NCBI GenBank assembly: GCA_017531845.1
Contig: JAFXKI010000003.1
Coordinates: 200,354-264,353 of the forward strand
DNA from: Opitutales bacterium
GTDB taxonomy: Bacteria > Verrucomicrobiota > Verrucomicrobiia > Opitutales > UBA953
DNA length: 64,000 bases
Direction: 5' to 3'
Below, in pieces: positions 1 through 64,000 of the stretch. The translations under genes were made by a program, and so were the position numbers. Under the pieces are notes generated by a model. It was not told the DNA's origin. It made no database searches and worked only from the letters and a program-made list of their open reading frames with translations. Numbering within the stretch: the first letter of the stretch is position 1; each line of letters opens with the position of its first letter.

Positions 1-2022
1 CGCAATCATCGGCGTACCGAGTGAAGAGAGCAGGAAAGCGAACATCAAATGCGTGCGGCGTTTGTCGTTGCGCGTCGGGTTGGCGGCATTGCCGTTTCCG
101 CATTCGGTAATTTTGTCGAGCCAGCAACGATCATCATGCGATTCCGTATAATTAACGGTTTGTGCCGGGAACGTGGCGAAATATTCCGGCGAGCCGGAAA
201 TGAAGTAGCGGAGCCCGTCAAGGTTTACGCAATTGTGAACAAATTTTGCGGCGTAATCGCGATAGCCGTCGTTCCAGGAAGAAAACGTTGTTGATTTCAG
301 CGCACCGGCGATATGCCCGCGGAAACTCCACGGCTCGGCGATGAGGATGCAATCGGGGTGGCGTTCCCGCACGGCATTTTCGATGCTGCGCAAAGCCGGA
401 ATCCCGATAAGTTCGGCAAGGTCGAAGCGGAAACCGTCCACGCCGTAGCGTTCAATCATCCAAAGCAGGCTGTCGATAACGAGGCGTTTACTCATCGGGC
501 GGTCGGCGCGGTAATCGTTCCCGCAACCGCTCCAATTGGTAAAGTTGCCGTGAAAATCGAGATTGAAATAATAGTTTTTATCGATGCGGAAAAGATGATT
601 CGGTTCGCCGACGTGATTGTAAACGACGTCGAGAATCACGGCGAAGCCCTGCTCGTGAAATGCCGCTACAAGATCGCGAAATTCTTCGATTTGGCTCGCA
701 TTTGCAGGATCGCTCGCGTAGGCGGGTGCCGGCGAAAACCAATTCGTCGTCATGTAGCCCCAATGATAATCTTCGGCTTTAAGCGAATCAAATTGCTGAA
801 TAGGTTGAAGTTCCACGGCGTTCACGCCGAGTTTTTTCAAATAACAATCGTCGGAGCGCACCCATTCCGTGAGATCTCGAAAACCGAGCGGACGCTTCAG
901 GTTGCGGAATTTCGGATGCCGCGCAATCAAATCGCGCAGATGCACTTCCGAAATAACCAAATCCGAAAGATGCGGCGGTGTGAATTTTTTCGCCGGATAG
1001 CCCAAGTGATATTCGTCGATAACAATGGCGGGACCTTCCCGGGAAACGCAGGCTTTGGCATAAGGATCCAAGATCGGCTCGCCGGGCGCGAACGCCGTGG
1101 TGTTATCGCTGTTTCTCCCGTCGACAAAAAAATCGTAATGCCGTCCGTGAAGATTCCCGGGAACGTCCGTTTCCCAAACGCCGTTGAGAATCGGTTTAAG
1201 ATCGGCACGGATTTCGGGCAATTTTTCGGTTTCTCGCACGCGGACGCTCACGCGCATTGCGCGCGGCGCAAAAAGGCGAAACGCCGTTGAGCGACCGTTG
1301 CGGGCAACCGTTGCGCCGAGCCGAGCATCCGAATAAAGCAACGAGAGGAAAAATCCCGTCTTTACCGGAAGGCTGTGTCGCTCTTTCGGAACATCCCAAA
1401 CCACTTCTTCCTGCCGGGAAACGTCCAAGGCTTTTTCACAAACAATGCGGAAAGAGTTCCACCCCGTGCGCTCCGAATCAAGGCAAAGGTTGCGGTTTCC
1501 GTTCCCGTCGTCAACGAGGGAAAACGTTCCCGCCGGCGGCTCAATCCATTTTCCGTCAGCCGTGATAAATTTGAAGAATTCCTTTGTTTTTTTTCCGCCG
1601 TCAAAAAAACGGCTTTGAGGCACGCGCACAGCCCACGCGCTGAATTGCCCGAAAGAGTGGTAACGCATTGCCCACTCGGACGCCCCGGCGGGATTCCAGC
1701 CGTTAAACGTTCCCGCGACGTAGATCACGGAATCTATCGGCAAATAGTAATCGCGGTAAATCGACGGATGGAGAATAAAAATAATGTCGTTTCCGTCAAA
1801 ATAGTAGCCGGACATTCCGCTCCAGAAAATTGGCGGCATGCGTGAAATACTGCTGATTTTGCTTCCGGATTTCAGCGAAAGCGGCGGCATTTTCCACGAA
1901 TTTTTCCAATCTCGGTCGAGCGAAACAAGAATCGTACTGTTCGTTCTCCAATAAGCGGCTTCGAGCTTCGGCGATTCGGATTTCGGAAGCAGGGAAGACA
2001 GTTTTTTCAGGAATCCGGGCAT
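1..2022 (-). CDS. GH13 debranching-type alpha-glucanase (pullulanase/isoamylase-like), C-terminus outside window
   Basis: Hydrolyses alpha-glucans, probably the alpha-1,6 branches of glycogen or related glucans. The 674 codons visible show an N-terminal CBM48-like stretch (VAGTFNGWNPAG near residue 100), a WGYM segment before the barrel, and the four GH13 regions: DVVYNHVGEP, GFRFDLAEL with the nucleophile D534, LIAEPW with acid/base E563, and NYTESHDD. The frame is still open at base 1 (reading LGTPMIA), so the end of the barrel and the C-terminal sheet domain are missing. The ATG start has no clear Shine-Dalgarno sequence. No signal peptide is seen, so it probably acts in the cytoplasm, perhaps in the same glycogen pathway as glgC at the other end of the window. 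Branching enzyme or trehalohydrolase are less likely alternatives. Confidence 0.85.
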   Translation of the reverse strand, partial: MPGFLKKLSSLLPKSESPKLEAAYWRTNSTILVSLDRDWKNSWKMPPLSLKSGSKISSISRMPPIFWSGMSGYYFDGNDIIFILHPSIYRDYYLPIDSVIYVAGTFNGWNPAGASEWAMRYHSFGQFSAWAVRVPQSRFFDGGKKTKEFFKFITADGKWIEPPAGTFSLVDDGNGNRNLCLDSERTGWNSFRIVCEKALDVSRQEEVVWDVPKERHSLPVKTGFFLSLLYSDARLGATVARNGRSTAFRLFAPRAMRVSVRVRETEKLPEIRADLKPILNGVWETDVPGNLHGRHYDFFVDGRNSDNTTAFAPGEPILDPYAKACVSREGPAIVIDEYHLGYPAKKFTPPHLSDLVISEVHLRDLIARHPKFRNLKRPLGFRDLTEWVRSDDCYLKKLGVNAVELQPIQQFDSLKAEDYHWGYMTTNWFSPAPAYASDPANASQIEEFRDLVAAFHEQGFAVILDVVYNHVGEPNHLFRIDKNYYFNLDFHGNFTNWSGCGNDYRADRPMSKRLVIDSLLWMIERYGVDGFRFDLAELIGIPALRSIENAVRERHPDCILIAEPWSFRGHIAGALKSTTFSSWNDGYRDYAAKFVHNCVNLDGLRYFISGSPEYFATFPAQTVNYTESHDDRCWLDKITECGNGNAANPTRNDKRRTHLMFAFLLSSLGTPMIA

Positions 2023-2035
2023 AAATTTTTATATG

Positions 2036-2136
2036 AAGAAAAATTAGAAATTTGGAAGAGAAATGACGAAGAAGAAATCAGCGCGCGGGAACGTTTTTTT
2101 CAGTACTTTTTTTCTAAATTCTCATTTCTCATTTCC
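2036..2136. repeat. Imperfect heptad-type inverted repeat between GH13 and S9 peptidase genes
   Basis: The left part repeats words such as TTAGAAATTTGG and AGAGAAATGACG. The right part reads TAAATTCTCATTTCTCATTT, roughly the complement. A CGGGAACG octamer lies between them. It resembles the repeats near 30.27, 36.05 and 37.77 kb but is more degenerate. Confidence 0.5.
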
Positions 2137-2148
2137 GGATTGAAACAA

Positions 2149-4806
2149 TTACCAATTTTTCTCCGGGTAAAGCGTATTCCACCAATCGCCGTCGTCCTTG
2201 AGCCAGCGGGCAAACCACGCAAGGTGGGATTTAATCCACTGCTTACGGCGATTATAGTTCATGATACCGTGGTCTTCGCCCGTGAACGTGAGCAGTTCAA
2301 CCGGTTTCCCCAGGAGCTTGAGTGCCGTAAACATTTGAACGGATTCTCCGACGGGAACGTTTTTGTCCACAACTCCGTGGCAGAGCAAAATCGGTGTGTT
2401 AATTTTATCTGCGGAAAAAAGCGGGCTTTGTTCGATGTAAATATCTTTGTTTGTCCACGGGAATGAACCGGCGGAGGCAATCGCGTTGTAGGAATAGCCC
2501 CACATTCCTTCTCCCCAGTAACTCGTAATATCGCTGATTCCGGCATGCGCGACGGCGGCGGAGAAAATGTCGGTGCGCGTTTGCAGATACATCGTCATGA
2601 AGCCGCCGTAGGAAGCGCCTATACAACCGATTTTTTCCGCATTCACGAAAGGATGCGCGGCACAAAACGCTTTCACGCCTTCGATAATGTCGTCCGCCGT
2701 GCGTTTGCCCCACGCGTTGAGATGGCGAGCGGAAAATTCCTGCCCGTAGCCGATGGTTCCGCTCGGATTGACAACGTAAACGATGTAGCCCTGCGAGGCG
2801 TAAAGCGGGAACGGATAATGCGCACCGAGCACACGGGAAGTCGGCGTCGTTCCGCTGTAATAATAAACGATGAGCGGGTATTTTTTCGAAGGATCAAAAT
2901 CCGCCGGAAGGAAACAATGCCCGTCGATGACAGTTCCGTCCGAAGCAGTGAAAATCCAGGGATGAACCGAGGGAAACGCGAGTTTTTCCTCTTCGTCCGA
3001 GCTTACGTCCAAGAAAAGCTCCGACGTATTTTTTTCCAAATTCACCTTATAAATTTTCGGAAACGAAACGGAGCCGGACGCAAGAGCGTAAGCTTCCGGA
3101 GCGAATTCCTCCGGTGTTCCGGCAACATCAAATTTCGACGTAATCGGGGCGGGAACGTTAATTTTTTCAAACTGTTTAATCGCGGAAACGTAGCGGTAAA
3201 CATTTTCCATATCGCGATCGACCGTGAGAAAATACACGTTCCCGTCTCCGCCCCATACGCCGGACTCGATAGCGGGACTAAAGTCGCGCGTAATCGGCTC
3301 CATCGTTTTCGAGGCGACATCGTAAATATACGCCTGCGTGTCAAAGGAATTGGCGGTTACGCCTTCCGGAAGCACGGAGCCAAGTCGGTTGAACGCATCC
3401 GGACCGGCAAGAAAAAGTATCTTTTTGCAATCCGGAGACCAGCCGCAAAAGCCGAATCCGTATTTTTCGTTTTCGAAAACCGGCTCGCTTTTCAAAGTTT
3501 CCAAATCCAGCACATACAGATTGTGGCGGCAAAATTCCGGTTGCGTATAGTCCACATACGTCGTCGAGAACGCGATTTTTTTGGAATCGGGGCTAATCCC
3601 TGCGAGCGACGTCGACTTCGTTCCCGCCGTCAGCGGTTCAAAAATTCCGGTTTTGAGGTCATAGCGATACAGGAATGAGCGATCCCGCCAGCTGTCGGAG
3701 CGGTCCGCCATGTTCAGAACACGCTTCCAATCGGCAGACTCCTTTGTCCATTTCTCCGTTTTGGTGACGATGAGTCCGCTTTCGTCCGGCAACCACTTGT
3801 AGCTGTGGTTAGAGTTCGGCAGATTTTTTGCCAAAACCGTTTCCTGCCCGGTCTTAAAATCATAAGCAACATAGGAGCAACGGTCGCCCGGCTCGGCGCG
3901 GCGGAAATAAAGGCGGGAGCCGTTCGGCAGCCACGCGTAATTGCGGCTCAAATCGTCCACCAAAACAATTTTCCCCGTCGCGACTTCGCGCACTTCCATT
4001 TTCCGGGTAAACGATGCGTCGTCCCGCAAATACGTATACGAAATCAGCATGTATTTCCGGTCCGGGGAAACCTGTATCGTGCTGATGCGGTCGACTTCGT
4101 TCACGTCGGCAATTGTTACGGGGCGTTTTTCCGTTCCGTCTGAAAAAACAACGGCGGGAGCGTTTTTGTTTTCCGCCTCAAATTCAATTTTTACCATCGG
4201 CGGAAGCTTGGAATCTTTTTGCGTAAGCACTTTCACGAGCACTTCCGCGCGATCGATTTCGAGGCTCATGTTCGCGGTTGAAGTCCCGTGCTTCTCCAAA
4301 TCGGTTTCGACGGAAAGCTTATCGGCAACTTTTTTTCCGTTCACCCAAATTTCAAATTTTTGCGGAGAGGAAACAAGGAGCTTCCCGCGCGAGAACGTTT
4401 TCGGCGTAATAAACGTGCGGAAAAGCGTTAACGTATCTTGAGCGGCGGGAACGCTTTCCGAAATTTCTGAAGGGGCAACAAAGAAAGACTTTTCATTTGA
4501 AGCGACCGCAGTATAAACCAAATTTTCCGGAGCGGGAATTTCAGTGCGCAATTTCGCATCCGCATCAAACGTCTTGTCCTGCAAATTTTTTATCTCCGCA
4601 AAAATCGGGGTCGGAACGACAATGGATGCGGAAACGCCCATGCTCTGCGGCGACAAAAGCTTCGGTTTTTGCGGCGTATCCGGAAGCGGCTCAACCACCG
4701 GCACGGCATCGACCGCCGGAATCGTCGTTTGGGTGGGAAATTGTGCGCCGAATGCGAGCGCAGAACACGCACAAAGAAAAGAAAATCCGATAATTTTAAG
4801 GTTCAT
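2149..4806 (-). CDS. Secreted prolyl-oligopeptidase family (S9) peptidase
   Basis: Serine exopeptidase or oligopeptidase of the DPP-IV / acylaminoacyl-peptidase type, exported to the periplasm or cell surface. The 885-residue protein begins with a signal peptide (hydrophobic IIGFSFLCACSALAFGA). A long beta-propeller-like region follows, with repeated PDS/PDCKK blade motifs. The C-terminal alpha/beta hydrolase domain holds nucleophile S732 in GASYGGF, the acid in HGVVDKNVP and the histidine in GEDHGIMN. Length and domain order suit S9 peptidases. It stands between a GH13 gene and a transporter, with no evident operon. Exact substrate preference cannot be read from sequence. Confidence 0.9.
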   Translation of the reverse strand: MNLKIIGFSFLCACSALAFGAQFPTQTTIPAVDAVPVVEPLPDTPQKPKLLSPQSMGVSASIVVPTPIFAEIKNLQDKTFDADAKLRTEIPAPENLVYTAVASNEKSFFVAPSEISESVPAAQDTLTLFRTFITPKTFSRGKLLVSSPQKFEIWVNGKKVADKLSVETDLEKHGTSTANMSLEIDRAEVLVKVLTQKDSKLPPMVKIEFEAENKNAPAVVFSDGTEKRPVTIADVNEVDRISTIQVSPDRKYMLISYTYLRDDASFTRKMEVREVATGKIVLVDDLSRNYAWLPNGSRLYFRRAEPGDRCSYVAYDFKTGQETVLAKNLPNSNHSYKWLPDESGLIVTKTEKWTKESADWKRVLNMADRSDSWRDRSFLYRYDLKTGIFEPLTAGTKSTSLAGISPDSKKIAFSTTYVDYTQPEFCRHNLYVLDLETLKSEPVFENEKYGFGFCGWSPDCKKILFLAGPDAFNRLGSVLPEGVTANSFDTQAYIYDVASKTMEPITRDFSPAIESGVWGGDGNVYFLTVDRDMENVYRYVSAIKQFEKINVPAPITSKFDVAGTPEEFAPEAYALASGSVSFPKIYKVNLEKNTSELFLDVSSDEEEKLAFPSVHPWIFTASDGTVIDGHCFLPADFDPSKKYPLIVYYYSGTTPTSRVLGAHYPFPLYASQGYIVYVVNPSGTIGYGQEFSARHLNAWGKRTADDIIEGVKAFCAAHPFVNAEKIGCIGASYGGFMTMYLQTRTDIFSAAVAHAGISDITSYWGEGMWGYSYNAIASAGSFPWTNKDIYIEQSPLFSADKINTPILLCHGVVDKNVPVGESVQMFTALKLLGKPVELLTFTGEDHGIMNYNRRKQWIKSHLAWFARWLKDDGDWWNTLYPEKNW

Positions 4807-4874
4807 AGTAAAAAGCTTTCTAAAAAATAATGTCCCCGTTTAAAAACAGGTTGGGAGACATTACCGAGAAGTCC

Positions 4875-4909
4875 GCGTTCCCGCGAGCAAAAACACCTCT
4901 CGGGAACGC
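4875..4909. repeat. Inverted pair of CGGGAACG octamers (hairpin)
   Basis: Two copies of the octamer in opposite orientation form a 13-bp stem with one mismatch around a short A-rich loop, in the gap between the transporter end and the peptidase start. It may serve as a transcription terminator, but no U-run follows on either strand. Confidence 0.6.
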
Positions 4910-4940
4910 ATTGCGGGTTTAGTAAGTTCCGCGAAACGCC

Positions 4941-6698
4941 CTACGCACAAAATACGAGAATCAAAAGCTGCGCCGTCAGCACACGCAAAAACATCGTCAA
5001 CGGATAAACCGTCGCATAAGCGACATTCGGCGCTTCATTCTGCGCTACGGAATTAGCATAAGCGAGTGCCGGCGGATCTGTCGTCGCACCGGAAACCAAC
5101 CCCATAATCGAGTAATAATTCATTTTGAAAACGCCGCGCGCCACCAGTCCGACCACCAACAACGGCACCGTTGTAATACAAAATCCGATCAGCACCCACC
5201 AGTATCCTCCGCCAAGCACCGTTTGCAAAAAGCCGTCCCCGGCTCCGATGCCTACGCTCGCAAGAAACAGTAGAATTCCGATTTCGCGAATCATTAAATT
5301 CGCCGCAATCGGCGTATACGTAATCAGGTGAGACTTGTAACCCCAGCAGCTAATCAGAATTGCAATGATGAGCGGACCTCCCGCAAGCCCCAATTTCAAA
5401 GGCTGAGAAAGCCCGGGAACGGCAAACGGAATACTTCCGAAAATCACGCCGACGGCAATTCCGAGAAAAATCGAAACCAAATTCGGATGATCCAAACGTT
5501 TCAACTCGTTCCCGAGCACTTTTTCCACCTCGTTGACTGCGTGCTCCAGTCCGACCACGTTCACACGGTCACCGAGTTGCAGGCACAACGTAGGATTCGC
5601 AATCAAAACCACCCCCGCACGATTGATGCGCGTAATCGCCACGCCCATCGACGAATACGCGTCCAAACGTCCGAGTGCCTTTCCGTTCACGCTCGGACGC
5701 GTTACGATAATGCGTCTCCGCACGATTGCGGATTTCAAATGCTCCCAATCTTCGACGCCCCAATTGATCACTTTTCCGAAAAACGCAGCTATCGTTTCCG
5801 CATCCCCTTTCGCGGAAATCACGAGCAGGCGATCGCCGAGCTCAAGCACCAAATCCCCCGTCGGCAACGTCGGGGGCTGTTCCCCGCGGCGATGCCGCGA
5901 AATGACAAAGCGGCGAGAAAACAGACGTGTGATTTCCGAAATTTTCTTCCCGACAATCGCCGGATTTTGCACCTCCAACGTGAACGCCGTCGAATCATCC
6001 CCGCTCGTCGGATTCGTCTCCTTCAACGCCCGCGTCTCCTTTTTCAGCGAAATTTTAAAAACGGTGCGCACCGCCAGGATCGACAAAATAATCCCGACAA
6101 CTCCGAGCGGATACGCGCACGCGTAGCCCTGCCCCAACGTTCCCGCGAGCTGCTCCGCCGCCGCGTCAAGCGTGCTTCCCTCGGGAACGCCTCCCGCCTG
6201 CGCCACCAACGCTTCCTTCGCTCCCGGATTCGTATTGATGATTTCCGATAAAGCCTGCTGAGCCGCGCCCAAGCCCGGCGTATTCGTAATTGCGCCGGAA
6301 AGCACCCCGACCAAAGTCGGCATCGGAATACTCGTCAGATAGTGAAAAAGCACCGTCATCAGCACGCCGAGCAAGACAATCGACGCCGCCAAACCGTTCA
6401 TCAGCATTCCGCCTCTTTTAAAAGACGCAAAAAAACCCGGTCCCACCTGCAAACCGATAGAATAAACAAAAAGAATCAGCCCGAATTCCTTTACGAAATG
6501 CAAAACATGCCCGTTCGCGGAAAAACCGAGCTGCCCGAGAACGATCCCGACGAAAAGCACGAGCGTAATCCCGAGCGACACGCCAAATACCTTAATGCGC
6601 CCGAGCGGAATTCCGATCGCAATCACCAACGCGAAAAGCAACACCGTGTGCGCCGCACCGTCAGTATCATTGTAAAATAAATTTGTCAGCCACTCCAT
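4941..6698 (-). CDS. AspT/YidE-type transporter with two RCK_C (TrkA-C) domains
   Basis: Inner-membrane transporter of the aspartate:alanine exchanger superfamily; the substrate is unknown. The 585-residue form starting MEWLTNLF has a first membrane half (about five helices, with the GAITNTPGLGAAQQAL signature), a central soluble part with two TrkA_C-like regulatory domains (around FTLEVQNPAIVGKKI and RRRIIVTRPSVNGKAL), and a second membrane half (GLVSGATTDPPALAYA). This is the standard fold order. An ATG 34 codons upstream exists, but the extension (MRFAAERILL...) is not transporter-like, so the inner start is preferred. Transcribed alone. Confidence 0.85.
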   Translation of the reverse strand: MEWLTNLFYNDTDGAAHTVLLFALVIAIGIPLGRIKVFGVSLGITLVLFVGIVLGQLGFSANGHVLHFVKEFGLILFVYSIGLQVGPGFFASFKRGGMLMNGLAASIVLLGVLMTVLFHYLTSIPMPTLVGVLSGAITNTPGLGAAQQALSEIINTNPGAKEALVAQAGGVPEGSTLDAAAEQLAGTLGQGYACAYPLGVVGIILSILAVRTVFKISLKKETRALKETNPTSGDDSTAFTLEVQNPAIVGKKISEITRLFSRRFVISRHRRGEQPPTLPTGDLVLELGDRLLVISAKGDAETIAAFFGKVINWGVEDWEHLKSAIVRRRIIVTRPSVNGKALGRLDAYSSMGVAITRINRAGVVLIANPTLCLQLGDRVNVVGLEHAVNEVEKVLGNELKRLDHPNLVSIFLGIAVGVIFGSIPFAVPGLSQPLKLGLAGGPLIIAILISCWGYKSHLITYTPIAANLMIREIGILLFLASVGIGAGDGFLQTVLGGGYWWVLIGFCITTVPLLVVGLVARGVFKMNYYSIMGLVSGATTDPPALAYANSVAQNEAPNVAYATVYPLTMFLRVLTAQLLILVFCA

Positions 6699-6873
6699 AT
6701 ACCCGAAGAAAAAAAGAAAGAAAATGCGTTCCCGCCCTGCCTTTCGGCAAGTTTCAGACGCGAATCCGCGAAGTAAAATCCTCTCCGCCGCAAATCGCAA
6801 AGTTTTTTTAGAAAAACATGAAGCGGATTTAAACGCTTACACCGTAAAGGCGGAGAGCCCGAAAATAAATTTT

Positions 6874-6915
6874 CCCCGCAAAACCTTCCCGAATTCACGG
6901 GAACGCCTTGCGGGG
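6874..6915. terminator. Hairpin downstream of gdhA
   Basis: CCCCGCAA pairs with TTGCGGGG around an inner segment that contains a CGGGAACG octamer. It lies 30 bases beyond the gdhA stop. No U-run follows on the gdhA side, so it may be factor-dependent or act only as an mRNA 3' end. Confidence 0.4.
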
Positions 6916-6944
6916 ACTTGTTTCAGAACCTCTCTGCTTCTTTT

Positions 6945-8375
<1,431 letters not shown>

Positions 8376-8489
8376 TCAATAAAAAAAAGATAGCGACGTA
8401 AATGCGGAGCTTTTACGGGAGGGAAAACATTCTTCCTGCTTTTCCTCTTCAAATGAGTTTCCGCCGCTGCATAATTCCCGAAAATAAAC

Positions 8490-8519
8490 TTGTCGAAATG
8501 CCGTGCCGCGGCATAGAAT
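8490..8519 (+). promoter_or_regulatory. Candidate sigma70-type promoter for galE
   Basis: TTGTCG and TAGAAT boxes are separated by 18 bases and lie about 65 bases before the galE ATG. A similar TTGTCG box precedes aspS. Predicted transcription would start just before the octamer palindrome at 8527-8545, which would put that hairpin at the 5' end of the mRNA. Not tested. Confidence 0.4.
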
Positions 8520-8526
8520 TTGTGAA

Positions 8527-8545
8527 CGTTCCCGTAGCGGGAACG
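8527..8545. repeat. Octamer palindrome in the galE leader
   Basis: CGTTCCCG and CGGGAACG face each other across a 3-base spacer (TAG), giving a perfect 8-bp hairpin or a 19-bp dyad. It sits 37 bases upstream of the galE start. Confidence 0.75.
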
Positions 8546-8582
8546 CATACTTTTCAACCCTCAGCAACAACACAAAAATATT

Positions 8583-9599
8583 ATGAGAATTCTCGTTACC
8601 GGAGGCGCCGGCTACATCGGCACGCACACCGTCATCGAACTGCTCCAAGCAGGCTACGACATCACGATTGTCGACAACCTTTACAACTCGCAGGAAGAAG
8701 CCGTCAAACGCGGCGCGGAACTCGCGGGCAAGACGCCGGAATTCCACAAAGTCGATTTGCTCGACTACGCGGCTCTTGAAGAAGTTTTCAAAACGCATAA
8801 ATTTGACGCCGTCATTCACTTTGCAGGGCTGAAAGCCGTCGGCGAATCCGTCGCCAAGCCGTTGTTCTACTACCACAACAACATGACGGGAACGTTCAAC
8901 CTGCTCGATTTGATGAAAAAATACGGTTGCCGCAACATCGTGTTTTCCTCCTCGGCAACGGTTTACGGTATGCCGGAAAAAGTGCCGCTGGACGAAGGTT
9001 GCTCCACGGGAGCGCTCAATCCTTACGGCGCAACAAAGCTCTTCCTCGAACGCGTCATTTCCGACGTCAAGGCTGCGGAACCGGATCTCGGCGTCGTGCT
9101 TCTGCGCTACTTCAATCCCGTCGGCGCGCACCCGTCGGGACGCATCGGCGAAAACCCGAACGGCATTCCGAACAACCTCATGCCCTACATCGCGCAAGTC
9201 GCCGTCGGTCGCCTCCCGAAGGTCAACGTCTTCGGCGATGACTACCCGACGAAAGACGGCACGGGCGTTCGCGACTACATCCACGTCGTCGACCTCGCTC
9301 GCGGGCACCTCGCCGCGCTCAAGAAGCTCGAAAAAACGCCGGGTGAAATTTACACCGTCAATCTCGGCACGGGAACGGGCTATTCCGTCCTCGAAATGAT
9401 TAAAGCGTTTTCCAAAGCCTGCGGAAAAGACATTCCGTATGCGATTGCGCCGCGCCGCCCGGGCGATGCTCCGGAATGCTACGCCGACCCGAAATACGCC
9501 AAGGAACTTCTCGGCTGGGAAGCCACGCATACGCTCGACGACATGTGCGCGTCCAGCTGGAAGTGGCAGTCGATGAATCCGAACGGCTACGAAGGCTAA
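8583..9599 (+). CDS. galE: UDP-glucose 4-epimerase
   Basis: Interconverts UDP-glucose and UDP-galactose in the Leloir pathway and supplies galactosyl donors for surface glycans. The 338-residue extended SDR has the NAD-binding GGAGYIG at 7-13, the catalytic serine S124 and the YxxxK pair Y148/K152 (NPYGATK). Motifs [14 protein letters not shown] and [18 protein letters not shown] are typical of GalE rather than related decarboxylases. Transcribed alone, with a candidate promoter upstream and a strong terminator downstream. Confidence 0.95.
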
Positions 9600-9627
9600 G
9601 ATTAAAGCTTAGAGCTTAACGCTTAAA
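9598..9627. repeat. Short 7-base-period repeat after galE
   Basis: Words AGATTAA, AGCTTAG, AGCTTAA and CGCTTAA follow each other directly with a 7-base period, starting at the galE stop codon. One of several heptad repeats in gaps of this window. Confidence 0.55.
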
Positions 9628-9631
9628 GAAG

Positions 9632-9678
9632 AGCGTTCCCGCAAAATCGGCTTTTGCCGCGCGGGAACGCTTTTTTTT
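9632..9678 (+). terminator. Rho-independent terminator of galE built from two octamers
   Basis: AGCGTTCCCGC pairs perfectly with GCGGGAACGCT (11 bp) and eight T residues follow on the plus strand. A small inner hairpin (CGGCTTTTGCCG) sits in the loop. The stem consists of the iterated octamer in both orientations. Confidence 0.85.
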
Positions 9679-9756
9679 AAAAGGAGAACAGGCGTCCCGC
9701 CTGTTTCTGCGACTCCGATCGAGTTAGTAAAAACTTCACGACTTTTTTCGCGCCTT

Positions 9757-11136
9757 TTAAACCAACGTTCCCGTGAGCGTGGTGACGGTCGCGGAATCAA
9801 TGCGCACGCGGACGATTTTTCCGAGCAACGATTCGTCGCCCTTGAAAACGACTTTGCGGTCGCCGTCGTTGCGCCCTTGGAAAATATTTTCGCCGCGTTT
9901 GGCGGGTGCTTCGACCAAAACGTCCTGAATCGTTCCGACGAGCGATTCGTTGCGCGCGAGCGAATGTTTTTCCAAAACGGCGAGGAGTTCCTTGTTGCGC
10001 GCGTCTTTGATTTCCTCGGAAATCGGGTCGCCGAGCGCCTCCGCCGGCGTTCCCGCGCGCACGCTGTAGCGGAAAATAAAAGCCATGTCGAATTTGACTT
10101 CCTCGAAAAGCGAACGCGTAAGCTCAAAATCCTCTTCCGTTTCGCCGGGGAAGCCGACAATGACATCCGTCGAAAGATAAATGCCCGGACGGGCGGCACG
10201 CAACGCGTTGACCAATTCGATAAAGCGTTCCCGCGAATACGGACGGCGCATCGCTTTCAAAATTTTGTCCGAACCGCTCTGCGCGGGAAGATGAATATAA
10301 CTGCAAAGCTTCGGCAAACGGCGATACGCGTCGACCAAATCTTCACGGAAGCCGACCGGATGCGGCGACGTGAAACGAATGCGCTCCAAGCCCTCAATCG
10401 CATGCAAACGTTCGAGCAACTGAACAAACGGCGACTTGCCGTTAATCGTCGGAAACTCGCGAATGCCGTAGCGATTCACAATTTGCCCGAGAAGCATCAC
10501 TTCGCGCGTTCCCGCAGCGACAAGTTCTTCGACTTCCGCGACGATGTCGTCAATCGGACGCGCGCGCTCGTGCCCGCGAGTTTTCGGTACGATGCAATAC
10601 GCGCAACGCATGTCGCAGCCCTGCATAATCGAAACGAAGGCGGAAATTTTGCGTCCCGGCGTGTGTTGCGAAATCGTGTTTTGCGAGCCGGCTTCTTCGT
10701 CTAAATCGACGATGGACGACGGCTTCGGACCGAGCCCGCGCATCGTCGCAAGCAGTTTGTCCAAATGCTCGGGAACGCGGTGAAATTTTTGTGTTCCGAC
10801 AATCAAATCCAAATCGGGAAGCTGGTCGAGCAACGTGCGCCCGCGATTTTGCGCCATGCAACCCATGATACCGACGATGCGTTTTTTTCCGTCCGCGGGA
10901 ACGCCTTTGTCTGCGTCTTTGGCGCGTTTTTTCCGGCTCGGGAGCAGGCGATACGCCTTGCCGATGGCTTTTTGTTCGGCTTGGTCGCGCACACTACAGG
11001 TGTTCAGTAAAATGATGTCGGCGTCGAACTCGTTATCGACGATGGAATAACCGCGCCCGCGCAACATTTCCGCGACTGCCTCGCTGTCGCGCTCGTTCAT
11101 CTGGCAACCGTAAGTCTTAATATAAACCCGATTCAT
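9757..11136 (-). CDS. miaB: tRNA-2-methylthio-N6-isopentenyladenosine-37 synthase MiaB
   Basis: Radical-SAM methylthiotransferase that adds the 2-methylthio group to i6A37 in tRNAs reading UNN codons. The 459-residue product has an N-terminal UPF0004 domain with cysteines C11, C47 and C93, a radical-SAM domain with the CX3CX2C cluster C174/C178/C181 (QGCDMRCAYC), and a C-terminal TRAM domain. Starting at MNRVYIKTYGCQ places the first cysteine where the family has it; the upstream open frame is unlikely to be translated because it runs into the rmuC leader. Divergent from rmuC. Confidence 0.95.
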   Translation of the reverse strand: MNRVYIKTYGCQMNERDSEAVAEMLRGRGYSIVDNEFDADIILLNTCSVRDQAEQKAIGKAYRLLPSRKKRAKDADKGVPADGKKRIVGIMGCMAQNRGRTLLDQLPDLDLIVGTQKFHRVPEHLDKLLATMRGLGPKPSSIVDLDEEAGSQNTISQHTPGRKISAFVSIMQGCDMRCAYCIVPKTRGHERARPIDDIVAEVEELVAAGTREVMLLGQIVNRYGIREFPTINGKSPFVQLLERLHAIEGLERIRFTSPHPVGFREDLVDAYRRLPKLCSYIHLPAQSGSDKILKAMRRPYSRERFIELVNALRAARPGIYLSTDVIVGFPGETEEDFELTRSLFEEVKFDMAFIFRYSVRAGTPAEALGDPISEEIKDARNKELLAVLEKHSLARNESLVGTIQDVLVEAPAKRGENIFQGRNDGDRKVVFKGDESLLGKIVRVRIDSATVTTLTGTLV

Positions 11137-11189
11137 AGAACGCGTGATTTTCTCGAAAAGATTGCCGGAGTGCGATAAAGAATTTTTGG

Positions 11190-11236
11190 TAACCGGGAAC
11201 TGGTAACTGGGAACTTGTAGTTGGGAAACCGGGGGA
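11190..11236. repeat. 7-base-period tandem repeat (GGTAACT/GGGAACT)
   Basis: GGTAACC, GGGAACT, GGTAACT, GGGAACT, then TGTAGTT and GGGAAAC follow in register, so the true unit is two alternating heptads (14 bases). It lies in the gap between divergent miaB and rmuC. Confidence 0.8.
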
Positions 11237-11297
11237 ACGTGACGCCGGCTCAAAGTTTCCTTGCCTCCGAAGCGCGTTTGAGAGAATTTTTTTGCAT

Positions 11298-12620
11298 ATG
11301 GATTTTTTTCTGATTTTTGCAATCTGTCTGCTCTGCGCAGGTATCGTTTTACTCCTTCGGATTTTGTCCGAATTAAAAAAACGTTCCGGAACGGAAATCG
11401 CCTCCTCCGAAATTCTTGAAAAATCCGTGCGCGAATTGCGCGACGATGCCGAGCGCACACGCTTCGCCCTCGAAAAAAGCCTCCGCGAATTTAGAGAAGA
11501 AACCACGGGAACGGCTCAACGCCACACCGAAACCGTCCAAAACACCCTTGCCGCGCGTTCCCGCGATCTCAACGAAACGCTACACTCGCGCTTTGAAACG
11601 TTTACACAAACGCTGAACATTGCCGCACGCACGCAAGCGGAAACGCTCGACACCTTTCGCGAAGCTCAGCGAAAATCCGCCGACGAAAGCCGGGAAACGC
11701 TTGCCGCTGCGCTCGAAAAACTGCGGGAAGAAAACTCGAAAAAGCTCGACGAAATGCGCGGAATCGTCGACGAAAAACTTCAGTCCGCCTTGGAAAAACG
11801 CATCGGCGAATCCTTTCGCCTCGTCAGCGAACGCCTTGAAAGCGTGCATAAATCCTTGGGCGAAATGCAGTCCGTTGCCGGGAACGTGGTCGACCTCAAA
11901 CGCGTTTTAACCAATGTAAAAACGCGCGGCACCTGGGGCGAAGTTCAGCTCGGGAACCTGCTCGAAACCATGCTTGCGCCGGAACAATTTTCGCGCAACG
12001 TGAAACCGCGCCCGCGCGGGAACGAAATCGTCGAATTCGCCGTCAGGCTTCCCGGCACGGAAGAAAACGGGAACGCGCCCGTTTGGCTTCCCGTCGACTC
12101 AAAGTTTCCCAAGGAAGATTACGAACGCTTGGTAGAAGCCGCCGAGCGAGCAGACGCGCCTGCCGTCGAAGCCGCCTCCAAGCAACTCGCAGACGCCGTC
12201 GAAAAATGCGCGCGCGACATCCGCAACAAATACATTGCTCCGCCTCACACTACGGATTTCGCCGTCCTCTTCGTGCCGACGGAAGGACTTTATTCCGAAA
12301 TTCTCCGCCGCCCCGGATTAGCGGAGAAAATTCAGCGGGAATGCCGCGTTCTCGTTGCCGGACCGACGAGTTTTGCCGCGCTTCTAAACAGTCTGCAAAT
12401 GGGCTTCCGCACGCTCGCGATACGAAAAAATTCTGCCAAAATCGCAAAAACTCTTCTTGCAGTGAAAAAGGATTTTGAAACCTTCGGTGAGCTTTTGGAA
12501 AAAATCGGGAAAAAAATTTCCGAAGCGCAATCCGCAATCACCCAAACGGCAGACAGGCACCGGAAAACCTCCGAGAAACTGGAACGCTTCGAAGCTCTGG
12601 AGCTTGAGACGGAAGCCTAA
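11298..12620 (+). CDS. rmuC: DNA recombination protein RmuC
   Basis: RmuC-family protein, linked in E. coli to limiting recombination between short inverted repeats; mechanism unclear. It has an N-terminal membrane anchor (FFLIFAICLLCAGIVLLLRIL), about 170 residues of charged coiled coil, then the conserved nuclease-like core (TRGTWGEVQLGNLLETMLAPEQF, LPVDSKFPKEDYERL, FVPTEGLYSEI, AGPTSFAALLNSLQMGF). The ATG six bases inside a TTG is the likelier start. It ends 9 bases from the convergent rsmD. An RmuC homologue is notable in a genome full of inverted repeats, though that link is speculation. Confidence 0.92.
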   Translation: MDFFLIFAICLLCAGIVLLLRILSELKKRSGTEIASSEILEKSVRELRDDAERTRFALEKSLREFREETTGTAQRHTETVQNTLAARSRDLNETLHSRFETFTQTLNIAARTQAETLDTFREAQRKSADESRETLAAALEKLREENSKKLDEMRGIVDEKLQSALEKRIGESFRLVSERLESVHKSLGEMQSVAGNVVDLKRVLTNVKTRGTWGEVQLGNLLETMLAPEQFSRNVKPRPRGNEIVEFAVRLPGTEENGNAPVWLPVDSKFPKEDYERLVEAAERADAPAVEAASKQLADAVEKCARDIRNKYIAPPHTTDFAVLFVPTEGLYSEILRRPGLAEKIQRECRVLVAGPTSFAALLNSLQMGFRTLAIRKNSAKIAKTLLAVKKDFETFGELLEKIGKKISEAQSAITQTADRHRKTSEKLERFEALELETEA

Positions 12621-12628
12621 GCCAAGAG

Positions 12629-13231
12629 TCAAAACGCAAACGTTTCCGGCACAAAAACATTCGCCGCAGGCTGGTCTTTTCCTTTTTTTCCGATGCGCTT
12701 GAGCAAGCGCCAACCGGCGGGAACGTCCGGCTCAAAACCCGCAGGGGTTTCTAAAATCAGCCGCGTATTCGGCGAATCTTTTTTTGCGTAAGCGGAAATT
12801 TTTTCCACCACGGATTCCATTTCCGGCTTTTGCCAAAGCGCCCACGGCGGATCGCAAAAAATTAAATCCGCAAACGGCAAATCCTGCGGGAACGGACGCG
12901 CTCCCAGCAAATCTGCAGACAAGAACCGTACAGCGGGAACGCTCACGCCGCGTGCTTCCAAGGACTTTTTCAGTGCCGCAAAATTCTTTTTTTGAGCAAC
13001 GGAAGCCGCCGGATTTTTGTCCGCCAAAATCGCGGATGCCGCACCGCGCGAAAGTGCTTCCCACGAATACGCGCCCGTTCCCGCGAAGCAATCCAGCACG
13101 CTTGCGCCGGCGACCAATTCGCCCAAAGACGAAAACACCGCTTCGCGCAAATAATCCGTCGCCGGGCGAATTTCCCCGCGCGTCGGTAAAATCAGCGGAA
13201 TGCCGCGTGCGATGCCTCCGGTAATGCGCAT
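12629..13231 (-). CDS. rsmD: 16S rRNA (guanine-966-N2)-methyltransferase RsmD
   Basis: SAM-dependent methyltransferase of the RsmD family, modifying G966 of 16S rRNA in the 30S subunit. It is 200 residues long. The N-terminus MRITGGIARGIPLILP and RPATDYLREAVFSSL are family hallmarks. The SAM site is VLDCFAGTGAYSWEALSRGA and the catalytic motif is CDPPW, where DPPY or DPPF is more common. It follows lpxB by 9 bases and is probably co-transcribed. Confidence 0.92.
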   Translation of the reverse strand: MRITGGIARGIPLILPTRGEIRPATDYLREAVFSSLGELVAGASVLDCFAGTGAYSWEALSRGAASAILADKNPAASVAQKKNFAALKKSLEARGVSVPAVRFLSADLLGARPFPQDLPFADLIFCDPPWALWQKPEMESVVEKISAYAKKDSPNTRLILETPAGFEPDVPAGWRLLKRIGKKGKDQPAANVFVPETFAF

Positions 13232-13240
13232 TTCAGGAAA

Positions 13241-14458
13241 TTATTTTGCGGTTTTTTCGTCCAACCTGGAAAGAATCCACTCCGCCGCATCCGGCGTTCC
13301 CGCGCGCGGGCGCAACAGCTCAAGCAAGTCGTCGCGATCGCGCATCATCGTTTTCAAAATTTCCGGGTTGTCAAAACACGCGGAAAGCCGTGCCGCAAGA
13401 TTTTCCGGCGTAGCATCTTTTTGTAAATATTCCGGATATACATCGCGATCGAGCAAAATATTCGCCATACCAAGATAGCGTACCTTGTCTCCGACCAAAA
13501 GCCGCCCTATCGCCCAAGTCAGCGGATTTGCGTAATAAAGAATCGCGCCCGGAATACCGGCAAGCGAGCATGTGCGCGACATCGTTCCCGAGCTCATCAA
13601 CACGGCACTCGCAGGTTGCTGCGTTTCCGCCACCGAATCAACGGGAACGAGCTCGATTCCCTGCGCCGCTTCCGGGTCTTTCGCCATCAGATTTTTCAAA
13701 ATCCCCAAAACCGGCTCGCCCGGATGAAGCACAACCGCCTTTTGCAATGGATGCGTTTTTCGGAAAATTTTCCATGCGCCGAGAAGAATCGGGAAAATGC
13801 GCGCCACAGGCTTCGGACGACTTCCCGGCAGCAATAAAACGGGCGAGGAAGCATCAAATTTCACCGGCAAAATATGCTCCGGCTCCGCGAACGGATCCCC
13901 CACAAAATGCACGTCCAGCTTCGTATCTTCGTAGCATTTCAGCTCAAACGGAAACAGCACGCCGAGAGAATCCAAAACTTTTTCCATCTCGAAACGCCGA
14001 TGAGCTTTCCAAGCCCAAATCTGAGGAGAAACATAGTGAAAAAGCGAAATATCACCACCGCCTTTTCGCGAAAGGCCCTCCTTCTTCAACGCTTTTGCCA
14101 AACGCAAATTCATTCCCGGGAAATCCGTAAAACAAATCGCACGCGGTCGATGTTCGCGAATCCACGACAGAATCAGCGAGAAAAGTTTTTTGTAAAACGA
14201 TAAATTCGAAACTACTTCCACCAAACCGACGGCGGAAAAAGTCGTCATATTAAAGAGCAACTGCGCTCCCGCATCGCGCATATCATTCCCGCCGAATGCG
14301 GCAATCTTCAAATCCGGTTTTTTTGCCAGCATTTTCGAAATAACCCCCGCCGACAGCTCATCTCCGGAATGCTCTCCGGCAATAAAAAGAATATCCGGAC
14401 GCCCGGACTTTTCGGGCAACGGGAACGCATTAGGGAGCTCGGGCATAGAGTTTTTCAT
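13241..14458 (-). CDS. lpxB: Lipid-A-disaccharide synthase
   Basis: Glycosyltransferase family 19. It joins UDP-2,3-diacylglucosamine and lipid X to make the lipid A disaccharide at the inner face of the cytoplasmic membrane. The 405-residue product shows IAGEHSGDELSAGVI at the N-terminus, TDFPGMNLRLAKALK, YVSPQIWAWK, LLLPGSRPKPVARIFPIL, MSSGTMSRTCSLAGIPGAILYYANPL split over the C-terminal half, and WAIGRLLVGDKVRYLGMANILLDR. It shows that the organism makes lipid A. First gene of a likely lpxB-rsmD pair. Confidence 0.95.
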   Translation of the reverse strand: MKNSMPELPNAFPLPEKSGRPDILFIAGEHSGDELSAGVISKMLAKKPDLKIAAFGGNDMRDAGAQLLFNMTTFSAVGLVEVVSNLSFYKKLFSLILSWIREHRPRAICFTDFPGMNLRLAKALKKEGLSRKGGGDISLFHYVSPQIWAWKAHRRFEMEKVLDSLGVLFPFELKCYEDTKLDVHFVGDPFAEPEHILPVKFDASSPVLLLPGSRPKPVARIFPILLGAWKIFRKTHPLQKAVVLHPGEPVLGILKNLMAKDPEAAQGIELVPVDSVAETQQPASAVLMSSGTMSRTCSLAGIPGAILYYANPLTWAIGRLLVGDKVRYLGMANILLDRDVYPEYLQKDATPENLAARLSACFDNPEILKTMMRDRDDLLELLRPRAGTPDAAEWILSRLDEKTAK

Positions 14459-14584
14459 GTGTAAATTCTACTCCGCAAGCACGTCCCCGACAATCGGAAA
14501 TTTAAAAACGCAAAGTTTTTAAGAACTAAGAATAAACACCGAATTAAACGGATTTTTAAGATAAAAACGCGAGCTGAACTCGCA

Positions 14585-14710
14585 GGAAAAAATCGGCACA
14601 GGGAAAAGGCAAAGACCGTCGCCCTGTGTATCGGATTTATAAATACCGCAACGTGACGGAAACGCATTTGCGCCCAAACGTTCCCGCAGCGCAATGAGCA
14701 CCGATTTTCC
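14585..14710. ncRNA. Candidate structured RNA in the lpxB-gluQ gap (identity unknown)
   Basis: The 274-base gap between gluQ and lpxB has no plausible gene. Within it GGAAAAAATCGG pairs with CCGATTTTCC over about 125 bases. It encloses an inner CACAGGG/CCCTGTG stem and a CATTTGCGC/GCGCAATG stem whose loop holds an octamer. A separate GCGAG/CTCGC hairpin lies just outside. The layout recalls a closed-stem RNA, but no 6S, tmRNA or SRP signature was recognised and the strand is not known. Confidence 0.25.
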
Positions 14711-14732
14711 CCGCCTTTCTATAGGCTGTTTT

Positions 14733-15554
14733 CTACCAAAGAGAAAAACTTTTATTCTCAAGAAGTGTGCGCAGAGAAAGTGCGCTTGAGCGCTTGGCAA
14801 GGCGTTTCCCGTTTTCGTCGAGCACAAGCGGCGCGTGTGCCCAGCGCGGCGGGATTGCGCCGAGAGCGCGATAAAGCAAAATTTGCCGTGCGGTGGATTT
14901 AAGTAAATCCGCCCCGCGCACAACTTCGGAAATTTTCATACGAATATCGTCGGCAACAACGGCAAGCTCATACGCGGGAACGCCGTCGCGCCTCCAGACG
15001 ACGAAATCTCCGAAATCTTTCCCTGCAACGAAAGTTTGTTTTCCTTGAATCTCGTCAAAAAACGTAATGGTTTCTCCGTCAGGAACACGGAATCTCCAAT
15101 TGTAATCACCCGGCGCAGAAAAATCGCGCCCCGTTCCCGCCGGCGGTCTCCATGAGGCGGGGAAAATCGGCTCGGCGGCTTCGTCTTCCGCGTGCGGTGC
15201 CCGCACGGCAGCAGCAACGTCTTTGCGGGAACGGCGGCACGGGTAAATAATTCCGGCATTTTTCAGTTTTTCCCAAATTCCCCAAAAATACGGCATATTG
15301 TCCGATTGCACATAAGGAGCGAATTTCCCGCCGACATCCGGACCTTCATCCCATGAAATGCCAAGCTTTTTCAAATCCTCCATTGCGGCAACGGCAAATT
15401 CTTTTTTACAACGCAACGTATCTATATCTTCGATACGAAAAACGAGCGTTCCCGCATTTTCCCGGCAACGTTTTGCCGCAAGGGCGAAAGTGCGTGCGTG
15501 CCCGAGATGAAGCAAGCCGGTAGGAGTCGGCGCAATTCTTCCGCGGTAAGCCAT
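14733..15554 (-). CDS. gluQ: Glutamyl-Q tRNA(Asp) synthetase
   Basis: GluRS paralogue that attaches glutamate to queuosine-34 of tRNA-Asp. The 273 residues comprise only the catalytic domain: RIAPTPTGLLHLGHA (HIGH-type), FRIEDIDTLRC, and KRLAKR in place of KMSKS. There is no anticodon-binding domain. The zinc site of the E. coli enzyme is reduced to one obvious cysteine (YPCRRSRKD), so metal binding may be lost. It follows the Nif3-like gene by 26 bases. Confidence 0.9.
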   Translation of the reverse strand: MAYRGRIAPTPTGLLHLGHARTFALAAKRCRENAGTLVFRIEDIDTLRCKKEFAVAAMEDLKKLGISWDEGPDVGGKFAPYVQSDNMPYFWGIWEKLKNAGIIYPCRRSRKDVAAAVRAPHAEDEAAEPIFPASWRPPAGTGRDFSAPGDYNWRFRVPDGETITFFDEIQGKQTFVAGKDFGDFVVWRRDGVPAYELAVVADDIRMKISEVVRGADLLKSTARQILLYRALGAIPPRWAHAPLVLDENGKRLAKRSSALSLRTLLENKSFSLW

Positions 15555-15580
15555 AATCTACGGGAGAAGCTACGCTCCCG

Positions 15581-16333
15581 TCAGAGCGGATTTTCAAATC
15601 CGACAAATTCCCAGGGAAGAGAAAATTTTTCGGAAAGTTCGGCGGCGAGTGCAGAAACGCCCGAAGCCTCCGTAGCGTAATGACCGCACGGATACAAATT
15701 AAAATTCTCGTCTTGGGCTTTTACGAAATTTTCCTCTTTAATTTCACCGGTGATGAGCGTGTCGCAACGCAGTTGTTTCAAAGACGGAATCGCGGCGTTT
15801 CCGCTTCCGGAGAGGATGGCGATACGTTCGGGATTTTCGCTCCCGCACTCAATCGCCTTGAATGTTTTCGGGAAAAGAGCCTTCAGTTTTTTCGAAAGTT
15901 GAGTGCGCGGTATTCCCCGGCAAATTGCGGCAAACGCCGTGCCGTTAAATTCCAATCCCCATTCCAAAATTTCCAATCCCAAGTGCTTGGCGAGCACGGC
16001 GTTGTTTCCGATTTCGCGATGCGCGTCGAGCGGAAGATGGCTTCCGTAAACGGCAAGATTGGCGTCAAAGCAGGTCTTAAATTTTTTATAAATCGTTCCC
16101 GTAACGGGATGCTGCGCTTGCCAAAACATCCCGTGATGCACGATAAGAAAATCGATTCCGCGCCGCGCGGCTTCTTCGAAAACGCGTAATCCGGCATCCA
16201 CCGCCGCGCCGATTTTCGTCACGTTCCCGTTGTTTTCGAACTGGAGTCCGTTTACCGCACCGGGAAAATCCGTCACGTCCGTTTGCGCCGTGCGTCCGTC
16301 GCAATAAGCGACCAATTCTTGGAGAGAAGCCAT
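15581..16333 (-). CDS. Nif3-like dinuclear metal-centre protein
   Basis: Member of the Nif3/YbgI family (also annotated as GTP cyclohydrolase 1 type 2 homologue); the true reaction is not established. Expected metal ligands are visible: LIVHHGMFW, SHLPLDAHREIGNN and, near the C-terminus, PCGHYATEASGV. The 250-residue length suits the short form without the PII-like insertion. Probably co-transcribed with gluQ. Confidence 0.88.
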   Translation of the reverse strand: MASLQELVAYCDGRTAQTDVTDFPGAVNGLQFENNGNVTKIGAAVDAGLRVFEEAARRGIDFLIVHHGMFWQAQHPVTGTIYKKFKTCFDANLAVYGSHLPLDAHREIGNNAVLAKHLGLEILEWGLEFNGTAFAAICRGIPRTQLSKKLKALFPKTFKAIECGSENPERIAILSGSGNAAIPSLKQLRCDTLITGEIKEENFVKAQDENFNLYPCGHYATEASGVSALAAELSEKFSLPWEFVGFENPL

Positions 16334-16345
16334 ACGAAGCGAAGT

Positions 16346-16425
16346 GATAGTTGACAGGTAACAGTTGGTAATTGATAGGTTATAATTTATCAGCTATCGG
16401 CTACTACTTATCAACTATTTCCAAA
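16346..16425. repeat. Heptad-period inverted repeat (GATAGTT family)
   Basis: The left half runs GATAGTT, GACAGGT, AACAGTT, GGTAATT, GATAGGT, TATAATT in a 7-base register. The right half (TATCAGCTATCGGC, then TTATCAACTATT) is approximately complementary. It fills almost the whole gap upstream of the Nif3-like gene. Confidence 0.75.
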
Positions 16426-17181
16426 TTATTTTTTCTTGCGGGAACGCGAAGGTTTGGCTGGCGGCTCATCTCCCTCGCCCATATCTCTGCCGAAATCGGC
16501 ATCGGACTCGCCGTCTTCGTCGTCCCAATGCATGGTTTCGTCTTCGTCTAATTTTTCGTCTTCGTAGTCGGGCAAATCGCGCACGGCGGAAAAATCTTCT
16601 TCGCTCTTGGCTTTAATTTTTTCGTCGTCATCGTCGATGCTGAGTTCATAACCGTCCGGAACGAATTCGAGGATATCGATAATTTCCTGAAAGAGGTGCG
16701 TTGCGCGCCCTTCCATGAACGCTTGAGTTTGCGCTTCGCGAATCTGTTCTTCGAGTTCGGTAACAGTGAGTTTCTGCGCGAACGAAAGTTTGTCGTTCAG
16801 GTATTTCATGCGCAGCATCGTAATGTGATCGAGAAATTCCGCATAAGCGCCTTTTTCTTCGTCGATCGTATCCGGCAACGCGAAAAGCTCTTCGTTGGTA
16901 TCGAAAAACGTTTCGTTCACGCGCACGAGGCGCGCGGTTTTGTCCGGGTTGATTGCCTGAATCTGAAAAGGAATAAAGGCGTTTTCGACGATTTCCGTCA
17001 CTAAGCCGTAGTCGCGCAACGCGTCGAGCAAATCGAGAATGTAGCCGACTTGCCTCGGATCGATAATGCTGAGTGCGTCTGTATCCCACTGAACGGGATC
17101 GCTGATTTCTTTCACCCACCAATTCATGTCTTCGCCGAAGCGGACCGTGCACCAAGTTAATTGCGGAGACGTTTTAGTCAT
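16426..17181 (-). CDS. Acidic protein of unknown function
   Basis: Not recognised. The 251-residue protein has an N-terminal globular region (CTVRFGEDMNWWVKEISDP, IDPRQVGYILDLLDALRDYGLV), a helical middle (YAEFLDHITMLRMKYLNDKL, ELEEQIREAQTQAFMEG) and a C-terminal tail of about 65 residues dominated by Asp and Glu that ends in a basic SRSRKKK. There is no signal peptide or membrane segment, so it is cytoplasmic. The charged tail suggests binding to a basic partner, but no function is claimed. Heptad repeats on one side and the Pal terminator region on the other suggest it is its own unit. Confidence 0.7.
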   Translation of the reverse strand: MTKTSPQLTWCTVRFGEDMNWWVKEISDPVQWDTDALSIIDPRQVGYILDLLDALRDYGLVTEIVENAFIPFQIQAINPDKTARLVRVNETFFDTNEELFALPDTIDEEKGAYAEFLDHITMLRMKYLNDKLSFAQKLTVTELEEQIREAQTQAFMEGRATHLFQEIIDILEFVPDGYELSIDDDDEKIKAKSEEDFSAVRDLPDYEDEKLDEDETMHWDDEDGESDADFGRDMGEGDEPPAKPSRSRKKK

Positions 17182-17216
17182 AATTTTTTTTCGAAAAAAA
17201 AAAGAATTTTATCGTT

Positions 17217-17254
17217 AAAAAAGCTCCGGCGCAAAACGGTTGCCGGAGCTTTTT
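17217..17254 (-). terminator. Rho-independent terminator of the pheS-cmk-plsC-pal run
   Basis: AGCTCCGGC pairs with GCCGGAGCT around an 11-base loop. A run of six T residues follows on the minus strand, 17 bases beyond the lipoprotein stop codon. Confidence 0.85.
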
Positions 17255-17270
17255 CTAAAAACCGTGGAAA

Positions 17271-17846
17271 TTATTGCGCGTTCCCGTCAACCACGATGAC
17301 TTTGCGGTCCTCGGCAACCTCGGACTTTGTTCCGTTTTGAACAGCATAAGCTTCACCGAGAGCCTGAATCTGAGCGGAATCGTCCGCGCCGAGATTTTTC
17401 AGGTAATTTTTAACCGCCTGTGCGCGCTTATCCGAAAGAGCAAGATTGTATTCTTCCGTTCCGAAATAATCGGAATAGCCGACGATGTAGATATTGCCGC
17501 GGTTGACGGCATCGATAATAGCGTCGAGCTTGGCGCGTTCATCGGCTTCGACGTTAAACTTGTCGAATCCGAAATAAATAACTGCGAGTTTTGCGTTTTC
17601 GGGAATGCTGTTGTTATTGATCCAATCCGCGACTTTGCCGCCGGCAGCGGAATCGTCACGAGCATCCGTTTCGTCAATCACGTCCCCGGTCAAGGAGTCA
17701 TCTTCGCCGATGATTTCTTCCGACACGTTCTGCGTGTCCGTTCCCGTGCGGGGAGCACCGTTCCACTGATTGGGAAGATTTTTAGGACCGCAAGCCGTAA
17801 GGATAAAAGCTGCGGCAGCAAGAAGAGCAATTTTTGTGACGTTCAT
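17271..17846 (-). CDS. OmpA/Pal-family peptidoglycan-associated lipoprotein
   Basis: Outer-membrane lipoprotein that anchors the envelope to peptidoglycan. The signal peptide ends in the lipobox LTAC with acylated C19. A linker of about 75 residues rich in D, T and E precedes an OmpA_C domain: YFGFDKFNVEADERAKLD, IVGYSDYFGTEEYNLALSDKRAQAVKNYL, then EDRKVIV at the end. The peptidoglycan-contacting D and R of the NxxLSxxRA-type motif are kept. It is the last gene before a strong terminator. No tol genes are nearby, so the symbol pal is not assigned. Confidence 0.88.
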   Translation of the reverse strand: MNVTKIALLAAAAFILTACGPKNLPNQWNGAPRTGTDTQNVSEEIIGEDDSLTGDVIDETDARDDSAAGGKVADWINNNSIPENAKLAVIYFGFDKFNVEADERAKLDAIIDAVNRGNIYIVGYSDYFGTEEYNLALSDKRAQAVKNYLKNLGADDSAQIQALGEAYAVQNGTKSEVAEDRKVIVVDGNAQ

Positions 17847-17898
17847 AAGTGGATTTTGTTTGTGCTTTTATGAAAAAATAAAACGAGCCTGCCCGCAA

Positions 17899-18543
17899 CT
17901 ACATTTTCGGAACGGCGGGCGGTTCCAGCGCGGCGATGCGCTCCATGAAACGGCGGGATGCCTCGCGGAAGCGATCCGGAGCATCCTTTCCGGGATCAAA
18001 CTCTTTCGGATAAATCGGTTTTCCGAAGGCAACCCCCAGATTTGCGCGTTGCGGGAACGCTGAACCGCGCGGCAAAACATCGCCTGTCCCGAAAACGCGC
18101 GCCGGCACGACGGGAACGCGTGCCATGCAGGCAATGAGCCCGGCGCCGCCCTGCGCTTTTCCGAGTTTTCCGTCTTTGCTTCGTGTACCTTCCGGAAACA
18201 GAATCAGAGCATGGCGCTGTTTCAGCACCGCAAAAACCTTTTTGAATGCACCGACATCGCTTCCGCCGTCGCGATCGACGGGGATCACGTTACAATGCGG
18301 GAGCGCACGTTTCAGAATGGGGTTATTCAACAACGTTTTTCTTGCAAAAAAATACATTTCGCGCGGAATCACGCATCCGATCAGCGGCGGATCGATAAAG
18401 CTCACGTGATTGCTCGCAATCAGAAAGCCGCCTTCCGGCAAATTTTCCAAGCCGCTCACTTCCACGCGCCCGAAAGCACTCATGAACACACGCGCGCCGT
18501 GGTAAACCAAAGAATAAAATTTTTTATCGGTATAGAGTTCCAT
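17899..18543 (-). CDS. plsC: 1-acyl-sn-glycerol-3-phosphate acyltransferase (PlsC-type)
   Basis: Adds the second acyl chain to lysophosphatidic acid at the cytoplasmic membrane. The 214-residue protein has the acyltransferase block I SNHVSFIDPP (catalytic HxxxxD), block II around REMYFFARKTLLNNP and block III FPEGTRSKDGKLG. It starts 22 bases after cmk ends; the cmk-plsC order is seen in many bacteria and supports the assignment. Another acyl acceptor cannot be excluded. Confidence 0.88.
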   Translation of the reverse strand: MELYTDKKFYSLVYHGARVFMSAFGRVEVSGLENLPEGGFLIASNHVSFIDPPLIGCVIPREMYFFARKTLLNNPILKRALPHCNVIPVDRDGGSDVGAFKKVFAVLKQRHALILFPEGTRSKDGKLGKAQGGAGLIACMARVPVVPARVFGTGDVLPRGSAFPQRANLGVAFGKPIYPKEFDPGKDAPDRFREASRRFMERIAALEPPAVPKM

Positions 18544-18565
18544 GGTTTTGCTGTTGGTTAGAATT

Positions 18566-19231
18566 TTACAGAGAAGAAATCATATCGCTGATTTTCCCGA
18601 TCACTTGTTCGAGAGTCAAATCCGTACTGTCGATTTTAATCGCACCTTCCGGGCAGGCAAGCGGAGCCGCTTTGCGGGAGGAATCCAGCTTGTCGCGCTC
18701 GGCGACGGAGTCCGCAATGCCTTCCGCCGCGCGGCGGCGTGCCCGCGCGGCCGGATCCGCCGTAAGGAAAATCCGCAAATCCGCATCCGGGAAAATCACG
18801 CTTCCGATGTCTCGCCCATCCATAATCAAACCGTCGAAGCCGCGTTCCCGCGCCACTTCTTTTTGCGAACGCTGGTAATCGAAAAGAAATTTCCGCACTT
18901 CCGGAATTGCCGCGAACTGCGAAACCACGGCGTTTACCGCGTCGTTGCGGATTTCCGCGTCTGCGGGAACGGTTCCGCCGATACTCATCGCGGCTTCGCG
19001 TTCTCGCACTTCCGTTCCGAGATCCAAATTTTCCAGCGGTTTTCCCGCGGCAAAAAAAGCGTCCGCGTTTTTAATTCCGCGCCGTAGCAGCGAAAGTGCA
19101 ACCGTGCGATAATGTGCGCCCGTGTCCACGTGCATCAGATTATGTTTCGCGGCGAGCCCACGGGAAGTCGAGGATTTACCCGATGCCGCTCCACCATCCA
19201 CCGCAATCACCAAAAATTTCTTTCCGCTCAT
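18566..19231 (-). CDS. cmk: Cytidylate kinase
   Basis: Phosphorylates CMP and dCMP. Starting at MSGKKFLVIAVDGGAASGKSS puts the P-loop near residue 13 as in known enzymes and gives 221 residues; a 37-residue upstream extension would overlap pheS and is rejected. Other family marks are VDTGAHYRTVALSLLR, DGRDIGSVIFPDADLRIFLTA and ARARRRAAE. Located 40 bases after pheS and 22 before plsC. Confidence 0.94.
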   Translation of the reverse strand: MSGKKFLVIAVDGGAASGKSSTSRGLAAKHNLMHVDTGAHYRTVALSLLRRGIKNADAFFAAGKPLENLDLGTEVREREAAMSIGGTVPADAEIRNDAVNAVVSQFAAIPEVRKFLFDYQRSQKEVARERGFDGLIMDGRDIGSVIFPDADLRIFLTADPAARARRRAAEGIADSVAERDKLDSSRKAAPLACPEGAIKIDSTDLTLEQVIGKISDMISSL

Positions 19232-19271
19232 AAAAATTCTTCCCGAAAAGAGAACGTTCCCGTGTGAAAAA

Positions 19272-20312
19272 TTACGCGAACTGGCGCAGAAAGCGCAGAT
19301 CGTTGGCGTAGAAATGGCGAATATCGTCAATCCCGTGGACAAGCATCGCGATGCGTTCCAAGCCTACACCGAATGCGAGACCGCTCCATTCGTTTGCGTC
19401 AATTCCGACGTTTTCGAAAACCTTCGGATCAACCAACCCGCAGCCCATAATTTCGAGCCAGCGATCGCTCAAACGCCCGAGGTTCGGGGACTTAATATCC
19501 ATTTCAAAACTCGGTTCCGTAAACGGGAAAAAGCTCGGGCGCAGACGTGTTTCAACGGAAGTGCCGAAAATTTCCCGCACGAATGAATCAAGCACGCTTT
19601 TCAAATCCTTCAGCGTCACGTTTTTATCGACCCATAAACCTTCGATCTGGTGAAAATTCGCGGAGTGCGTTGCATCAACCGTATCTCGACGGAAGCAGCG
19701 CCCGGGCGCGATAATGCGAATCGGCGGTTTGCGCGCAAGCATTGTGCGAATTTGCACGGACGAGGTATGCGAGCGCATCACGTAAGCTTCGGCGCCTTTT
19801 TTCGGTGCGTCTTTGGAAACCGTTCCCGCCGGTAAAAACAGGGTGTCCTGCATGTCGCGCGCCGGATGCGATTCAGGCGTGTTCAGCGCATCGAAGCAAA
19901 ACCACTCGCTCTCAAGCTCGGGACCTTCGGCAATCGTAAACCCGAGGCGATGAAAGACACGGCAAATTTCTTCTCGCACTTGCGAGAGCGGATGCGCCAT
20001 TCCGGAAAAATCATCCGGAGAGGAAAGAGACGCGTCAATCGGCTCGCCAAGCTTCGCCGCCAATTCGTTTTCTTCGATTCGCGCAAGCGTCGCCGCCAAC
20101 GCCGCGTCAATGCGCTGTTTTGCAGCGTTGATAAGCTTTCCCGCCGCCGGTTTTTCCTCTTTGGGAAGTTTACCGATGGACTTCATCACTTGCGTGAGAG
20201 AACCGTTCGGACCGGAAATTTTTGCTTTAAATGCGTCAAATTCCGGACGCGTTTGAATGCCGGGTGCGGCGGATTCCGTTTCAGAAATAATTGCTTCGAG
20301 CTGTGCCTGCAT
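19272..20312 (-). CDS. pheS: Phenylalanine-tRNA ligase, alpha subunit
   Basis: Catalytic subunit of the (alpha-beta)2 PheRS. The 346 residues hold an N-terminal coiled coil and the class II core: MRSHTSSVQIRTM (motif 2 region), CFRRDTVDATHSANFHQIEGLWVD, FFPFTEPSFEMDI, and GCGLVDPKVFENVGID with FGVGLERIAM (motif 3). The beta-subunit gene pheT, usually just downstream, is not present; cmk follows instead, so pheT must be elsewhere. Confidence 0.96.
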   Translation of the reverse strand: MQAQLEAIISETESAAPGIQTRPEFDAFKAKISGPNGSLTQVMKSIGKLPKEEKPAAGKLINAAKQRIDAALAATLARIEENELAAKLGEPIDASLSSPDDFSGMAHPLSQVREEICRVFHRLGFTIAEGPELESEWFCFDALNTPESHPARDMQDTLFLPAGTVSKDAPKKGAEAYVMRSHTSSVQIRTMLARKPPIRIIAPGRCFRRDTVDATHSANFHQIEGLWVDKNVTLKDLKSVLDSFVREIFGTSVETRLRPSFFPFTEPSFEMDIKSPNLGRLSDRWLEIMGCGLVDPKVFENVGIDANEWSGLAFGVGLERIAMLVHGIDDIRHFYANDLRFLRQFA

Positions 20313-20375
20313 GAATAAAAAAAATTTTGTGAAAGTTTACGCGGGAACGCAAAAAAAGGGAATAACAAAGAGTAG

Positions 20376-20912
20376 TTAGCGTCCTAGAATCGGGAACGAT
20401 GTTCCTTCGTTCGGGTATTTTTCGCAAAGCCGTCTGAAAACACAGGCGGGAACGTAATCGGACAGGCGAGAGGAATCCAGCTTTACGATTTGCTTCACAA
20501 AAGAGGAATTGAAACAGATGTATTCCTTCTCCGGCATCATGTAAAGCGTTTCGACACCGGGCTCAAGGCGACGGTTATGCATGTCCAAAAGCAACTCCGA
20601 CTCGAAGTCAGAAACCAGGCGCAAACCGCGAATAATCACGCCCGCCCCCAAGCGTTTGGCGTTGTCAACGGTCAGCCCGCCGAACGTGATGACCTCAACG
20701 TTCCCGGCATCCGCCAGTGCCTCACGGAGCAACTCCACACGCTCCGGAATTTCAAAAAGCGGCTGTTTGTCCGGATTGGCGGCAACAGCGACGATGACGC
20801 GATCAAAAAGTTTCGCTGCGCGACGAATGATGTGAACGTGCCCGTTGTGGACGGGATCAAAGCTTCCCGGATAGAGAGCCACGCGCGAGGAGAGATTTGT
20901 TTTTGCGGTCAT
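20376..20912 (-). CDS. coaD: Phosphopantetheine adenylyltransferase
   Basis: Fourth step of coenzyme A synthesis. The 178-residue hexameric enzyme has ALYPGSFDPVHNGHVHIIRRA with the nucleotidyltransferase HxGH motif, VIIRGLRLVSDFESELLLDMHNRRL and FNSSFVKQIVKLD. The start MTAKTN is preferred over an open extension of 54 codons. The upstream A-rich gap is shared with divergent pgsA. Confidence 0.95.
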   Translation of the reverse strand: MTAKTNLSSRVALYPGSFDPVHNGHVHIIRRAAKLFDRVIVAVAANPDKQPLFEIPERVELLREALADAGNVEVITFGGLTVDNAKRLGAGVIIRGLRLVSDFESELLLDMHNRRLEPGVETLYMMPEKEYICFNSSFVKQIVKLDSSRLSDYVPACVFRRLCEKYPNEGTSFPILGR

Positions 20913-21000
20913 TTTTTTAATTTTTTTTTTGTATAAAAACGTGTTTACAGTCTCGACTTGTCCGCAATCTGTGGCAAGATTTTTAGGAAATTTTTTCGCG

Positions 21001-21603
21001 ATGAAACATCTTCCGAATATCCTCACTCTATCGCGCATTCCGCTTCTTTTCATCATTGTCGGATTGCTCTGCATCGATGGCTTTAGGTCCGATCTTGCCG
21101 CATTTTTGCTCTTTTTGTTTGCGGCGGCTTCCGATTGGTTCGACGGCTACATCGCCCGAAAAGTCGGTGCCGTTTCTAATTTCGGGAAACTGATGGACGC
21201 GCTGACGGACAAAATTATCATGGTCGGTTTATTCGTCGCCATGCTCGGGCTCAAGTGCAACGCGCCCGCGGGAACGCCGGAAACGATTTTGCCGCAGTTC
21301 TGCGTTTTCCTTGTCATCATTATCATTTGTCGTGAATTTTTAATTACAGGGCTTCGTCTCGTGGCTGCAAGCAACGGGCTCGTGCTTGCGGCGGAGCGCG
21401 CCGGAAAGCTGAAAACCGCTCTGCAAATGGTTTCGGTTTCGCTCTTGCTTTTTGCGCATGTCCTACAGGATTCCTCCGCTCCCGCCGCCCTCGCTTCCTG
21501 GGTACGCGAATGCGGGCTTTGGGCGTTCTACGGAGCCGTTTTACTGACGATTTATTCGGGAACGGGCTACATTATTCGCAATCGAAAGATTTTGATGCAA
21601 TGA
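21001..21603 (+). CDS. pgsA: CDP-diacylglycerol-glycerol-3-phosphate 3-phosphatidyltransferase
   Basis: Makes phosphatidylglycerol phosphate in the inner membrane. The 200-residue product has four or five membrane helices and the CDP-alcohol phosphotransferase signature DWFDGYIARKVGAVSNFGKL followed by MDALTDK, matching the pattern DGxxAR(x8)GxxxDxxxD. The stop codon overlaps the next start (ATGA), so translation with pgpA is probably coupled. Confidence 0.94.
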   Translation: MKHLPNILTLSRIPLLFIIVGLLCIDGFRSDLAAFLLFLFAAASDWFDGYIARKVGAVSNFGKLMDALTDKIIMVGLFVAMLGLKCNAPAGTPETILPQFCVFLVIIIICREFLITGLRLVAASNGLVLAAERAGKLKTALQMVSVSLLLFAHVLQDSSAPAALASWVRECGLWAFYGAVLLTIYSGTGYIIRNRKILMQ

Positions 21604-22121
21604 GCGAAAAAACAGATTTTAAGACCAAGGCACTCGGCTCCATTTCAACGCTCGGACCGATCGGTCGGCGACTTCCCGCGCCGGGAACGTGGGGCTCCGT
21701 CGCCGGAGTTGTTTTCTACTGGTTTGCCTTCCAGGGAATCAACACTCCGGAAACGTGGTTGCAATTCGCAATTTGGGCGGCATTGCTCGCCGCCGTTGCC
21801 GTTCCCGTTTGTGAAGCCGGAGAAAAATTTTTGGGAAAAACGGATCCTGGCGAAGTTAATTTTGACGAATTTGCCGTGATGCCGATTTGCTACGCCGGGC
21901 TCGGCGAAATCATGGCACAAAGCGCGAACACGCTCTACTGGCTCACGGCAGGATTTGCCCTATTCCGCCTCTTCGACATTTTTAAACCTTTCGGAATAAA
22001 AAAACTCCAAAATCTCAAAGGCGGCTGGGGCGTAGTTGCGGACGATTTTGCGGCGGCGGTTCTCACTTGCATCTGCCTCTGGATCGGACACTTAATCATC
22101 GCTGCAAGCGCTACTGCATAA
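21600..22121 (+). CDS. pgpA: Phosphatidylglycerophosphatase A
   Basis: Dephosphorylates phosphatidylglycerol phosphate, the step directly after PgsA. The 173-residue membrane protein has GRRLPAPGTWGSVAG near the N-terminus, DPGEVNFDEFAVMPI in the active-site region, LFRLFDIFKPFGIKKLQ and GGWGVVADDFAAAV. The 4-base overlap with pgsA joins two consecutive enzymes of one pathway in a single coupled unit. Confidence 0.94.
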   Translation: MSEKTDFKTKALGSISTLGPIGRRLPAPGTWGSVAGVVFYWFAFQGINTPETWLQFAIWAALLAAVAVPVCEAGEKFLGKTDPGEVNFDEFAVMPICYAGLGEIMAQSANTLYWLTAGFALFRLFDIFKPFGIKKLQNLKGGWGVVADDFAAAVLTCICLWIGHLIIAASATA

Positions 22122-22137
22122 ATTTCTTACGCATCAA

Positions 22138-22178
22138 AAAAAATCCCGCGAAGCGAACTCGCGGGATTTTTTGTTTTT
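22138..22178. terminator. Bidirectional terminator between pgpA and the sulfatase gene
   Basis: AAAATCCCGCGA pairs with TCGCGGGATTTT, with T-rich tracts on both sides, between two convergent genes. Confidence 0.88.
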
Positions 22179-22186
22179 TTTGACGT

Positions 22187-23938
22187 TTATTTCGAGGCTT
22201 CAGGCTGTTTTAGCGGCGGCTGAAGTTGCACCTTGTCGTCGTTGCGACGCGGCGTTCCCGGTTTCATATATTCTTCGGGAACGTTGTATTTCTTTTGCAA
22301 TTCTTTGAGTTTTTTCTTCAGCATTGCCGTAATTTCTTCCGTTCCCGGCTGTCCGTAAATATTGTTCATTTCGCTCGGATCGGCGTTCAGGTTAAACAGT
22401 TCCCATTTGTCTTCCTTATAGAAGTGAATAAGCTTCCAATCCTGCGAACCGTCCGGCGAACGGTAGCTGACACCGCAATGACGGCGCACGCTGTGCTCTG
22501 CCGGATATTCGTAGTAGCAGTAATAGAGCGAATCACGCCATTCTTTGACCGGTTTGTCGGACGCGAGCAGTTCTTTGAAGGATTCGCCCTGCATTTCTTC
22601 GGGAACCTTGATTCCGCACATATCGAGAAAAGTCGGCGCAAAGTCGATATTTTGCGTGAGCTGATTGATTTTGTTGCCCTTCAAGATTCCCGGACCGCTC
22701 ATCATCATCGGCATACGGAAAGATTCTTCATACATGAAACGTTTGTCGAACCATCCGTGCTCACCGAGATAAAATCCTTGGTCCGAGGTGTAACACACGA
22801 TGGTGTTTTCATCGAGCCCGCTTTTTTTCAGGTAATCCAAAAGTTCTCCTACGCCGTCGTCCACGCCGCGAATTGTCGCAAGGTAATCCTGCATATAGCG
22901 TTGATACGCCCAGCTCTGGAATTTTTGAAGTTTATCTTTATTTGCGGCAAGCCAAGCTTCGTCGTGGCGATGCTTTCGCCATTCGTTCCATTCGGCTTCC
23001 GAGCAGATTTTTGCATCGAAAAATGCATCGTTTTTCGCCGTGTAGGCTTTGATGTAAGCCTGATATTGTTTGTCCGACATGCGCGGCGGGAGCATCCAGC
23101 GCGGAAGAGAGCGCTGATCCTTTGAGGGGAAAAGCTTTAGGTCCGCCGCCCAGCGCATTGTCCACAGCAACGACATATCCTGCTCTTTTGCGGCGAAACG
23201 TCCTTCGTAATTATCGAAGAAATTTTCCGGTTCCGGGAACGTAACGTTATCGTAAAGATTGTAATATTTTTCTTTCGGAATCCAATTACGGTGCGGAGCT
23301 TTATAATGCACCATGAAGAAGAACGGCTTGGATTTGTCCCGCGTGTTTTCAAGCCAGTTGATGGCACCGTGGGTAACGATATCGGTGGAATAACCTTTGG
23401 CGATGATATGCCCTTTCGGTCCTTTGAAGCGCCCGTTAATGTCGCCGCAAAGCAAATCCGGATTAATGTAGTGCCCCTGTCCGATGAAAACCTGCCACCA
23501 GTCAAAGCCGGTCGGATCGCTGGGCAAATGAATTTTCCCTATAATCCCCGTCTGATATCCGTTGGCGTGAAAAACTTTGGCGACGTTGTTTTGACGATTG
23601 TCAAAAGTGCCCCATTCGTTGCTCATGTAGCCGTTCGCGTGAGAATGTTTCCCGGTGAGAACGCAGGCACGGGAAGGACCGGAAATGGAATTTGCACAAT
23701 AATTGCGCATGAGTAGCGCCCCGTTATTCGCAATGCGGTCGATATTTGGCGTCGGTGCCAATTTTCCGATGGGATGCCCGTAAGCGGAAATCGCCTGAAC
23801 CGCATGGTCATCGCTCATGATATAAATCACGTTAAGCGGTTTTTTAGTTTTCTGCGGTTCAGCCTGTGCAACGGCAACGACGCCGAAAGAAGCCACGGCA
23901 AGCGCGGCGCAGTAAGAGAAACTGGAGCTTTTTTTCAT
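22187..23938 (-). CDS. Secreted sulfatase, Ser-type (GlcNAc-6-sulfatase-like)
   Basis: Hydrolyses sulfate esters, probably on glycans such as mucin or glycosaminoglycans, outside the cytoplasm. The signal peptide (AALAVASFGVVAVAQA) is followed by the metal site NVIYIMSDDHAVQAISAYG and the formylglycine motif S86-G-P-S-R (SISGPSRACVLTGKHS). Serine at this position means maturation by the radical-SAM activator (anSME) rather than the oxygen-dependent FGE. GHPIGK, GKIHLPSD and GEHGWFDKRFMYEESFRMP fit the S1 family near GlcNAc-6-sulfatases. It is 583 residues long. Together with the GH20 enzyme at 59 kb it suggests use of sulfated amino-sugar glycans. Confidence 0.92.
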   Translation of the reverse strand: MKKSSSFSYCAALAVASFGVVAVAQAEPQKTKKPLNVIYIMSDDHAVQAISAYGHPIGKLAPTPNIDRIANNGALLMRNYCANSISGPSRACVLTGKHSHANGYMSNEWGTFDNRQNNVAKVFHANGYQTGIIGKIHLPSDPTGFDWWQVFIGQGHYINPDLLCGDINGRFKGPKGHIIAKGYSTDIVTHGAINWLENTRDKSKPFFFMVHYKAPHRNWIPKEKYYNLYDNVTFPEPENFFDNYEGRFAAKEQDMSLLWTMRWAADLKLFPSKDQRSLPRWMLPPRMSDKQYQAYIKAYTAKNDAFFDAKICSEAEWNEWRKHRHDEAWLAANKDKLQKFQSWAYQRYMQDYLATIRGVDDGVGELLDYLKKSGLDENTIVCYTSDQGFYLGEHGWFDKRFMYEESFRMPMMMSGPGILKGNKINQLTQNIDFAPTFLDMCGIKVPEEMQGESFKELLASDKPVKEWRDSLYYCYYEYPAEHSVRRHCGVSYRSPDGSQDWKLIHFYKEDKWELFNLNADPSEMNNIYGQPGTEEITAMLKKKLKELQKKYNVPEEYMKPGTPRRNDDKVQLQPPLKQPEASK

Positions 23939-23997
23939 ACGCTTCCGATTATGAAAAAGCTTTTTTTTTCTGTCAACGTTCCCTTAACAAATAAAAA

Positions 23998-24066
23998 GCC
24001 CCGGCGAGAAGAAAGGAGGAAACTCGCCGGGGCAACCCGTAAGGGAAAGGAGGAGAACCTTACGGG
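23998..24066 (-). terminator. Twin hairpins after tRNA-Cys with anti-Shine-Dalgarno-like loops
   Basis: Two perfect hairpins stand side by side: an 11-bp stem (GCCCCGGCGAG/CTCGCCGGGGC) and a 9-bp stem (CCCGTAAGG/CCTTACGGG). On the minus strand the 11-bp hairpin is followed by TTTTT and would end the tRNA-Cys transcript. Both loops on that strand contain CCTCCTTTC, the sequence normally found at the 3' end of 16S rRNA; on the plus strand both show GAAAGGAGG. Confidence 0.7.
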
Positions 24067-24088
24067 CATTATTGGATTGGGAAGAAAT

Positions 24089-24163
24089 TGGAGGCGTGGG
24101 TCGGAATCGAACCGACTCATAGAGATTTTGCAGACCTCGGCCTTCCCATTTGGCTACCACGCC
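24089..24163 (-). tRNA. tRNA-Cys (GCA anticodon)
   Basis: The cloverleaf folds with acceptor GGCGTGG/CCACGCC, a D arm closed by GCC/GGC, an anticodon stem GAGGT/ATCTC around CTGCAAA (anticodon GCA), variable TATGA, and T arm GTCGG/CCGAC. The discriminator is U and CCA is encoded, as expected for bacterial tRNA-Cys. It is the only tRNA seen in the window and stands alone. Confidence 0.95.
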
Positions 24164-24306
24164 TAAAAAAGAACAATGTGAGGAGTAACGATACCTTTTT
24201 CTCGCCCGTTGGCAAGCCCGTTTTTGACAAAAAGTTATTCCCAATTATCTTTGAGGCTTGCAGAAAGCGCGTGAAAATAAGAATCTTGCGCCAATCGTAT
24301 TTTTTA

Positions 24307-25020
24307 ATGAGCGAATCGGAAAACCATCAGGAATCGGGCAACGGCGAATCCGGAAACGGACGTCGCCAGGTTTTGCGTACCGAACAGGAATGGCGTAGCC
24401 TACTCATCCGTGCAGAAAGCGAAACTGCCAGATTTTTGAAATTTTACGAAGAAACCTTCCGCGTTCTCGAAGAAGACTCCGATGCCGAAGGTGACCGGCT
24501 CGACCGCTGTGCGCTTGCCATGGGTTGGCACCTCAGCACGGAAATTGAAGACGGCGACGTTCCTGCTATTCCCGAAAAAAACGATACCGATGAAAGCGTT
24601 CCCGCGTTCCCGGCAGTTTATTCTCTGCATAACCTTCCGGAAAGTATCGCCGTTTCCGCAATTTATAATTTTGCCCGAAAACGCTGGCAATCTATCTGGA
24701 AAACGCCTTACGCCGGGAAGCTTTCCCCTCGCTCGGCATCCGACCTCGCCGACTCTCTCTCCGCTGCTCATCGCGATATGTTGCTCGCTATCGACGCCGA
24801 AGACGCGATGGAATTCGGTCTCGCCGTTTGTCTGATGAAAAACGTGCACGCGACTCTCAATCGCCATTTTGCGGAAATGGAATGCCTGCCGACCGCCGTC
24901 AACGATGACTCCTACTCAGCTACGGTAAACGAATTGCGCACGGCTCTCATGGACTTGCGAGACATTTGCCTGCGGATTCTTCGCGACGCGCGCCAAGAAC
25001 TCGCTAAAGCGTCAAAATAA
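24307..25020 (+). CDS. Helical protein of unknown function
   Basis: Not recognised. The start MSESENHQESG follows the tRNA on the opposite strand by about 140 bases; a longer open frame would run antisense through the tRNA and is rejected. The 237 residues have a polar Ser/Glu/Gly-rich N-terminus and then predominantly amphipathic helices (EWRSLLIRAESETARFLKFYEE, ALMDLRDICLRILRDARQELA). No signal peptide, membrane helix or catalytic motif is seen. A CGTTCCCG octamer pair falls in frame in the middle (ESVPAFPAV). Confidence 0.65.
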   Translation: MSESENHQESGNGESGNGRRQVLRTEQEWRSLLIRAESETARFLKFYEETFRVLEEDSDAEGDRLDRCALAMGWHLSTEIEDGDVPAIPEKNDTDESVPAFPAVYSLHNLPESIAVSAIYNFARKRWQSIWKTPYAGKLSPRSASDLADSLSAAHRDMLLAIDAEDAMEFGLAVCLMKNVHATLNRHFAEMECLPTAVNDDSYSATVNELRTALMDLRDICLRILRDARQELAKASK

Positions 25021-25120
25021 ACAAATAAAAAGGAGAAAAAACTCCCGTATTTTAGCGTTCCCGCGCGAATGCATTAAATTTCTATTTGTCGCAATCGCCT
25101 TCGGTAGTAAACTGCGGCAA

Positions 25121-26056
25121 ATGAAAATTCAAATCAATCCCGGCTCTCGGCGCATGCTCTGCCTCGTCACGGCAATGATACTCGGAGGAAGCGTTCCCGT
25201 GCTTTGGCAGGTATCCGGCGTTTTTTTTGACAACTATGCCGGCAACTTCGTTCCGGGGCTCATCATGACAATGCTCCTGTTCTCTTTCATCGACGTCAAA
25301 TTCGACAAAAGCAGCACGGGCTGGAGCCACATTCGCATCCCCGTATTTATGGTAGCGTTGGCAGTCGCCGCATATTTCTTCGTAAAAAAAATTACGGGAG
25401 ACGAAAATTTTGCTGCGATGGCTTTTCTTATCGCCATGTCGCCGACGGCAAACGCGGCACCGGTCATTACCGGTCTTCTCGGGCGCCGGGAAGACTACGT
25501 TACCGTGAGCGTCGTCTCGACAAATCTTTTCACCGCATTTGCGCTTGCACCGCTGGTAGCGCTTGTCATTGGAAACGCGATACAAATCGACACTTTTTCC
25601 CTGGCATGGAAAACACTTCTCATTATCGGTTCGCCGTTTTGTGCCGCGATGTTTTTTAGGAAATACGTTCCCGCCGCCGCAAATTTTATCCGACGCTGGA
25701 AATTTCTCTCTTTTTACCTATGGATGGTAATGCTTTTTACGGTGTGCGCTCAAAGCTCGGCGTATATCAGCCGACAGGAAAATCTTTCACTCGTAATTTT
25801 GGCGGAAATTTTCTCGCTCGCAGCCTGCCTGTGTGCCGTAAACTTCGGCGCGGGCTATTTTCTCGGCGAAACACATTTCAGGCGGGAATGCTCCCAGTCC
25901 GTCGGGCAAAAAAACACGATGCTCATGCTTTGGGTCGGGCTGGCGTTTTTTAACCCGATTGTCGCCTTGGGACCGACCTTCTACGTCGTTTGCCACAACT
26001 TGTGGAATTCCTGGCAACTGCGAAAGGCAGACAAGCGGGCGACCACCATTCGCTGA
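25121..26056 (+). CDS. BASS-type (bile acid:sodium symporter-like) membrane transporter
   Basis: Inner-membrane secondary transporter of the BASS/SBF fold; substrate unknown. The 311-residue protein has about nine or ten helices. The two crossover-helix regions are recognisable as AMSPTANAAPVITGLLGRRE and GQKNTMLMLWVGLAFFNP, and GPTFYVVCHNLWNSWQL resembles the end of ArsB/ACR3 and BASS proteins. A small stem (GGAG/CTCC) and an octamer occupy the 100-base upstream gap. Confidence 0.78.
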   Translation: MKIQINPGSRRMLCLVTAMILGGSVPVLWQVSGVFFDNYAGNFVPGLIMTMLLFSFIDVKFDKSSTGWSHIRIPVFMVALAVAAYFFVKKITGDENFAAMAFLIAMSPTANAAPVITGLLGRREDYVTVSVVSTNLFTAFALAPLVALVIGNAIQIDTFSLAWKTLLIIGSPFCAAMFFRKYVPAAANFIRRWKFLSFYLWMVMLFTVCAQSSAYISRQENLSLVILAEIFSLAACLCAVNFGAGYFLGETHFRRECSQSVGQKNTMLMLWVGLAFFNPIVALGPTFYVVCHNLWNSWQLRKADKRATTIR

Positions 26057-26132
26057 CATTGCGCGAACACGGATTTGAATTTCTATTTTCTTGCGGTTTC
26101 AAGCCGGAAGGTACATCTTGAGGAATTTTACT

Positions 26133-26840
26133 ATGAGCGAGATTGACCCCCAAAACGATCCGTCCTTCCGCGGGGCTTATGACGAAGCCTACCAACGCCG
26201 CGTGCGCGAAATTCCTTTCTGGAAATCTCTGATTCTGCTTCCGCTGGCGATATTCCTGCGCCTTTGGCTGATGACGCTTCGGATTCACGTGTCGTCGGAA
26301 GGCGTGCAACGCCTTTTCAGAGACAAGAATCCGCTCATCATTATTTTTTGGCATAACCGGCTTCTGATCTCATCCGAGCTCCACCGTCGTTTCCGCCGCT
26401 GGAGCAAAGTCAACGGGCTCGTCTCTCCGTCGAGCGACGGAGCATGGCTGGCGGCATTTTTCCGCATGCTCGGAATCGGTGCCGTTCGCGGAAGTTCCGG
26501 ACGGCGCGGCGGGCAGGCAATGATTGAGATACACAAAAAACTTTCCGCAGGAGAAGACATCGCGATCACGCCCGACGGTCCGCGCGGTCCCGCTTATCGC
26601 TTCAGCCCCGGAGCCGCTCTTCTCGCACAAAAGACGCATTGCACGCTCGTGATGATTCCGTCCAAATTTCATTGCGCTATCCGATTAAAAAGCTGGGACG
26701 GTTTTTACATTCCGCTTCCGTTCTCGCGCATTGACATCGACCCGAAGTTTATTACTTACGACAAAATGTGGGAGCACATTCCCGCAAAATCCCTCGCGGA
26801 AGAATTTCGCCAAACGTTGCTCGCACTCACGGAAGACTGA
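26133..26840 (+). CDS. DUF374 lysophospholipid/lipid A-type acyltransferase
   Basis: Member of the DUF374 branch of the LPLAT superfamily, which acts on lipid A or lysophospholipid at the inner membrane. The 235-residue protein has a membrane-proximal helix (SLILLPLAIFLRLWLMTL), block I IIFWHNRLLISSE, SPSSDGAWLAAFFRMLGIGAVRGSS, and block III ITPDGPRGPAYRFSPGA, the usual DUF374 signature. The start is the ATG with GAGG about 9 bases before it. It is followed by the HAD-DUF721 gene after 40 bases. Confidence 0.88.
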   Translation: MSEIDPQNDPSFRGAYDEAYQRRVREIPFWKSLILLPLAIFLRLWLMTLRIHVSSEGVQRLFRDKNPLIIIFWHNRLLISSELHRRFRRWSKVNGLVSPSSDGAWLAAFFRMLGIGAVRGSSGRRGGQAMIEIHKKLSAGEDIAITPDGPRGPAYRFSPGAALLAQKTHCTLVMIPSKFHCAIRLKSWDGFYIPLPFSRIDIDPKFITYDKMWEHIPAKSLAEEFRQTLLALTED

Positions 26841-26880
26841 GGAATTTTCCTCGCGCGTTCCCGCCTGACTTGCCAACACC

Positions 26881-28068
26881 ATGTCGCAGCTGAAAGTCGT
26901 TTCGTTCGATCTCACGGGAACGCTCCTTGCTCTTTCTCCGTCGCTCGGGGAAATATGCGCCAATACGATGCTGGAACTTGGATTAAAAAACGTTCCCGCC
27001 GCTAAAATTTTTGACGCAAGAAAAAAACACGCCCAGCGCGTAGTGCGCGCACACGGGCTTGCGCCTACCTCCGAAGCGCGTTCACGGGAATATTGGCGAG
27101 CCATGCTTTGGGAGATTTTTGAAGGAGCGGTTCCTTCGGCTCTTTTTCCCAAAGCAAAAGACCTCGTCTACGAACGCATTTCCGATGCCGCTTCATGGCG
27201 CGCCGCTCCCGCCGCACGCCGCGTGCTTGAGACCGTCCGCTTTCTCGGCTTGCGCTGCGTTGTCATTTCCAACGGCGACTCCCGTTGGCGCAATGCGCTC
27301 GATAAACTCGGGCTTACGCCGCTTTTCGACAAAATTTTTCTTTCGTCGGAAACCGGCTTCGCCAAGCCTGACACTCGCGCATTTGACAATGTTTGCCTTT
27401 CCATGAAAATCCGCCGTGACGAACTTCTCCACGTCGGAGACTCGCTCTCGCACGATATTTCCCCGGCTCACGCCATCGGCGCGGAAGCCGTTTGGCTTAC
27501 ACACACGCCGGACGGCGCGCCGCCGGAACAACGAGTCGCCATTATCGAATCGCTTAACGAATTGCCGCCGCTACTTCAGGCAAAACTGTGCACCCAATCC
27601 GCAAGAAAACACTTCCCGAGAAGCACGCGCAATTTACTCGCACTCTTACGCGGACTTCCCGAAGAACAACAACCGGATTTTCACACTATCGTTGTCAAAA
27701 AAAACTCCAGCGAAACCGGTGCCCGCAAATGGCTTCGCACTGAAAACGCGCCCTACACGACGGACAGGGAATTTATCGTTCCCGCCGATACGCTCGATGA
27801 CATTTTAAAAAATCACGGAATTTTTGCAGGAAGCATTCAATCTTCGATTCGCGAAAACTGGGAAAATATCGTTCCCGCCGCCCTCGCCTCCCGCTGCGTT
27901 CCGACAGAGCTTCGCGACGGCTTTTCATCCCTTGTCGTCTCATGCGAAAATGCCGTTATCCGCCAACAGATAGAATTTCGTAAACGCGCGATTCTAAAAA
28001 AAATCCGGGAAATTTCCGGTTGCGAAAAAATCAAAAAAATCATCTTCTCCAATGATTTCTCCGGCTGA
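26881..28068 (+). CDS. HAD hydrolase fused to a DUF721/DciA-like domain
   Basis: Two modules in one 395-residue protein. Residues 1-225 form a HAD phosphatase-like domain: nucleophile D10 in SFDLTGTL, ISNGD, FAKPDTRAF and VGDSLSHDI. Position 12 is Thr where many HAD phosphatases have the acid/base Asp. Residues 305-390 match DUF721: NWENIVPAALASRCVPTELR, then SSLVVSCENAVIRQQIEFRKRAILKKI. DUF721 includes DciA, the loader of the replicative helicase in bacteria lacking DnaC. The fusion is unusual to my knowledge. The stop lies 17 bases inside pncC, so the two are translated from one message. Confidence 0.78.
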   Translation: MSQLKVVSFDLTGTLLALSPSLGEICANTMLELGLKNVPAAKIFDARKKHAQRVVRAHGLAPTSEARSREYWRAMLWEIFEGAVPSALFPKAKDLVYERISDAASWRAAPAARRVLETVRFLGLRCVVISNGDSRWRNALDKLGLTPLFDKIFLSSETGFAKPDTRAFDNVCLSMKIRRDELLHVGDSLSHDISPAHAIGAEAVWLTHTPDGAPPEQRVAIIESLNELPPLLQAKLCTQSARKHFPRSTRNLLALLRGLPEEQQPDFHTIVVKKNSSETGARKWLRTENAPYTTDREFIVPADTLDDILKNHGIFAGSIQSSIRENWENIVPAALASRCVPTELRDGFSSLVVSCENAVIRQQIEFRKRAILKKIREISGCEKIKKIIFSNDFSG

Positions 28069-28525
28069 AAAAGCGGCAAAAATGCTTCTTGAACGCAACG
28101 CGACAATCGCCGTTGCAGAATCCTGCACGGGCGGACTGCTTGCCGCCGCGTTCACGGACGTTCCCGGCGCAAGCTCATTTTTTAAAGGCGGAATTGTTAC
28201 CTACGCCACGGAAACCAAAATCGAACTTCTCGGCGTTCCCGCAGAACTCATACGCCGCTTCGGCGTCGTCAGTGCCGAATGCGCCGAGGCAATGGCGCGT
28301 AGCGTTGCCGAAAAATTCCGGACGGATTTTGCGCTGAGCACCACGGGGCTCGCCGGCCCCGGCGGCGGGACGCCGGAAATTCCGGTCGGCACCGTTTTTA
28401 TCGGAATCTTTACGCCGGCGGAAACGTTTTCACTGCATCTGAAATCAACGGGAACGTCGCGCGATGACGTGCGCCGCGAAGCCGTTTCCACCGCGCTCAA
28501 CGCTTTTTTAATTTCTCCCCGTTAA
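28052..28525 (+). CDS. pncC: Nicotinamide-nucleotide amidase (CinA C-terminal domain protein)
   Basis: Deamidates nicotinamide mononucleotide in NAD recycling. The 157 residues are the stand-alone CinA-C domain: VAESCTGGLLAAAFTDVPGASSFFKGGIVTYA, split by the substrate loop, then VSAECAEAMA and TGLAGPGGGTPEIPVGTVFIG. The competence-related N-terminal CinA domain is absent. It overlaps the preceding gene by 17 bases. Confidence 0.92.
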   Translation: MISPAEKAAKMLLERNATIAVAESCTGGLLAAAFTDVPGASSFFKGGIVTYATETKIELLGVPAELIRRFGVVSAECAEAMARSVAEKFRTDFALSTTGLAGPGGGTPEIPVGTVFIGIFTPAETFSLHLKSTGTSRDDVRREAVSTALNAFLISPR

Positions 28526-28533
28526 TTTTTCTC

Positions 28534-28569
28534 AGGCTTTCTCAAAAAATGAAATTTTAGAGAAAGCCT
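28534..28569 (+). terminator. Hairpin after pncC
   Basis: AGGCTTTCTC pairs perfectly with GAGAAAGCCT around a 16-base A/T loop, ten bases past the pncC stop. The U-run is weak (TTAAAT). Confidence 0.5.
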
Positions 28570-28632
28570 TAAATCATCCCGACTTGTTCACATCTGAAAA
28601 ATTTTGTTCCCAAGAAAGAAAAAATTTCTTAG

Positions 28633-30243
<1,611 letters not shown>

Positions 30244-30254
30244 GAACGAAAATC

Positions 30255-30296
30255 GAAATTAGGAATTGGCGGTTTTTTTACCCAATTCCTAATTTC
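30255..30296. repeat. Perfect 15-bp inverted repeat after pyrG (heptad AATTAGG family)
   Basis: GAAATTAGGAATTGG and CCAATTCCTAATTTC are exact complements around a 12-base loop with seven Ts. The arm uses the same word as repeats near 36.05 and 37.77 kb. It may double as the pyrG terminator. Confidence 0.8.
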
Positions 30297-30328
30297 CCGT
30301 TTCCGGCTCTCCATTCTTCAGACTACGC

Positions 30329-31099
30329 ATGGAATTTAACTTGAAAAAGGTTTTGAAAGCGATGCTTGCATCGACTTCCGAGCCGCTTTCCATCAAGGAC
30401 ATCCAAGCCGTTATCACACGCTACCACGAGCAGCGGGAAAAACAGCCGGCGGGAACGCAAAACGACGAAAATGCGGACGACACGGGAACGCCGGAACAAG
30501 CCCTGATTCAAGATATCATCAACCAAGTCCCGACGTTGCTCACGGCGACGCAAATTCGCGAAGCCGTCGCTGAACTCAATCAGGAAATGGCAGATTTCGG
30601 GGATGTTACACGCATTTTGCAGGGCCCGGAAGGATTCCGCATGACAATTGCGCCGGATTACGCCGAGTGGATTCGGCTGTTGCGCAATGATCCGCGTCCG
30701 CAAAAACTGACGCAAGCCGCATTGGAAACACTCGCCATCGTTGCGTACCGACAGCCCGTAACGCGCGGCGAAATGGAATCCATTCGCGGCGTTTCCGTCG
30801 ACAGCGCAATTTCCAAACTCTTAGACTTGGAGCTCATCGCCGTTTCCGGAAAAGCGGATTTGCCGGGTCGCCCGTCGCAATTTTCCACGACGCCCAAATT
30901 TCTGGATTTTGTCGGCTTGCAAACAATTTCCGAGCTTCCGGAATCCGATGTGCTTTCTCCGGCACAAATTTCCGCTTGGATTGAGCGAGCGAAAAACCCG
31001 ACCAAAGCGACCGCGGCAGATGTCGGCTTGCCCGACGAATCCGTTCCCGCCAAGCAAACGGAAATGCCGCTCGGTGACGTTCCCGCCGCAGATAAATAA
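30329..31099 (+). CDS. scpB: Segregation and condensation protein B
   Basis: Accessory subunit of the SMC-ScpAB condensin, needed for chromosome compaction and segregation. The 256 residues contain two winged-helix domains: LKKVLKAMLASTSEPLSIKDI and LTQAALETLAIVAYRQPVTRGEMESIRGVSVD split by the hinge, then LPGRPSQFSTTPKFLDFVGL. An extra Gln/Asp/Glu-rich insertion (QPAGTQNDENADDTGT) lies in the first domain. No scpA is adjacent. pheA follows 34 bases later. Confidence 0.92.
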   Translation: MEFNLKKVLKAMLASTSEPLSIKDIQAVITRYHEQREKQPAGTQNDENADDTGTPEQALIQDIINQVPTLLTATQIREAVAELNQEMADFGDVTRILQGPEGFRMTIAPDYAEWIRLLRNDPRPQKLTQAALETLAIVAYRQPVTRGEMESIRGVSVDSAISKLLDLELIAVSGKADLPGRPSQFSTTPKFLDFVGLQTISELPESDVLSPAQISAWIERAKNPTKATAADVGLPDESVPAKQTEMPLGDVPAADK

Positions 31100-31133
31100 T
31101 CTTCCCCCCCCAACCGTTTACTTCCGCACTTTC

Positions 31134-32219
31134 ATGAAAGACATTCCCGCCGCCCGCCAAGAAATAGAACGCATCGACACAGAAATTATCCGCCTGCTCG
31201 CGGCCCGGCAGGAATGTGCACGCATCATCGGTGAAAATAAGCGCCTCGCCGGAACGAACGTTTTTGTTCCGGAGCGCGAAGAAGAACTTTTGCGCAAGCT
31301 GGAAAAACTCGCCGAAGGCTTAGAAATTCCTTCAGCAAACGTGCGGGCGATTTACCGCGAAATCATCTCCGCCTCGGTCGCGCTCCAAATGCAGGATTTG
31401 CCGGTCGCCTATCTCGGACCGGAAGGCACGTTCACGCATCAGGCGGCACGAAAAAATTTCGGCGGAAGCGTCAATCTTATTCCGATGCGCACTATCGGAG
31501 AAATTTTTGAAGCCGTGGAACGGGGAAAAGCCGGATACGGCGTTATTCCGATTGAAAATTCCAACGCAGGAGCCGTTACCGGAGCTCTTGACACGCTTGC
31601 CGAATCCGACCTGAAAATCATCGCACAAATTCAACTCTCCGTCGAACAATGCCTGATTTCGCGTTCGCCGCTTGAAAAAATCACGCGTGTTTTATCCAAA
31701 GACATCGGGCTTGCCCAATGCTCTCAGTGGCTCATGAGAAATTTGCCGAACGCCGATTTGGTGCCGACGGACAGCACGGCGGCAGCCGTCACGGAAGCCG
31801 CGCGCGATGCGAATACGGCTGCAATTGCAAGTTCTGTCGCTGCAGAAATCCACGGCGTTCCCGTGGTGGAAAAAAGCATTCAGGACCGCACGGAGAACGT
31901 TACACGTTTTCTCGTCATCGGGAAGAAAGCCAATCCGCCGTGTGCTGCGTTTGAGGAAAAAACCAGCCTTGTCGTTTCCATAAAGAACGAGCCCGGTTCT
32001 TTGCTCGGCATGCTCAAACCGTTCTCGGATCGCGGCATTAATCTGGTAAGTATTGAATCCCGCCCGTCGCGAAAGCGCGCCTGGGAATACCTTTTCTTCA
32101 TTGATCTTATCGGTTCGTGGGACGCGCCCAACATTCGCGAAGCCATCGCCGAGCTTGAACGGCATTGCGTTTTTGTCAAACATCTCGGCTCTTACCCGAA
32201 TCTGGTATCCGCCTCGTAA
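31134..32219 (+). CDS. pheA: Bifunctional chorismate mutase/prephenate dehydratase
   Basis: Two steps of phenylalanine synthesis. Residues 1-90 form the AroQ chorismate mutase (RQEIERIDTEIIRLLAARQE). Then comes the prephenate dehydratase domain (AYLGPEGTFTHQAARKNFG, VIPIENSNAGAV, ENVTRFLVIGKK with the TRF motif) and a C-terminal ACT domain (SLVVSIKNEPGSLLGMLKPF, ESRPSRKRAWEYLFFID) for feedback control. It is 361 residues from MKDIPAARQE. Aromatic feedback by phenylalanine is expected from the ESRP motif. Confidence 0.94.
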   Translation: MKDIPAARQEIERIDTEIIRLLAARQECARIIGENKRLAGTNVFVPEREEELLRKLEKLAEGLEIPSANVRAIYREIISASVALQMQDLPVAYLGPEGTFTHQAARKNFGGSVNLIPMRTIGEIFEAVERGKAGYGVIPIENSNAGAVTGALDTLAESDLKIIAQIQLSVEQCLISRSPLEKITRVLSKDIGLAQCSQWLMRNLPNADLVPTDSTAAAVTEAARDANTAAIASSVAAEIHGVPVVEKSIQDRTENVTRFLVIGKKANPPCAAFEEKTSLVVSIKNEPGSLLGMLKPFSDRGINLVSIESRPSRKRAWEYLFFIDLIGSWDAPNIREAIAELERHCVFVKHLGSYPNLVSAS

Positions 32220-32334
32220 AACCGACCTACCGCAGAAATTTCGCGACGGCATTTGTTGGAAAAGAAAAATCTTCGGGATTCCGCTTCATTCTTTACTCTG
32301 CGCGCGGGAACGCTAAACTGGAATTCACCCTCAG

Positions 32335-33381
32335 ATGAAGATATTTTCCTCGTTGCTATTTCTGTTTTCTTCGCTCCCGTGCCTTTGCTTTGCCGACCGG
32401 GCGGAAATGAATCCGGATCGCACAAGCGAGCCTCCGGCACTTTGCCTTAATTCGTTCGATTATTTTAATTTCTCGGGAATGAAAAAAAGTCCGGCGGGTA
32501 AAGCTTTGCGGGAACGTATTTTTTACGATTTAAAAATCTCGCCGGACACCGAAGCACTCATCAAAAACCTCAATGAAAATTACGCACTGAACGTTCCCGA
32601 ATCTGTGGAACGAGCCGTTATCGCCCAATTTTCGCTTCCCGGCGGCGGCAACTTCAACACGGCGGAATTTAAATTTTCCCAAAAACCGGGCGGACAAAAA
32701 AGCTACGTCGAAGGATTTTTTGAAAAACTGAGTCAACGGGAGCTTTCCGGTGTTGATTCCGCCGGGCGACACAACTCCAAAAAATCCGCAACAATGTGTT
32801 TCGGCGATCAGGCAAGCGCGTTTCCGCCGGAATTAGCAAAAAATCTCCCGAAGGCATTTTTGGAAAATACCGAATACGTTTCGGTCGCTCCGATGCCCCC
32901 CGACACACTGATTGTTATCGCAACCGCCAAGACGTTTTCCGAAATTCCGAAATTCCGTAAAACGGAAAGCTATATACAAACGCTCGCCTGCGCATCCCGC
33001 CCGGAAATTCTTGTTTACCGGCAGTTCGAACGTCGCGCAACGGAGATTGCCGGCCTCGCGCTCAGCTTCCCTCCCGGAGAATTTGCAATCACAGAAAAAG
33101 ACGACCGCATCCGAATTTACGTTGATTTCCGTTGTCGGGACTCGCAGGAAGCCGTTTTCATGGAGCATTTTTTCCTGCGCTTTAAGTTAAGCCTGAACCA
33201 ATCGGCGGAAAAACAACCGGAGAACGTCCGCGCGCCGCTTCTTTCTGTCGGCAGCTCACTTTCCATTTCCCGCGAAGACGCGACACTGAAGCTTCGCATC
33301 GACTGCGCCTCAAAAGATTTTTCGGCATTTTTAAATTGGCGCAGTTCGTGGTTCCCGAACCCTAAAAAAACGAAGCGTTAA
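32335..33381 (+). CDS. Exported protein of unknown function
   Basis: Not recognised. The 348-residue protein begins with a clear signal peptide (MKIFSSLLFLFSSLPCLCFA) and has no further membrane segment, so it is probably periplasmic. The body mixes alpha and beta features with several cysteines. Segments YVSVAPMPPDTLIVIATAKT and RATEIAGLALSFPPGEFAIT have alternating hydrophobic patterns; the general layout recalls verrucomicrobial exported proteins of about this size, but no family can be named. Between pheA and coaX, 115 bases after the former. Confidence 0.65.
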   Translation: MKIFSSLLFLFSSLPCLCFADRAEMNPDRTSEPPALCLNSFDYFNFSGMKKSPAGKALRERIFYDLKISPDTEALIKNLNENYALNVPESVERAVIAQFSLPGGGNFNTAEFKFSQKPGGQKSYVEGFFEKLSQRELSGVDSAGRHNSKKSATMCFGDQASAFPPELAKNLPKAFLENTEYVSVAPMPPDTLIVIATAKTFSEIPKFRKTESYIQTLACASRPEILVYRQFERRATEIAGLALSFPPGEFAITEKDDRIRIYVDFRCRDSQEAVFMEHFFLRFKLSLNQSAEKQPENVRAPLLSVGSSLSISREDATLKLRIDCASKDFSAFLNWRSSWFPNPKKTKR

Positions 33382-33415
33382 ATACGGGAACGCTTGTTTT
33401 TGCCTGAACTTTGTC

Positions 33416-34216
33416 ATGAAAATCCTTTGCCTCGACATCGGCAACACGCATACGCATTTTTCCGTCGTCGAAAATCGCCGAGCCGTTTTCTCCGGAACGC
33501 TTAAAACCGGACGCATAGACGATCCCGCAGACGGCGTTCCCGCCCTGCTCAGCTCAACAGAAATCGAAACGCTCGACATCTGCGGAATTTCTTTTTGTTC
33601 CGTCGTTCCCGCCGCCACTGAAAAACTGTCACGCGTGCTCGAAGCATCGAACGGACTTCCGGTTTGCCGCGTTTATCACGAAAATTGTCCGGGCTTGGGT
33701 ATTCACTATCCGACGCCGGCGGAAATCGGTCCCGACCGCCTCGCCAACTGTATCGGCGCGCAATCCCGCTTCGGTGCGCCCGCCGTCATCATCGACATGG
33801 GCACGGCGGTAACGTTCGACATCCTTTCCGAGCACGGCTACGAAGGCGGAATTATCGCGCCCGGGCTTGAGATAATGACGCGCTATTTACACGAGCAAAC
33901 GGCACTCTTGCCCGCATTGAACCCGAAGGAACTTTTGCTCGCGGAAAACGCGGAAGGCATCGGAAAATCCACGTTGAGCGCGATGAAGCTCGGTTGCGCC
34001 GTCGGCTTTGCGGGAATGATTGAAAAACTTTTGGAAACCGTTCTCGCGCAGCTTGAGCGTTGGGAAATTCGCGATCCCAAAATTGTTGCTACCGGCGGGT
34101 GCGCCGGCATTCTTCCGCGAACGTGGAAAAGCCGCGTTCATTGGGCACCGTTCATCACCGTCCAAGGCTTGGAAGAAGCTTTTCTGCGCACATTCTCTGC
34201 CAATCCTAAAAGTTGA
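33416..34216 (+). CDS. coaX: Type III pantothenate kinase
   Basis: First step of coenzyme A synthesis, using the ASKHA-fold enzyme that is not feedback-inhibited by CoA. The 266 residues show LCLDIGNTHTHFSVVE (phosphate 1), GPDRLANCIGA, VIIDMGTAVTFDILSEHGYEGG and PGLEIMTRYLHEQTALLP, and VATGGCAG near the end. With coaD at 20.4 kb the window holds two CoA genes. Confidence 0.95.
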   Translation: MKILCLDIGNTHTHFSVVENRRAVFSGTLKTGRIDDPADGVPALLSSTEIETLDICGISFCSVVPAATEKLSRVLEASNGLPVCRVYHENCPGLGIHYPTPAEIGPDRLANCIGAQSRFGAPAVIIDMGTAVTFDILSEHGYEGGIIAPGLEIMTRYLHEQTALLPALNPKELLLAENAEGIGKSTLSAMKLGCAVGFAGMIEKLLETVLAQLERWEIRDPKIVATGGCAGILPRTWKSRVHWAPFITVQGLEEAFLRTFSANPKS

Positions 34217-34231
34217 CTGCTAACATCTAAT

Positions 34232-34251
34232 CCGCAAATTTCAATTTGCGG
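34232..34251. terminator. Small hairpin after coaX
   Basis: CCGCAAATT and AATTTGCGG pair perfectly around TC, and the right arm runs into a CGGGAACG-like GGGAACG. No U-run follows, so termination is uncertain. Confidence 0.35.
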
Positions 34252-34293
34252 GAACGCAAAGTTTCGGTAGAATGAACCATTCTACGCGTCGAA

Positions 34294-34869
34294 ATGAATC
34301 GTTCGTTAAAAATTAAATTTTGCAGATACGCACTTTTTTGGAAACTTGCGGCAGGAACGTTTTTCGCAGACCAGGTTTCAAAGCTTTTGGTCGTAGCCAC
34401 GCTTCCGCCGATGTCTCCGGGGCTTCCGGGATTTGACCCGAGCGATTGCGTTCCCGTAACCGTCATTCCGGATTTTTTCAATCTCGTTTATGTTGGAAAT
34501 TTCGGCGCGGCATGGGGAATTTTACACGGACAAAAGATTTTTCTGACTTTATTTGCACTTATCGCACTCGGAGCGATTTTCTTTTTCCGCAAACATCTTG
34601 AAATTGAGCGTCGCCCGGTTCAGATTGCCTTTGGCTTGCTGGTCGGCGGCATTGTCGGGAACGTCATAGACCGGCTTTGGCACGGCTTTGTGATTGATTT
34701 TCTCGATTTTCGCATCCCGATTATCGACTATCGCTGGCCGGCGTTTAACATTGCGGACTGCGGTATCGTCTGCGGCGTCGGGCTATTCCTGATTTTAAAT
34801 ACGCTCCCGCTTTTCGGCTACAATCACCCGGAAGCCAAGCGTTTCAACGAACAGGACAATTTGAAATAG
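34294..34869 (+). CDS. lspA: Signal peptidase II (lipoprotein signal peptidase)
   Basis: Inner-membrane aspartyl protease that cleaves prolipoproteins such as the Pal-like protein in this window. The 191-residue product has four helices; catalytic aspartates are in GNVIDRLWHGFVIDFLDF and FNIADCGIV. VYVGNFGAAWGIL matches the conserved NxGAAF-type block. A longer than usual loop (PPMSPGLPGFDPSDCVPVT) follows helix 1. The thioesterase gene begins 20 bases after its stop. Confidence 0.93.
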   Translation: MNRSLKIKFCRYALFWKLAAGTFFADQVSKLLVVATLPPMSPGLPGFDPSDCVPVTVIPDFFNLVYVGNFGAAWGILHGQKIFLTLFALIALGAIFFFRKHLEIERRPVQIAFGLLVGGIVGNVIDRLWHGFVIDFLDFRIPIIDYRWPAFNIADCGIVCGVGLFLILNTLPLFGYNHPEAKRFNEQDNLK

Positions 34870-34889
34870 TAAAAAATCAGGATTTTCAA

Positions 34890-35318
34890 ATGACAGAAAA
34901 AAACGACAACCCTGTTTTCGCCCGCTTCGTCACGGAAATGCGCGTGCGTCCGGACGACATTGACCTTTACAGCCACGTTCACAGTTCCCGCTATCTCGAC
35001 TACATTCTCGCGGCGCGTTTTGACCAAATGGAGCGCTGCTACAAAATGTCCATGCAGGAATTTGCAGCGATGGGGCTCGGCTGGTTTCAACGCGCACTCA
35101 CGATTAATTACAAGCGCCCGCTCGAAATCGCCGAAAAATTCACGGTAGAAACAGGAATCGAGCGATTCCTCAAAGACGGAGTGATCGTCTCTTTCAAAAT
35201 TTTTAAAGAAAACGGAAAACTTTCTGCCGACGGCGAAGGAAATTACGCGCTCATCGATATGAAAACACGCCGCGCGACCGCAATCCCGGAAGAAATCCTC
35301 AAAAAATATTCAATATGA
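34890..35318 (+). CDS. Acyl-CoA thioesterase, hotdog fold (4HBT/YbgC-like)
   Basis: Cytoplasmic hotdog-fold thioesterase; the acyl substrate is not known. The 142-residue protein has the 4HBT-type motif VRPDDIDLYSHVHSSRYLDYI, where D and H positions correspond to the active-site region, then GWFQRALTINYKRPLEI. Its stop overlaps the next start by 4 bases (ATGA), so it is coupled with the barrel protein downstream, an odd pairing of cytoplasmic enzyme and outer-membrane protein. Confidence 0.85.
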   Translation: MTEKNDNPVFARFVTEMRVRPDDIDLYSHVHSSRYLDYILAARFDQMERCYKMSMQEFAAMGLGWFQRALTINYKRPLEIAEKFTVETGIERFLKDGVIVSFKIFKENGKLSADGEGNYALIDMKTRRATAIPEEILKKYSI

Positions 35319-36019
35319 TAAAAAGACTTTACGTTCCCGCCCTTTGCTCCGTTTGCATCGGAATTTTCAGCGTTCCCGCGCTCGCGCAAGTCGGAGTTGA
35401 ACCGTATAATCCGGTCAAAGCCTTGCGCGAAGGACGCGACGATTCCAACGAACACGTCGGGTTACCTAAAAAACAGCGCGACGACAGCATCACACTCTCC
35501 ATTGCTCCGGAATATTTTTGGGACCTCGGAAGCGATTTGCCCGACGCCGACGGCTGGGGCACCAGCGTGGCAGCTTCCGTTCTTTTTGATTCGGCAACGC
35601 CGAACTGGGATTTTTTGGCGGAACTGGAATTTCTCGCGTTCACGGCGGAAAGCGGGCACTACATCACGAAAGGCCGACGCGTCAAGGAAACGCTCCAATC
35701 GGGAAATATTTTGCTCAACCTCGGACTTTCACGTGAGTTTTCCGAAAAATTTGTCTTCGATGCGATGCTCGGAATCGGATTCGGCGCAACTTACGGCGAA
35801 ATCAAAGGTCCGAATTTTAAAACATCCAGCCACGGCAACTGGACGACAACGCTTTCCCTGAAATTGCGCGGCGAATACCGGATCGACAAAAACTGGAGCA
35901 TTTTCACCGCGTATCGCTTCGCCTACATTTCGCCTTCGATCGCCTCAAAAATCGCAGACTGGCACAATTTGGATCTGTTTTCACAATCCGTTGAACTGGG
36001 CATGCGTTACCGTTTTTAA
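35315..36019 (+). CDS. Outer-membrane beta-barrel protein
   Basis: The 234-residue protein has a signal peptide (VPALCSVCIGIFSVPALA), a polar linker, then alternating beta-strands with aromatic girdles (ITLSIAPEYFWDLGS, DFLAELEFLAF, WTTTLSLKLRGEYRID, WSIFTAYRFAYIS). It ends SVELGMRYRF with a C-terminal Phe, the BAM recognition signal. About eight to ten strands fit. Ligand and function are unknown. Confidence 0.8.
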   Translation: MIKRLYVPALCSVCIGIFSVPALAQVGVEPYNPVKALREGRDDSNEHVGLPKKQRDDSITLSIAPEYFWDLGSDLPDADGWGTSVAASVLFDSATPNWDFLAELEFLAFTAESGHYITKGRRVKETLQSGNILLNLGLSREFSEKFVFDAMLGIGFGATYGEIKGPNFKTSSHGNWTTTLSLKLRGEYRIDKNWSIFTAYRFAYISPSIASKIADWHNLDLFSQSVELGMRYRF

Positions 36020-36021
36020 AA

Positions 36022-36094
36022 GAATTAGAAATTAAAATGAGAAATGAGAACGACCATTTTTCCTAATTCCCATTCCTAATTCATAATTTCTAAT
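36022..36094. repeat. Heptad-period imperfect inverted repeat
   Basis: GAATTAG, AAATTAA, AATGAGA, AATGAGA in the left half and CCTAATT, CCCATTC, CTAATTC, ATAATTT in the right half keep a 7-base register. It starts directly after the barrel-protein stop. Confidence 0.7.
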
Positions 36095-36128
36095 ATCACT
36101 CACTCAACACACTCAATCCCAAGACACA

Positions 36129-37745
36129 ATGACCGACACCACTACAGAAAACGTTCCCGAAACAAAGAAAACTTCCTCCGGCTGGCTGGCACCGTTTTTC
36201 GAGCTGAACTTCATTGAAATGATGGAGCGCCTCGCCTACAACAGCGTGCGCGTTGTCGCACCGATTTATATTATGCAGGCGGACAATGTCGGCGGGCTTC
36301 ACCTGACCGCTGCCGCCAAAGGCACTCTCTACGCGTGGTGGGCAGTCGTACAATGCTTTTTGCCGATTATCACCGGCGGTTTTGCCGACCGCTACGGCTA
36401 CAAAAAAATGATGGTGATTTCCGTCGCGACGATGTCGCTCGGCTATTTGCTCATGGCGTTTCTGCGCGATTTGCCGTCGCTGGACGCACTCGCGGGAACG
36501 CTCGCGTTTGATGGCGTGAACGGTAATTATATCGGATTCCTCATCGGGATTACGGTTTTTGCAACCGGCTCGGCGCTTTTCAAACCCGGCATTCAGGGCG
36601 CACTTTCGCACACGCTTCCGAAGGAAAAATCCTCGCTCGGCTGGGGCGTTTTCTACTGGGTCGTCAACATCGGAGCACTCATCGGACACTACATTCCCGT
36701 TGTTTTTCTTTCGGAAAACTTTATGCCGGACGCGCTCGGTGTCGCCAATTCCGTCGGGCGCTGGCGCCTCGTTTTCATCATTTCGGCGGCGATGATTTTG
36801 GTGAATTTCCTGCCGCTTCTGTTCTTTAAGGACACGCCGTCGGGCGCGTCCAAAACTCTCGGCATCGGGCGCGTTCTCGTCAACGCGATTAAGGACATTT
36901 TCCAACCGCGCCTGCTTACGTGGATTCTCATCATGTCCGGTTTTTGGTTGATGATGTTCCAGCTTTGGGACTTGCAGCCGAACTTCCTTGAAGACTGGGT
37001 TTCGAGCGCGAACGTTGCGGCAACGGCAAACGCGATTTTGCCGGAAGGTATTTCAAAATACTTTGTGGAAACGCTCCCGGACGACACGCTGCGCATTCCG
37101 CAAGCGGTGCTCATCAGCGCGAACGCGACATTTATTATTCTCGGTGTCGTCGGCGTGTCGTGGATTACGCGCAAAATGCGCACGCTTGACGCGATGATCT
37201 TCGGGATGGCGATGGCGACAATCGGCGTTGTGGTCGCAGGTTACACGCAAAACGCGTGGTTCTTCCTGCTCGGCGTTCTGTTTTTCTCGCTCGGCGAAAT
37301 GTTTACGGGACCGAAAAAATCACAGTATCTTTCCGAAATTGCACCGTCGGACAAAAAAGGCGTTTACCTCGCTTACATCAACATTCCCGTCGGCGTCGGG
37401 ATTTTCGCAGGCGCGAAACTCGCGGGACTCATTTACGGGAACGTCGGCGAAAAGGCGACGCTCGCCTTGCGCTACATCGCCGAGCAAAAAGGCATCGAAT
37501 GGCGCCCGTTTTTTGACAGCGTGAGCGACTTGGAAAAAACGCTCGGCATCACGCGCAACGAAGCCATGCCCGCGCTCGAAAAAATGCTGAATCTTTCTTC
37601 GCAGGAAGCGACGACGCTTCTTTGGGACACGTATTCTCCGAATCTCACGGTTTGGTTGCCGTTTGCGGCAATCGGCGTTGTTTCCGCTATCGCGCTCATC
37701 ATTTTCTCGCAAATGGCGAAAAAATGGAAAGACATGAACGCGTAG
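36129..37745 (+). CDS. MFS transporter, POT/peptide-transporter-like
   Basis: Proton-coupled inner-membrane carrier, probably for di- or tripeptides or related solutes. The 538-residue protein has about 12-14 helices. FELNFIEMMERLAYNSVRVV at helix 1 corresponds to the ExxERFxYY region of POT proteins but lacks the classical spacing; PIITGGFADRYGYKKMM is the MFS loop 2-3 motif and GSALFKPGIQGALSH resembles the POT signature GTGLFKPN. A long extra loop (residues about 290-330 and 440-500) is typical of this bacterial branch. Substrate is inferred only. Confidence 0.78.
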   Translation: MTDTTTENVPETKKTSSGWLAPFFELNFIEMMERLAYNSVRVVAPIYIMQADNVGGLHLTAAAKGTLYAWWAVVQCFLPIITGGFADRYGYKKMMVISVATMSLGYLLMAFLRDLPSLDALAGTLAFDGVNGNYIGFLIGITVFATGSALFKPGIQGALSHTLPKEKSSLGWGVFYWVVNIGALIGHYIPVVFLSENFMPDALGVANSVGRWRLVFIISAAMILVNFLPLLFFKDTPSGASKTLGIGRVLVNAIKDIFQPRLLTWILIMSGFWLMMFQLWDLQPNFLEDWVSSANVAATANAILPEGISKYFVETLPDDTLRIPQAVLISANATFIILGVVGVSWITRKMRTLDAMIFGMAMATIGVVVAGYTQNAWFFLLGVLFFSLGEMFTGPKKSQYLSEIAPSDKKGVYLAYINIPVGVGIFAGAKLAGLIYGNVGEKATLALRYIAEQKGIEWRPFFDSVSDLEKTLGITRNEAMPALEKMLNLSSQEATTLLWDTYSPNLTVWLPFAAIGVVSAIALIIFSQMAKKWKDMNA

Positions 37746-37757
37746 GATAGAGAAAGA

Positions 37758-37795
37758 GAAATCAGGAATTAAGAAGAATGCTAATTCCTGATTTC
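37758..37795. repeat. Perfect 14-bp inverted repeat between MFS gene and hemW
   Basis: GAAATCAGGAATTA and TAATTCCTGATTTC pair exactly around a 10-base loop. The right arm encodes the last residues of HemW (EIRN and stop). It sits between convergent genes and may act as their shared terminator. Confidence 0.8.
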
Positions 37796-39070
37796 AAGAA
37801 TTTTGAGAGCGATGGCGTCTGCAACAAGGAGTCCTTGTTTTGTCGGACGCCAAATATTTTCGGGAATGCCGGATTCCAAGTAACCGGCTTCTCGTAAATC
37901 TTTTGCCAAGGCTGGCAAACGCGTTCCCGCGGGAACGCCGAAGCGTTGCGAAAGCTCGGACAAGTCAAAGCCTTCCGCCAAGCGCAAACCGAAAATGATC
38001 GCATCTTCAAAAAGCTGCGCGGCAGAAAGTGTTTCGATTTCTTCATGCGCGGAAACACCATCGGTTATTTTTTCCAGCCACAATGCAAGGTTTGCCGGAT
38101 TTTGAAAACGCTTTCCGCCACACTGCGATGCCGCCGCCGGACCGAAGCCAAGCCATTCCGCCATTTTCCAAGTATTGGAATTATGAATACATTTTTTCCC
38201 GTCGCGCGCATGATTGGCAACTTCGTATTGTTCGTATCCTGCAGATGAAAGTTTTTCCCAAGTTTTCAAGTAAAGTTCCGCTTCCCGCTCCGAAGATTTT
38301 TCTTCCGGATTATATTTTCCGGATTTTTTCAAACGAGCCAAAAGCGGCGCATCTTTCTCCAAAATCAGGCAATACGCGGAAAGATGCTCCGGTGAAAGTT
38401 TTATAGCCGTTGCCAAATCGTTTTCCCAGCGCAAGTGATTTTCCCCGGGAACGGCAAAAATCAGGTCAAAATTCACGTTGTCAAAACCCGAGGAGCGAAT
38501 CATTTCGTAAGCGGAAAAAATTTGTTTCGGAGCGTGGCGGCGCCCGAGAAGCGAAAGCGTTCCCGCATCAAACGACTGTACGCCGAGCGAGATCCGGTTT
38601 ACGCCGCTGTCGCGCAAAACGCGCAATTTGTCAGGCTTTACCGTTCCCGGAGCGAGTTCGACAGTCCATTCCGCCGGTGCGTTCCCGCCGTTTGCCCGCA
38701 ACAGCATTTTCGCCAAGCGGGAAAAATTCCCGGCAGAAAGCACTCCCGGAGTACCGCCGCCGACAAAAAAAGTTTCCGCCGCACGCGGGAACGACACGAG
38801 CGTGAGCTCCTTTTCAACCCCGGAAAGCCAGGCTTCCACCGAGGCTTTCCTCGGTTCTTCACGGTAAAATGCGCAGTAATCGCACGCGCTCCCGCAAAAC
38901 GGCACGTGAACGTAAATCCCCAGCGATTCCGCGTTCCCGTTCCGGTGCGGAATAGTGCTCTGTTTCGGAAAAATCTTCACTCGGGCATTTTCGACTTCCG
39001 CTTCACGAAACACAAATTGAAATTTAACGGAGAAAAAAGAGCGGGCGTGTTCCTTTTTTAAAAATTGCAA
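37781..39070 (-). CDS. hemW: HemW-like radical SAM protein (heme chaperone)
   Basis: Radical-SAM protein related to coproporphyrinogen dehydrogenase; HemW binds and delivers heme rather than making it. It has YVHVPFCGSACDYCAFY with CX3CX2C followed by Phe, the HemW pattern (HemN has a fourth Cys there). GGGTPGVLSAGNF, VNRISLGVQSFD, FDLIFAVPGE and HNSNTWKMAEWLGFGPAAAS follow, and a C-terminal HemN_C winged helix. The first 45 residues before LGIYVHVPFC are atypical; a GTG at 38980 is an alternative start. Divergent from the acyltransferase/ligase gene. Confidence 0.88.
   Translation of the reverse strand: MQFLKKEHARSFFSVKFQFVFREAEVENARVKIFPKQSTIPHRNGNAESLGIYVHVPFCGSACDYCAFYREEPRKASVEAWLSGVEKELTLVSFPRAAETFFVGGGTPGVLSAGNFSRLAKMLLRANGGNAPAEWTVELAPGTVKPDKLRVLRDSGVNRISLGVQSFDAGTLSLLGRRHAPKQIFSAYEMIRSSGFDNVNFDLIFAVPGENHLRWENDLATAIKLSPEHLSAYCLILEKDAPLLARLKKSGKYNPEEKSSEREAELYLKTWEKLSSAGYEQYEVANHARDGKKCIHNSNTWKMAEWLGFGPAAASQCGGKRFQNPANLALWLEKITDGVSAHEEIETLSAAQLFEDAIIFGLRLAEGFDLSELSQRFGVPAGTRLPALAKDLREAGYLESGIPENIWRPTKQGLLVADAIALKILEIRN
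37921..37938. repeat. Perfect 18-bp palindrome of the octamer inside hemW
   Basis: GCGTTCCCGCGGGAACGC reads the same on both strands. In the HemW frame it encodes GVPAGT. Confidence 0.9.
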
Positions 39071-39091
39071 AAAACCGCTAAAATTTTCAAA

Positions 39092-41422
39092 ATGAGCGGC
39101 ATGATTTATCCCTTACTCCTCGCAATCCTCATTGTTTTGTGGATTATTTCCGGAATCTATTTCAAACGGTATTCCAAATTCCGTTATGAGGCCTCGTGGT
39201 TCTACGCATTTTTCCGCCCTATTTGTATTATTCTCTGCGCACTGTGTTACCGCCGCCGCACGCTCGGCGAAGGCAATATTCCCTCGACCGGCGGTTGTAT
39301 CATTATTGCCAACCACATGTCCTACGCGGACGTCGTGTGCCTCGGACTCGCCTGCCCGCGCCCCTTGCGCTACGTCTCGTGGTCCGGGCTTGAAAAACAT
39401 TTTCTTCTGCGCGTTCTCATGCGCGCGATGAATACGATCCCGATTTCTCCCGCGAATGCGAAGGACGGCATGAAAGCCGCCGTCGATGCCGTAAAATCCG
39501 GGCAAGTCGTTTGCATTTTCCCGGAAGGCTGCATGACGCGCAACGGAAGCCTTCAGCCGTTTATGGGCGGTTTTCAGGTGGTTGCACGCAAAGCGGACGT
39601 TCCCGTCGTTCCCGCGTATATTGACGGGCTTTGGTATTCCATTTTCAGCTATCGCCGCAAAAAATTCATTTGGAAAAAACCGCGAATTTCCCGTCTTCCC
39701 GTAACGATTGCTTTTGGCAAACCTTTCAAAATGGGGAAGCGCGAAGGCGAAAAAACTTACCAACAAATGCGCTCCATCGTGCTTGAACTCGGCACGAAAG
39801 TTTTCTCCGCTCGCGAAGAATTGAAAGGACACCTTGCCGCAACGCTGACAGATGCTTGCGCCCGCAGACCGTTTAAAACGGCAATTATCGACCGTTCCGT
39901 CGGGCGTCGCACCATGTCGCGAGGCATTCTTTTTGCCGCGTCCATGTGCCTTGCGCATCGGTTTAAAAAGGAACTCCACGAGCGCCGTATCGGGCTCGTG
40001 CTTCCTCCCGGGCTCGCCGGCATGGTGGCGAACTACGCCTGCACACTCGCCGGTAAGATTCCTGTCAATTTGAACTTTACGCTCGGGCGCGCCCAACTCG
40101 AATCCTGCCTCGCCCGCGCGAATATCAAAACCGTCATCACGGTCGGCGCGATGAAAAAGCAACTCAACGACCGCTTTCCGGATTTTCCGTGGCCGGACTG
40201 CCAAATTGATATTTTGGATGAAATCAAACAACTACCGAAGCTCAAGCTTCTCGGCATCTTCGCGATGACGGTCCTGCTTCCGTCTTTTGCTCTGAAAAAG
40301 ATTTTCTCAATTCCCACGAAAGGCGGTTCTGAAGAAGCCACCATTCTCTTCACCAGCGGAAGCTCCGGAATGCCGAAAGGTGCCGTGATTTCCCACAAAA
40401 ACATTCTCGCCAACTGTGCCCAGATTGACGAATACGACGTGTTGCCGCCCAACACGCGTCTGCTCGGAAATCTTCCGATTTTTCACAGCTTCGGCTACAC
40501 GGTTCAACTTTGGTTCGCGCCGACAAGCGACGAAGTGCTCGCTGTTTCCACGCCTTCTCCGCTTGATTTCGCAAAAAATCTTCAGGTCATCCGCGAAGAA
40601 CGCTGCACCGTCCTCCTCAGCACGCCGACCTTCTTGCGCAATTATCTGAAAAAGGCTCCGCCGGAATACTTGATGACCGTCGATCTCGTTGTCGGCGGTG
40701 CCGAAAAAACACCCGCCGGCTTCGCGGAAGCGTGGGAAGAAAAATTCTCGCTCGCGCCTACGCGCTATCTCGAAGGCTACGGCATGACAGAAGCGTCTCC
40801 GGTCGTTGCCGTAAACAAGCCGGACGTCGTCGAACGCGCCACCGGGAACATACACCGCGGGATGAAGAAAGGCTCAGTCGGCGTGCTTTTCCCCGGCATG
40901 AACGCCAAAGTTTGCCATACCGAAACCGGAGAAGTCCTGCCCTACAATGAACCCGGAATGCTCTATCTTAAAGGTCCGAACATTTTTGAAGGCTACATTA
41001 ACGACGAAGGCGTTCCCGTTCCCGTAACGGACGCCAAGGGTTGGTACGAAAGCGGCGATATTGTAGAAATGGACAAATACGGGTTCATTTCCATCAAAGG
41101 GCGCCTCTCCCGCTTTTCCAAAATCGGCGGCGAAATGGTGCCTCACGGAAGTGTCGAAGAGGCAATCCAGGAAATTCTCAACTTGAGCAACGAAACCTTA
41201 CAACTTGCGGTTGCCGGACGTCCGGATCCGCAAAAAGGCGAAGCGCTCGTTATCGTTACGACCATCGAAAATCTCGATGTTCAGGCACTCGGGCGTAAAC
41301 TTGCCGATGCCGGCTTCCCGAATCTGTGGATCCCGCGCGAAGTCAAAGTCATCCCGGAAATGCCGGTTCTCGGCACAGGAAAACTTGACATCAAATCGCT
41401 TTCCGACATCGCAAAAGCTTAA
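39092..41422 (+). CDS. Fused acyltransferase / acyl-ACP (acyl-CoA) synthetase, Aas-like
   Basis: Probably recycles lysophospholipid by activating a fatty acid and acylating the sn-2 position. The 776-residue protein has an N-terminal membrane helix, a PlsC domain (NHMSYAD at 74-80, FPEG at 143-146) and an adenylate-forming domain (TSGSSGMPKG at 421-430, EGYGMTEASP, then the C-terminal catalytic lysine in GTGKLD). E. coli Aas has the same order; the LplT-like flippase domain found fused in some homologues is absent. Start at the ATG of MSGMIYPLL, not the TTG nine codons upstream. Confidence 0.88.
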   Translation: MSGMIYPLLLAILIVLWIISGIYFKRYSKFRYEASWFYAFFRPICIILCALCYRRRTLGEGNIPSTGGCIIIANHMSYADVVCLGLACPRPLRYVSWSGLEKHFLLRVLMRAMNTIPISPANAKDGMKAAVDAVKSGQVVCIFPEGCMTRNGSLQPFMGGFQVVARKADVPVVPAYIDGLWYSIFSYRRKKFIWKKPRISRLPVTIAFGKPFKMGKREGEKTYQQMRSIVLELGTKVFSAREELKGHLAATLTDACARRPFKTAIIDRSVGRRTMSRGILFAASMCLAHRFKKELHERRIGLVLPPGLAGMVANYACTLAGKIPVNLNFTLGRAQLESCLARANIKTVITVGAMKKQLNDRFPDFPWPDCQIDILDEIKQLPKLKLLGIFAMTVLLPSFALKKIFSIPTKGGSEEATILFTSGSSGMPKGAVISHKNILANCAQIDEYDVLPPNTRLLGNLPIFHSFGYTVQLWFAPTSDEVLAVSTPSPLDFAKNLQVIREERCTVLLSTPTFLRNYLKKAPPEYLMTVDLVVGGAEKTPAGFAEAWEEKFSLAPTRYLEGYGMTEASPVVAVNKPDVVERATGNIHRGMKKGSVGVLFPGMNAKVCHTETGEVLPYNEPGMLYLKGPNIFEGYINDEGVPVPVTDAKGWYESGDIVEMDKYGFISIKGRLSRFSKIGGEMVPHGSVEEAIQEILNLSNETLQLAVAGRPDPQKGEALVIVTTIENLDVQALGRKLADAGFPNLWIPREVKVIPEMPVLGTGKLDIKSLSDIAKA

Positions 41423-41439
41423 GGAAATCTCTTAATCCG

Positions 41440-41473
41440 AAAAAAAGACAGGCGTTCCCGTCTGTCTTTTTTT
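41440..41473 (+). terminator. Terminator of the Aas-like gene with the octamer in its loop
   Basis: AAAAAAAGACAG pairs with CTGTCTTTTTTT. The 10-base loop is GCGTTCCCGT. The U-run lies on the plus strand, 18 bases after the stop. Confidence 0.85.
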
Positions 41474-41538
41474 GTCTCGCGAAATCTCCGCACGTATCTG
41501 CCGAAACAAGGATTTTCGTGCTTTTTTTGAAAATTTCC

Positions 41539-41566
41539 TTGTCGCGTTCCCGCAGAAGTTTAGACT
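41539..41566 (+). promoter_or_regulatory. Candidate promoter for aspS
   Basis: TTGTCG and TAGACT boxes are 16 bases apart, 25 bases before the ATG. The spacer contains a CGTTCCCG octamer. Prediction by eye only. Confidence 0.35.
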
Positions 41567-41590
41567 TGGCGGCTTTCACGTTTAAATACA

Positions 41591-43384
41591 ATGTTGCGCA
41601 CACATACTTGCAATTGTTTGACGACTGCCGATGCCGGTAAAAAAGTCACTCTCATCGGCTGGGTCGATACCGTTCGCGACCTCGGCGGCGTTCGTTTCGT
41701 TGACCTCCGCGACCGCGAAGGCATTACGCAAATCGTTTTCAACCCCTCCAATCCCTCGGTTCACGAAATCGCCAAAAATCTCAAATCTGAAAGCGTAATC
41801 GAAGTCACGGGAACGGTTACTCCCCGCGAAGCCGAAACAATTAACGAAAAACTCGCGACGGGTACGATTGAAATTGTCGCCGAAGAAATCACCGTGCACA
41901 ACGTTTGCGCCCCGCTTCCCTTCCCGATGGAAGACGACAAGGCGGATAAAGTAAACGAAGATCTGCGCCTTTCTTATCGCTACCTCGACCTGCGCCGCCC
42001 CCGCAACCTCAACCTTATGCGCATGCGAGCCAAGGCGGGGCATGCAATTCGCAACTACCTTGACGAACAGGCATTTGTCGAAGTCGAAACACCGATTCTC
42101 TTCAAAAGTACACCGGAAGGAGCACGCGAATTTCTCGTGCCGTCCCGCTTAAATCCCGGGCAGTTCTACGCTCTTACGCAATCTCCGCAACAATACAAGC
42201 AAATGCTGATGGTTTCGGGTATTGAACGCTATTACCAGATGGCAAAATGCTTCCGCGACGAAGATTTGCGCGCCGACCGCCAGCCCGAATTTACTCAGGT
42301 CGATATCGAAATGTCCTTCATCGAACGCGAGGATATCTACGCGCTCATCGAAGGTATGCTCAAACGCGTTTGGAAAGACGTGCTCAACGTCGATATCCCG
42401 ACCCCGTTCCCGCGCATGCCGTATCAGGAAGCGATGGATCGCTACGGAGTAGACAAGCCGGACACACGCTTTGCGATTGAAATCACGGATTTCACGGAAC
42501 TTTTCAAAAATTCCGCGTTCAAAGTTTTCAACACCGTCGCCAACACCAAAGGATGCGTCGTTCGCGCCATCAACGCGAAAGGTCTTGAAGACATCACCCA
42601 GGGTGAACTCACGAACCTGGAAACCATCGCCAAAACACTCGGAGCTAAAGGACTTGCCTTTATTAAGGCCGCAAACGGCGAATGGAAATCCCCGATTCTT
42701 AAATTTTTCTCCGAAGAAGAAAAAGCCGCGCTCAAGGAAAAGCTTAACATCGAAGACGGCGACATCGTCTTCTTTGCGGCAGCTCCGTGGGAACAAGCTT
42801 CTGCCATTCTCGGACGCATCCGCCTCGAAGCAGCAAAACTCCTGCAAGCTCGCGGACGCCTCGAAATTCCGGCTGACAAATACAATTTCCTCTGGGTTAT
42901 CGAGTTCCCGCTGATGCTCTGGGACGAAGAACAAAATCGTTTCGTTTCCGCACACCACCCCTTCACCGCTCCCGTCAAGGAAGACGTGCCGCTCCTCGAA
43001 ACCAATCCGCACGCCGTTCGCGGACAACACTACGACATCGTACTCAACGGCGTCGAGCTCGGCGGCGGGTCCATTCGTATCCATAATCCGGATATGCAGA
43101 AAAAAGTTTTTGAAGACGTTCTCAAAATCCCGGCAGATGTCGTCGAAACACGATTCGGCTACATGCTTAAGGCGTTCAGCTACGGAGCACCGCCGCACGG
43201 GGGGATTGCACTCGGGTTCGACCGGCTCGTTACCATGCTCGCAGGGCGCACTTCGATTCGCGACCTTCTCGCGTTCCCGAAAACACAACGCGGACAGGAT
43301 TTGATGGCACAATGCCCGTCCGCCGTTACGCCACGTCAACTCAAGGACGTTCACATCGACCTGCGAGACGAAGAGCAACTCTAA
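41591..43384 (+). CDS. aspS: Aspartate-tRNA ligase
   Basis: Charges tRNA-Asp (possibly also tRNA-Asn if the enzyme is non-discriminating). The 597-residue bacterial-type AspRS has an N-terminal OB fold (GKKVTLIGWVDTVRDLGGVRFVDLRD split at the loop), class II motif 1 around FVEVETPIL, motif 2 CFRDEDLRADRQPEFTQVD, the inserted GAD domain, and motif 3 GIALGFDRLVTML. Followed by an octamer-containing terminator. Confidence 0.96.
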   Translation: MLRTHTCNCLTTADAGKKVTLIGWVDTVRDLGGVRFVDLRDREGITQIVFNPSNPSVHEIAKNLKSESVIEVTGTVTPREAETINEKLATGTIEIVAEEITVHNVCAPLPFPMEDDKADKVNEDLRLSYRYLDLRRPRNLNLMRMRAKAGHAIRNYLDEQAFVEVETPILFKSTPEGAREFLVPSRLNPGQFYALTQSPQQYKQMLMVSGIERYYQMAKCFRDEDLRADRQPEFTQVDIEMSFIEREDIYALIEGMLKRVWKDVLNVDIPTPFPRMPYQEAMDRYGVDKPDTRFAIEITDFTELFKNSAFKVFNTVANTKGCVVRAINAKGLEDITQGELTNLETIAKTLGAKGLAFIKAANGEWKSPILKFFSEEEKAALKEKLNIEDGDIVFFAAAPWEQASAILGRIRLEAAKLLQARGRLEIPADKYNFLWVIEFPLMLWDEEQNRFVSAHHPFTAPVKEDVPLLETNPHAVRGQHYDIVLNGVELGGGSIRIHNPDMQKKVFEDVLKIPADVVETRFGYMLKAFSYGAPPHGGIALGFDRLVTMLAGRTSIRDLLAFPKTQRGQDLMAQCPSAVTPRQLKDVHIDLRDEEQL

Positions 43385-43410
43385 CCGGATTCTGCCAAAT
43401 TCCGGCAAAC

Positions 43411-43452
43411 AAAAATGCGCTTCCGAATTTATTTCGGGAACGCATTTTTTTT
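43411..43452 (+). terminator. Terminator of aspS carrying an octamer
   Basis: AAAAATGCGCTTCCGAA pairs, with mismatches, with TTTCGGGAACGCATTTTT. Eight Ts end the element on the plus strand. Confidence 0.75.
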
Positions 43453-43513
43453 ATTTGGATAAAATGAATCTGCCCTTGATAAAAACAGGCAGGGACGGCA
43501 AAATACCCCTATA

Positions 43514-44164
43514 ATGAAAGACATTGCCATTTACGGCGCAGGCGGCTTCGGACGGGAAACCGCCTGCCTGATTAGGGAAATCAACGAAGTTTCGCCGACG
43601 TGGAACTTCGTCGGTTTCTTCGACGATGGCATTCCCGCGGGAACGCAAACACCGCGCGGCAAAATTCTCGGCGGACTGGACGCACTCAATTCGTATAACG
43701 GAGACCTCGCGCTCGTTTTTGCCATCGCCGCCCCGAAAACCCTGAAAACGCTCGTTGAAAACATCCGAAATCCGAACATCGAATTCCCGAATCTCATCGC
43801 TCCGGATGTGCATTTCCGAGACCGGAATTCCGTGACGATGGGGCGCGGAAACATCATCAACACCCGATCGGCAATTTCCTCTGATTGCGTTTTCGGCGAC
43901 TTTAATCTGAGCGTTTTCGACAACGTTTTCGGACACGATTCCCGAATCGGCAACTTCAATGTTTTTTTCACGGGAACACGCATCAGCGGAAACGTAAAAA
44001 TCGGCGACGAAAACATTTTCGGCGCAAGCTCCACGGTTTTACAAAATCTCAAAATCGGCAACGGGAACACACTTGCCGCCTCAAGTCTGCTCGTTACGCC
44101 GATCGGCAATGACGCTTCCTGCATCGGCGTTCCCGCGACCAAATTCAATTTCAAAAAACAATGA
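43514..44164 (+). CDS. NeuD/PglD-type sugar O- or N-acyltransferase
   Basis: Left-handed beta-helix acyltransferase. The 216 residues have an N-terminal Rossmann-like region (IAIYGAGGFGRETACLI, FVGFFDDG) that binds a nucleotide sugar in the family, then hexapeptide repeats (TMGRGNIINTRSAISSDCVFGDF, KIGDENIFGASSTVLQNLKIGNG). It overlaps the next gene by 4 bases (ATGA) and opens a seven-gene cassette. It may transfer the acyl group made by that cassette from ACP to a sugar; this is inference from context. Confidence 0.82.
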   Translation: MKDIAIYGAGGFGRETACLIREINEVSPTWNFVGFFDDGIPAGTQTPRGKILGGLDALNSYNGDLALVFAIAAPKTLKTLVENIRNPNIEFPNLIAPDVHFRDRNSVTMGRGNIINTRSAISSDCVFGDFNLSVFDNVFGHDSRIGNFNVFFTGTRISGNVKIGDENIFGASSTVLQNLKIGNGNTLAASSLLVTPIGNDASCIGVPATKFNFKKQ

Positions 44165-44394
44165 ACTTCGACAGCTTTATCGAAAAAATCGCCTCGTTAT
44201 TCGAGGAAACGCCCGCTGCGGAACTGACTCCGCAGACGCGCTATAAAGAGCTTCCGGATTGGACTTCGCTCGTTGCGCTTTCACTGATCGTCCTCGCGTT
44301 TAACGAATTCGAATCAACGATTTCCGGCGACGACATCGAAGCCGCGGGAACGCTCGGAGAACTTTTTGAACGCGTCAAAAAAGGAGCCGCCTAG
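44161..44394 (+). CDS. Acyl carrier protein, divergent (first ACP of the cassette)
   Basis: Small acidic four-helix carrier of 77 residues. The attachment serine is probably S36 in LPDWTSLVALSLI; WTS replaces the usual DSL, as in specialised carriers outside fatty-acid synthesis. It overlaps the NeuD-like gene by 4 bases and ends directly before the SDR start (TAGATG). It is distinct from the second ACP at the end of the cassette, so two carrier-bound intermediates may exist. Confidence 0.8.
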   Translation: MNFDSFIEKIASLFEETPAAELTPQTRYKELPDWTSLVALSLIVLAFNEFESTISGDDIEAAGTLGELFERVKKGAA

Positions 44395-45153
44395 ATGGAA
44401 AATTCTCCGTTTTCGCTTGTCGGAAAAAATATTCTGGTAACCGGGGCTTCGTCCGGAATCGGGCGCGCTTGTGCTGTAGAATCCGCGAAACTCGGCGCAA
44501 AGATTTTGGCAAGCGGGCGCGACGAAGAACGCCTTGCGGAAACGCTTTCGCAGGTTTCGACCGAAGGCTCAACCGCCGTTTCTGCTGATTTGCTGGAGTT
44601 CGATTTTTGCAAAAAAATTTCCTCCGCCGTTCCCGCAGACGAGCCGCTCGACGGCATTGTCTTTTCGGCGGGAATGAATCGCCTGCTTCCGGTCGGATTT
44701 ATCGGCGAGAAGGAATTTGCCGCCGCGATGCGCGTCAACGCCGAAGCCCCGCTTATGCTGGTTCAAACATTGTTGCGGGAAAAGAAAATTAAACGCGGTG
44801 CATCGATTGTTTTCATTTCGTCGATTTCCGGCGGAAACGTCGTTTCGCCCGGCGCGGCGGTTTATTCCGCGACAAAAGCGGCGGCGGACGCGCTAATGAA
44901 AACGATGGCTCTTGAACTCGCCGCTAAGCAAATTCGCGTCAACGCAATTTGCCCCGGTGCCGTCGAAACCAAGATGAATGCGCTTGCGGCAATTTCAGAG
45001 GCTCAAAAAGCCGAAGCGGGAAAACGCTATCCGCTCAAGCGTTTCGGCAAGCCGGAAGAAATCGCCTACGCTGCCGTCTACCTGCTTTCCGATGCGGCGG
45101 CATGGACCACGGGAACGCGAATCGTCATCGACGGAGGATTTACCCTGCTTTAA
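44395..45153 (+). CDS. Short-chain dehydrogenase/reductase (FabG-like)
   Basis: NAD(P)H-dependent oxidoreductase. The 252 residues show GASSGIG at 17-23, ISSISG, the YxxxK pair Y157/K161, and CPGAVETKMNA. Closest in style to 3-oxoacyl-ACP reductases. Within the cassette it would reduce a ketoacyl-ACP made by the KASIII enzyme encoded 2 bases downstream. Confidence 0.86.
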   Translation: MENSPFSLVGKNILVTGASSGIGRACAVESAKLGAKILASGRDEERLAETLSQVSTEGSTAVSADLLEFDFCKKISSAVPADEPLDGIVFSAGMNRLLPVGFIGEKEFAAAMRVNAEAPLMLVQTLLREKKIKRGASIVFISSISGGNVVSPGAAVYSATKAAADALMKTMALELAAKQIRVNAICPGAVETKMNALAAISEAQKAEAGKRYPLKRFGKPEEIAYAAVYLLSDAAAWTTGTRIVIDGGFTLL

Positions 45154-45155
45154 AA

Positions 45156-46220
45156 ATGGCGCAACTTCAATTCAGCAATGTCGGGATTCGCGCACTCGCG
45201 GCGTGCGTTCCCGCGACTGTTTCAAAAAACGAGGATGCTCTTCGCGATGTCGTTCCCGCAGACGAAATCGAGAAAACGATTCACGCTATCGGGATTCGCG
45301 AAAAACGTATCGCGTCGGCAGAAACATGCGCTTCCGATTTGTGCTTTGCCGCTGCTGAAAAACTTTTTGCCGACAATCCGGAAATTTCACGCGAAAGTAT
45401 CGACGTTTTGCTCTTCATGAGCCAAACCGGAGATTTCAAAATTCCTGCGACTGCGCCGATTTTGCAACGCAAACTCGGACTTTCTCAAAACTGCGCGGCG
45501 ATGGATTTATCTCTCGGATGCTCCGGTTATGTTTATGCTCTTTCTGCAGCATTTGCTTACGCAAATTTGCCAACCGTTAGGCGCGTTCTTCTGCTCGACG
45601 GTGAAACTTTTTCTAAGATTGTTAATCCTCGAGATCGCGTGAATGCGCCGCTTTACGGCGACGCGGGAACGGCAACGCTCATCGAAAAATCCGAAACCTT
45701 CGGAGCCTCGTATTTCGTTCTAAAAACAGACGGAGGCGGCGAAAATGCCGTGAAAATTCCTGCCGGAGGGTGCCGCGTTTCCGCTACGCCGGAAACGCTC
45801 TCCGAGAAAACGGCACCGGACGGGAGCATTCGTTCCGATTGCGAAGTTTTCATGAACGGCATGGACGTTTTCAATTTCGCAATTCGAAGCGTTCCCGCCG
45901 TAATGAAAGAAACCGCTACCCTCGCCGGATTCTCTCCGGAAGAAGCCGGAGGAATCGTTTTTCACCAAGCGAACAAAATGATGACCGATTTTCTTGCCGC
46001 ACGCATGAAAATTCCCGCCGGAAAAATTTTGTATTCATTAAATAAATACGGAAACACAAGCTCCGCTTCGATTCCTCTGACAATTTCCGAATGCGGGGAA
46101 AAACTTTCTTCGCGAGACCGTGTTTTGCTTTGCGGGTTCGGTGCCGGACTTTCGTGGGCGTCGGTTGCTCTTTCTCTCGTCGGGACAAAAATCTCTCCGC
46201 CGGCAATCTTTAAAAAATAA
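45156..46220 (+). CDS. 3-oxoacyl-ACP synthase III-like (KASIII/FabH-type)
   Basis: Thiolase-fold condensing enzyme. The 354-residue protein keeps the catalytic triad C122 (LSLGCSGYVYAL), H270 (VFHQANKMM) and N300 (NKYGNTSSAS), so it should be active. An insertion around residues 180-235 (ENAVKIPAGGCRVSATPE) distinguishes it from housekeeping FabH. It joins an acyl-CoA or acyl-ACP starter to a second carrier-bound unit. Its place between an SDR and the FkbH gene points to a dedicated short pathway. Confidence 0.87.
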   Translation: MAQLQFSNVGIRALAACVPATVSKNEDALRDVVPADEIEKTIHAIGIREKRIASAETCASDLCFAAAEKLFADNPEISRESIDVLLFMSQTGDFKIPATAPILQRKLGLSQNCAAMDLSLGCSGYVYALSAAFAYANLPTVRRVLLLDGETFSKIVNPRDRVNAPLYGDAGTATLIEKSETFGASYFVLKTDGGGENAVKIPAGGCRVSATPETLSEKTAPDGSIRSDCEVFMNGMDVFNFAIRSVPAVMKETATLAGFSPEEAGGIVFHQANKMMTDFLAARMKIPAGKILYSLNKYGNTSSASIPLTISECGEKLSSRDRVLLCGFGAGLSWASVALSLVGTKISPPAIFKK

Positions 46221-46226
46221 ATCAAA

Positions 46227-46643
46227 ATGAAGGTTTCCGATTTCAAAATTCATCACGTCGGCGTTGCAGTCTCCGATATTCATTCTGCTGCGAGTGTATA
46301 TCGAGAAAATGGCTACCTTTGCACTGAGCCTGTTTTTGATCCGATTCAAAACGTCAATATTTGTTTTGCAGAAAAACCGGACGAACTCAGAGCCGAGCTG
46401 ATAGAGCCGGCGAGTGAAAACTCTCCGGTTTCCGATGTTCTGAAAAAAAACGGCGGCAATCCCGAAGTTTACCATATCTGCTATTCTGTTCCGGATATTG
46501 AGCAAGCGATTTCCGCTCTTCGCGAAGAGCGTTGGCTCCTTGTAAAACCGCCCGTTCACGCCGTTGCTTGCGGGAACGCGAAAGTCGCTTTTCTTTATTC
46601 TCGTGAAGCCGGACTAATCGAGCTTTTAGAAGAAAAATCGTGA
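46227..46643 (+). CDS. VOC/glyoxalase-fold protein (methylmalonyl-CoA epimerase-like)
   Basis: The 138-residue protein has two beta-alpha-beta-beta-beta repeats with possible metal ligands: HHVGVAVSD, the Glu in AELIEPA, YHICYSVPD and IELLEEK. Epimerase or lyase activity on an acyl thioester is plausible from this pattern. The stop overlaps the GTG start of the FkbH-like gene (GTGA). Confidence 0.78.
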   Translation: MKVSDFKIHHVGVAVSDIHSAASVYRENGYLCTEPVFDPIQNVNICFAEKPDELRAELIEPASENSPVSDVLKKNGGNPEVYHICYSVPDIEQAISALREERWLLVKPPVHAVACGNAKVAFLYSREAGLIELLEEKS

Positions 46644-48199
46644 GGCTTTTTGTTTTCAGGAACGCGACGCTTGAACCGTTTTTCCCACGAGAAGAAACGG
46701 AGTTTTCCGGTTACGGCGATATTGCACGCGTTCCCGAAAATGCGGAAAAAATTTGCTGGTTTTACACGCTCCCGCCGGATGTTTCTCCGAAAGACGGGCA
46801 GCCGCTCATTGACGATTTTTTGCAAAAATTACGACTCGTCTTGCCTCGCGTTCCCGCGGACAAAAGGCTTGAGCTGACACGCCTCGCGTTCCCGCAAAAT
46901 CCGTCGCTTGTTCTGGCAGACACGCGCCTGCATGATGCGATTCATTTTTATAACGCCGAACTCGAAAAAATTGCGCGGGAACGTACGAACACCGAAATCT
47001 CAAGCGCGCCGGACTTCGCACCCGATTGGCGCATGTGGTTTCTCGCGCAAATGCCGTTTTCTCCTGCCCAAAAACGAGCAGAAAAAAATCCGCCTCGCGT
47101 TCCCGCTGTCCGAAAAAAATGCATCATCCTGGATTGCGACGACACGCTTTGGGGCGGCACGCTCGGGGAAGACGGATTTTCCACGCTTAAAATCGGTGGG
47201 GATTTTCCCGGAAACGCTTTTGCGTTTTTTCAAAAAAAATGCGTCGAGCTCGCCGAAAGCGGAATTATTCTCGCGATTTGTTCCAAAAACAATGATGCGG
47301 ACGTGCGCGAAGTTTTTGAAAAACATCCCGCGATGATTTTGCGGCGGGAACACATTTCCGCGTGGCGAGTCAATTGGAATGATAAGGCGGAAAATATTCG
47401 CCAAATCGCTGACGAGCTCAATATCGGCTTGGATTCGCTTGTGTTCGTCGACAATGAGGCGCGGGAACGCGAGCGCGTTGCCTCGGCGTTCGGAGGTATT
47501 GTCGCGACACCGGAATTTCCGCGCCGTGCTTACGAACTTCCCGCATTTTTTGAAAAACTCGTCGATGAATTTTTCCGTTGCGAAAAATTGACCGCCGAGG
47601 ATTTGTCGAAAACGCAACAATACCGCGACGCTGCCGAACGCAGCAAAGCCGCGCGGAATTTTTCCTCACTCGAAGATTACATTGCTTCGCTCGAAATCCG
47701 CCTTCGCGTCGCGCCTGCAAATGATTTTTCGCTCCCGCGCTTGGCTCAACTCACGCAAAAAACCAATCAGTTTAATTTGGCAACGCGGCGGCGCACGGAA
47801 GCGGAATTGCGAGATTTTCTTGTTTACGGGAACGTCGTTTTCTCGCTTTCGGTTGCGGATAAAATCGGAGATCTCGGCATCGTCGGCGAAGCGGAAATTT
47901 CATTTTTCTCAGACAAAAAAATCGCCCGCATCGAAAATTTTATGCTGAGTTGCCGGGCACTCGGACGCGGCATTGAAACCGCATTCGCTCAAAGAATTCT
48001 TTGTGTTTTGCGGGAACGCGGCGTCGAAACCGTTTTTGCGGAATATTTGCCGACGGCAAAAAATGCGCCCTGCAAAGATTTTCTTTCATCTCTCGGATTT
48101 GTTTCCGGGGAAAATTCTTCTTCGTCTTTTCGCTTGAATTTGCGGGAACGCGATGCGATAAAAATCAATCCGATTTACCAATTTGTATCCGATGAATAA
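46640..48199 (+). CDS. FkbH-like HAD-IIIC protein (glyceryl-ACP synthase type)
   Basis: FkbH-family enzymes load a glyceryl unit from 1,3-bisphosphoglycerate onto an ACP and remove its phosphate. The 519-residue protein has an N-terminal domain of about 150 residues, a HAD-IIIC domain with D165 and D167 (CIILDCDDTLWGGTLGEDG), CSKNNDADVREVFEKHPAM and FVDNEARERERV, and a C-terminal GNAT-like domain (LTQKTNQFNLATRR, AEISFFSDKK, LSCRALGRGIE). It starts at GTG, overlaps the VOC gene by 4 bases and the second ACP by 8. Confidence 0.87.
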   Translation: MRLFVFRNATLEPFFPREETEFSGYGDIARVPENAEKICWFYTLPPDVSPKDGQPLIDDFLQKLRLVLPRVPADKRLELTRLAFPQNPSLVLADTRLHDAIHFYNAELEKIARERTNTEISSAPDFAPDWRMWFLAQMPFSPAQKRAEKNPPRVPAVRKKCIILDCDDTLWGGTLGEDGFSTLKIGGDFPGNAFAFFQKKCVELAESGIILAICSKNNDADVREVFEKHPAMILRREHISAWRVNWNDKAENIRQIADELNIGLDSLVFVDNEARERERVASAFGGIVATPEFPRRAYELPAFFEKLVDEFFRCEKLTAEDLSKTQQYRDAAERSKAARNFSSLEDYIASLEIRLRVAPANDFSLPRLAQLTQKTNQFNLATRRRTEAELRDFLVYGNVVFSLSVADKIGDLGIVGEAEISFFSDKKIARIENFMLSCRALGRGIETAFAQRILCVLRERGVETVFAEYLPTAKNAPCKDFLSSLGFVSGENSSSSFRLNLRERDAIKINPIYQFVSDE

Positions 48200-48422
48200 C
48201 GACATTTCCCCTCGCCTCGAAAACGTTTTTAAAACGACACTCGGTATCAAGACCGTTCCCGCCGGGCTTTCGCAAAAAAATTGCGAAGCGTGGGATTCCG
48301 TAAACCACTTGAATCTGATTCTTGCGCTGGAAGCGGAATTCGGCGTTACGTTCGAGCCGGAAGAAATTGCCGCCATGCAGGATCTTTCCGCCGTCGAAAG
48401 CCACATCCGCACAAAAATTTAG
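48192..48422 (+). CDS. Acyl carrier protein (second ACP of the cassette)
   Basis: The 76-residue carrier keeps the canonical site S36 in EAWDSVNHLNLILALEAEF, typical of carriers served by FkbH. The ATG lies inside the end of the FkbH-like gene, so the pair is translationally coupled; this is the likely acceptor of the glyceryl unit. It ends the cassette, with the convergent cupin gene 48 bases away. Confidence 0.85.
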   Translation: MNNDISPRLENVFKTTLGIKTVPAGLSQKNCEAWDSVNHLNLILALEAEFGVTFEPEEIAAMQDLSAVESHIRTKI

Positions 48423-48469
48423 CGCGCTCGAATTGGTTTTTTCTATCACGCCAAATACAGCCCCCGCTC

Positions 48470-48805
48470 TTAATCGCGGAGGATGAGTGCGATAAAAACG
48501 AGGTTTTCCGGTCCCGTGTTTTCAAGCCCGTGCCCCTGTCCGCTCGGCGTGAACGTCACGTCGCCGGGAGCAACAGAACGGATTTCCCCGTTGTCGTTAT
48601 ACGTTCCCGTACCGGAAAGAATGTAGTAAGTTTCACTTTCGCCGTGATGCTCGTGGTAGCCGATGGAACACCCGGGCTTGAGTGTGATTTCGGCAAACAT
48701 ACGAGTTTTGTCATTCAATTCATCCGCCGTAAGCAGATGTTTTTTGACGGTGTCGCCGTTCCCGCCGGCAACATTTTTCGCAATTTCAATTTTCGGAATC
48801 ATCAT
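48470..48805 (-). CDS. Small cupin-domain protein
   Basis: Single-domain cupin of 111 residues with metal-binding motif 1 (GCSIGYHEHHGESETYYILSG) and motif 2 (APGDVTFTPSGQGHGLENTG). Such proteins bind a divalent metal and a small ligand; the reaction is unknown. It lies 20 bases downstream of hsdR on the same strand, so it may be read from the end of the defence operon. Confidence 0.85.
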   Translation of the reverse strand: MMIPKIEIAKNVAGGNGDTVKKHLLTADELNDKTRMFAEITLKPGCSIGYHEHHGESETYYILSGTGTYNDNGEIRSVAPGDVTFTPSGQGHGLENTGPENLVFIALILRD

Positions 48806-48825
48806 TTTTTTTTAATCGTGAGTAT

Positions 48826-51800
48826 TCACCCGTTGTATTTTTTGAAGTTTTCGGCTTGTTCGAAGATTTCTTTGAAAACTTCGTCATTGGTCACGGGCGG
48901 ATAGCCGTGTGCGTCGAGAATAAGTATCAGATCCATTTTCAGTGCCGCTTTTATGTCTTCGCGCTGCGCCCAATCCGCATAGCGTGCCTTGTCGTCCACG
49001 ATCTTCTTAATTTCCGCCGCGAGAGCGACAAGTTTTTCCTCCGGATAATCGAAGCCGAACTTTTTCGCGATGGACTTCAAGATATCGTAAAAAGCTTTTT
49101 CTTCGTAGGAAATCCCCAAGTCTTTAAAGGATTTTTTCTCGGTGTTGATTTCGTGCAGAAGCGCTGCCATTCGGTCGGCGACTTCGGAAAGCACTTCTTC
49201 CGCCAAAACGGCGTTGTCGCTCCGGTCATTATACCGCGCGACCAAATCGTTGAGGCGCTTTGAAAAATCGACACCTTTCATTTTGTTGACCTTCTGAAAC
49301 TCCGAAATCACCGTTTTCAGAAGGCGTTCCATCAGCTTGATTTTCGTGTTCGGGAACGGCAATTTCGCCAAACGCGCCATGTAGTCCGCGTCCAATACAT
49401 CGAGCGTCTCGTTCCCGCTTCCGACCTGAATAATTTCTTCAACGCCCTCGGAGCGAATCGCCTCTTCAATCATTGCCGCCACGCGCCGGTTCATTTGCTC
49501 GGTATCGGGAGCGTTCCCGCGGGAAAGTTTCGCGATAATTGCCCGAACGCCGCAAAAATAGTGAATTTCCTCACGTTCTGTATCCGAGATTTCCTCGTTG
49601 CCGCCGCAGAGATTGAACGCCGACTTCAATTTTTTCGCGTGTCCCATGAAAAGGGTTTCGCGTTCCTTGGTGGCTTGAGCAAACTCCGCGCCGCGATTCA
49701 GACAATCAAGCTGCTCCAGCGGCGTTCCCGTCGTAAATAAAGAATAATCGAATTTGGAAAACAACCGGCGAAGAATATCGAGCTCGTCTTTTACCAGCGT
49801 AACGGATTTTTCCGCCGTTTCAACGGAATCGCCGACAAATTCGCCCGACGCATACTTTTTCAGCGCCTGATCCATGCTGTTTTTGATGCCGAAATAATCG
49901 ACGACCAAGCCTTTGTCTTTGCCGGGAAAAACACGGTTTACGCGGGAAATAGTCTGCACGAGCGTATGCATTTGCAACGGCTTATCAATGTACATCGTAT
50001 CTAAGCACGGCGCATCAAAACCCGTTATCCACATATCGACGACGATGGCGATTTTGAAATCGGAATCCGGATCTTTGAATAATTTGTCGAGGTTTTTGCG
50101 ATCTTCGTCGCTCCCGAGCAAGTCATAGAGTGCGGATTCGTCATCTTTACTGCGCGTCATAACGAGGTTAATTTTCCTGCACGGTTGCGGGGCGTTCCCG
50201 TAATGTGCCGCCGATTCCGCCGCCATCAGAGGTGCGTTCCCGAAGCTCAACATGTTTTCAGCGTTCCCGCCCGAAGAAACTTCCGCCCACTCCGGCCGCA
50301 ACGCAATAATTTTTTTATACAAATCGTAAGCGATGGTGCGATTCGCACAAACAATCATCGCCTTGCCCTTCACTGTAGCGCCTTCAGCAAGGCGGTTTTC
50401 GTAATGCGCAATAAAATCTTCCGCAACCGCCTGTAAGCGGTCGGAATCGCCCAAAATGCGCTCCATCCGCGTTACGGCTCGCTTGCTGGACTCGATCTGA
50501 TACGGATTGGTGCCTTCCGTCTCGCACATTCGGTAGTATTCCTCAATTTCGCGAAGCTTCGCGTTATCGAGCATTACCCGCGCCGCGCGTCCCTCATAAA
50601 CAATGCGGCGCGTAATGCCGTCCGCCACGGATTCCGTCATCGTATACGCATCGACGACATCGCCGAAAACGCGTATCGTCTCGTCAATCGGCGTTCCCGT
50701 GAAGCCGACATAGGTCGCATTCGGGAACGAGTCGTGCAAATATTTTGCGAAGCCGTAGCTACGCCGCACGCCGCTTTCTTCCCGTCGCACCCGCTGAGCG
50801 AGATTCGTCTGCGAGCGATGTGCTTCATCCGAAATACAAACGATATTCGCTCGCTCGGAAAGCAGCTGTGTGTCTTCGGTGAATTTGTGAATCGTTGTCA
50901 GAAAAACTCCGCCGCTCGTGCGGCCGGCAAGGAGCTCCCGCAATTTCGCGCGGCTTTCCACCGAGACAACGCATTCGTCTCCAATAAATTGCTTTGCGTT
51001 CCCGAATTGCTCGGAAAGTTGCGTATCCAAATCCGTGCGGTCCGTGATCAAAACAACGGTCGGGCTCGCAAACTCGCGGGAACGCATCAGCATCCGCGTC
51101 AGGAAAAGCATTGTGTAGCTTTTCCCGCAACCTGTTGCCCCGAAATAAGTTCCGCCCTTACCGTCGCCGCCGGCTCGCATTTTGGAATGCGCAAGGATAT
51201 TTGCGAAAAGCTTATGCGTCGCAAAAAACTGCGGATAGCGGCAAACGACTTTCAGTTCTTTTTTCGACGAATCGGGCAAAAAAACAAAATCCTTTATCAC
51301 GCTGAGCAAACGCTCCTTGCGAAACAGCCCGCGCACCATCGTCTTCAGCGAATCAATCCCGTCCGCCGCAGGCTCGCCCGGCTCCGCTTTGTTCCAAGCG
51401 TAGAAAAAATCATACGGGGTGAAAAGCGAGCCGTATTTGTTATTCACTCCGTCACTGATAACGATAAACGCGTTGCACTTGAAAAGCTCCGGAATATCCC
51501 GCCGATAGCGCACCGTCAACTGCCTGAAAGCATCATAAATCGTCGCGTCTTCCCGAACGGCACTCTTAAACTCAAGCACGACCATCGGCAAGCCGTTGAC
51601 AAAAACGATCCCGTCGGGAATGCGCGTTTCCGTCCCTTTAATTTCAAGCTGGTTGACGATTTTGAATAAATTACCCGAAACGCCGTTCCCGCTGAAATCA
51701 ATCGGCTCAATATATAAATTCGGACTCGAAGCATCGTCCCGCTTCAGCGAAAAACCCTCCGTAATGAGACGATACGTTTTGACGTTGTTTTCGTAAAGCG

Positions 51801-52023
51801 ACGTTCCCGCATCTGCGGAAAGTACTGCCAAAGCGCGCTCAATTTCCGTCGACGTAATCCCGTCCGATGCGTAGCGTTCCCGCAAATACGCCCGAAAATC
51901 GTCGCGCAAAAGCACGTCGCCCGAGTCGCGCACAATTTCGTTCCCGCAAACGTAATCGTAGCCTTCCGCACGGAAGAGCTCTATTATCGCCATTTCAAGC
52001 GTGTGTTCGTCAAAGTGCGCCAT
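48826..52023 (-). CDS. hsdR: Type I restriction enzyme, R (motor/nuclease) subunit
   Basis: DNA translocase and endonuclease of the HsdRMS complex. The 1065-residue protein has the PD-(D/E)xK nuclease (D137 in RIPDGIV, E151 and K153 in VLEFKSA), Walker A GATGCGKS at 295-302, DEAH at 399-402, GFTGTP, and SRVNRVFPGKDKGLVVDYFG of helicase domain 2, then a C-terminal helical domain. All key residues are present. Its ATG overlaps the fic stop by one base (TAATG). Octamers are frequent in it, unlike in the Thoeris genes upstream. Confidence 0.95.
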   Translation of the reverse strand: MAHFDEHTLEMAIIELFRAEGYDYVCGNEIVRDSGDVLLRDDFRAYLRERYASDGITSTEIERALAVLSADAGTSLYENNVKTYRLITEGFSLKRDDASSPNLYIEPIDFSGNGVSGNLFKIVNQLEIKGTETRIPDGIVFVNGLPMVVLEFKSAVREDATIYDAFRQLTVRYRRDIPELFKCNAFIVISDGVNNKYGSLFTPYDFFYAWNKAEPGEPAADGIDSLKTMVRGLFRKERLLSVIKDFVFLPDSSKKELKVVCRYPQFFATHKLFANILAHSKMRAGGDGKGGTYFGATGCGKSYTMLFLTRMLMRSREFASPTVVLITDRTDLDTQLSEQFGNAKQFIGDECVVSVESRAKLRELLAGRTSGGVFLTTIHKFTEDTQLLSERANIVCISDEAHRSQTNLAQRVRREESGVRRSYGFAKYLHDSFPNATYVGFTGTPIDETIRVFGDVVDAYTMTESVADGITRRIVYEGRAARVMLDNAKLREIEEYYRMCETEGTNPYQIESSKRAVTRMERILGDSDRLQAVAEDFIAHYENRLAEGATVKGKAMIVCANRTIAYDLYKKIIALRPEWAEVSSGGNAENMLSFGNAPLMAAESAAHYGNAPQPCRKINLVMTRSKDDESALYDLLGSDEDRKNLDKLFKDPDSDFKIAIVVDMWITGFDAPCLDTMYIDKPLQMHTLVQTISRVNRVFPGKDKGLVVDYFGIKNSMDQALKKYASGEFVGDSVETAEKSVTLVKDELDILRRLFSKFDYSLFTTGTPLEQLDCLNRGAEFAQATKERETLFMGHAKKLKSAFNLCGGNEEISDTEREEIHYFCGVRAIIAKLSRGNAPDTEQMNRRVAAMIEEAIRSEGVEEIIQVGSGNETLDVLDADYMARLAKLPFPNTKIKLMERLLKTVISEFQKVNKMKGVDFSKRLNDLVARYNDRSDNAVLAEEVLSEVADRMAALLHEINTEKKSFKDLGISYEEKAFYDILKSIAKKFGFDYPEEKLVALAAEIKKIVDDKARYADWAQREDIKAALKMDLILILDAHGYPPVTNDEVFKEIFEQAENFKKYNG

Positions 52024-53291
52024 TAGTTTTCCAAAATCTTATTTTCGTTAAACAAAGCCAAGCCTTTCACCGTCAGGCGATATTTCTGGCGCGGATGGTG
52101 CGGATTATCCGGATAGAGCGGAGTCGCCACGCCGACTTTAAGCGCCGGGCTTAACGTGTACTCAATAAAATTTTTGCGATCTTTCAAGCCGACAGCCGTC
52201 ATCGCCTCTTTTACGGAAAACGTATTCACTCCCGTCGCCAAAATGAAACGACGTACGTTTTCACTGAGCGTACCCCAAATTCCGGCTGAGCTTATGGGGG
52301 CGTCCGACGAACTTGCAGGGGTACTTGCGGGGGAGGTTGCGGGGTAACTTGAGGGGGTATCCTCGTAAGTTGATGGGCTACTTGCGGGGGTACTTGTTCC
52401 CGTACTTGCGGGATCAGTTATGGGGGGCCCCCACGCTGCAGGCGCATCGATGAGCAAATGACGATTTCTCAACTCGTTTTTTTCGCCCAGAAGTAAGTTC
52501 CGGAAAAAGCGGTTTAAAAATTCAAAATTCGGAGTGATGCCTTTTTTCACGTTGCGATAGTTGGCGCGAACGAGTGCGTTGCGAAAGTACCACGAATGCC
52601 GTTCAAACAAGGTATTGTCCGCCTCGAAGCCGATAGAACGCAGATATTTTATAAGAAAAATAGCCGTCGTCCGCGTATTGCCCTCACAAAAAGGATGAAT
52701 CTGCCACAAGCCGGAAACAAATTTTGCGATATGGGCAACGGTTTCGCTCAGATTCAGATTTGAATAGGAAAACTTGCCTTCCTGCACGATATCGTATTCC
52801 AAGGTTCGCAGGAGCTCCTCACAGCTGACATACAACACGGTGTCGCCGCGCAAAACCCATTCCTTCTTGGTAATATCAAACGGACGCACCCGCCCCGCAT
52901 GATCAAATACGCCCTCAAAAATACGCCGATGTGTCGCAAGGAAGCCGGGAACGCTAAACGAAAACGATTGCTCGCTGAGGAGCTTCGCAATGTTCACGGC
53001 GACCTTATCCGCTTCCCGCTCTTCCGCCTCATCCGGAAGACGTGCCGTGCGCGTTTCGTAGTAATTGCGGACTAAGTCCTGCGCGTCATCGATAGAAATT
53101 TCGCCTTCAATATGCCGCTGAGCCGTTTCCCTCAAGTATTCGGAGACATGAAGTCCGTCAACAGCCTGCAAGCCGATTGCGGTTTTCCACGCAGAAACAC
53201 GTTCCCGCGTATGCGGCTCACTCACGCGAAGATATTCGTCGAAATTAGAAAATTTCGCTTCATCTTCCCGCAAATATTCTTCGAAATCCAT
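52023..53291 (-). CDS. Fic-domain protein with a Ser/Thr/Pro repeat linker
   Basis: Probable AMP-transferase (AMPylator) or related toxin-like enzyme encoded within the type I operon. The 422-residue protein has a helical N-terminal region, the Fic core with HPFCEGNTRT at 199-208 (catalytic His and phosphate-binding GNxR intact), a 45-residue linker built from S-T-P-A repeats (about 293-335), and a C-terminal winged-helix-like region (RRFILATGVNTFSVKEAMTAVGL). Fic genes are often found between type I hsd genes; their role there is unsettled. Coupled to hsdR by a TAATG overlap. Confidence 0.9.
   Translation of the reverse strand: MDFEEYLREDEAKFSNFDEYLRVSEPHTRERVSAWKTAIGLQAVDGLHVSEYLRETAQRHIEGEISIDDAQDLVRNYYETRTARLPDEAEEREADKVAVNIAKLLSEQSFSFSVPGFLATHRRIFEGVFDHAGRVRPFDITKKEWVLRGDTVLYVSCEELLRTLEYDIVQEGKFSYSNLNLSETVAHIAKFVSGLWQIHPFCEGNTRTTAIFLIKYLRSIGFEADNTLFERHSWYFRNALVRANYRNVKKGITPNFEFLNRFFRNLLLGEKNELRNRHLLIDAPAAWGPPITDPASTGTSTPASSPSTYEDTPSSYPATSPASTPASSSDAPISSAGIWGTLSENVRRFILATGVNTFSVKEAMTAVGLKDRKNFIEYTLSPALKVGVATPLYPDNPHHPRQKYRLTVKGLALFNENKILEN
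52312..52428. repeat. 12-bp tandem repeats in fic
   Basis: Units related to CTTGCGGGGGTA follow in a 12-base register for most of the stretch (about nine units, one interrupted). On the coding strand each unit encodes S-T-P-A or a variant. Because 12 is a multiple of three, changes in copy number alter linker length without a frameshift. Confidence 0.85.
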
Positions 53292-53341
53292 CGGTCTTCA
53301 TTGTGTCCGAAAAGCCTCGGAAACGCGAGAACAAAGGGGAA

Positions 53342-53440
53342 TTTTAGTGAATAATGAATAGTGAATAACGAATAACGCTTTGTGCGTTTTGCTCAGCAAA
53401 ACGAAAGTAATAATTATTCACTATTCATTATTCACTAAAA
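53342..53440. repeat. Perfect 27-bp heptad inverted repeat with inner hairpin
   Basis: Left arm 53342-53368 and right arm 53414-53440 are exact complements. The left arm repeats AGTGAAT, AATGAAT, AGTGAAT, AACGAAT in a 7-base register. The loop contains a second perfect hairpin, CGTTTTGCT/AGCAAAACG, around one base. It separates the fic start from the Thoeris genes and may end or attenuate the upstream transcript. Confidence 0.9.
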
Positions 53441-53529
53441 CAGCTTCCCGCTCCCGCCAAGCGCGTGTTTATCTCCCGCGTCGTCTCAAATTCCAAAACC
53501 GCTCCCTCGCAGGAACATTAACGATAGAC

Positions 53530-54051
53530 TTAATCGCCTATAGCATTCTTTACAGCGTGATAATTCCATTTATATCTTTTATCAAATACAGACTCTTTGT
53601 ACCACATTGAGACATGCATTCCTTGAGAGCGAAGAATATCTGGACATTTATCCTTATCAACGGAAGGTCCATTATACAAAACAACGATTTTCAATCCGTC
53701 TCGAAGAGCCTTCTCACACTCGAACTGAAGATAACTTCTGTAATCTACACTACCCCCTCTAGCGCAAAATTGCCCCCAACTATTATAACTTTGACAGTAC
53801 CGACAACTTCCTGCTGCTAAATATTTCGTCTTATTTCCGACGATAAGCACAAACGTCTTCGAAGCATTGAGACGCAATGACAACGATTTTTTTATATTAC
53901 AGTTTAAGCTGTCATCTTTTGCTTGTGTCATCTCGTGCGCATCAGGAAAAGACAAACTCCACGACTCGCTATCATTCCAATAATGCAGTTGATCTATCGC
54001 ATTACTATCACCCGTCCAATCTGCCGCTATATATACTTTCGTTCTTCGCAT
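53530..54051 (-). CDS. thsB: ThsB-like TIR-domain protein (type II Thoeris sensor)
   Basis: TIR-fold enzyme of the DUF1863/ThsB group. In Thoeris such proteins sense phage infection and turn NAD into a signal; type II systems use histidine-ADP-ribose. The 173 residues show VYIAADW, the DAHE block, LRLNASKTFVLIVGNKTK (strand B signature) and a helix with E111 and E113 (YLQFECEKAL), one of which should be the catalytic glutamate. A cysteine cluster C83/C86/C96 is inserted. It starts one base after the thsA stop. AT-rich and free of the octamer. Confidence 0.85.
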   Translation of the reverse strand: MRRTKVYIAADWTGDSNAIDQLHYWNDSESWSLSFPDAHEMTQAKDDSLNCNIKKSLSLRLNASKTFVLIVGNKTKYLAAGSCRYCQSYNSWGQFCARGGSVDYRSYLQFECEKALRDGLKIVVLYNGPSVDKDKCPDILRSQGMHVSMWYKESVFDKRYKWNYHAVKNAIGD

Positions 54052-54052
54052 T

Positions 54053-54886
54053 TTAGATTTCTTTCAGCTTGAAAAGGTTTACCCTATTTTTCTTAGACAC
54101 ATCAAGCACTATGGATATTTTCGCCCCATTCTTAAGACGAACACGACTAATTTTAAATGACCAAATGAGCGACTCAAGAAGTTCTTGCTCCGTAACAGTC
54201 AAATGATTTCTAAATCTTGTTATCCCGGATCCAAGAAGCGGGACAACAATATCATTCCCACTATAAACCCGATCAATCTCTTCCCAAAAAAAGAGAAGGA
54301 ATCTCAAATAATCTTCCATTTCTAAAAAAGCTCTATTGCATTCATCAAATCTAGAAAATGCCGTTAATAAAAAATCATCATGGATAACGATTGAGCCAAG
54401 TTTATATCGAATCTTTTTTCCTTCCGATCGTGTTTTATTCTTCTCCACGGCTCGACCTTTCATTTCCTTGTAGATCTTGTCATCCACCGCGGAAACATCT
54501 TTAACAAATTCCTTGAGGAAAACGCCATTGAGTGTTTTTCGTGAGATAATTTTATCATCCGCTCGAGTATCAAAATACTCATTAAACGCAATAACTTTCA
54601 ACCCGGCTTCCTTAAATATATTTCCGAATTTAATCTGTAATTCAGTGGAATTGATGCTCAATGTGATTTTCCTCAAATAATTTGCTTGTATCCACAAATA
54701 TACATACGCACATGCAAGAGCTACAACAAACGACACTGCAGCATAGCTCTTCCACGAATCTGGAACAGACCAGAAAATCAAGACAAGCGATAAAAAAAGG
54801 CTCAAATAGGATAAGCAATTAAAATACTGTTTTACTAGTTTTCTATCAAAAAACGGAACTCTCATAATAATTTTCCTAAGTAACAC
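54053..54886 (-). CDS. thsA: ThsA-like effector: two membrane helices plus macro-type domain (type II Thoeris)
   Basis: Membrane effector thought to bind the TIR-made ADP-ribose signal through its macro domain and damage the inner membrane. The 277 residues begin with two hydrophobic helices (about 21-41 and 47-67), then the DUF6430/ThsA-macro domain: LQIKFGNIFKEAGLKVIAFN, EYFDTRADDKIISRKTLNGV, HDDFLLTAFSRFDECNRAFL, VVPLLGSGITRFRNH (the ligand loop) and QELLESLIWSFKISRVRL. An inner ATG at codon 8 is a possible start. One base from thsB and four from the upstream small gene. Strongly AT-rich. Confidence 0.85.
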   Translation of the reverse strand: MLLRKIIMRVPFFDRKLVKQYFNCLSYLSLFLSLVLIFWSVPDSWKSYAAVSFVVALACAYVYLWIQANYLRKITLSINSTELQIKFGNIFKEAGLKVIAFNEYFDTRADDKIISRKTLNGVFLKEFVKDVSAVDDKIYKEMKGRAVEKNKTRSEGKKIRYKLGSIVIHDDFLLTAFSRFDECNRAFLEMEDYLRFLLFFWEEIDRVYSGNDIVVPLLGSGITRFRNHLTVTEQELLESLIWSFKISRVRLKNGAKISIVLDVSKKNRVNLFKLKEI

Positions 54887-54890
54887 AAAG

Positions 54891-55379
54891 CTATTTACAA
54901 ATTCTTCGATCTAAAATTTTCAACAACTCGGCCTCTTTTATTTGTTCATAGTACTTTTTGTTCTCACTATCCTCCGCATACACATACAAGCAGGTCGTAC
55001 TACCTAACGTTGAAACAATCTCTCGAAGTTCTCTTTTCGTATACCGAACAGAGGCCGTCTCCGATGAATTTAAGAGACATTCTTTGAAGAAGTCATCGCG
55101 TTTGGGTTGTAATCGTTGAAACGTTTTTTCTCTTCTAACGGCAACACCTAACCATTCGACAAAAATAGCTCGATTACCTATATTTGAAATTTTTATACAG
55201 AGCACTCTATCGTACAACGTTCCTCGTTCATCCATGAGATACGATATACTCAAAGACAATCGTACTCTTTTTCTAAATGGTATTCTTGACGTATACACTG
55301 CGACACATCCAAGCGAAAACGTCAAAAATGACATAACTGCAGTAAGAAATCCCACATTTTCATTACACCATGAGATCAT
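54891..55379 (-). CDS. Small membrane-anchored protein of unknown function in the Thoeris cassette
   Basis: Not recognised. The 162 residues have one N-terminal membrane helix (about 8-30, GFLTAVMSFLTFSLGCVAVYT region) and a cytoplasmic-type domain with beta-strands (VRLSLSISYLMDE, RVLCIKISNIGNRAIFVEWLGVAV, STTCLYVYAED) and a charged C-terminus ending in Cys. It lies 4 bases before thsA and 9 bases after hsdS and shares the AT-rich composition, so it probably came with thsA and thsB. It could be a regulator, an accessory effector or an immunity protein; the sequence does not decide. Confidence 0.7.
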   Translation of the reverse strand: MISWCNENVGFLTAVMSFLTFSLGCVAVYTSRIPFRKRVRLSLSISYLMDERGTLYDRVLCIKISNIGNRAIFVEWLGVAVRREKTFQRLQPKRDDFFKECLLNSSETASVRYTKRELREIVSTLGSTTCLYVYAEDSENKKYYEQIKEAELLKILDRRICK

Positions 55380-55388
55380 AAAAATCAG

Positions 55389-56552
55389 TCACTCCCCGAT
55401 TTTTGCTAAAAGTAGGTTTTGGATTTTTGTTAAAGTTTTGTTTTCGCGCATGTAGGTTAAGGAAAGTCCAACGAGAGACGAAAGCTTGCGTTCCAAAAGC
55501 TTCAACTCATCGCCCGGCGGAATTGTAATTTTGTAAACCTCCAGCGCAGAGGAGTCAACACGTTGCCGCCCGTCCGTTCCTTTCATGTGGGATTTCGCAT
55601 AGCTGCGAAATTCTTCACTTCGGACAAGTGTCGCGAGGAAAGAAGACAGACTAAAAGAACGTCCCCGCAAAACGATGAATTCAGTAGAGCCAAAAGCCAC
55701 TTCGTTTTGAGGAATTTCTGAAACAACTGCCACTTTCCCGTTCTCCATACAGGGCGTTATTCGAGCAAATAAAACGTCCCCATTTTGGAATTTCGCACCG
55801 CCGGAAAACTCTCTTCGTTGAACCTCTTGAATAAAAAAACCTTTCGTAGGCAAAGCCTCCATTTCGACAAAAAACGCATCTTCCCCCTTTTTTATAGAGA
55901 GTCTGGGATTAATCTCTGCTATTTCTCTCAGCGTTCCCGAGCGCCAGCCGGGGGGGAGGCGGGCGGGATCGATGTTGTCCACGAAGGTGCGGCGGTAGAG
56001 GGTTTGGGCGGAGGATTCGAGGGTGGAAATGAGGCGTTCATTGAGGCGGATGCGGCGCGTGAGCGTTTCGTATTCGGCAACGATTTCGCGTTGGCGGGAA
56101 ATCGGCGGGATCGGTAGACGCAAATCGCAAAAATCTTCCCACGTCAAACTTCCGCGAACACCACCGACGGCATAGAAACTGGCTTCCCGATCGAATTCCT
56201 TTCGGGAAAACCACATCATCAAATATTTTGGCAAAAGCGTTCCCGTATCAATGACTTCAAACATCGGATACACAGGAGACATTATTGCGGATTCTTCTTC
56301 AAACATCGCAATCGGTATTTTCCCATCGCGACTCACCTGCATAAGACTACACGCAAACTGTTCCCGCCGGATAACTTTATAATTGGACAAATCTGTCCCT
56401 ATGACATTGGCAACCGACGGAATAAACGCTTTGTCGATAGTCAGACCGACAAGTTTCGTTACCGCCAAATCGCGGTTGCGGGAATCGACTTCGCGGATGT
56501 AATCGCCGAGGCGTTTGTAGTCGGTTTTATTCTTCAGAGAGTTTTCGGGCAT
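55389..56552 (-). CDS. hsdS: Type I restriction-modification specificity subunit
   Basis: Recognises the DNA target for HsdM and HsdR. The 387 residues hold two target-recognition domains, each followed by a helical spacer: RLPIPPISRQREIVAEYETLTRRI ends the first (split over the spacer) and ITIPPGDELKLLERKLSSL the second. TRD1 and the central spacer are GC-rich with octamers; from about 55.93 kb to the stop TRD2 is AT-rich and octamer-free, the same style as the Thoeris genes. TRD2 was therefore probably exchanged or imported with the island. Confidence 0.92.
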   Translation of the reverse strand: MPENSLKNKTDYKRLGDYIREVDSRNRDLAVTKLVGLTIDKAFIPSVANVIGTDLSNYKVIRREQFACSLMQVSRDGKIPIAMFEEESAIMSPVYPMFEVIDTGTLLPKYLMMWFSRKEFDREASFYAVGGVRGSLTWEDFCDLRLPIPPISRQREIVAEYETLTRRIRLNERLISTLESSAQTLYRRTFVDNIDPARLPPGWRSGTLREIAEINPRLSIKKGEDAFFVEMEALPTKGFFIQEVQRREFSGGAKFQNGDVLFARITPCMENGKVAVVSEIPQNEVAFGSTEFIVLRGRSFSLSSFLATLVRSEEFRSYAKSHMKGTDGRQRVDSSALEVYKITIPPGDELKLLERKLSSLVGLSLTYMRENKTLTKIQNLLLAKIGE

Positions 56553-56583
56553 TTCCGTAAGTAAAGCATCAATTTTCGGCGTG

Positions 56584-56690
56584 TTATTTTACTTTTGGGG
56601 CTAAAAGTAAAATAAGGCACTTTCTTATTTTAGTTTCGAGGCTAAAAGTAAAATAACGGATTTTCTTATTTTACTTTCCGTAAATAAGGC
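56584..56690. repeat. 41-bp tandem repeat with hairpins between hsdM and hsdS
   Basis: Two copies of a 41-bp unit (starting at 56599 and 56640) share GGCTAAAAGTAAAATAA and a T-rich half. TTATTTTACTTTT (56584-56596) is exactly complementary to AAAAGTAAAATAA (56603-56615), and further inverted copies follow. It fills most of the space before the hsdS start. Confidence 0.85.
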
Positions 56691-56692
56691 AG

Positions 56693-56782
56693 GCGCGGGA
56701 ACGTCAGGAGGTGCTGTCGTTCCCGCGCTGCTTCATTTGCGTTTCCGGCTCCGTTTGAACTATTAGAAATTTTCGAATAGTT
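56693..56782. terminator. Octamer hairpin and second hairpin downstream of hsdM
   Basis: GCGCGGGAACG (56693-56703) pairs perfectly with CGTTCCCGCGC (56718-56728). Next to the hsdM stop, AACTATTAGAAA pairs with TTTCGAATAGTT with one mismatch (56758-56782). Both lie between hsdM and hsdS and could reduce read-through into hsdS. Confidence 0.5.
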
Positions 56783-56783
56783 G

Positions 56784-58373
56784 TTACCGTCCTTTACGAT
56801 CCTCCTGCAGCTTAATTTCGTAGCCGAGGTTTTTGAAGAGGCTGAGCACTTCTTCGCGGGAACGCGCTTCCTCGGCGAGCAATTCGGACATCTCGGCTTG
56901 GAGCTCGCGCATTTTTGTGTCGAAATCCACGGATTCATCGCGATTGACGAACTCGATGTATTTACTGGGGACAAGCGACCAGCCTTTGGCTTCGATTTCT
57001 TCGAGCGTGGCGGAATAGCAATATTCGGGAACGTTTTTGTAAGTTTTTTCGTGTCCTTCGCGTTGCCAGTTGTGAAAATTTTCGGCGATGCGGGAAATTT
57101 CTTCCGGAGAGAAACGAATGTATTTTTTCTCAAACGGTTCTCCCCATTGGCGCAAATCTACGAAGAGCACTTCATTTTCGCGGGAACGGTATTTGACGGT
57201 TTCGCCGTTTTGGACGACGGTGCGCGCCTTGCGGTTGCCCGCCAAGATCCAAAGCGTAACGCTGATGTCCGTCGAATAAAACATGTTGCGCGGGAGAATG
57301 ACGATGGCTTCGACGAGGCGGTTTTCGAGCAGGCGGCGTCGGATGGCGAGCTCGGTCCCGTCGCCGGAGAGGGCTCCGTTGGAGAGGAGGAAGCCGGCGG
57401 TTCCGTCGGCGGAAAGTTTGGAAACGATGTTGAGAATCCAAGCGTAGTTGGCGTTGCTTGTAGGCGGGATGTCGTAGCCGGCCCAGCGCGGGTCGTCGCG
57501 GAGTTCGTTATCGGCACGCCAAGCCTTTTGATTAAAGGGCGGATTTGCCATGATGAAATCCGCTTTGAGGGATTTGTGGCGGTCGTTGTGGAAGGTGTCG
57601 GCGGCAGATTCTCCGAGATTGTTGGCGATCCCGCGAATGGCGAGATTCATTTTGGCGAGTTTGTAAGTTGTGTTGGTGTATTCCTGCCCGTAAACGGAAA
57701 TATCGCGCTTGTTCCCGTGGTGAGCCTCGATGAATTTCATACTTTGGACGAACATTCCACCGGAACCGCAACACGGGTCATAGATTTTCCCGCGATAAGG
57801 CTGAATCATTTCCGCGATGAGATTGACAATGCTTTTCGGCGTGTAAAACTCGCCTTTGCCCTTGCCTTCCGCGATAGCAAATTTGGAAAGGAAATATTCG
57901 TAAACGCGTCCGATGAGATCGTTCTCCCGGTCTTTGAGCGTGTCGATTTTGTTGATTTCGTCGAGAAGCGCGGCGAGCTTTGTGCGATCGAGTCCGAGCC
58001 CGGAGTAATAATTGCTCGGGAGCGCACCTTTGAGCGCGGGATTTTCTTTTTCGATCGCGGCGAGAGCGGCATCGATTTTGACGGCGATGTCGTTCTGCTT
58101 GGCGTTTTCCATAATGAAACGCCAGCGCGAGGTTTCGCCGAGAAAAAAGACATTTTTCGCGTTGTAAAAGACCGACTGATCGACAAACGCGCCTTTGCCG
58201 TCGGCGATCAGTTCTTCCCGTCGTTCGACAAAACGGTCGTCGGCATATTTTAGAAAGATCAAACTCAGCACGACGTGCTTATACTCGGACGGTTCGACGG
58301 ATCCGCGCAGCTTGTTTGCGGATTCCCAAAGCGCTTCTTCGATACTTTTTGTCTTAATCTGATTTTTTGCCAT
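56784..58373 (-). CDS. hsdM: Type I restriction-modification methyltransferase subunit
   Basis: N6-adenine DNA methyltransferase of the type I complex. The 529-residue protein has the HsdM N-terminal helical domain, SAM motif DPCCGSGGMF at 199-208, and catalytic NPPF at 277-280 (FIMANPPFNQKAW). The start MAKNQIKTKSIEEALW is preferred over an open 23-codon extension. First gene of the hsd operon; the GH20 gene ends 20 bases upstream on the same strand. Confidence 0.95.
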   Translation of the reverse strand: MAKNQIKTKSIEEALWESANKLRGSVEPSEYKHVVLSLIFLKYADDRFVERREELIADGKGAFVDQSVFYNAKNVFFLGETSRWRFIMENAKQNDIAVKIDAALAAIEKENPALKGALPSNYYSGLGLDRTKLAALLDEINKIDTLKDRENDLIGRVYEYFLSKFAIAEGKGKGEFYTPKSIVNLIAEMIQPYRGKIYDPCCGSGGMFVQSMKFIEAHHGNKRDISVYGQEYTNTTYKLAKMNLAIRGIANNLGESAADTFHNDRHKSLKADFIMANPPFNQKAWRADNELRDDPRWAGYDIPPTSNANYAWILNIVSKLSADGTAGFLLSNGALSGDGTELAIRRRLLENRLVEAIVILPRNMFYSTDISVTLWILAGNRKARTVVQNGETVKYRSRENEVLFVDLRQWGEPFEKKYIRFSPEEISRIAENFHNWQREGHEKTYKNVPEYCYSATLEEIEAKGWSLVPSKYIEFVNRDESVDFDTKMRELQAEMSELLAEEARSREEVLSLFKNLGYEIKLQEDRKGR

Positions 58374-58393
58374 GACGCGGGAGCGGGAAAATT

Positions 58394-60175
58394 TTACTTT
58401 CCGCGTTTTTTGGAAGAAGCGGGAAGTTTGTATTTTTCCCAAACTTTGTAATCTGCGGGAAGCGGATTTTCTGCGGACGGGCGCGCGTTCACTCCGGCAA
58501 ACACGTAGCGTTTTTGCTGAATTTTTACGCGCCGCAAAAAATCTTCGTAGCTTCTGTTTTCTCGATTACCCCAAGCGTTTTCGCTCATCGCGCTCAAACG
58601 CGGGAAGTAGTGAAATTCGAGCACTTGTTCGTTCGGCGTTTTTTCGCCCCAGAAGCAGGCTTGCACACCGAGAACGTGTTTTTGTTCTTTTTCGGTCAAG
58701 CCTTTAGGAATCGGGTCAAAATCCCACGCCTGCTTCATCGGCATCACGCCGCCTTGAGACAGTACAAACGGTTTATCTTCCTTGCTGTAAGCCCAGTTGT
58801 AATAACAACGCGGGCGCGTTGCGACGATGAGATCGTGGCCGGCGCGCGGAGCGATTTTCGGGTCGGTGTATTCTCGCCAGTGCATCACGGTGCAATTTTC
58901 GGGAATACCGCCTTCGACGATTTCATCCCAACCGATCACTTTTTTTCCGTTGGACTCGAGAAATTTTTGAATCCGCGAAATCATATAGCTTTGGAGTCGC
59001 TCTTCCGCCTTGTGCCCGTTTTCGGCAAAAAGTTTTTCGTCTTTAATACGTTTTTGGCAATCGGGACATTTTTCCCAAGCCCCTTTCGGACACTCGTCGC
59101 CACCGATGTGAATGTATTCTCCGGGGAAAAGATCTATGACTTCCGTGTAAATCTGCTTCAAAAAATCAAAGGTTTTTTCTTTTCCGGGACAATAAACCTT
59201 TCCAAAAACACCACCGCCGAGCGGCAATCCTCCCGGGGGACGACCGTCGCATGAAAATTCCGGATACGCAAGCAAAGCCGCTGAAGAGTGCCCGGGAATT
59301 TCGATCTCGGGAACAATGGTGATGAAACGTTCCCGTGCATATTTGACAATTTCTCGAATATCCTTTTGCGAATAAAATCCTCCGTATTGCCCCTCTTTAT
59401 TCCAATGCGGAGAATCCTCCTTCACAAATTCCGGATTTTCGCGAATGAGCAAATTCGAGCGCCACGCCCCGACTTCGGTGAGGCGCGGATATTTTTTGAT
59501 CTCAATGCGCCAGCCCTGGTCTTCCGTCAAATGCCAGTGAAAGCGATTTATTTTGTGCCACGAAATTGTATCAATGAAGCGCATGATGGCTTCTTTGGAG
59601 AAGAAATGCCGCGCACAATCCACGTTGGCTCCACGCCAGGCAAAGCGCGGCGCATCCGTAATTTTGGCACAAGGCAAGCTCCAGGAAATTTTTCCTTTCA
59701 CGGGAACGCGGGAATAAATTTCCGGAGGCATCATCTGCCGCACGGTTTGCAAACCGTAAAAAAGCCCTGCGGGCGAGGACGCGACAATGCTGATGCGCGA
59801 TGTTGAAATATCAAGCGTATAACCTTCAGCCGGAATTTTTGCCGTTTTTTTCAACTCCAAACGAAGCGTTGTTTTCCCTACTCCTTTTTCTGCAACCTTC
59901 AGTTTCATTCCCGTCGCTTTGGCGATTTCTTTCGCAAAATAGCGCGCGACCGGCTTAGCATCTTTCCCGACATACACGATGAGCGTTTCCGGATGGAAAA
60001 TAAATTTTCCCCGCTTCGCCACATAGGACTCGGGCTTCGGAATAATCGTATGCTCAAGCGTTCCCGCCCGACCCTTCGATTGTGCCGAAAGCGATCCCGC
60101 CCATAAAAACAGGCAAAGGATAAAAACGAAAATTTTTTTAAAAGAAACCGGAGCTATAGAATTGTACGAAAACAT
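58394..60175 (-). CDS. Secreted beta-N-acetylhexosaminidase (GH20)
   Basis: Releases terminal GlcNAc or GalNAc from glycans by substrate-assisted catalysis. After a signal peptide (KIFVFILCLFLWAGSLSAQ) come the GH20b domain and the GH20 barrel: HWHLTEDQGWRIEIKKYPRL, EIEIPGHSSAALLAYPEF, and the catalytic Asp-Glu pair in HIGGDECPKGAW. CPDC follows directly. The 593-residue length is usual. Sulfate-free ends made by the sulfatase at 23 kb would be natural substrates; that link is inference. Confidence 0.94.
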   Translation of the reverse strand: MFSYNSIAPVSFKKIFVFILCLFLWAGSLSAQSKGRAGTLEHTIIPKPESYVAKRGKFIFHPETLIVYVGKDAKPVARYFAKEIAKATGMKLKVAEKGVGKTTLRLELKKTAKIPAEGYTLDISTSRISIVASSPAGLFYGLQTVRQMMPPEIYSRVPVKGKISWSLPCAKITDAPRFAWRGANVDCARHFFSKEAIMRFIDTISWHKINRFHWHLTEDQGWRIEIKKYPRLTEVGAWRSNLLIRENPEFVKEDSPHWNKEGQYGGFYSQKDIREIVKYARERFITIVPEIEIPGHSSAALLAYPEFSCDGRPPGGLPLGGGVFGKVYCPGKEKTFDFLKQIYTEVIDLFPGEYIHIGGDECPKGAWEKCPDCQKRIKDEKLFAENGHKAEERLQSYMISRIQKFLESNGKKVIGWDEIVEGGIPENCTVMHWREYTDPKIAPRAGHDLIVATRPRCYYNWAYSKEDKPFVLSQGGVMPMKQAWDFDPIPKGLTEKEQKHVLGVQACFWGEKTPNEQVLEFHYFPRLSAMSENAWGNRENRSYEDFLRRVKIQQKRYVFAGVNARPSAENPLPADYKVWEKYKLPASSKKRGK

Positions 60176-60233
60176 CGGGCGCCATTATGAGTTTTTCCGG
60201 GCAATCGTCAACCATTGCGATTTTGTTTTTTTC

Positions 60234-60261
60234 TTGCGGAAGCCATTTGCCTGCTTACAAT
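60234..60261 (+). promoter_or_regulatory. Candidate promoter for glgC
   Basis: TTGCGG and TACAAT boxes are 16 bases apart in the 204-base gap between the divergent GH20 and glgC genes, leaving a leader of about 110 bases with one octamer (GCGTTCCCGC). Prediction by eye only. Confidence 0.4.
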
Positions 60262-60379
60262 CTCATCCAACGTGCACAACGTTCTCTTTTGCGTTCCCGC
60301 AGAAAATCGGACAGGTCTGCACCTCCTGTTTTTTGTTCATAAAAATCCTCTAAATCACACCACAAAATCTCGAATCACT

Positions 60380-61699
60380 ATGGCATCCCCTAAAGTTATC
60401 TGTGTTATTATGGGCGGTGGGCGCGGCACCCGTCTTTACCCGCTGACAGCCGCACGTTGCAAACCTGCAGTTCCCCTCGCCGGCAAATATCGCCTGATTG
60501 ACATTCCGATCAGCAACTGCCTCAACTCCGGCTTTAACAGCATTTATATTCTCACTCAGTTTAACACGGCTTCTCTCCACCATCACATTCAGCGCACCTA
60601 CAAACTCGACGTCTTCGGACGCGGGGGGGTTGACATCCTCGCTGCTGAACAAAACATGGAAAGCGAAGCCTGGTATCAAGGCACTGCCGACGCCGTTCGC
60701 CACAATCTCCAACACTTTGCGATGAAAGACGAGGACCTCGTCCTCATCCTCTCCGGAGACCAACTCTTCCGCATGGATTTCCGCCCCATGATTCTTCAGC
60801 ACCTGGAGCAGAACGCCGCCGTTACCATCGCCGCCAAGGCAATGCCGAAATCCGAAGTAACGGGACTCGGAGTCATGCGCGTTACCGAAGACAGCGAAAT
60901 TTCCGAATTCGTCGAAAAACCGAAAGATCCCGCTATCATCGATTCCCTTGTTATCGGCGGAAAGCTCCGCGCGAATCTTTCGGATAAAACCGACACGGAA
61001 TACTGCCTCGCCTCGATGGGCATCTACGTTTTCAGCGCAAAATTCATCAAAGAATGCCTCGCCAACGACATGAAGGACTTCGGCAAAGAAGTCATTCCCG
61101 GCTTGCTTGGAAAGCACAAACTCGTTGCCCACGTTTTCGATAATTACTGGGAAGACATCGGGACCGTCCGCGCTTTCTGGGAAACGAACCTTGCGCTCAC
61201 GGATCCGGTGCCGCCGTTTGATTTCTTCGACGAACGCGATCCGATTTACACGCACGACCGCCTGCTCCCGGCAGCAAAGGTTAATTCCTGCGTTTTCGAC
61301 CGCGTTATCTGCGCGGAAGGTGCGATTCTCTCCAACGCGAAACTGGAACGTTGCGTCATCGGCATCCGCTCCGTCATCAACAACGCCAAGCTCAAAAACG
61401 TTGTCATGATGGGTGCCGATGTTTACGAAACCATCGATGAAATTATCGCCAACAAAGAATCCGGGCAAATTTGCATCGGCGTCGGAGAAAATTGCATCAT
61501 CGAAGATACGATTATCGACAAAAACGCACGTATCGGCGAAGGTTGCACACTCTCCCCGAACGGCATTGAAGACGGTTGGGAAGAAAACGGAATCTGCGTT
61601 CGCGACGGCGTTCTCATTGTCAAAAAAGACGCCGTCGTTCCCGCGGGAACGGTTATCGGAAAACTTTCCTGCACCTGCGCTTGCTCTAAAAAGGATTAA
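60380..61699 (+). CDS. glgC: Glucose-1-phosphate adenylyltransferase
   Basis: Makes ADP-glucose, the committed step of glycogen synthesis. The 439-residue protein starts MASPKVICVIMGGGRGTRLYPLT and has KPAVPLAGKYRLIDIPISNC, SGDQLFRMDF, FVEKPKDP and NYWEDIGTVRAFWETNLAL, then a C-terminal beta-helix. The catalytic and regulatory sites look complete. A 16-bp octamer palindrome (61636-61651) falls near its 3' end in the frame VVPAGTV. Downstream radC starts after 34 bases. Confidence 0.96.
   Translation: MASPKVICVIMGGGRGTRLYPLTAARCKPAVPLAGKYRLIDIPISNCLNSGFNSIYILTQFNTASLHHHIQRTYKLDVFGRGGVDILAAEQNMESEAWYQGTADAVRHNLQHFAMKDEDLVLILSGDQLFRMDFRPMILQHLEQNAAVTIAAKAMPKSEVTGLGVMRVTEDSEISEFVEKPKDPAIIDSLVIGGKLRANLSDKTDTEYCLASMGIYVFSAKFIKECLANDMKDFGKEVIPGLLGKHKLVAHVFDNYWEDIGTVRAFWETNLALTDPVPPFDFFDERDPIYTHDRLLPAAKVNSCVFDRVICAEGAILSNAKLERCVIGIRSVINNAKLKNVVMMGADVYETIDEIIANKESGQICIGVGENCIIEDTIIDKNARIGEGCTLSPNGIEDGWEENGICVRDGVLIVKKDAVVPAGTVIGKLSCTCACSKKD
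61636..61651. repeat. Perfect 16-bp palindrome of the octamer inside glgC
   Basis: CGTTCCCGCGGGAACG reads the same on both strands; coding frame V-P-A-G-T. Confidence 0.9.
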
Positions 61700-61733
61700 G
61701 CCGCAAACACGACAACGCCGCCTCTTGGACCCG

Positions 61734-62429
61734 ATGCAAGAAAGTCCAACCGACGACCTCAAGCCCCGTGAACGCCTCGAGCGTCGCGGGGCGCGTTGTC
61801 TCTGCGACGACGAGCTACTCGCCGTTTTGCTCGACACTATCGGGAACGCAAAAAACGCGCCGGAACACGACGCACGTAAAGTTTTACAAACATCTAACGG
61901 TTCCTTCTTTCAACTTTCCCGCTGGGAAATTTCCGATTTCCTCGCCCTCGGAATCTCGTGGTTGCGCGCCTGCAACCTCGTTGCCGCATTCGAAATCGGC
62001 AGGCGCATCGAAGAACGCACGGAATTTTCGGCTCCGCTAACGACCGCCGAAGATATTTTTAAATTTTTCGAACGGAAAGCCCTCCCGCTTGATCGCGAAA
62101 AATGCTGGGTGCTTTGCACAGATGCAAAAAACAGAGTCATCCGCTTTGAAGAAATTACGGCGGGAACGGCAACGGCATCCGTTTTTCATCCGAGAGATTT
62201 TCTTCGCCCCGCAATCCGCGCCAACGCCTCCGCCCTCGCCCTCGTCCACAATCACCCCAGCGGCGATGCTTCGCCCTCCGCAAGCGATATTCGCATCACG
62301 CGCTCGCTCGCGGAAGCCTGCAAGATTTTCGACATTCGACTCCTCGATCACGTCATTATCGGCAGGCGCAATATTCCGCCGCACACTCGCGGCTACTTTT
62401 CCTTCTCCGACGCCGGACTTCTCCCGTAA
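61734..62429 (+). CDS. radC: RadC-family JAB/MPN-domain protein
   Basis: DUF2466/RadC family protein; the historic DNA-repair label is doubtful and the true role unknown. The 231 residues have a helix-hairpin-helix-like N-terminus (LKPRERLERRGARCLCDDELLAVLL) and a JAMM metalloprotease-like domain with H-x-H-x10-D intact (LVHNHPSGDASPSASDIRIT), then LLDHVIIGRR. It probably shares a transcript with glgC and the small gene 32 bases downstream. Confidence 0.9.
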   Translation: MQESPTDDLKPRERLERRGARCLCDDELLAVLLDTIGNAKNAPEHDARKVLQTSNGSFFQLSRWEISDFLALGISWLRACNLVAAFEIGRRIEERTEFSAPLTTAEDIFKFFERKALPLDREKCWVLCTDAKNRVIRFEEITAGTATASVFHPRDFLRPAIRANASALALVHNHPSGDASPSASDIRITRSLAEACKIFDIRLLDHVIIGRRNIPPHTRGYFSFSDAGLLP

Positions 62430-62461
62430 AAAAACAAAACGGGAAAAACTTTGCTTTCCCC

Positions 62462-62875
62462 ATGCGATTTACTTCGTTTAAACGTTCCCGCAACGAAACA
62501 CCCTGCGAATGGCTGATTGAGCCGTTGCGTTCCCGCGAGGGCTTTTTTGTGCGGCGTACGTTCGGGTGCTGGTCGTTTTACATCGGAGAGAAAAACGTTC
62601 TGCTTTACGTTCCCGCCGGCGACGAGGACGGCGAAGGTATTTTGATTCCGACTTCGCCGGAATTTCATGCATCGCTCACGGCGCAATTTCCCGCACTTAC
62701 GCAGCACTCGTTTTTGAAAAAATGGCTTTACCTCGGAGCCCGAAGCGAAGATTACGAAGAAACCGCCGAATCGATCGTCCGGCTCATCTTGCGCGAAGAT
62801 GCGCGCATCGGCGTTCCCGGCAACATCCGAAGTCGGGCAAACGCACAAAAAAAGTCCTCAAGGTCAAGAAAATAA
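62462..62875 (+). CDS. Conserved-looking protein of unknown function
   Basis: No family can be named with certainty. The 137-residue cytoplasmic protein has a compact core: FVRRTFGCWSFYIGEKNVLLYVPAG, GILIPTSPEFHASLTAQFP, LKKWLYLGARSEDYEETAE and VRLILREDARIGV, ending in a basic tail (AQKKSSRSRK). The RRxFG start of the core recalls TfoX-N/YjbR-like folds, but this is weak. Follows radC closely. Confidence 0.65.
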   Translation: MRFTSFKRSRNETPCEWLIEPLRSREGFFVRRTFGCWSFYIGEKNVLLYVPAGDEDGEGILIPTSPEFHASLTAQFPALTQHSFLKKWLYLGARSEDYEETAESIVRLILREDARIGVPGNIRSRANAQKKSSRSRK

Positions 62876-62951
62876 GGTGTTTCCGCATCGTTTTTTTTTC
62901 GAACTTTTGTTCTTGTCCAAGGAATATTTTTCAGGCAGGTTTTTAGGTGCT

Positions 62952-64000
62952 ATGAAGAACTTATTTCTCTCAGCCGCAATGATGTCGGCATTCGCCGGAA
63001 TGGCGTTTGCAGCAAACCCCTCATCAACTGCCCCGCAGAGCGACGTTCCCGAGTTGAGCGTCGATAAATTCCTCTCGGCGGCGCACAACATGCAGGAAGC
63101 CATCAAAAACGAAGATCCCGTTCTCGAAAAATTCGATCTCGATGTCGACGATCTTCAGATTATGATGCCCGATGAACAGTTCCAGGCCGTGTGCGACGCC
63201 ATTTCTTCGCACTACGCGGAAATCGCAATCGGGGACAACAACAGTGCTAAGCTCGAAGACGCAAAAGCGATTTTCGGTGCGGAAAACGCAAAGGAAATCC
63301 AGCCGTTTATCGGAAACCAGCCTGCCATCGACAACGCACGCCGCCAACTCCGCGGCGCCTACGAAGTCTTCGCAGACTACCACTCCACGCAGGAACTCGC
63401 GTCCTCCGTCGTGGACTGGAACTGGGGCGACTCCTGGGGCGTAACAATCAACCCGAATGTCGGGACTCTCGGTATCGGGATTGATGCCGGCTACGAATTT
63501 AACCGATTCTTCAAAGTCCGCGCACACTACGGCACGGGTCGTTTGGATACGACGATGAGACTGTCCGATACAGACCTTGATGTTGAATGGGAAAATCAGG
63601 ACAACTACGGTATCTTTGTTGACTGGCACCCGAAAGGTTCGCAGTTCCACGTAACACTCGGACTCATGCGCATGGATCCGCGCCTTCGTGTTGAAGCGAA
63701 CTACCACGGAACATCTTATGCCTATGATGCGACTGGCGCCGGAGCGCAGTACGATGTCAAGTCGGACTACATCATGGAAGGTCGCTGGGAAAACGAAGTT
63801 CAACCCTATGTGGGTGTCGGCTGGTCTTCCGACGGTAGCAAAAAGCGCACGCTTTATTTCTCCATCGACCTCGGTCTCGCCTACCTCGGCGAAGGAAATT
63901 ACAAGGAAAGCGGAGCCCCGCACTTCTACAAAAACGGACAACCTTTTGATCCGAACAATCCGTTGAACAACCTTGGAGAAATCGACGCCGTTTCCACTCT
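62952..64000 (+). CDS. Outer-membrane beta-barrel protein, 3' end outside window
   Basis: The reading frame is open to the window edge (349 full codons). It begins with a signal peptide (LFLSAAMMSAFAGMAFA). About 120 residues of helical, Asp/Glu/Asn-rich sequence follow, unusual for a simple barrel and perhaps a periplasmic domain. Then come strands with the barrel pattern: LGIGIDAGYEFNRFFKVRAH, DNYGIFVDWHPKGSQFHV and TLYFSIDLGLAYLGEGNY. The DWHP-type strand and the following strand recall CarO/outer-membrane uptake porins; the ligand is unknown. AGGT lies six bases before the ATG. Confidence 0.75.
   Translation, partial: MKNLFLSAAMMSAFAGMAFAANPSSTAPQSDVPELSVDKFLSAAHNMQEAIKNEDPVLEKFDLDVDDLQIMMPDEQFQAVCDAISSHYAEIAIGDNNSAKLEDAKAIFGAENAKEIQPFIGNQPAIDNARRQLRGAYEVFADYHSTQELASSVVDWNWGDSWGVTINPNVGTLGIGIDAGYEFNRFFKVRAHYGTGRLDTTMRLSDTDLDVEWENQDNYGIFVDWHPKGSQFHVTLGLMRMDPRLRVEANYHGTSYAYDATGAGAQYDVKSDYIMEGRWENEVQPYVGVGWSSDGSKKRTLYFSIDLGLAYLGEGNYKESGAPHFYKNGQPFDPNNPLNNLGEIDAVST

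Follow-up and report, generated by a model that had tools for sequence, protein, structure and literature searches.

The window analysed here, a 64-kb stretch from a gut member of the Verrucomicrobiota, carries on its minus strand a tRNA-Cys gene with GCA anticodon and encoded CCA end (24089..24163), found by ARAGORN and by Rfam (RF00005, 57.7 bits), which would head the transcript proposed below. At gathering score, Rfam reported the tRNA alone for the whole window. Two strong hairpins with unrelated stems follow on the 3' side, each exposing CCUCCUUUC in its loop, as the first-pass annotation had described. The tRNA is separated from them by a single-stranded stretch of 22 nt (24067..24088, minus strand), which contains UUCUUCCCAAUCCAAU as a third C/U-rich site. 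Hairpin 1 (24036..24066, minus strand) has a 9-bp stem (CCCGUAAGG/CCUUACGGG) and a 13-nt loop (UUCUCCUCCUUUC), with the anti-Shine-Dalgarno (anti-SD) motif at 24045-24053. Hairpin 2 (23998..24033, minus strand) has an 11-bp stem (GCCCCGGCGAG/CUCGCCGGGGC) and a 14-nt loop (UUUCCUCCUUUCUU), with the motif at 24011-24019. Because five U residues (23993..23997) follow directly on its 3' side, hairpin 2 reads as an intrinsic terminator; it is missing from the list of a consensus scanner that takes only loops of up to 8 nt. The hairpins are placed between the 3' end of the tRNA and the terminator of the transcript, the position of a tRNA 3' trailer.

The two loops hold the only copies of CCTCCTTTC in the 64 kb, both on the minus strand and 34 bases apart from start to start. 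The count of this 9-mer is by itself weak evidence, since 0.63 copies are expected and two or more were reached in 12 of 100 shuffles. The argument rests instead on their conservation and on the fact that the two copies sit in neighbouring loops. The two-hairpin stretch folds with a predicted energy of -41.4 kcal/mol (z -6.0), a value equalled by none of 200 shuffles, and both folding and conservation place the motif unpaired at more than one site of the same RNA.

Upstream of the tRNA, a consensus scan found a candidate promoter (TTGCCA-16-TATCGT, 9/12; 24188..24215, minus strand), which is weak, as the scan returned four promoters against 3.7 expected from shuffles. It listed no promoter-like site on the minus strand between the tRNA and the terminator. 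The next gene, an ORF that we take to encode a sulfatase-like protein (22187..23938, minus strand), has its own promoter-like site (TTGACA-17-CATAAT, 11/12; 23948..23976, minus strand) between the terminator and its ATG. The hairpins therefore probably end the tRNA transcript, and control of the sulfatase-like ORF in cis is unlikely. Judged by eye, a similar TTGACA...ATAAT precedes the ATG in two related genomes (G003 and G005). The ATG lies 9 bases past a good -10 element (23938-23976), as if the mRNA were leaderless, and the arrangement is similar in these two relatives. As a separate observation, when the tRNA and the single-stranded stretch are folded together (24067-24163), the D-loop sequence UGGGAAGG is predicted to pair with CUUCCCA of the trailer, and the cloverleaf is not formed. 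One D-loop letter of this pairing differs in two relatives (G001 and G007); it is possibly a maturation switch, or else due to chance.

The genus of the host, a Candidatus Spyradosoma-like member of the Opitutales, is represented by eight genomes. A 401-base query matched 42 of 57 genomes, mostly through the tRNA alone, and 30 loci were retained. The 3' side of tRNA-Cys was read at all 30, eight of which belong to the genus, that of the window among them, and 22 to other genera. Both hairpins with CCUCCUU loops are present in five of the eight congeneric genomes (G000, G002, G003, G005 and G006), and their loops read CCUCCUUUC, except for hairpin 1 of G006, which reads CCUCCUUCC. The terminator loop contains CCUCCUUU in seven of the eight, even if the letters of the stem have been replaced. 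This is the case in G001 and G007, whose stems differ (7 of 11 and 5 of 11 letters per terminator arm, respectively, are kept relative to the window's species), while the terminator loops keep UUCCUCCUUUUC and UCUCUCCUCCUUUG, with CCUCCUUU whole in both. Hairpin 1 of these two genomes has a short loop without the motif. In six of the seven trailers, the single-stranded stretch contains CCCAAUCCAA; G007 reads CUCCUCCCAAC at this place. In G004, the 3' side of tRNA-Cys was read and the element is absent from it.

In G002, G005 and G006, at least one hairpin has one or two changed letters per arm of its stem, and no loop has more than one letter changed, apart from an inserted U in loop 2 of G002. 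The 60 bases 3' of the terminator are 42-82% identical in G002, G003, G005 and G006, against 44% in a control obtained by shuffling the 100-base leader. The turnover of the terminator stem was followed in an alignment of eight terminators with six distinct rows (seven tRNA-Cys sites and a second site in G003). All 66 of 66 cells are paired, and both sides have changed in 9 of the 11 pairs. The covariation score is 0.885 against 0.296 in shuffles, with none of 500 as high, a result that is favoured because the structure was derived from the aligned sequences themselves. As the loops stay while the stem arms change, the loop is held and the stem is free to vary as long as it is paired. Judged from the sequences, it is thus the loop, rather than the stem, that is the kept part. 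The pattern is the reverse of loops varying over kept stems, and it supports the earlier proposal that selection acts on the loop.

A 16S rRNA gene was found in one of the eight genomes of the genus, and its tail reads GGAUCACCUCCUUUCUAUGG. Ten bases of loop 2 (CCUCCUUUCU) and nine of loop 1 match this tail, so that the identity of the loops with the 16S tail, which the first-pass annotation had assumed from the usual sequence, holds for the genus. It appears surprising that SD sites themselves are rare. AAGGAGG-N3-10-ATG occurs 10 times in this genome against 16 times for the reversed pattern, AAAGGAGG-N4-9-ATG occurs 31 times in the eight genomes against 51 times for its reverse, and in the window an SD match of at least 6 precedes the first ATG in 1 of 56 ORFs. 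By these counts, the host hardly uses SD sites. A general decoy of the ribosome tail, as first suggested for the loops, is therefore unlikely, and the RNA more probably regulates a minority of mRNAs.

Beyond the genus, CCTCC was not found in the loop of any strong hairpin close to the tRNA when the 22 tRNA-Cys loci of other genera were scanned. A covariance model (R1) was searched over 79 genomes of the family and gave matches at E <= 0.1 in 19 of them. Below 1e-8 there are eight sites, all in the genus and all among the model's own training rows, namely the seven tRNA-Cys sites and a site in G003 (G003:C3:209668). The latter follows a tRNA-Gly-like gene and has another stem and the loop UUUUCCUCCUUUCUC. 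The gene itself is an odd one of 85 nt (L079, 1614-1698, minus strand), followed by this second CCUCCUUUC-loop terminator. The new match outside the training rows lies in G004, 3' of tRNA-Gln (E 9.6e-6), with a loop (CAUUUUUUCUCCUUUGGU) that carries the motif only in part (CUCCUUU). Matches outside the genus (E 3.6e-4 to 0.04) were rejected: those listed are GC-rich terminators or apparently coding stretches, and CCUCCUUU is not in a trailer-type hairpin loop in any of them. One such locus (L153) holds CCUCCUUUUUU, apparently in coding sequence. Two broader formulations were also discarded. The motif is not a genome-wide loop motif, as GAAAGGAGGA occurs five times in the genome, equal to the reversed control, with the three other copies outside strong hairpins. 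Nor does the genus show an excess of terminators with a CCTCCTT loop, every genome giving fewer matches for them than for the reversed control.

An unrelated feature of the window is an iterated oligomer. The 8-mer CGGGAACG occurs 190 times in the 64 kb (3 per kb), and the 9-mer GCGGGAACG 106 times against 1.96 expected. Copies of the 8-mer lie within genes as well as between them, on either strand and sometimes as inverted pairs (e.g. 8537-8545, 9634-9669 and 56695-56726). In the stretches examined, some congeners have it at a similar density (1.6-5.9 per kb) and G001 and G007 at a low one, while other genera have almost none (0.03 per kb). We take it to be a HIP1-like or DNA-uptake-sequence-like element.

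The findings at tRNA-Cys are best explained by a small RNA, released from the tRNA trailer, that would mask a few SD-bearing initiation regions, and we give this reading a probability of about one half. The hairpins could also be a plain double terminator of the tRNA gene, with a pyrimidine loop that favours termination or trimming and an incidental match to 16S rRNA. Terminator-like hairpins indeed lie 3' of many of the 30 tRNA genes examined (of 41 in the genome), and the tRNA-Gln terminator of G004 has a U/C loop. However, the motif occurs in the trailer of tRNA-Cys and is missing from the 29 others, 8-9 nt stay exactly the same as the stems turn over, and hairpin 1 lacks a U-run. This explanation is therefore unlikely.

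In Bacteroidetes, the 16S tail is bound by protein, and since SD pairing is hardly used, the same may apply to this host. The loops could then mimic the tail for a CCUCCUUU-binding ribosomal protein, nuclease or maturation factor, which would be titrated or recruited in step with tRNA output. The presence of 9-10 nt of the 16S tail in the loops, in a host with little use of SD pairing, fits this proposal, but GAUCA, which lies upstream in the 16S tail and is part of the Era site, is missing from the loops, and we consider it rather improbable. Alternatively, the trailer could be a sponge like 3'ETS-leuZ of E. coli, with loops that trap purine-rich sRNAs instead of mRNAs. Pairing of a tRNA trailer with an sRNA is documented, and the layout of site and terminator is alike, as far as described for that RNA (PMC6191717). 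A search for exact complements gave no known sRNA with GGAGG here, and the sponge is hence a doubtful candidate. The plus-strand loops read GAAAGGAGGA, in favour of the first-pass idea that the opposite strand displays GGA loops for CsrA/RsmA. This idea can nevertheless practically be dismissed, as the loops are longer than the usual hexaloops and lack a terminator or gene context, the conserved U-run is on the tRNA strand, and no CsrA was found in the genome (95% complete), whereas 3 of 14 control genomes were positive.

Like the trailer, other RNAs are known that expose C/U-rich loops. LhrC of Listeria has its own promoter and belongs to a Firmicute host that uses SD sites, and RepG of Helicobacter pylori has a C/U-rich terminator loop directed at a G-repeat that is not an SD site, and does not come from a tRNA trailer. 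The architecture seen here is that of RNAs with repeated anti-SD loops, such as alpha-r14/NfeR1 and LhrC, while sequence, phylum and tRNA-trailer origin differ. In the parts of the source consulted, the alpha-r14 or 'cuckoo' sRNAs, such as Sinorhizobium NfeR1, are described as having several hairpins with an identical anti-SD motif, CCUCCUCCC, unpaired in each, with greatly differing stems, redundant seeds and independence from Hfq (PMC10746234). The trailer has CCUCCUUUC in two hairpins instead of CCUCCUCCC in three, belongs to a tRNA-Cys transcript and comes from an SD-poor member of the Verrucomicrobiota; the difference in motif does not affect the claim that it may work alike, and the likeness would be one of function, not homology. 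The motif described for LhrC1-5 of Listeria monocytogenes (UCCC/CUCCC) is also unlike that of the trailer (PMC4132741), and the target described for RepG is a G-rich mRNA leader (PMC8295292). In the accounts of NfeR1 and LhrC, such RNAs act as repressors that base-pair with the SD region of their targets (PMC10746234; PMC4132741). For the origin, the closest parallel is 3'ETS-leuZ, which comes from the 3' spacer of the glyW-cysT-leuZ tRNA transcript and ends at a Rho-independent terminator, just as the trailer is the 3' part of a tRNA transcript that ends at a terminator; however, it pairs with the sRNA RyhB in an Hfq context, and the portion of the account consulted describes no anti-SD loops (PMC6191717). 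Hfq was found in none of the eight genomes of the genus, against 5 of 14 controls in the same search.

For the trailer sRNA, the following course of events is proposed. As no promoter or earlier terminator is listed between the tRNA and hairpin 2, transcription from the tRNA promoter would continue into a conserved trailer, about 95 nt long, and stop at hairpin 2. Once the 3' end of the tRNA is trimmed, the trailer would be freed as a small RNA, by analogy with 3'ETS-leuZ (PMC6191717). The freed RNA, if stable, would present anti-SD sites in two hairpin loops, next to the C/U-rich single-stranded stretch. By pairing with GGAGG-type initiation regions, the loops could keep ribosomes from binding, much as NfeR1 or LhrC do. 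Since SD sites are scarce in the host, the effect would be limited to a small group of mRNAs and would not extend to translation at large.

Candidate targets are prophage genes, some polysaccharide genes and vor/kor-like oxidoreductase genes. Several SD hits fall into prophage-like stretches, e.g. in G000:C5 and G001:C1. Such runs of genes with SD sites stand out in the SD-poor host (L166, 10300-17300, in G000:C5; L201 and L202 in G001:C1). In G000:C5, two of six proteins have weak matches to head proteins (PHROG E 2e-5 and 1e-4) and a third matches mainly PHROG families of unknown function; G001:C1 was assigned to phage by eye. In small samples from chosen stretches, an SD of at least 5 stands at the first ATG in 10 of 19 ORFs of prophages, compared with 5 of 73 of the host (Fisher P 2e-5), a contrast to be read as a lead and not as a measured rate, because part of the stretches were chosen by SD hits. 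The prophage stretches had been fetched for containing one (L202 as the neighbour of one), as had the host stretches L168 and L169, which hold all five host positives. In these chosen stretches, predicted pairing with the loops averages -8.5 kcal/mol for prophage ORFs and -5.1 kcal/mol for host ORFs. SD sites are not confined to phage genes: the 30 loci read also include what we take to be oxidoreductase subunits and polysaccharide genes, and one SD match (G005) is the trailer's own complement. A search by exact complement (GAAAGGAGGA) identified no target conserved across species; the copies that recur between species are mainly antisense to coding genes, which is the wrong strand for pairing. 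These genes presumably encode fumarase and release factor 2.

Both RNAs with anti-SD loops and RNAs from tRNA trailers have been described before, but we know of no case in which the two are combined in an SD-poor host. Among open-licence PMC papers, there was no report of an anti-SD sRNA from Verrucomicrobiota or of a small RNA with CCUCC hairpin loops of anti-SD type. The setting, with host mRNAs nearly devoid of SD sites, prophages that use them and an anti-SD sequence displayed twice, might even hint at a translational discriminator between self and foreign. An abundant tRNA-derived RNA would then selectively mask SD sites, so that genes of phages and recent acquisitions are silenced in a manner coupled to tRNA supply, though this wider role is distinctly improbable. 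If the reading as a trailer sRNA is correct, a tRNA-trailer RNA would carry the mRNA-binding sequence of the ribosome in conserved loops, in a lineage that hardly uses this pairing. It would make testable what role the anti-SD sequence has in SD-poor bacteria, and whether SD sites may serve there as marks of foreign genes.

Follow-up and report, generated by a model that had tools for sequence, protein, structure and literature searches.

What does a bacterium make with a compact gene set that combines a sugar acyltransferase-like enzyme, two ACPs, a KASIII and an FkbH protein? In the window analyzed here, which is the whole 64,000-nt stretch of DNA from an Opitutales bacterium, seven ORFs on the plus strand occupy positions 43514-48422 in the order NeuD/PglD/VioB-like acyltransferase, ACP1, SDR, KASIII, VOC, FkbH and ACP2. 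The successive intergenic gaps of -4, 0, +2, +6, -4 and -8 bases bear out the original prediction of overlapping or nearly touching genes with ATGA, TAGATG and GTGA joints. The features of the region are as follows.

43421-43439, plus strand: terminator-like hairpin in the interval between AspS and the cassette (weak, consensus match only)
43476-43504, plus strand: promoter-like hexamers immediately 5' of the first gene (weak, consensus match only)
43514-44164, plus strand: NeuD/PglD/VioB-like left-handed beta-helix N-acyltransferase, 216 aa (PglD_N and hexapeptide matches)
44161-44394, plus strand: ACP1, 77 aa, with carrier motif W-T-S-L (by motif)
44395-45153, plus strand: SDR, beta-ketoacyl reductase-like, 252 aa (family match)
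45156-46220, plus strand: KASIII, 354 aa, with Cys122-His270-Asn300, of the FkbH-linked KASIII clade (ACP_syn_III match and tree)
46227-46643, plus strand: VOC metalloenzyme, 138 aa (Glyoxalase_4 match)
46640-48199, plus strand: FkbH, short form, 519 aa, GTG start (TIGR01686)
48192-48422, plus strand: ACP2, 76 aa, with canonical W-D-S-V motif (by motif)

Terminator-like sites in the region barely exceed the shuffle mean, and promoter-like sites show no excess over chance. The start of ACP2 is most likely the ATG at 48192, the listed TTG at 48183 lying upstream of it.

The seven-gene cassette is real and beyond chance, since its gene order is identical in four congeners and in several Bacteroidales loci. 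Among the seven other species of its Opitutales genus, five carry the cassette, four of them with all seven genes in the same order, and the order NeuD-ACP1-SDR-KASIII-VOC-FkbH-ACP2 recurs unchanged in the Bacteroidales loci L076, L077, L078, L080 and L082.

The catalytic residues of the cassette enzymes are intact. FkbH scores 249.6 bits against TIGR01686, over the cut-off of 146.65; its HAD-IIIC residues (D165/D167, S215, K249 and D271) are invariant in 16 homologs, and its conserved C-terminal domain is predicted to be GNAT-like, with R439-x-x-G-x-G; a BF1531-like core is predicted for the protein as well. The conservation of the HAD residues and of this GNAT-type domain supports FkbH with its own ACP as the probable source of glyceryl-ACP, as had been predicted. 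The NeuD-like enzyme reaches 122.9 bits against TIGR03570, under the cut-off of 160.8, and is best described as putatively PglD/VioB-like rather than a member of that family: it can be aligned with PglB, PglD and VioB over the fold and the region of the catalytic His, its His141 falling on the His that is conserved in these enzymes (4m9c, 4m98 and 7txp VioB). The nearest solved relatives of the VOC protein are clostridial glyoxalase I and methylmalonyl-CoA epimerases, with 67.2 bits against the epimerase family TIGR03081 (cut-off 114.95). Its His10, Glu57, His83 and Glu132, which we take to be the four VOC-type metal ligands, are invariant in 15 homologs and align with VOC enzymes. No family match was obtained for ACP1 among the profile families and only a weak one for ACP2; in an alignment of 25 ACPs, the carrier-motif Ser is the sole invariant column. 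As NeuD, SDR, KASIII and VOC all score too low for the curated cut-offs of the named families closest to them, these family names do not give their substrates.

The genomic context of the homologs points to a role in glycan modification. The identified neighbors of the cassette in the window are a transporter, HemW, an Aas-like protein and AspS upstream, and a cupin, Fic, a type I R-M system and Thoeris downstream; no glycosyltransferases or flippases were found among them. The statement that such genes are missing around the cassette thus holds for the identified neighbors in the window, but fails for most homologous cassettes, and the description of the cassette as self-contained was misleading, since most of its homologs lie inside loci for polysaccharides or glycans, and enzymes for the acceptor sugar are encoded elsewhere in the genome. 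In Bacteroidales the cassette is flanked by phosphoglycosyl transferase, LegC-type aminotransferase, glycosyltransferase and EpsG genes; in L076, for instance, GT2, EpsG, GT2, GT4, GT4 and sugar-1-P transferase genes lie upstream and a LegC-type aminotransferase gene downstream. Outside the genus, glycan marker genes accompany 31 of the 36 loci with a short-form FkbH, and our literature search found nothing specific on FkbH in O-antigen or capsule loci. The genome itself encodes a PglF/PseB-like (4,6-)dehydratase, a LegC-family aminotransferase (on a different contig from the cassette) and two lipid-carrier sugar transferases, one PglC/WcaJ-like and one WecA-like. Against such a role, neither this genome nor its congeners with the cassette at this site have a glycan gene next to it; the lack of nearby glycan genes in the window is explained by the dispersal of such genes in the genome. 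We consider it highly probable that the cassette serves glycan N-acylation in general, and probable that it supplies a dedicated acyl-ACP donor for the 4-amino group of a nucleotide-activated amino sugar destined for a surface glycan. The earlier suggestion that the product is an unusual acyl decoration is also supported.

No 4-aminotransferase for the acceptor sugar lies within the cassette, whereas one is adjacent in the Bacteroidales homologs; the lack of an aminotransferase to tie the NeuD-like enzyme to a given sugar is a point against the preferred explanation.

The separation of the cassette from glycan genes would also be expected of a relic that has lost its glycan context and is decaying like the aminotransferase/KASIII locus on contig 9. 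In the same genome, an aminotransferase and a KASIII are joined in frame in a fusion scar (L059, 8922-9386), genome G002 has no FkbH, and genome G004 retains only VOC-FkbH...ACP2 together with a separate KASIII whose frame is divergent or broken. However, all seven ORFs are intact with their catalytic residues, their order is conserved across four congeners and the acceptor pathway is present, which makes decay improbable.

The original prediction had not noticed that the cassette is a fusion of two separable modules, one for a 3-hydroxyacyl group and one for a glyceryl group. The former, NeuD-ACP-SDR-KASIII, is found in the viosamine island of Pseudomonas syringae, and in the congener locus L062 a NeuD-ACP-KASIII-SDR module adjoins a PglC/PglD/aminotransferase set. 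The latter, VOC-FkbH-ACP, also occurs within pseudaminic-acid operons (L126 and L139), adjoining pseI, pseG and GNAT genes. The front three genes have been swapped between species while the back end was retained, a pattern resembling surface-antigen variation.

The two modules could share an operon and yet supply separate acyl donors that are never condensed with each other: KASIII, SDR and ACP1 would make an ordinary 3-hydroxyacyl group such as 3-hydroxybutyryl, FkbH, VOC and ACP2 would make glyceryl-ACP, and the NeuD-like enzyme and a second transferase would draw on these donors, or one sugar would receive either of them. The occurrence of KASIII, SDR, ACP and NeuD-like genes without FkbH in P. 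syringae (PMC3927599), Parabacteroides distasonis and L062, of VOC-FkbH-ACP without KASIII in L081, L086, L087, L114, L126 and L139, and the independent recombination of the two halves within the genus are all in line with such an arrangement. Nevertheless, we regard it as rather unlikely, because the cassette has a single acyltransferase gene and because, in a sample of loci gathered via FkbH, the FkbH-linked KASIII proteins form one distinct, well-supported clade in the tree. Two unlinked KASIII proteins fall within this clade, and both of their genomes carry FkbH elsewhere. Moreover, in loci with two KASIII genes (L079, L090 and L105), it is the clade member that lies directly upstream of VOC/FkbH. 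That FkbH-linked KASIII proteins have a clade of their own suggests the FkbH product as their substrate, and the predicted role of KASIII as the condensing enzyme is supported.

For the dedicated-donor reading, we propose the following route. On the basis of its family membership, FkbH would take glycerate from 1,3-bisphosphoglycerate, dephosphorylate it and load it onto ACP2. From the observed gene content, order, motifs and glycan context of homologs, we infer the steps that would follow. The VOC metalloenzyme would act on the glyceryl thioester at its alpha carbon, and we tentatively assign it as an epimerase; all 41 VOC matches in 1.45 Mb searched lie within 2.3 kb of FkbH, and the step would not be obligatory, as VOC is missing from the KASIII and FkbH cassettes L079, L084, L088, L103 and L107. 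KASIII would then join glyceryl-ACP2 as primer with malonyl-ACP1 as extender, a condensation to which we give only slightly less than an even chance. Reduction of the 3-keto group by the SDR would leave a polyhydroxylated C5 acyl chain on ACP1, possibly 3,4,5-trihydroxypentanoyl. The PglF/PseB-like dehydratase and the LegC-type aminotransferase encoded elsewhere would supply a UDP-4-amino-4,6-dideoxy-HexNAc for N-acylation by the NeuD/PglD/VioB-like enzyme, and a phosphoglycosyl transferase would move the sugar to a lipid carrier. A complete route in which the clade KASIII uses the glyceryl primer and malonyl-ACP1 to yield a 3,4,5-trihydroxypentanoyl amide on a surface amino sugar may be entertained with some reserve. 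If it is correct, gut Verrucomicrobiota and Bacteroidota have in common a glycan decoration derived from glycolytic 1,3-bisphosphoglycerate through a polyketide-like step.

FkbH, a stand-alone ACP and KASIII are also common to tetronate pathways (PMC7489565; Methylosinus locus L071), which is why we considered a tetronate-like product or another small secondary metabolite of the kind made by glycerate-utilization operons. With the single tetronate-type locus L071 as tblastn query, the window gave no significant match to an Agg4-type acyltransferase, an Agg5-type dehydratase or a polyketide source, the E2-type acyltransferase, hydrolase and PKS of L071 being without counterpart, and its KASIII has no detectable similarity to that of L071. 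As the cassette in addition holds a NeuD-type sugar acyltransferase and its homologs reside in glycan loci, a metabolite of this kind is extremely unlikely. The tetronate analogy and small-metabolite option of the original prediction are not supported, and gene content and KASIII similarity led us to reject a tetronate pathway. A methoxymalonyl-ACP operon (FkbH, ACP, two dehydrogenases and an O-methyltransferase) was rejected as well, the cassette having one SDR and no methyltransferase. Most likely, the cassette is a new combination of known parts and not a small-molecule antibiotic pathway.

The absence of a close KASIII elsewhere among 388 Verrucomicrobiota genomes, together with the trees, supports probable sharing of the cassette with Bacteroidota, in one direction or the other. 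Opitutales sequences are nested among Bacteroidales in the KASIII tree but form a sister clade in the FkbH tree. In plasmid searches, all relatives were below 60% identity. Recent import into the genome is not favored, as the genus-specific word CGGGAACG occurs at normal density in the cassette (20 copies of GGGAACG in 4.9 kb).

These results connect FkbH, a protein best known from polyketide biosynthesis, with the acylation of surface glycans in gut bacteria, and the cassette offers a defined seven-gene unit open to in vitro reconstitution. Among known systems, the P. syringae viosamine island (vioS KASIII, vioB acyltransferase, vioR reductase and acp), which is related to the flagellin glycosylation island of P. 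aeruginosa PAK, matches the front half of the cassette in its four enzyme types; the proposed product of vioS-vioB-vioR-acp is N-3-hydroxybutyryl-viosamine, and a vioR mutant loses the modified viosamine (PMC3927599). Unlike the cassette, the island lacks VOC, FkbH and a second ACP, adjoins aminotransferase, methyltransferase and glycosyltransferase genes, and uses a dTDP-4-amino sugar where a UDP sugar is expected for the cassette. The acyl modules in P. distasonis capsule loci likewise combine NeuD-type, ACP1-type (phosphopantetheine protein), KASIII and SDR genes, next to glycosyltransferase, flippase and sugar transferase genes, but carry an AMP-binding ligase in place of FkbH-VOC. A Rhodobacteraceae plasmid O-acylation locus (ACP, FkbH, MBOAT, VOC and acyltransferase) shares FkbH, ACP and VOC with the cassette, but has MBOAT-type O-acylation machinery and neither KASIII nor NeuD. 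Tetronate operons such as that of tetromadurin (mad7/8/16/17/18) resemble the cassette in having FkbH, ACP and a KASIII-fold enzyme that is believed to act on glyceryl-ACP, whereas the cassette has no Agg4/Agg5 homologs or PKS, has a KASIII of another clade, and has extra NeuD-like, SDR, VOC and second ACP genes. Finally, pseudaminic acid is known to carry N-glyceroyl and dimethylglyceric groups (PMC6120980, PMC7099621), and the Campylobacter jejuni flagellin locus with its FkbH-domain gene cj1302 and Tannerella forsythia Pse5Am7Gra exemplify an FkbH-domain gene or a glyceroyl group on a surface-glycan amino sugar (PMC7099621, PMC6120980). These systems act on a nonulosonic acid in contrast to the PglD-type hexosamine of the cassette, and the C. 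jejuni product is dimethylated. The gene for the T. forsythia glyceroyl group has been reported as elusive (PMC6120980), and FkbH-ACP, often with VOC, is a candidate gene type for the N-glyceroyl group of pseudaminic acid.

The cassette and the features at its upstream edge are arranged as follows.

43514-48422, + strand: seven ORFs, in order a NeuD/PglD/VioB-like acyltransferase, ACP1, SDR, KASIII, VOC, FkbH and ACP2, the last probably starting at 48192
Between AspS and the first cassette gene: terminator-like hairpin; such sites occur near chance level in the region
Directly 5' of the first cassette gene: promoter-like site; such sites occur near chance level in the region

With intergenic gaps of -4, 0, +2, +6, -4 and -8 bases in order, the seven ORFs bear out the original prediction of a seven-gene cassette. 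FkbH alone among the cassette proteins exceeds the curated cut-off set for the named family nearest to it (249.6 versus 146.65 bits); NeuD, KASIII, SDR and VOC score below the cut-offs of theirs. As a biochemical guess, the suggestion that FkbH makes glyceryl-ACP is sound. The HAD residues D165/D167, S215, K249 and D271 are retained (16 homologues compared), and C438-R439-x-x-G442-x-G is invariant and would fit the GNAT pantetheine-binding motif. In the predicted FkbH structure (mean pLDDT 79, pTM 0.45, with a poor linker at 126-156), the HAD-containing part resembles BF1531 and the C-terminus resembles GNAT acetyltransferases. KASIII retains Cys122, His270 and Asn300, and the NeuD-like protein aligns with structures of PglB, PglD and VioB, an alignment that takes in the HD motif at H141. 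VOC, whose nearest relatives are a clostridial glyoxalase I and methylmalonyl-CoA epimerases, retains H10, E57, H83 and E132 among 15 homologues, in the pattern of VOC metal ligands. The carrier serine is the sole invariant column among 25 aligned ACPs, which fall into two kinds, ACP1 with mostly W-[T/S]-S and ACP2 with mostly W-[D/N]-S.

In the tree of 61 KASIII proteins, the FkbH-adjacent label needs 3 changes versus 18.7 with shuffled labels, a linkage test that is not independent, as the sample was gathered via FkbH. A single supported clade holds 37 of the 38 FkbH-adjacent KASIII; its two unlinked members come from the congeners G004 and G006, both with FkbH elsewhere in the genome, and wherever a locus holds two KASIII, it is the copy adjoining VOC/FkbH that belongs to the clade. 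Taken with the gene placement, the tree favours condensation with glyceryl-ACP2. The tetronate analogy failed the test of membership in tetronate operons, and that reading was rejected.

The genome containing the window is 1.69 Mb. Public records list its near relatives as Opitutales bacterium or Verrucomicrobia bacterium, from goat rectum and water deer rectum. All seven genes occur in the same order in four other species of the genus, three of which also share the site, adjoining cupin and Fic genes. One further congener has the cassette genes divided between two contigs, one retains VOC-FkbH with ACP2 close by, and one is without FkbH. Between the window's genome and G001, identity is 79% for NeuD, 78% for ACP1 and 89% for SDR, versus 56-64%, 44-45% and 51-53% with G003, G005 and G006; judged by these values, the front genes are alleles within the genus. 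FkbH reverses the pattern (89% with G005, 72% with G001), and these opposite patterns indicate that the cassette locus is mosaic. In addition, the Aas-like and AspS proteins (39065-43384) are 99% identical to their G003 counterparts, versus only 84% for neighbouring HemW and 82% for Fic, which suggests a recent recombination tract reaching the cassette edge.

Two other features of the window were recorded. The window has 190 copies of the word CGGGAACG where about 2 are expected, and the whole genome has 5192, versus 86 of the reversed word. Copy numbers are 5.2-6.6 thousand in G002-G006, 1362 in G001 and 546 in G007, and fall to or close to background in the stretches compared from Bacteroidales and two other genera of the family; the word resembles a DNA-uptake or HIP1-like word. 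A Thoeris pair (53530-54886, - strand; TIR-like ThsB, 267 bits, and macro-domain ThsA, 325 bits) sits amid a type I restriction-modification system, with HsdR-Fic genes on one side and HsdS/HsdM on the other.

The glycan genes absent around the cassette are dispersed across its own genome. L159 carries a PglF/PseB-like dehydratase (8892-10829) and L158 the genome's single PglC/WcaJ-like transferase (17740-18360); L059 holds both a LegC-type aminotransferase and a WecA-like protein, and glycosyltransferases lie close to contig ends. With these genes encoded elsewhere, UDP-4-amino-4,6-dideoxy-HexNAc can be made, and it may be the sugar acylated by the cassette.

Scanning 84,980 species genomes for FkbH yielded 80 loci, 45 with the short N-terminus of the window's FkbH. 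Among the 36 short-form loci outside the genus with enough flank, an ACP2-type ACP is present in all, KASIII in 28, VOC and ACP1 in 27 each, NeuD in 21, and at least one glycan marker gene in 31. The best example of a cassette within a glycan locus is L076 (GT2, EpsG, acyltransferase, GT2, GT4, GT4, sugar-1-P transferase, the seven genes in window order, LegC-type aminotransferase); L077, L080 and L111 (Chryseobacterium jejuense) resemble it, and in L078 and L082 the cassette borders glycan regions. A Bacteroidales-like cassette that has no VOC sits on a contig labelled Methanofastidiosia archaeon (L088), whose aminotransferase is 74% identical to that of G006; the label possibly reflects binning contamination. 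We propose that the cassette likely serves N-acylation, in which a hydroxyacyl group derived from glycerate would be joined to an amino sugar of the cell surface. The structure of the acyl group, the step taken by VOC and the identity of the acceptor are our inferences.

The cassette is likely a fusion of two already known module types. VOC-FkbH-ACP stands alone in polysaccharide loci L081, L086, L087 and L114, and every VOC match in 1.45 Mb of the FkbH loci (41/41) lies within 2.3 kb of FkbH. Two MAGs, one from Nitrospirae and one from Eubacteriales, also carry such units, here within pse operons: L126 (PseG, VOC, FkbH, ACP, GNAT, PseI, with flagellin downstream) and L139 (PseB, PseC-like, PseF-like, FkbH, ACP, GNAT, VOC, PseI, PseG), in which PseF, GNAT and flagellin were named by eye; these units are candidates for N-glyceroyl pseudaminic acid. 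Pseudaminic acid with a glyceroyl group is found in T. forsythia, where the gene was termed elusive (PMC6120980). In C. jejuni it carries a dimethylglyceric group, and the locus includes cj1302, a gene with an FkbH domain. One strain lacking dimethylglyceric acid has cj1302 as a pseudogene; dimethylglyceric acid is also absent from a second strain, for which no loss of cj1302 is reported (PMC7099621). A Rhodobacteraceae plasmid, pSC52_6 (L070), has consecutive ACP, FkbH, MBOAT, hypothetical protein, VOC and acyltransferase genes, apparently an O-acylation version of the glyceryl module.

The other module, NeuD-ACP-KASIII-SDR, stands alone in the congener locus L062, adjoining PglC-like, PglD-like and aminotransferase genes. 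L062 is the intact version of a locus that bears a deletion scar in the window's own genome (L059, contig 9, 8922-9386), where the first ~60 codons of a LegC-type aminotransferase are fused in frame to the last ~95 of a KASIII, next to an intact SDR. P. distasonis capsule loci also hold this module alone, and its counterpart in P. syringae is vioS-vioB-vioR-acp, in which a vioR mutant loses the modified viosamine (PMC3927599).
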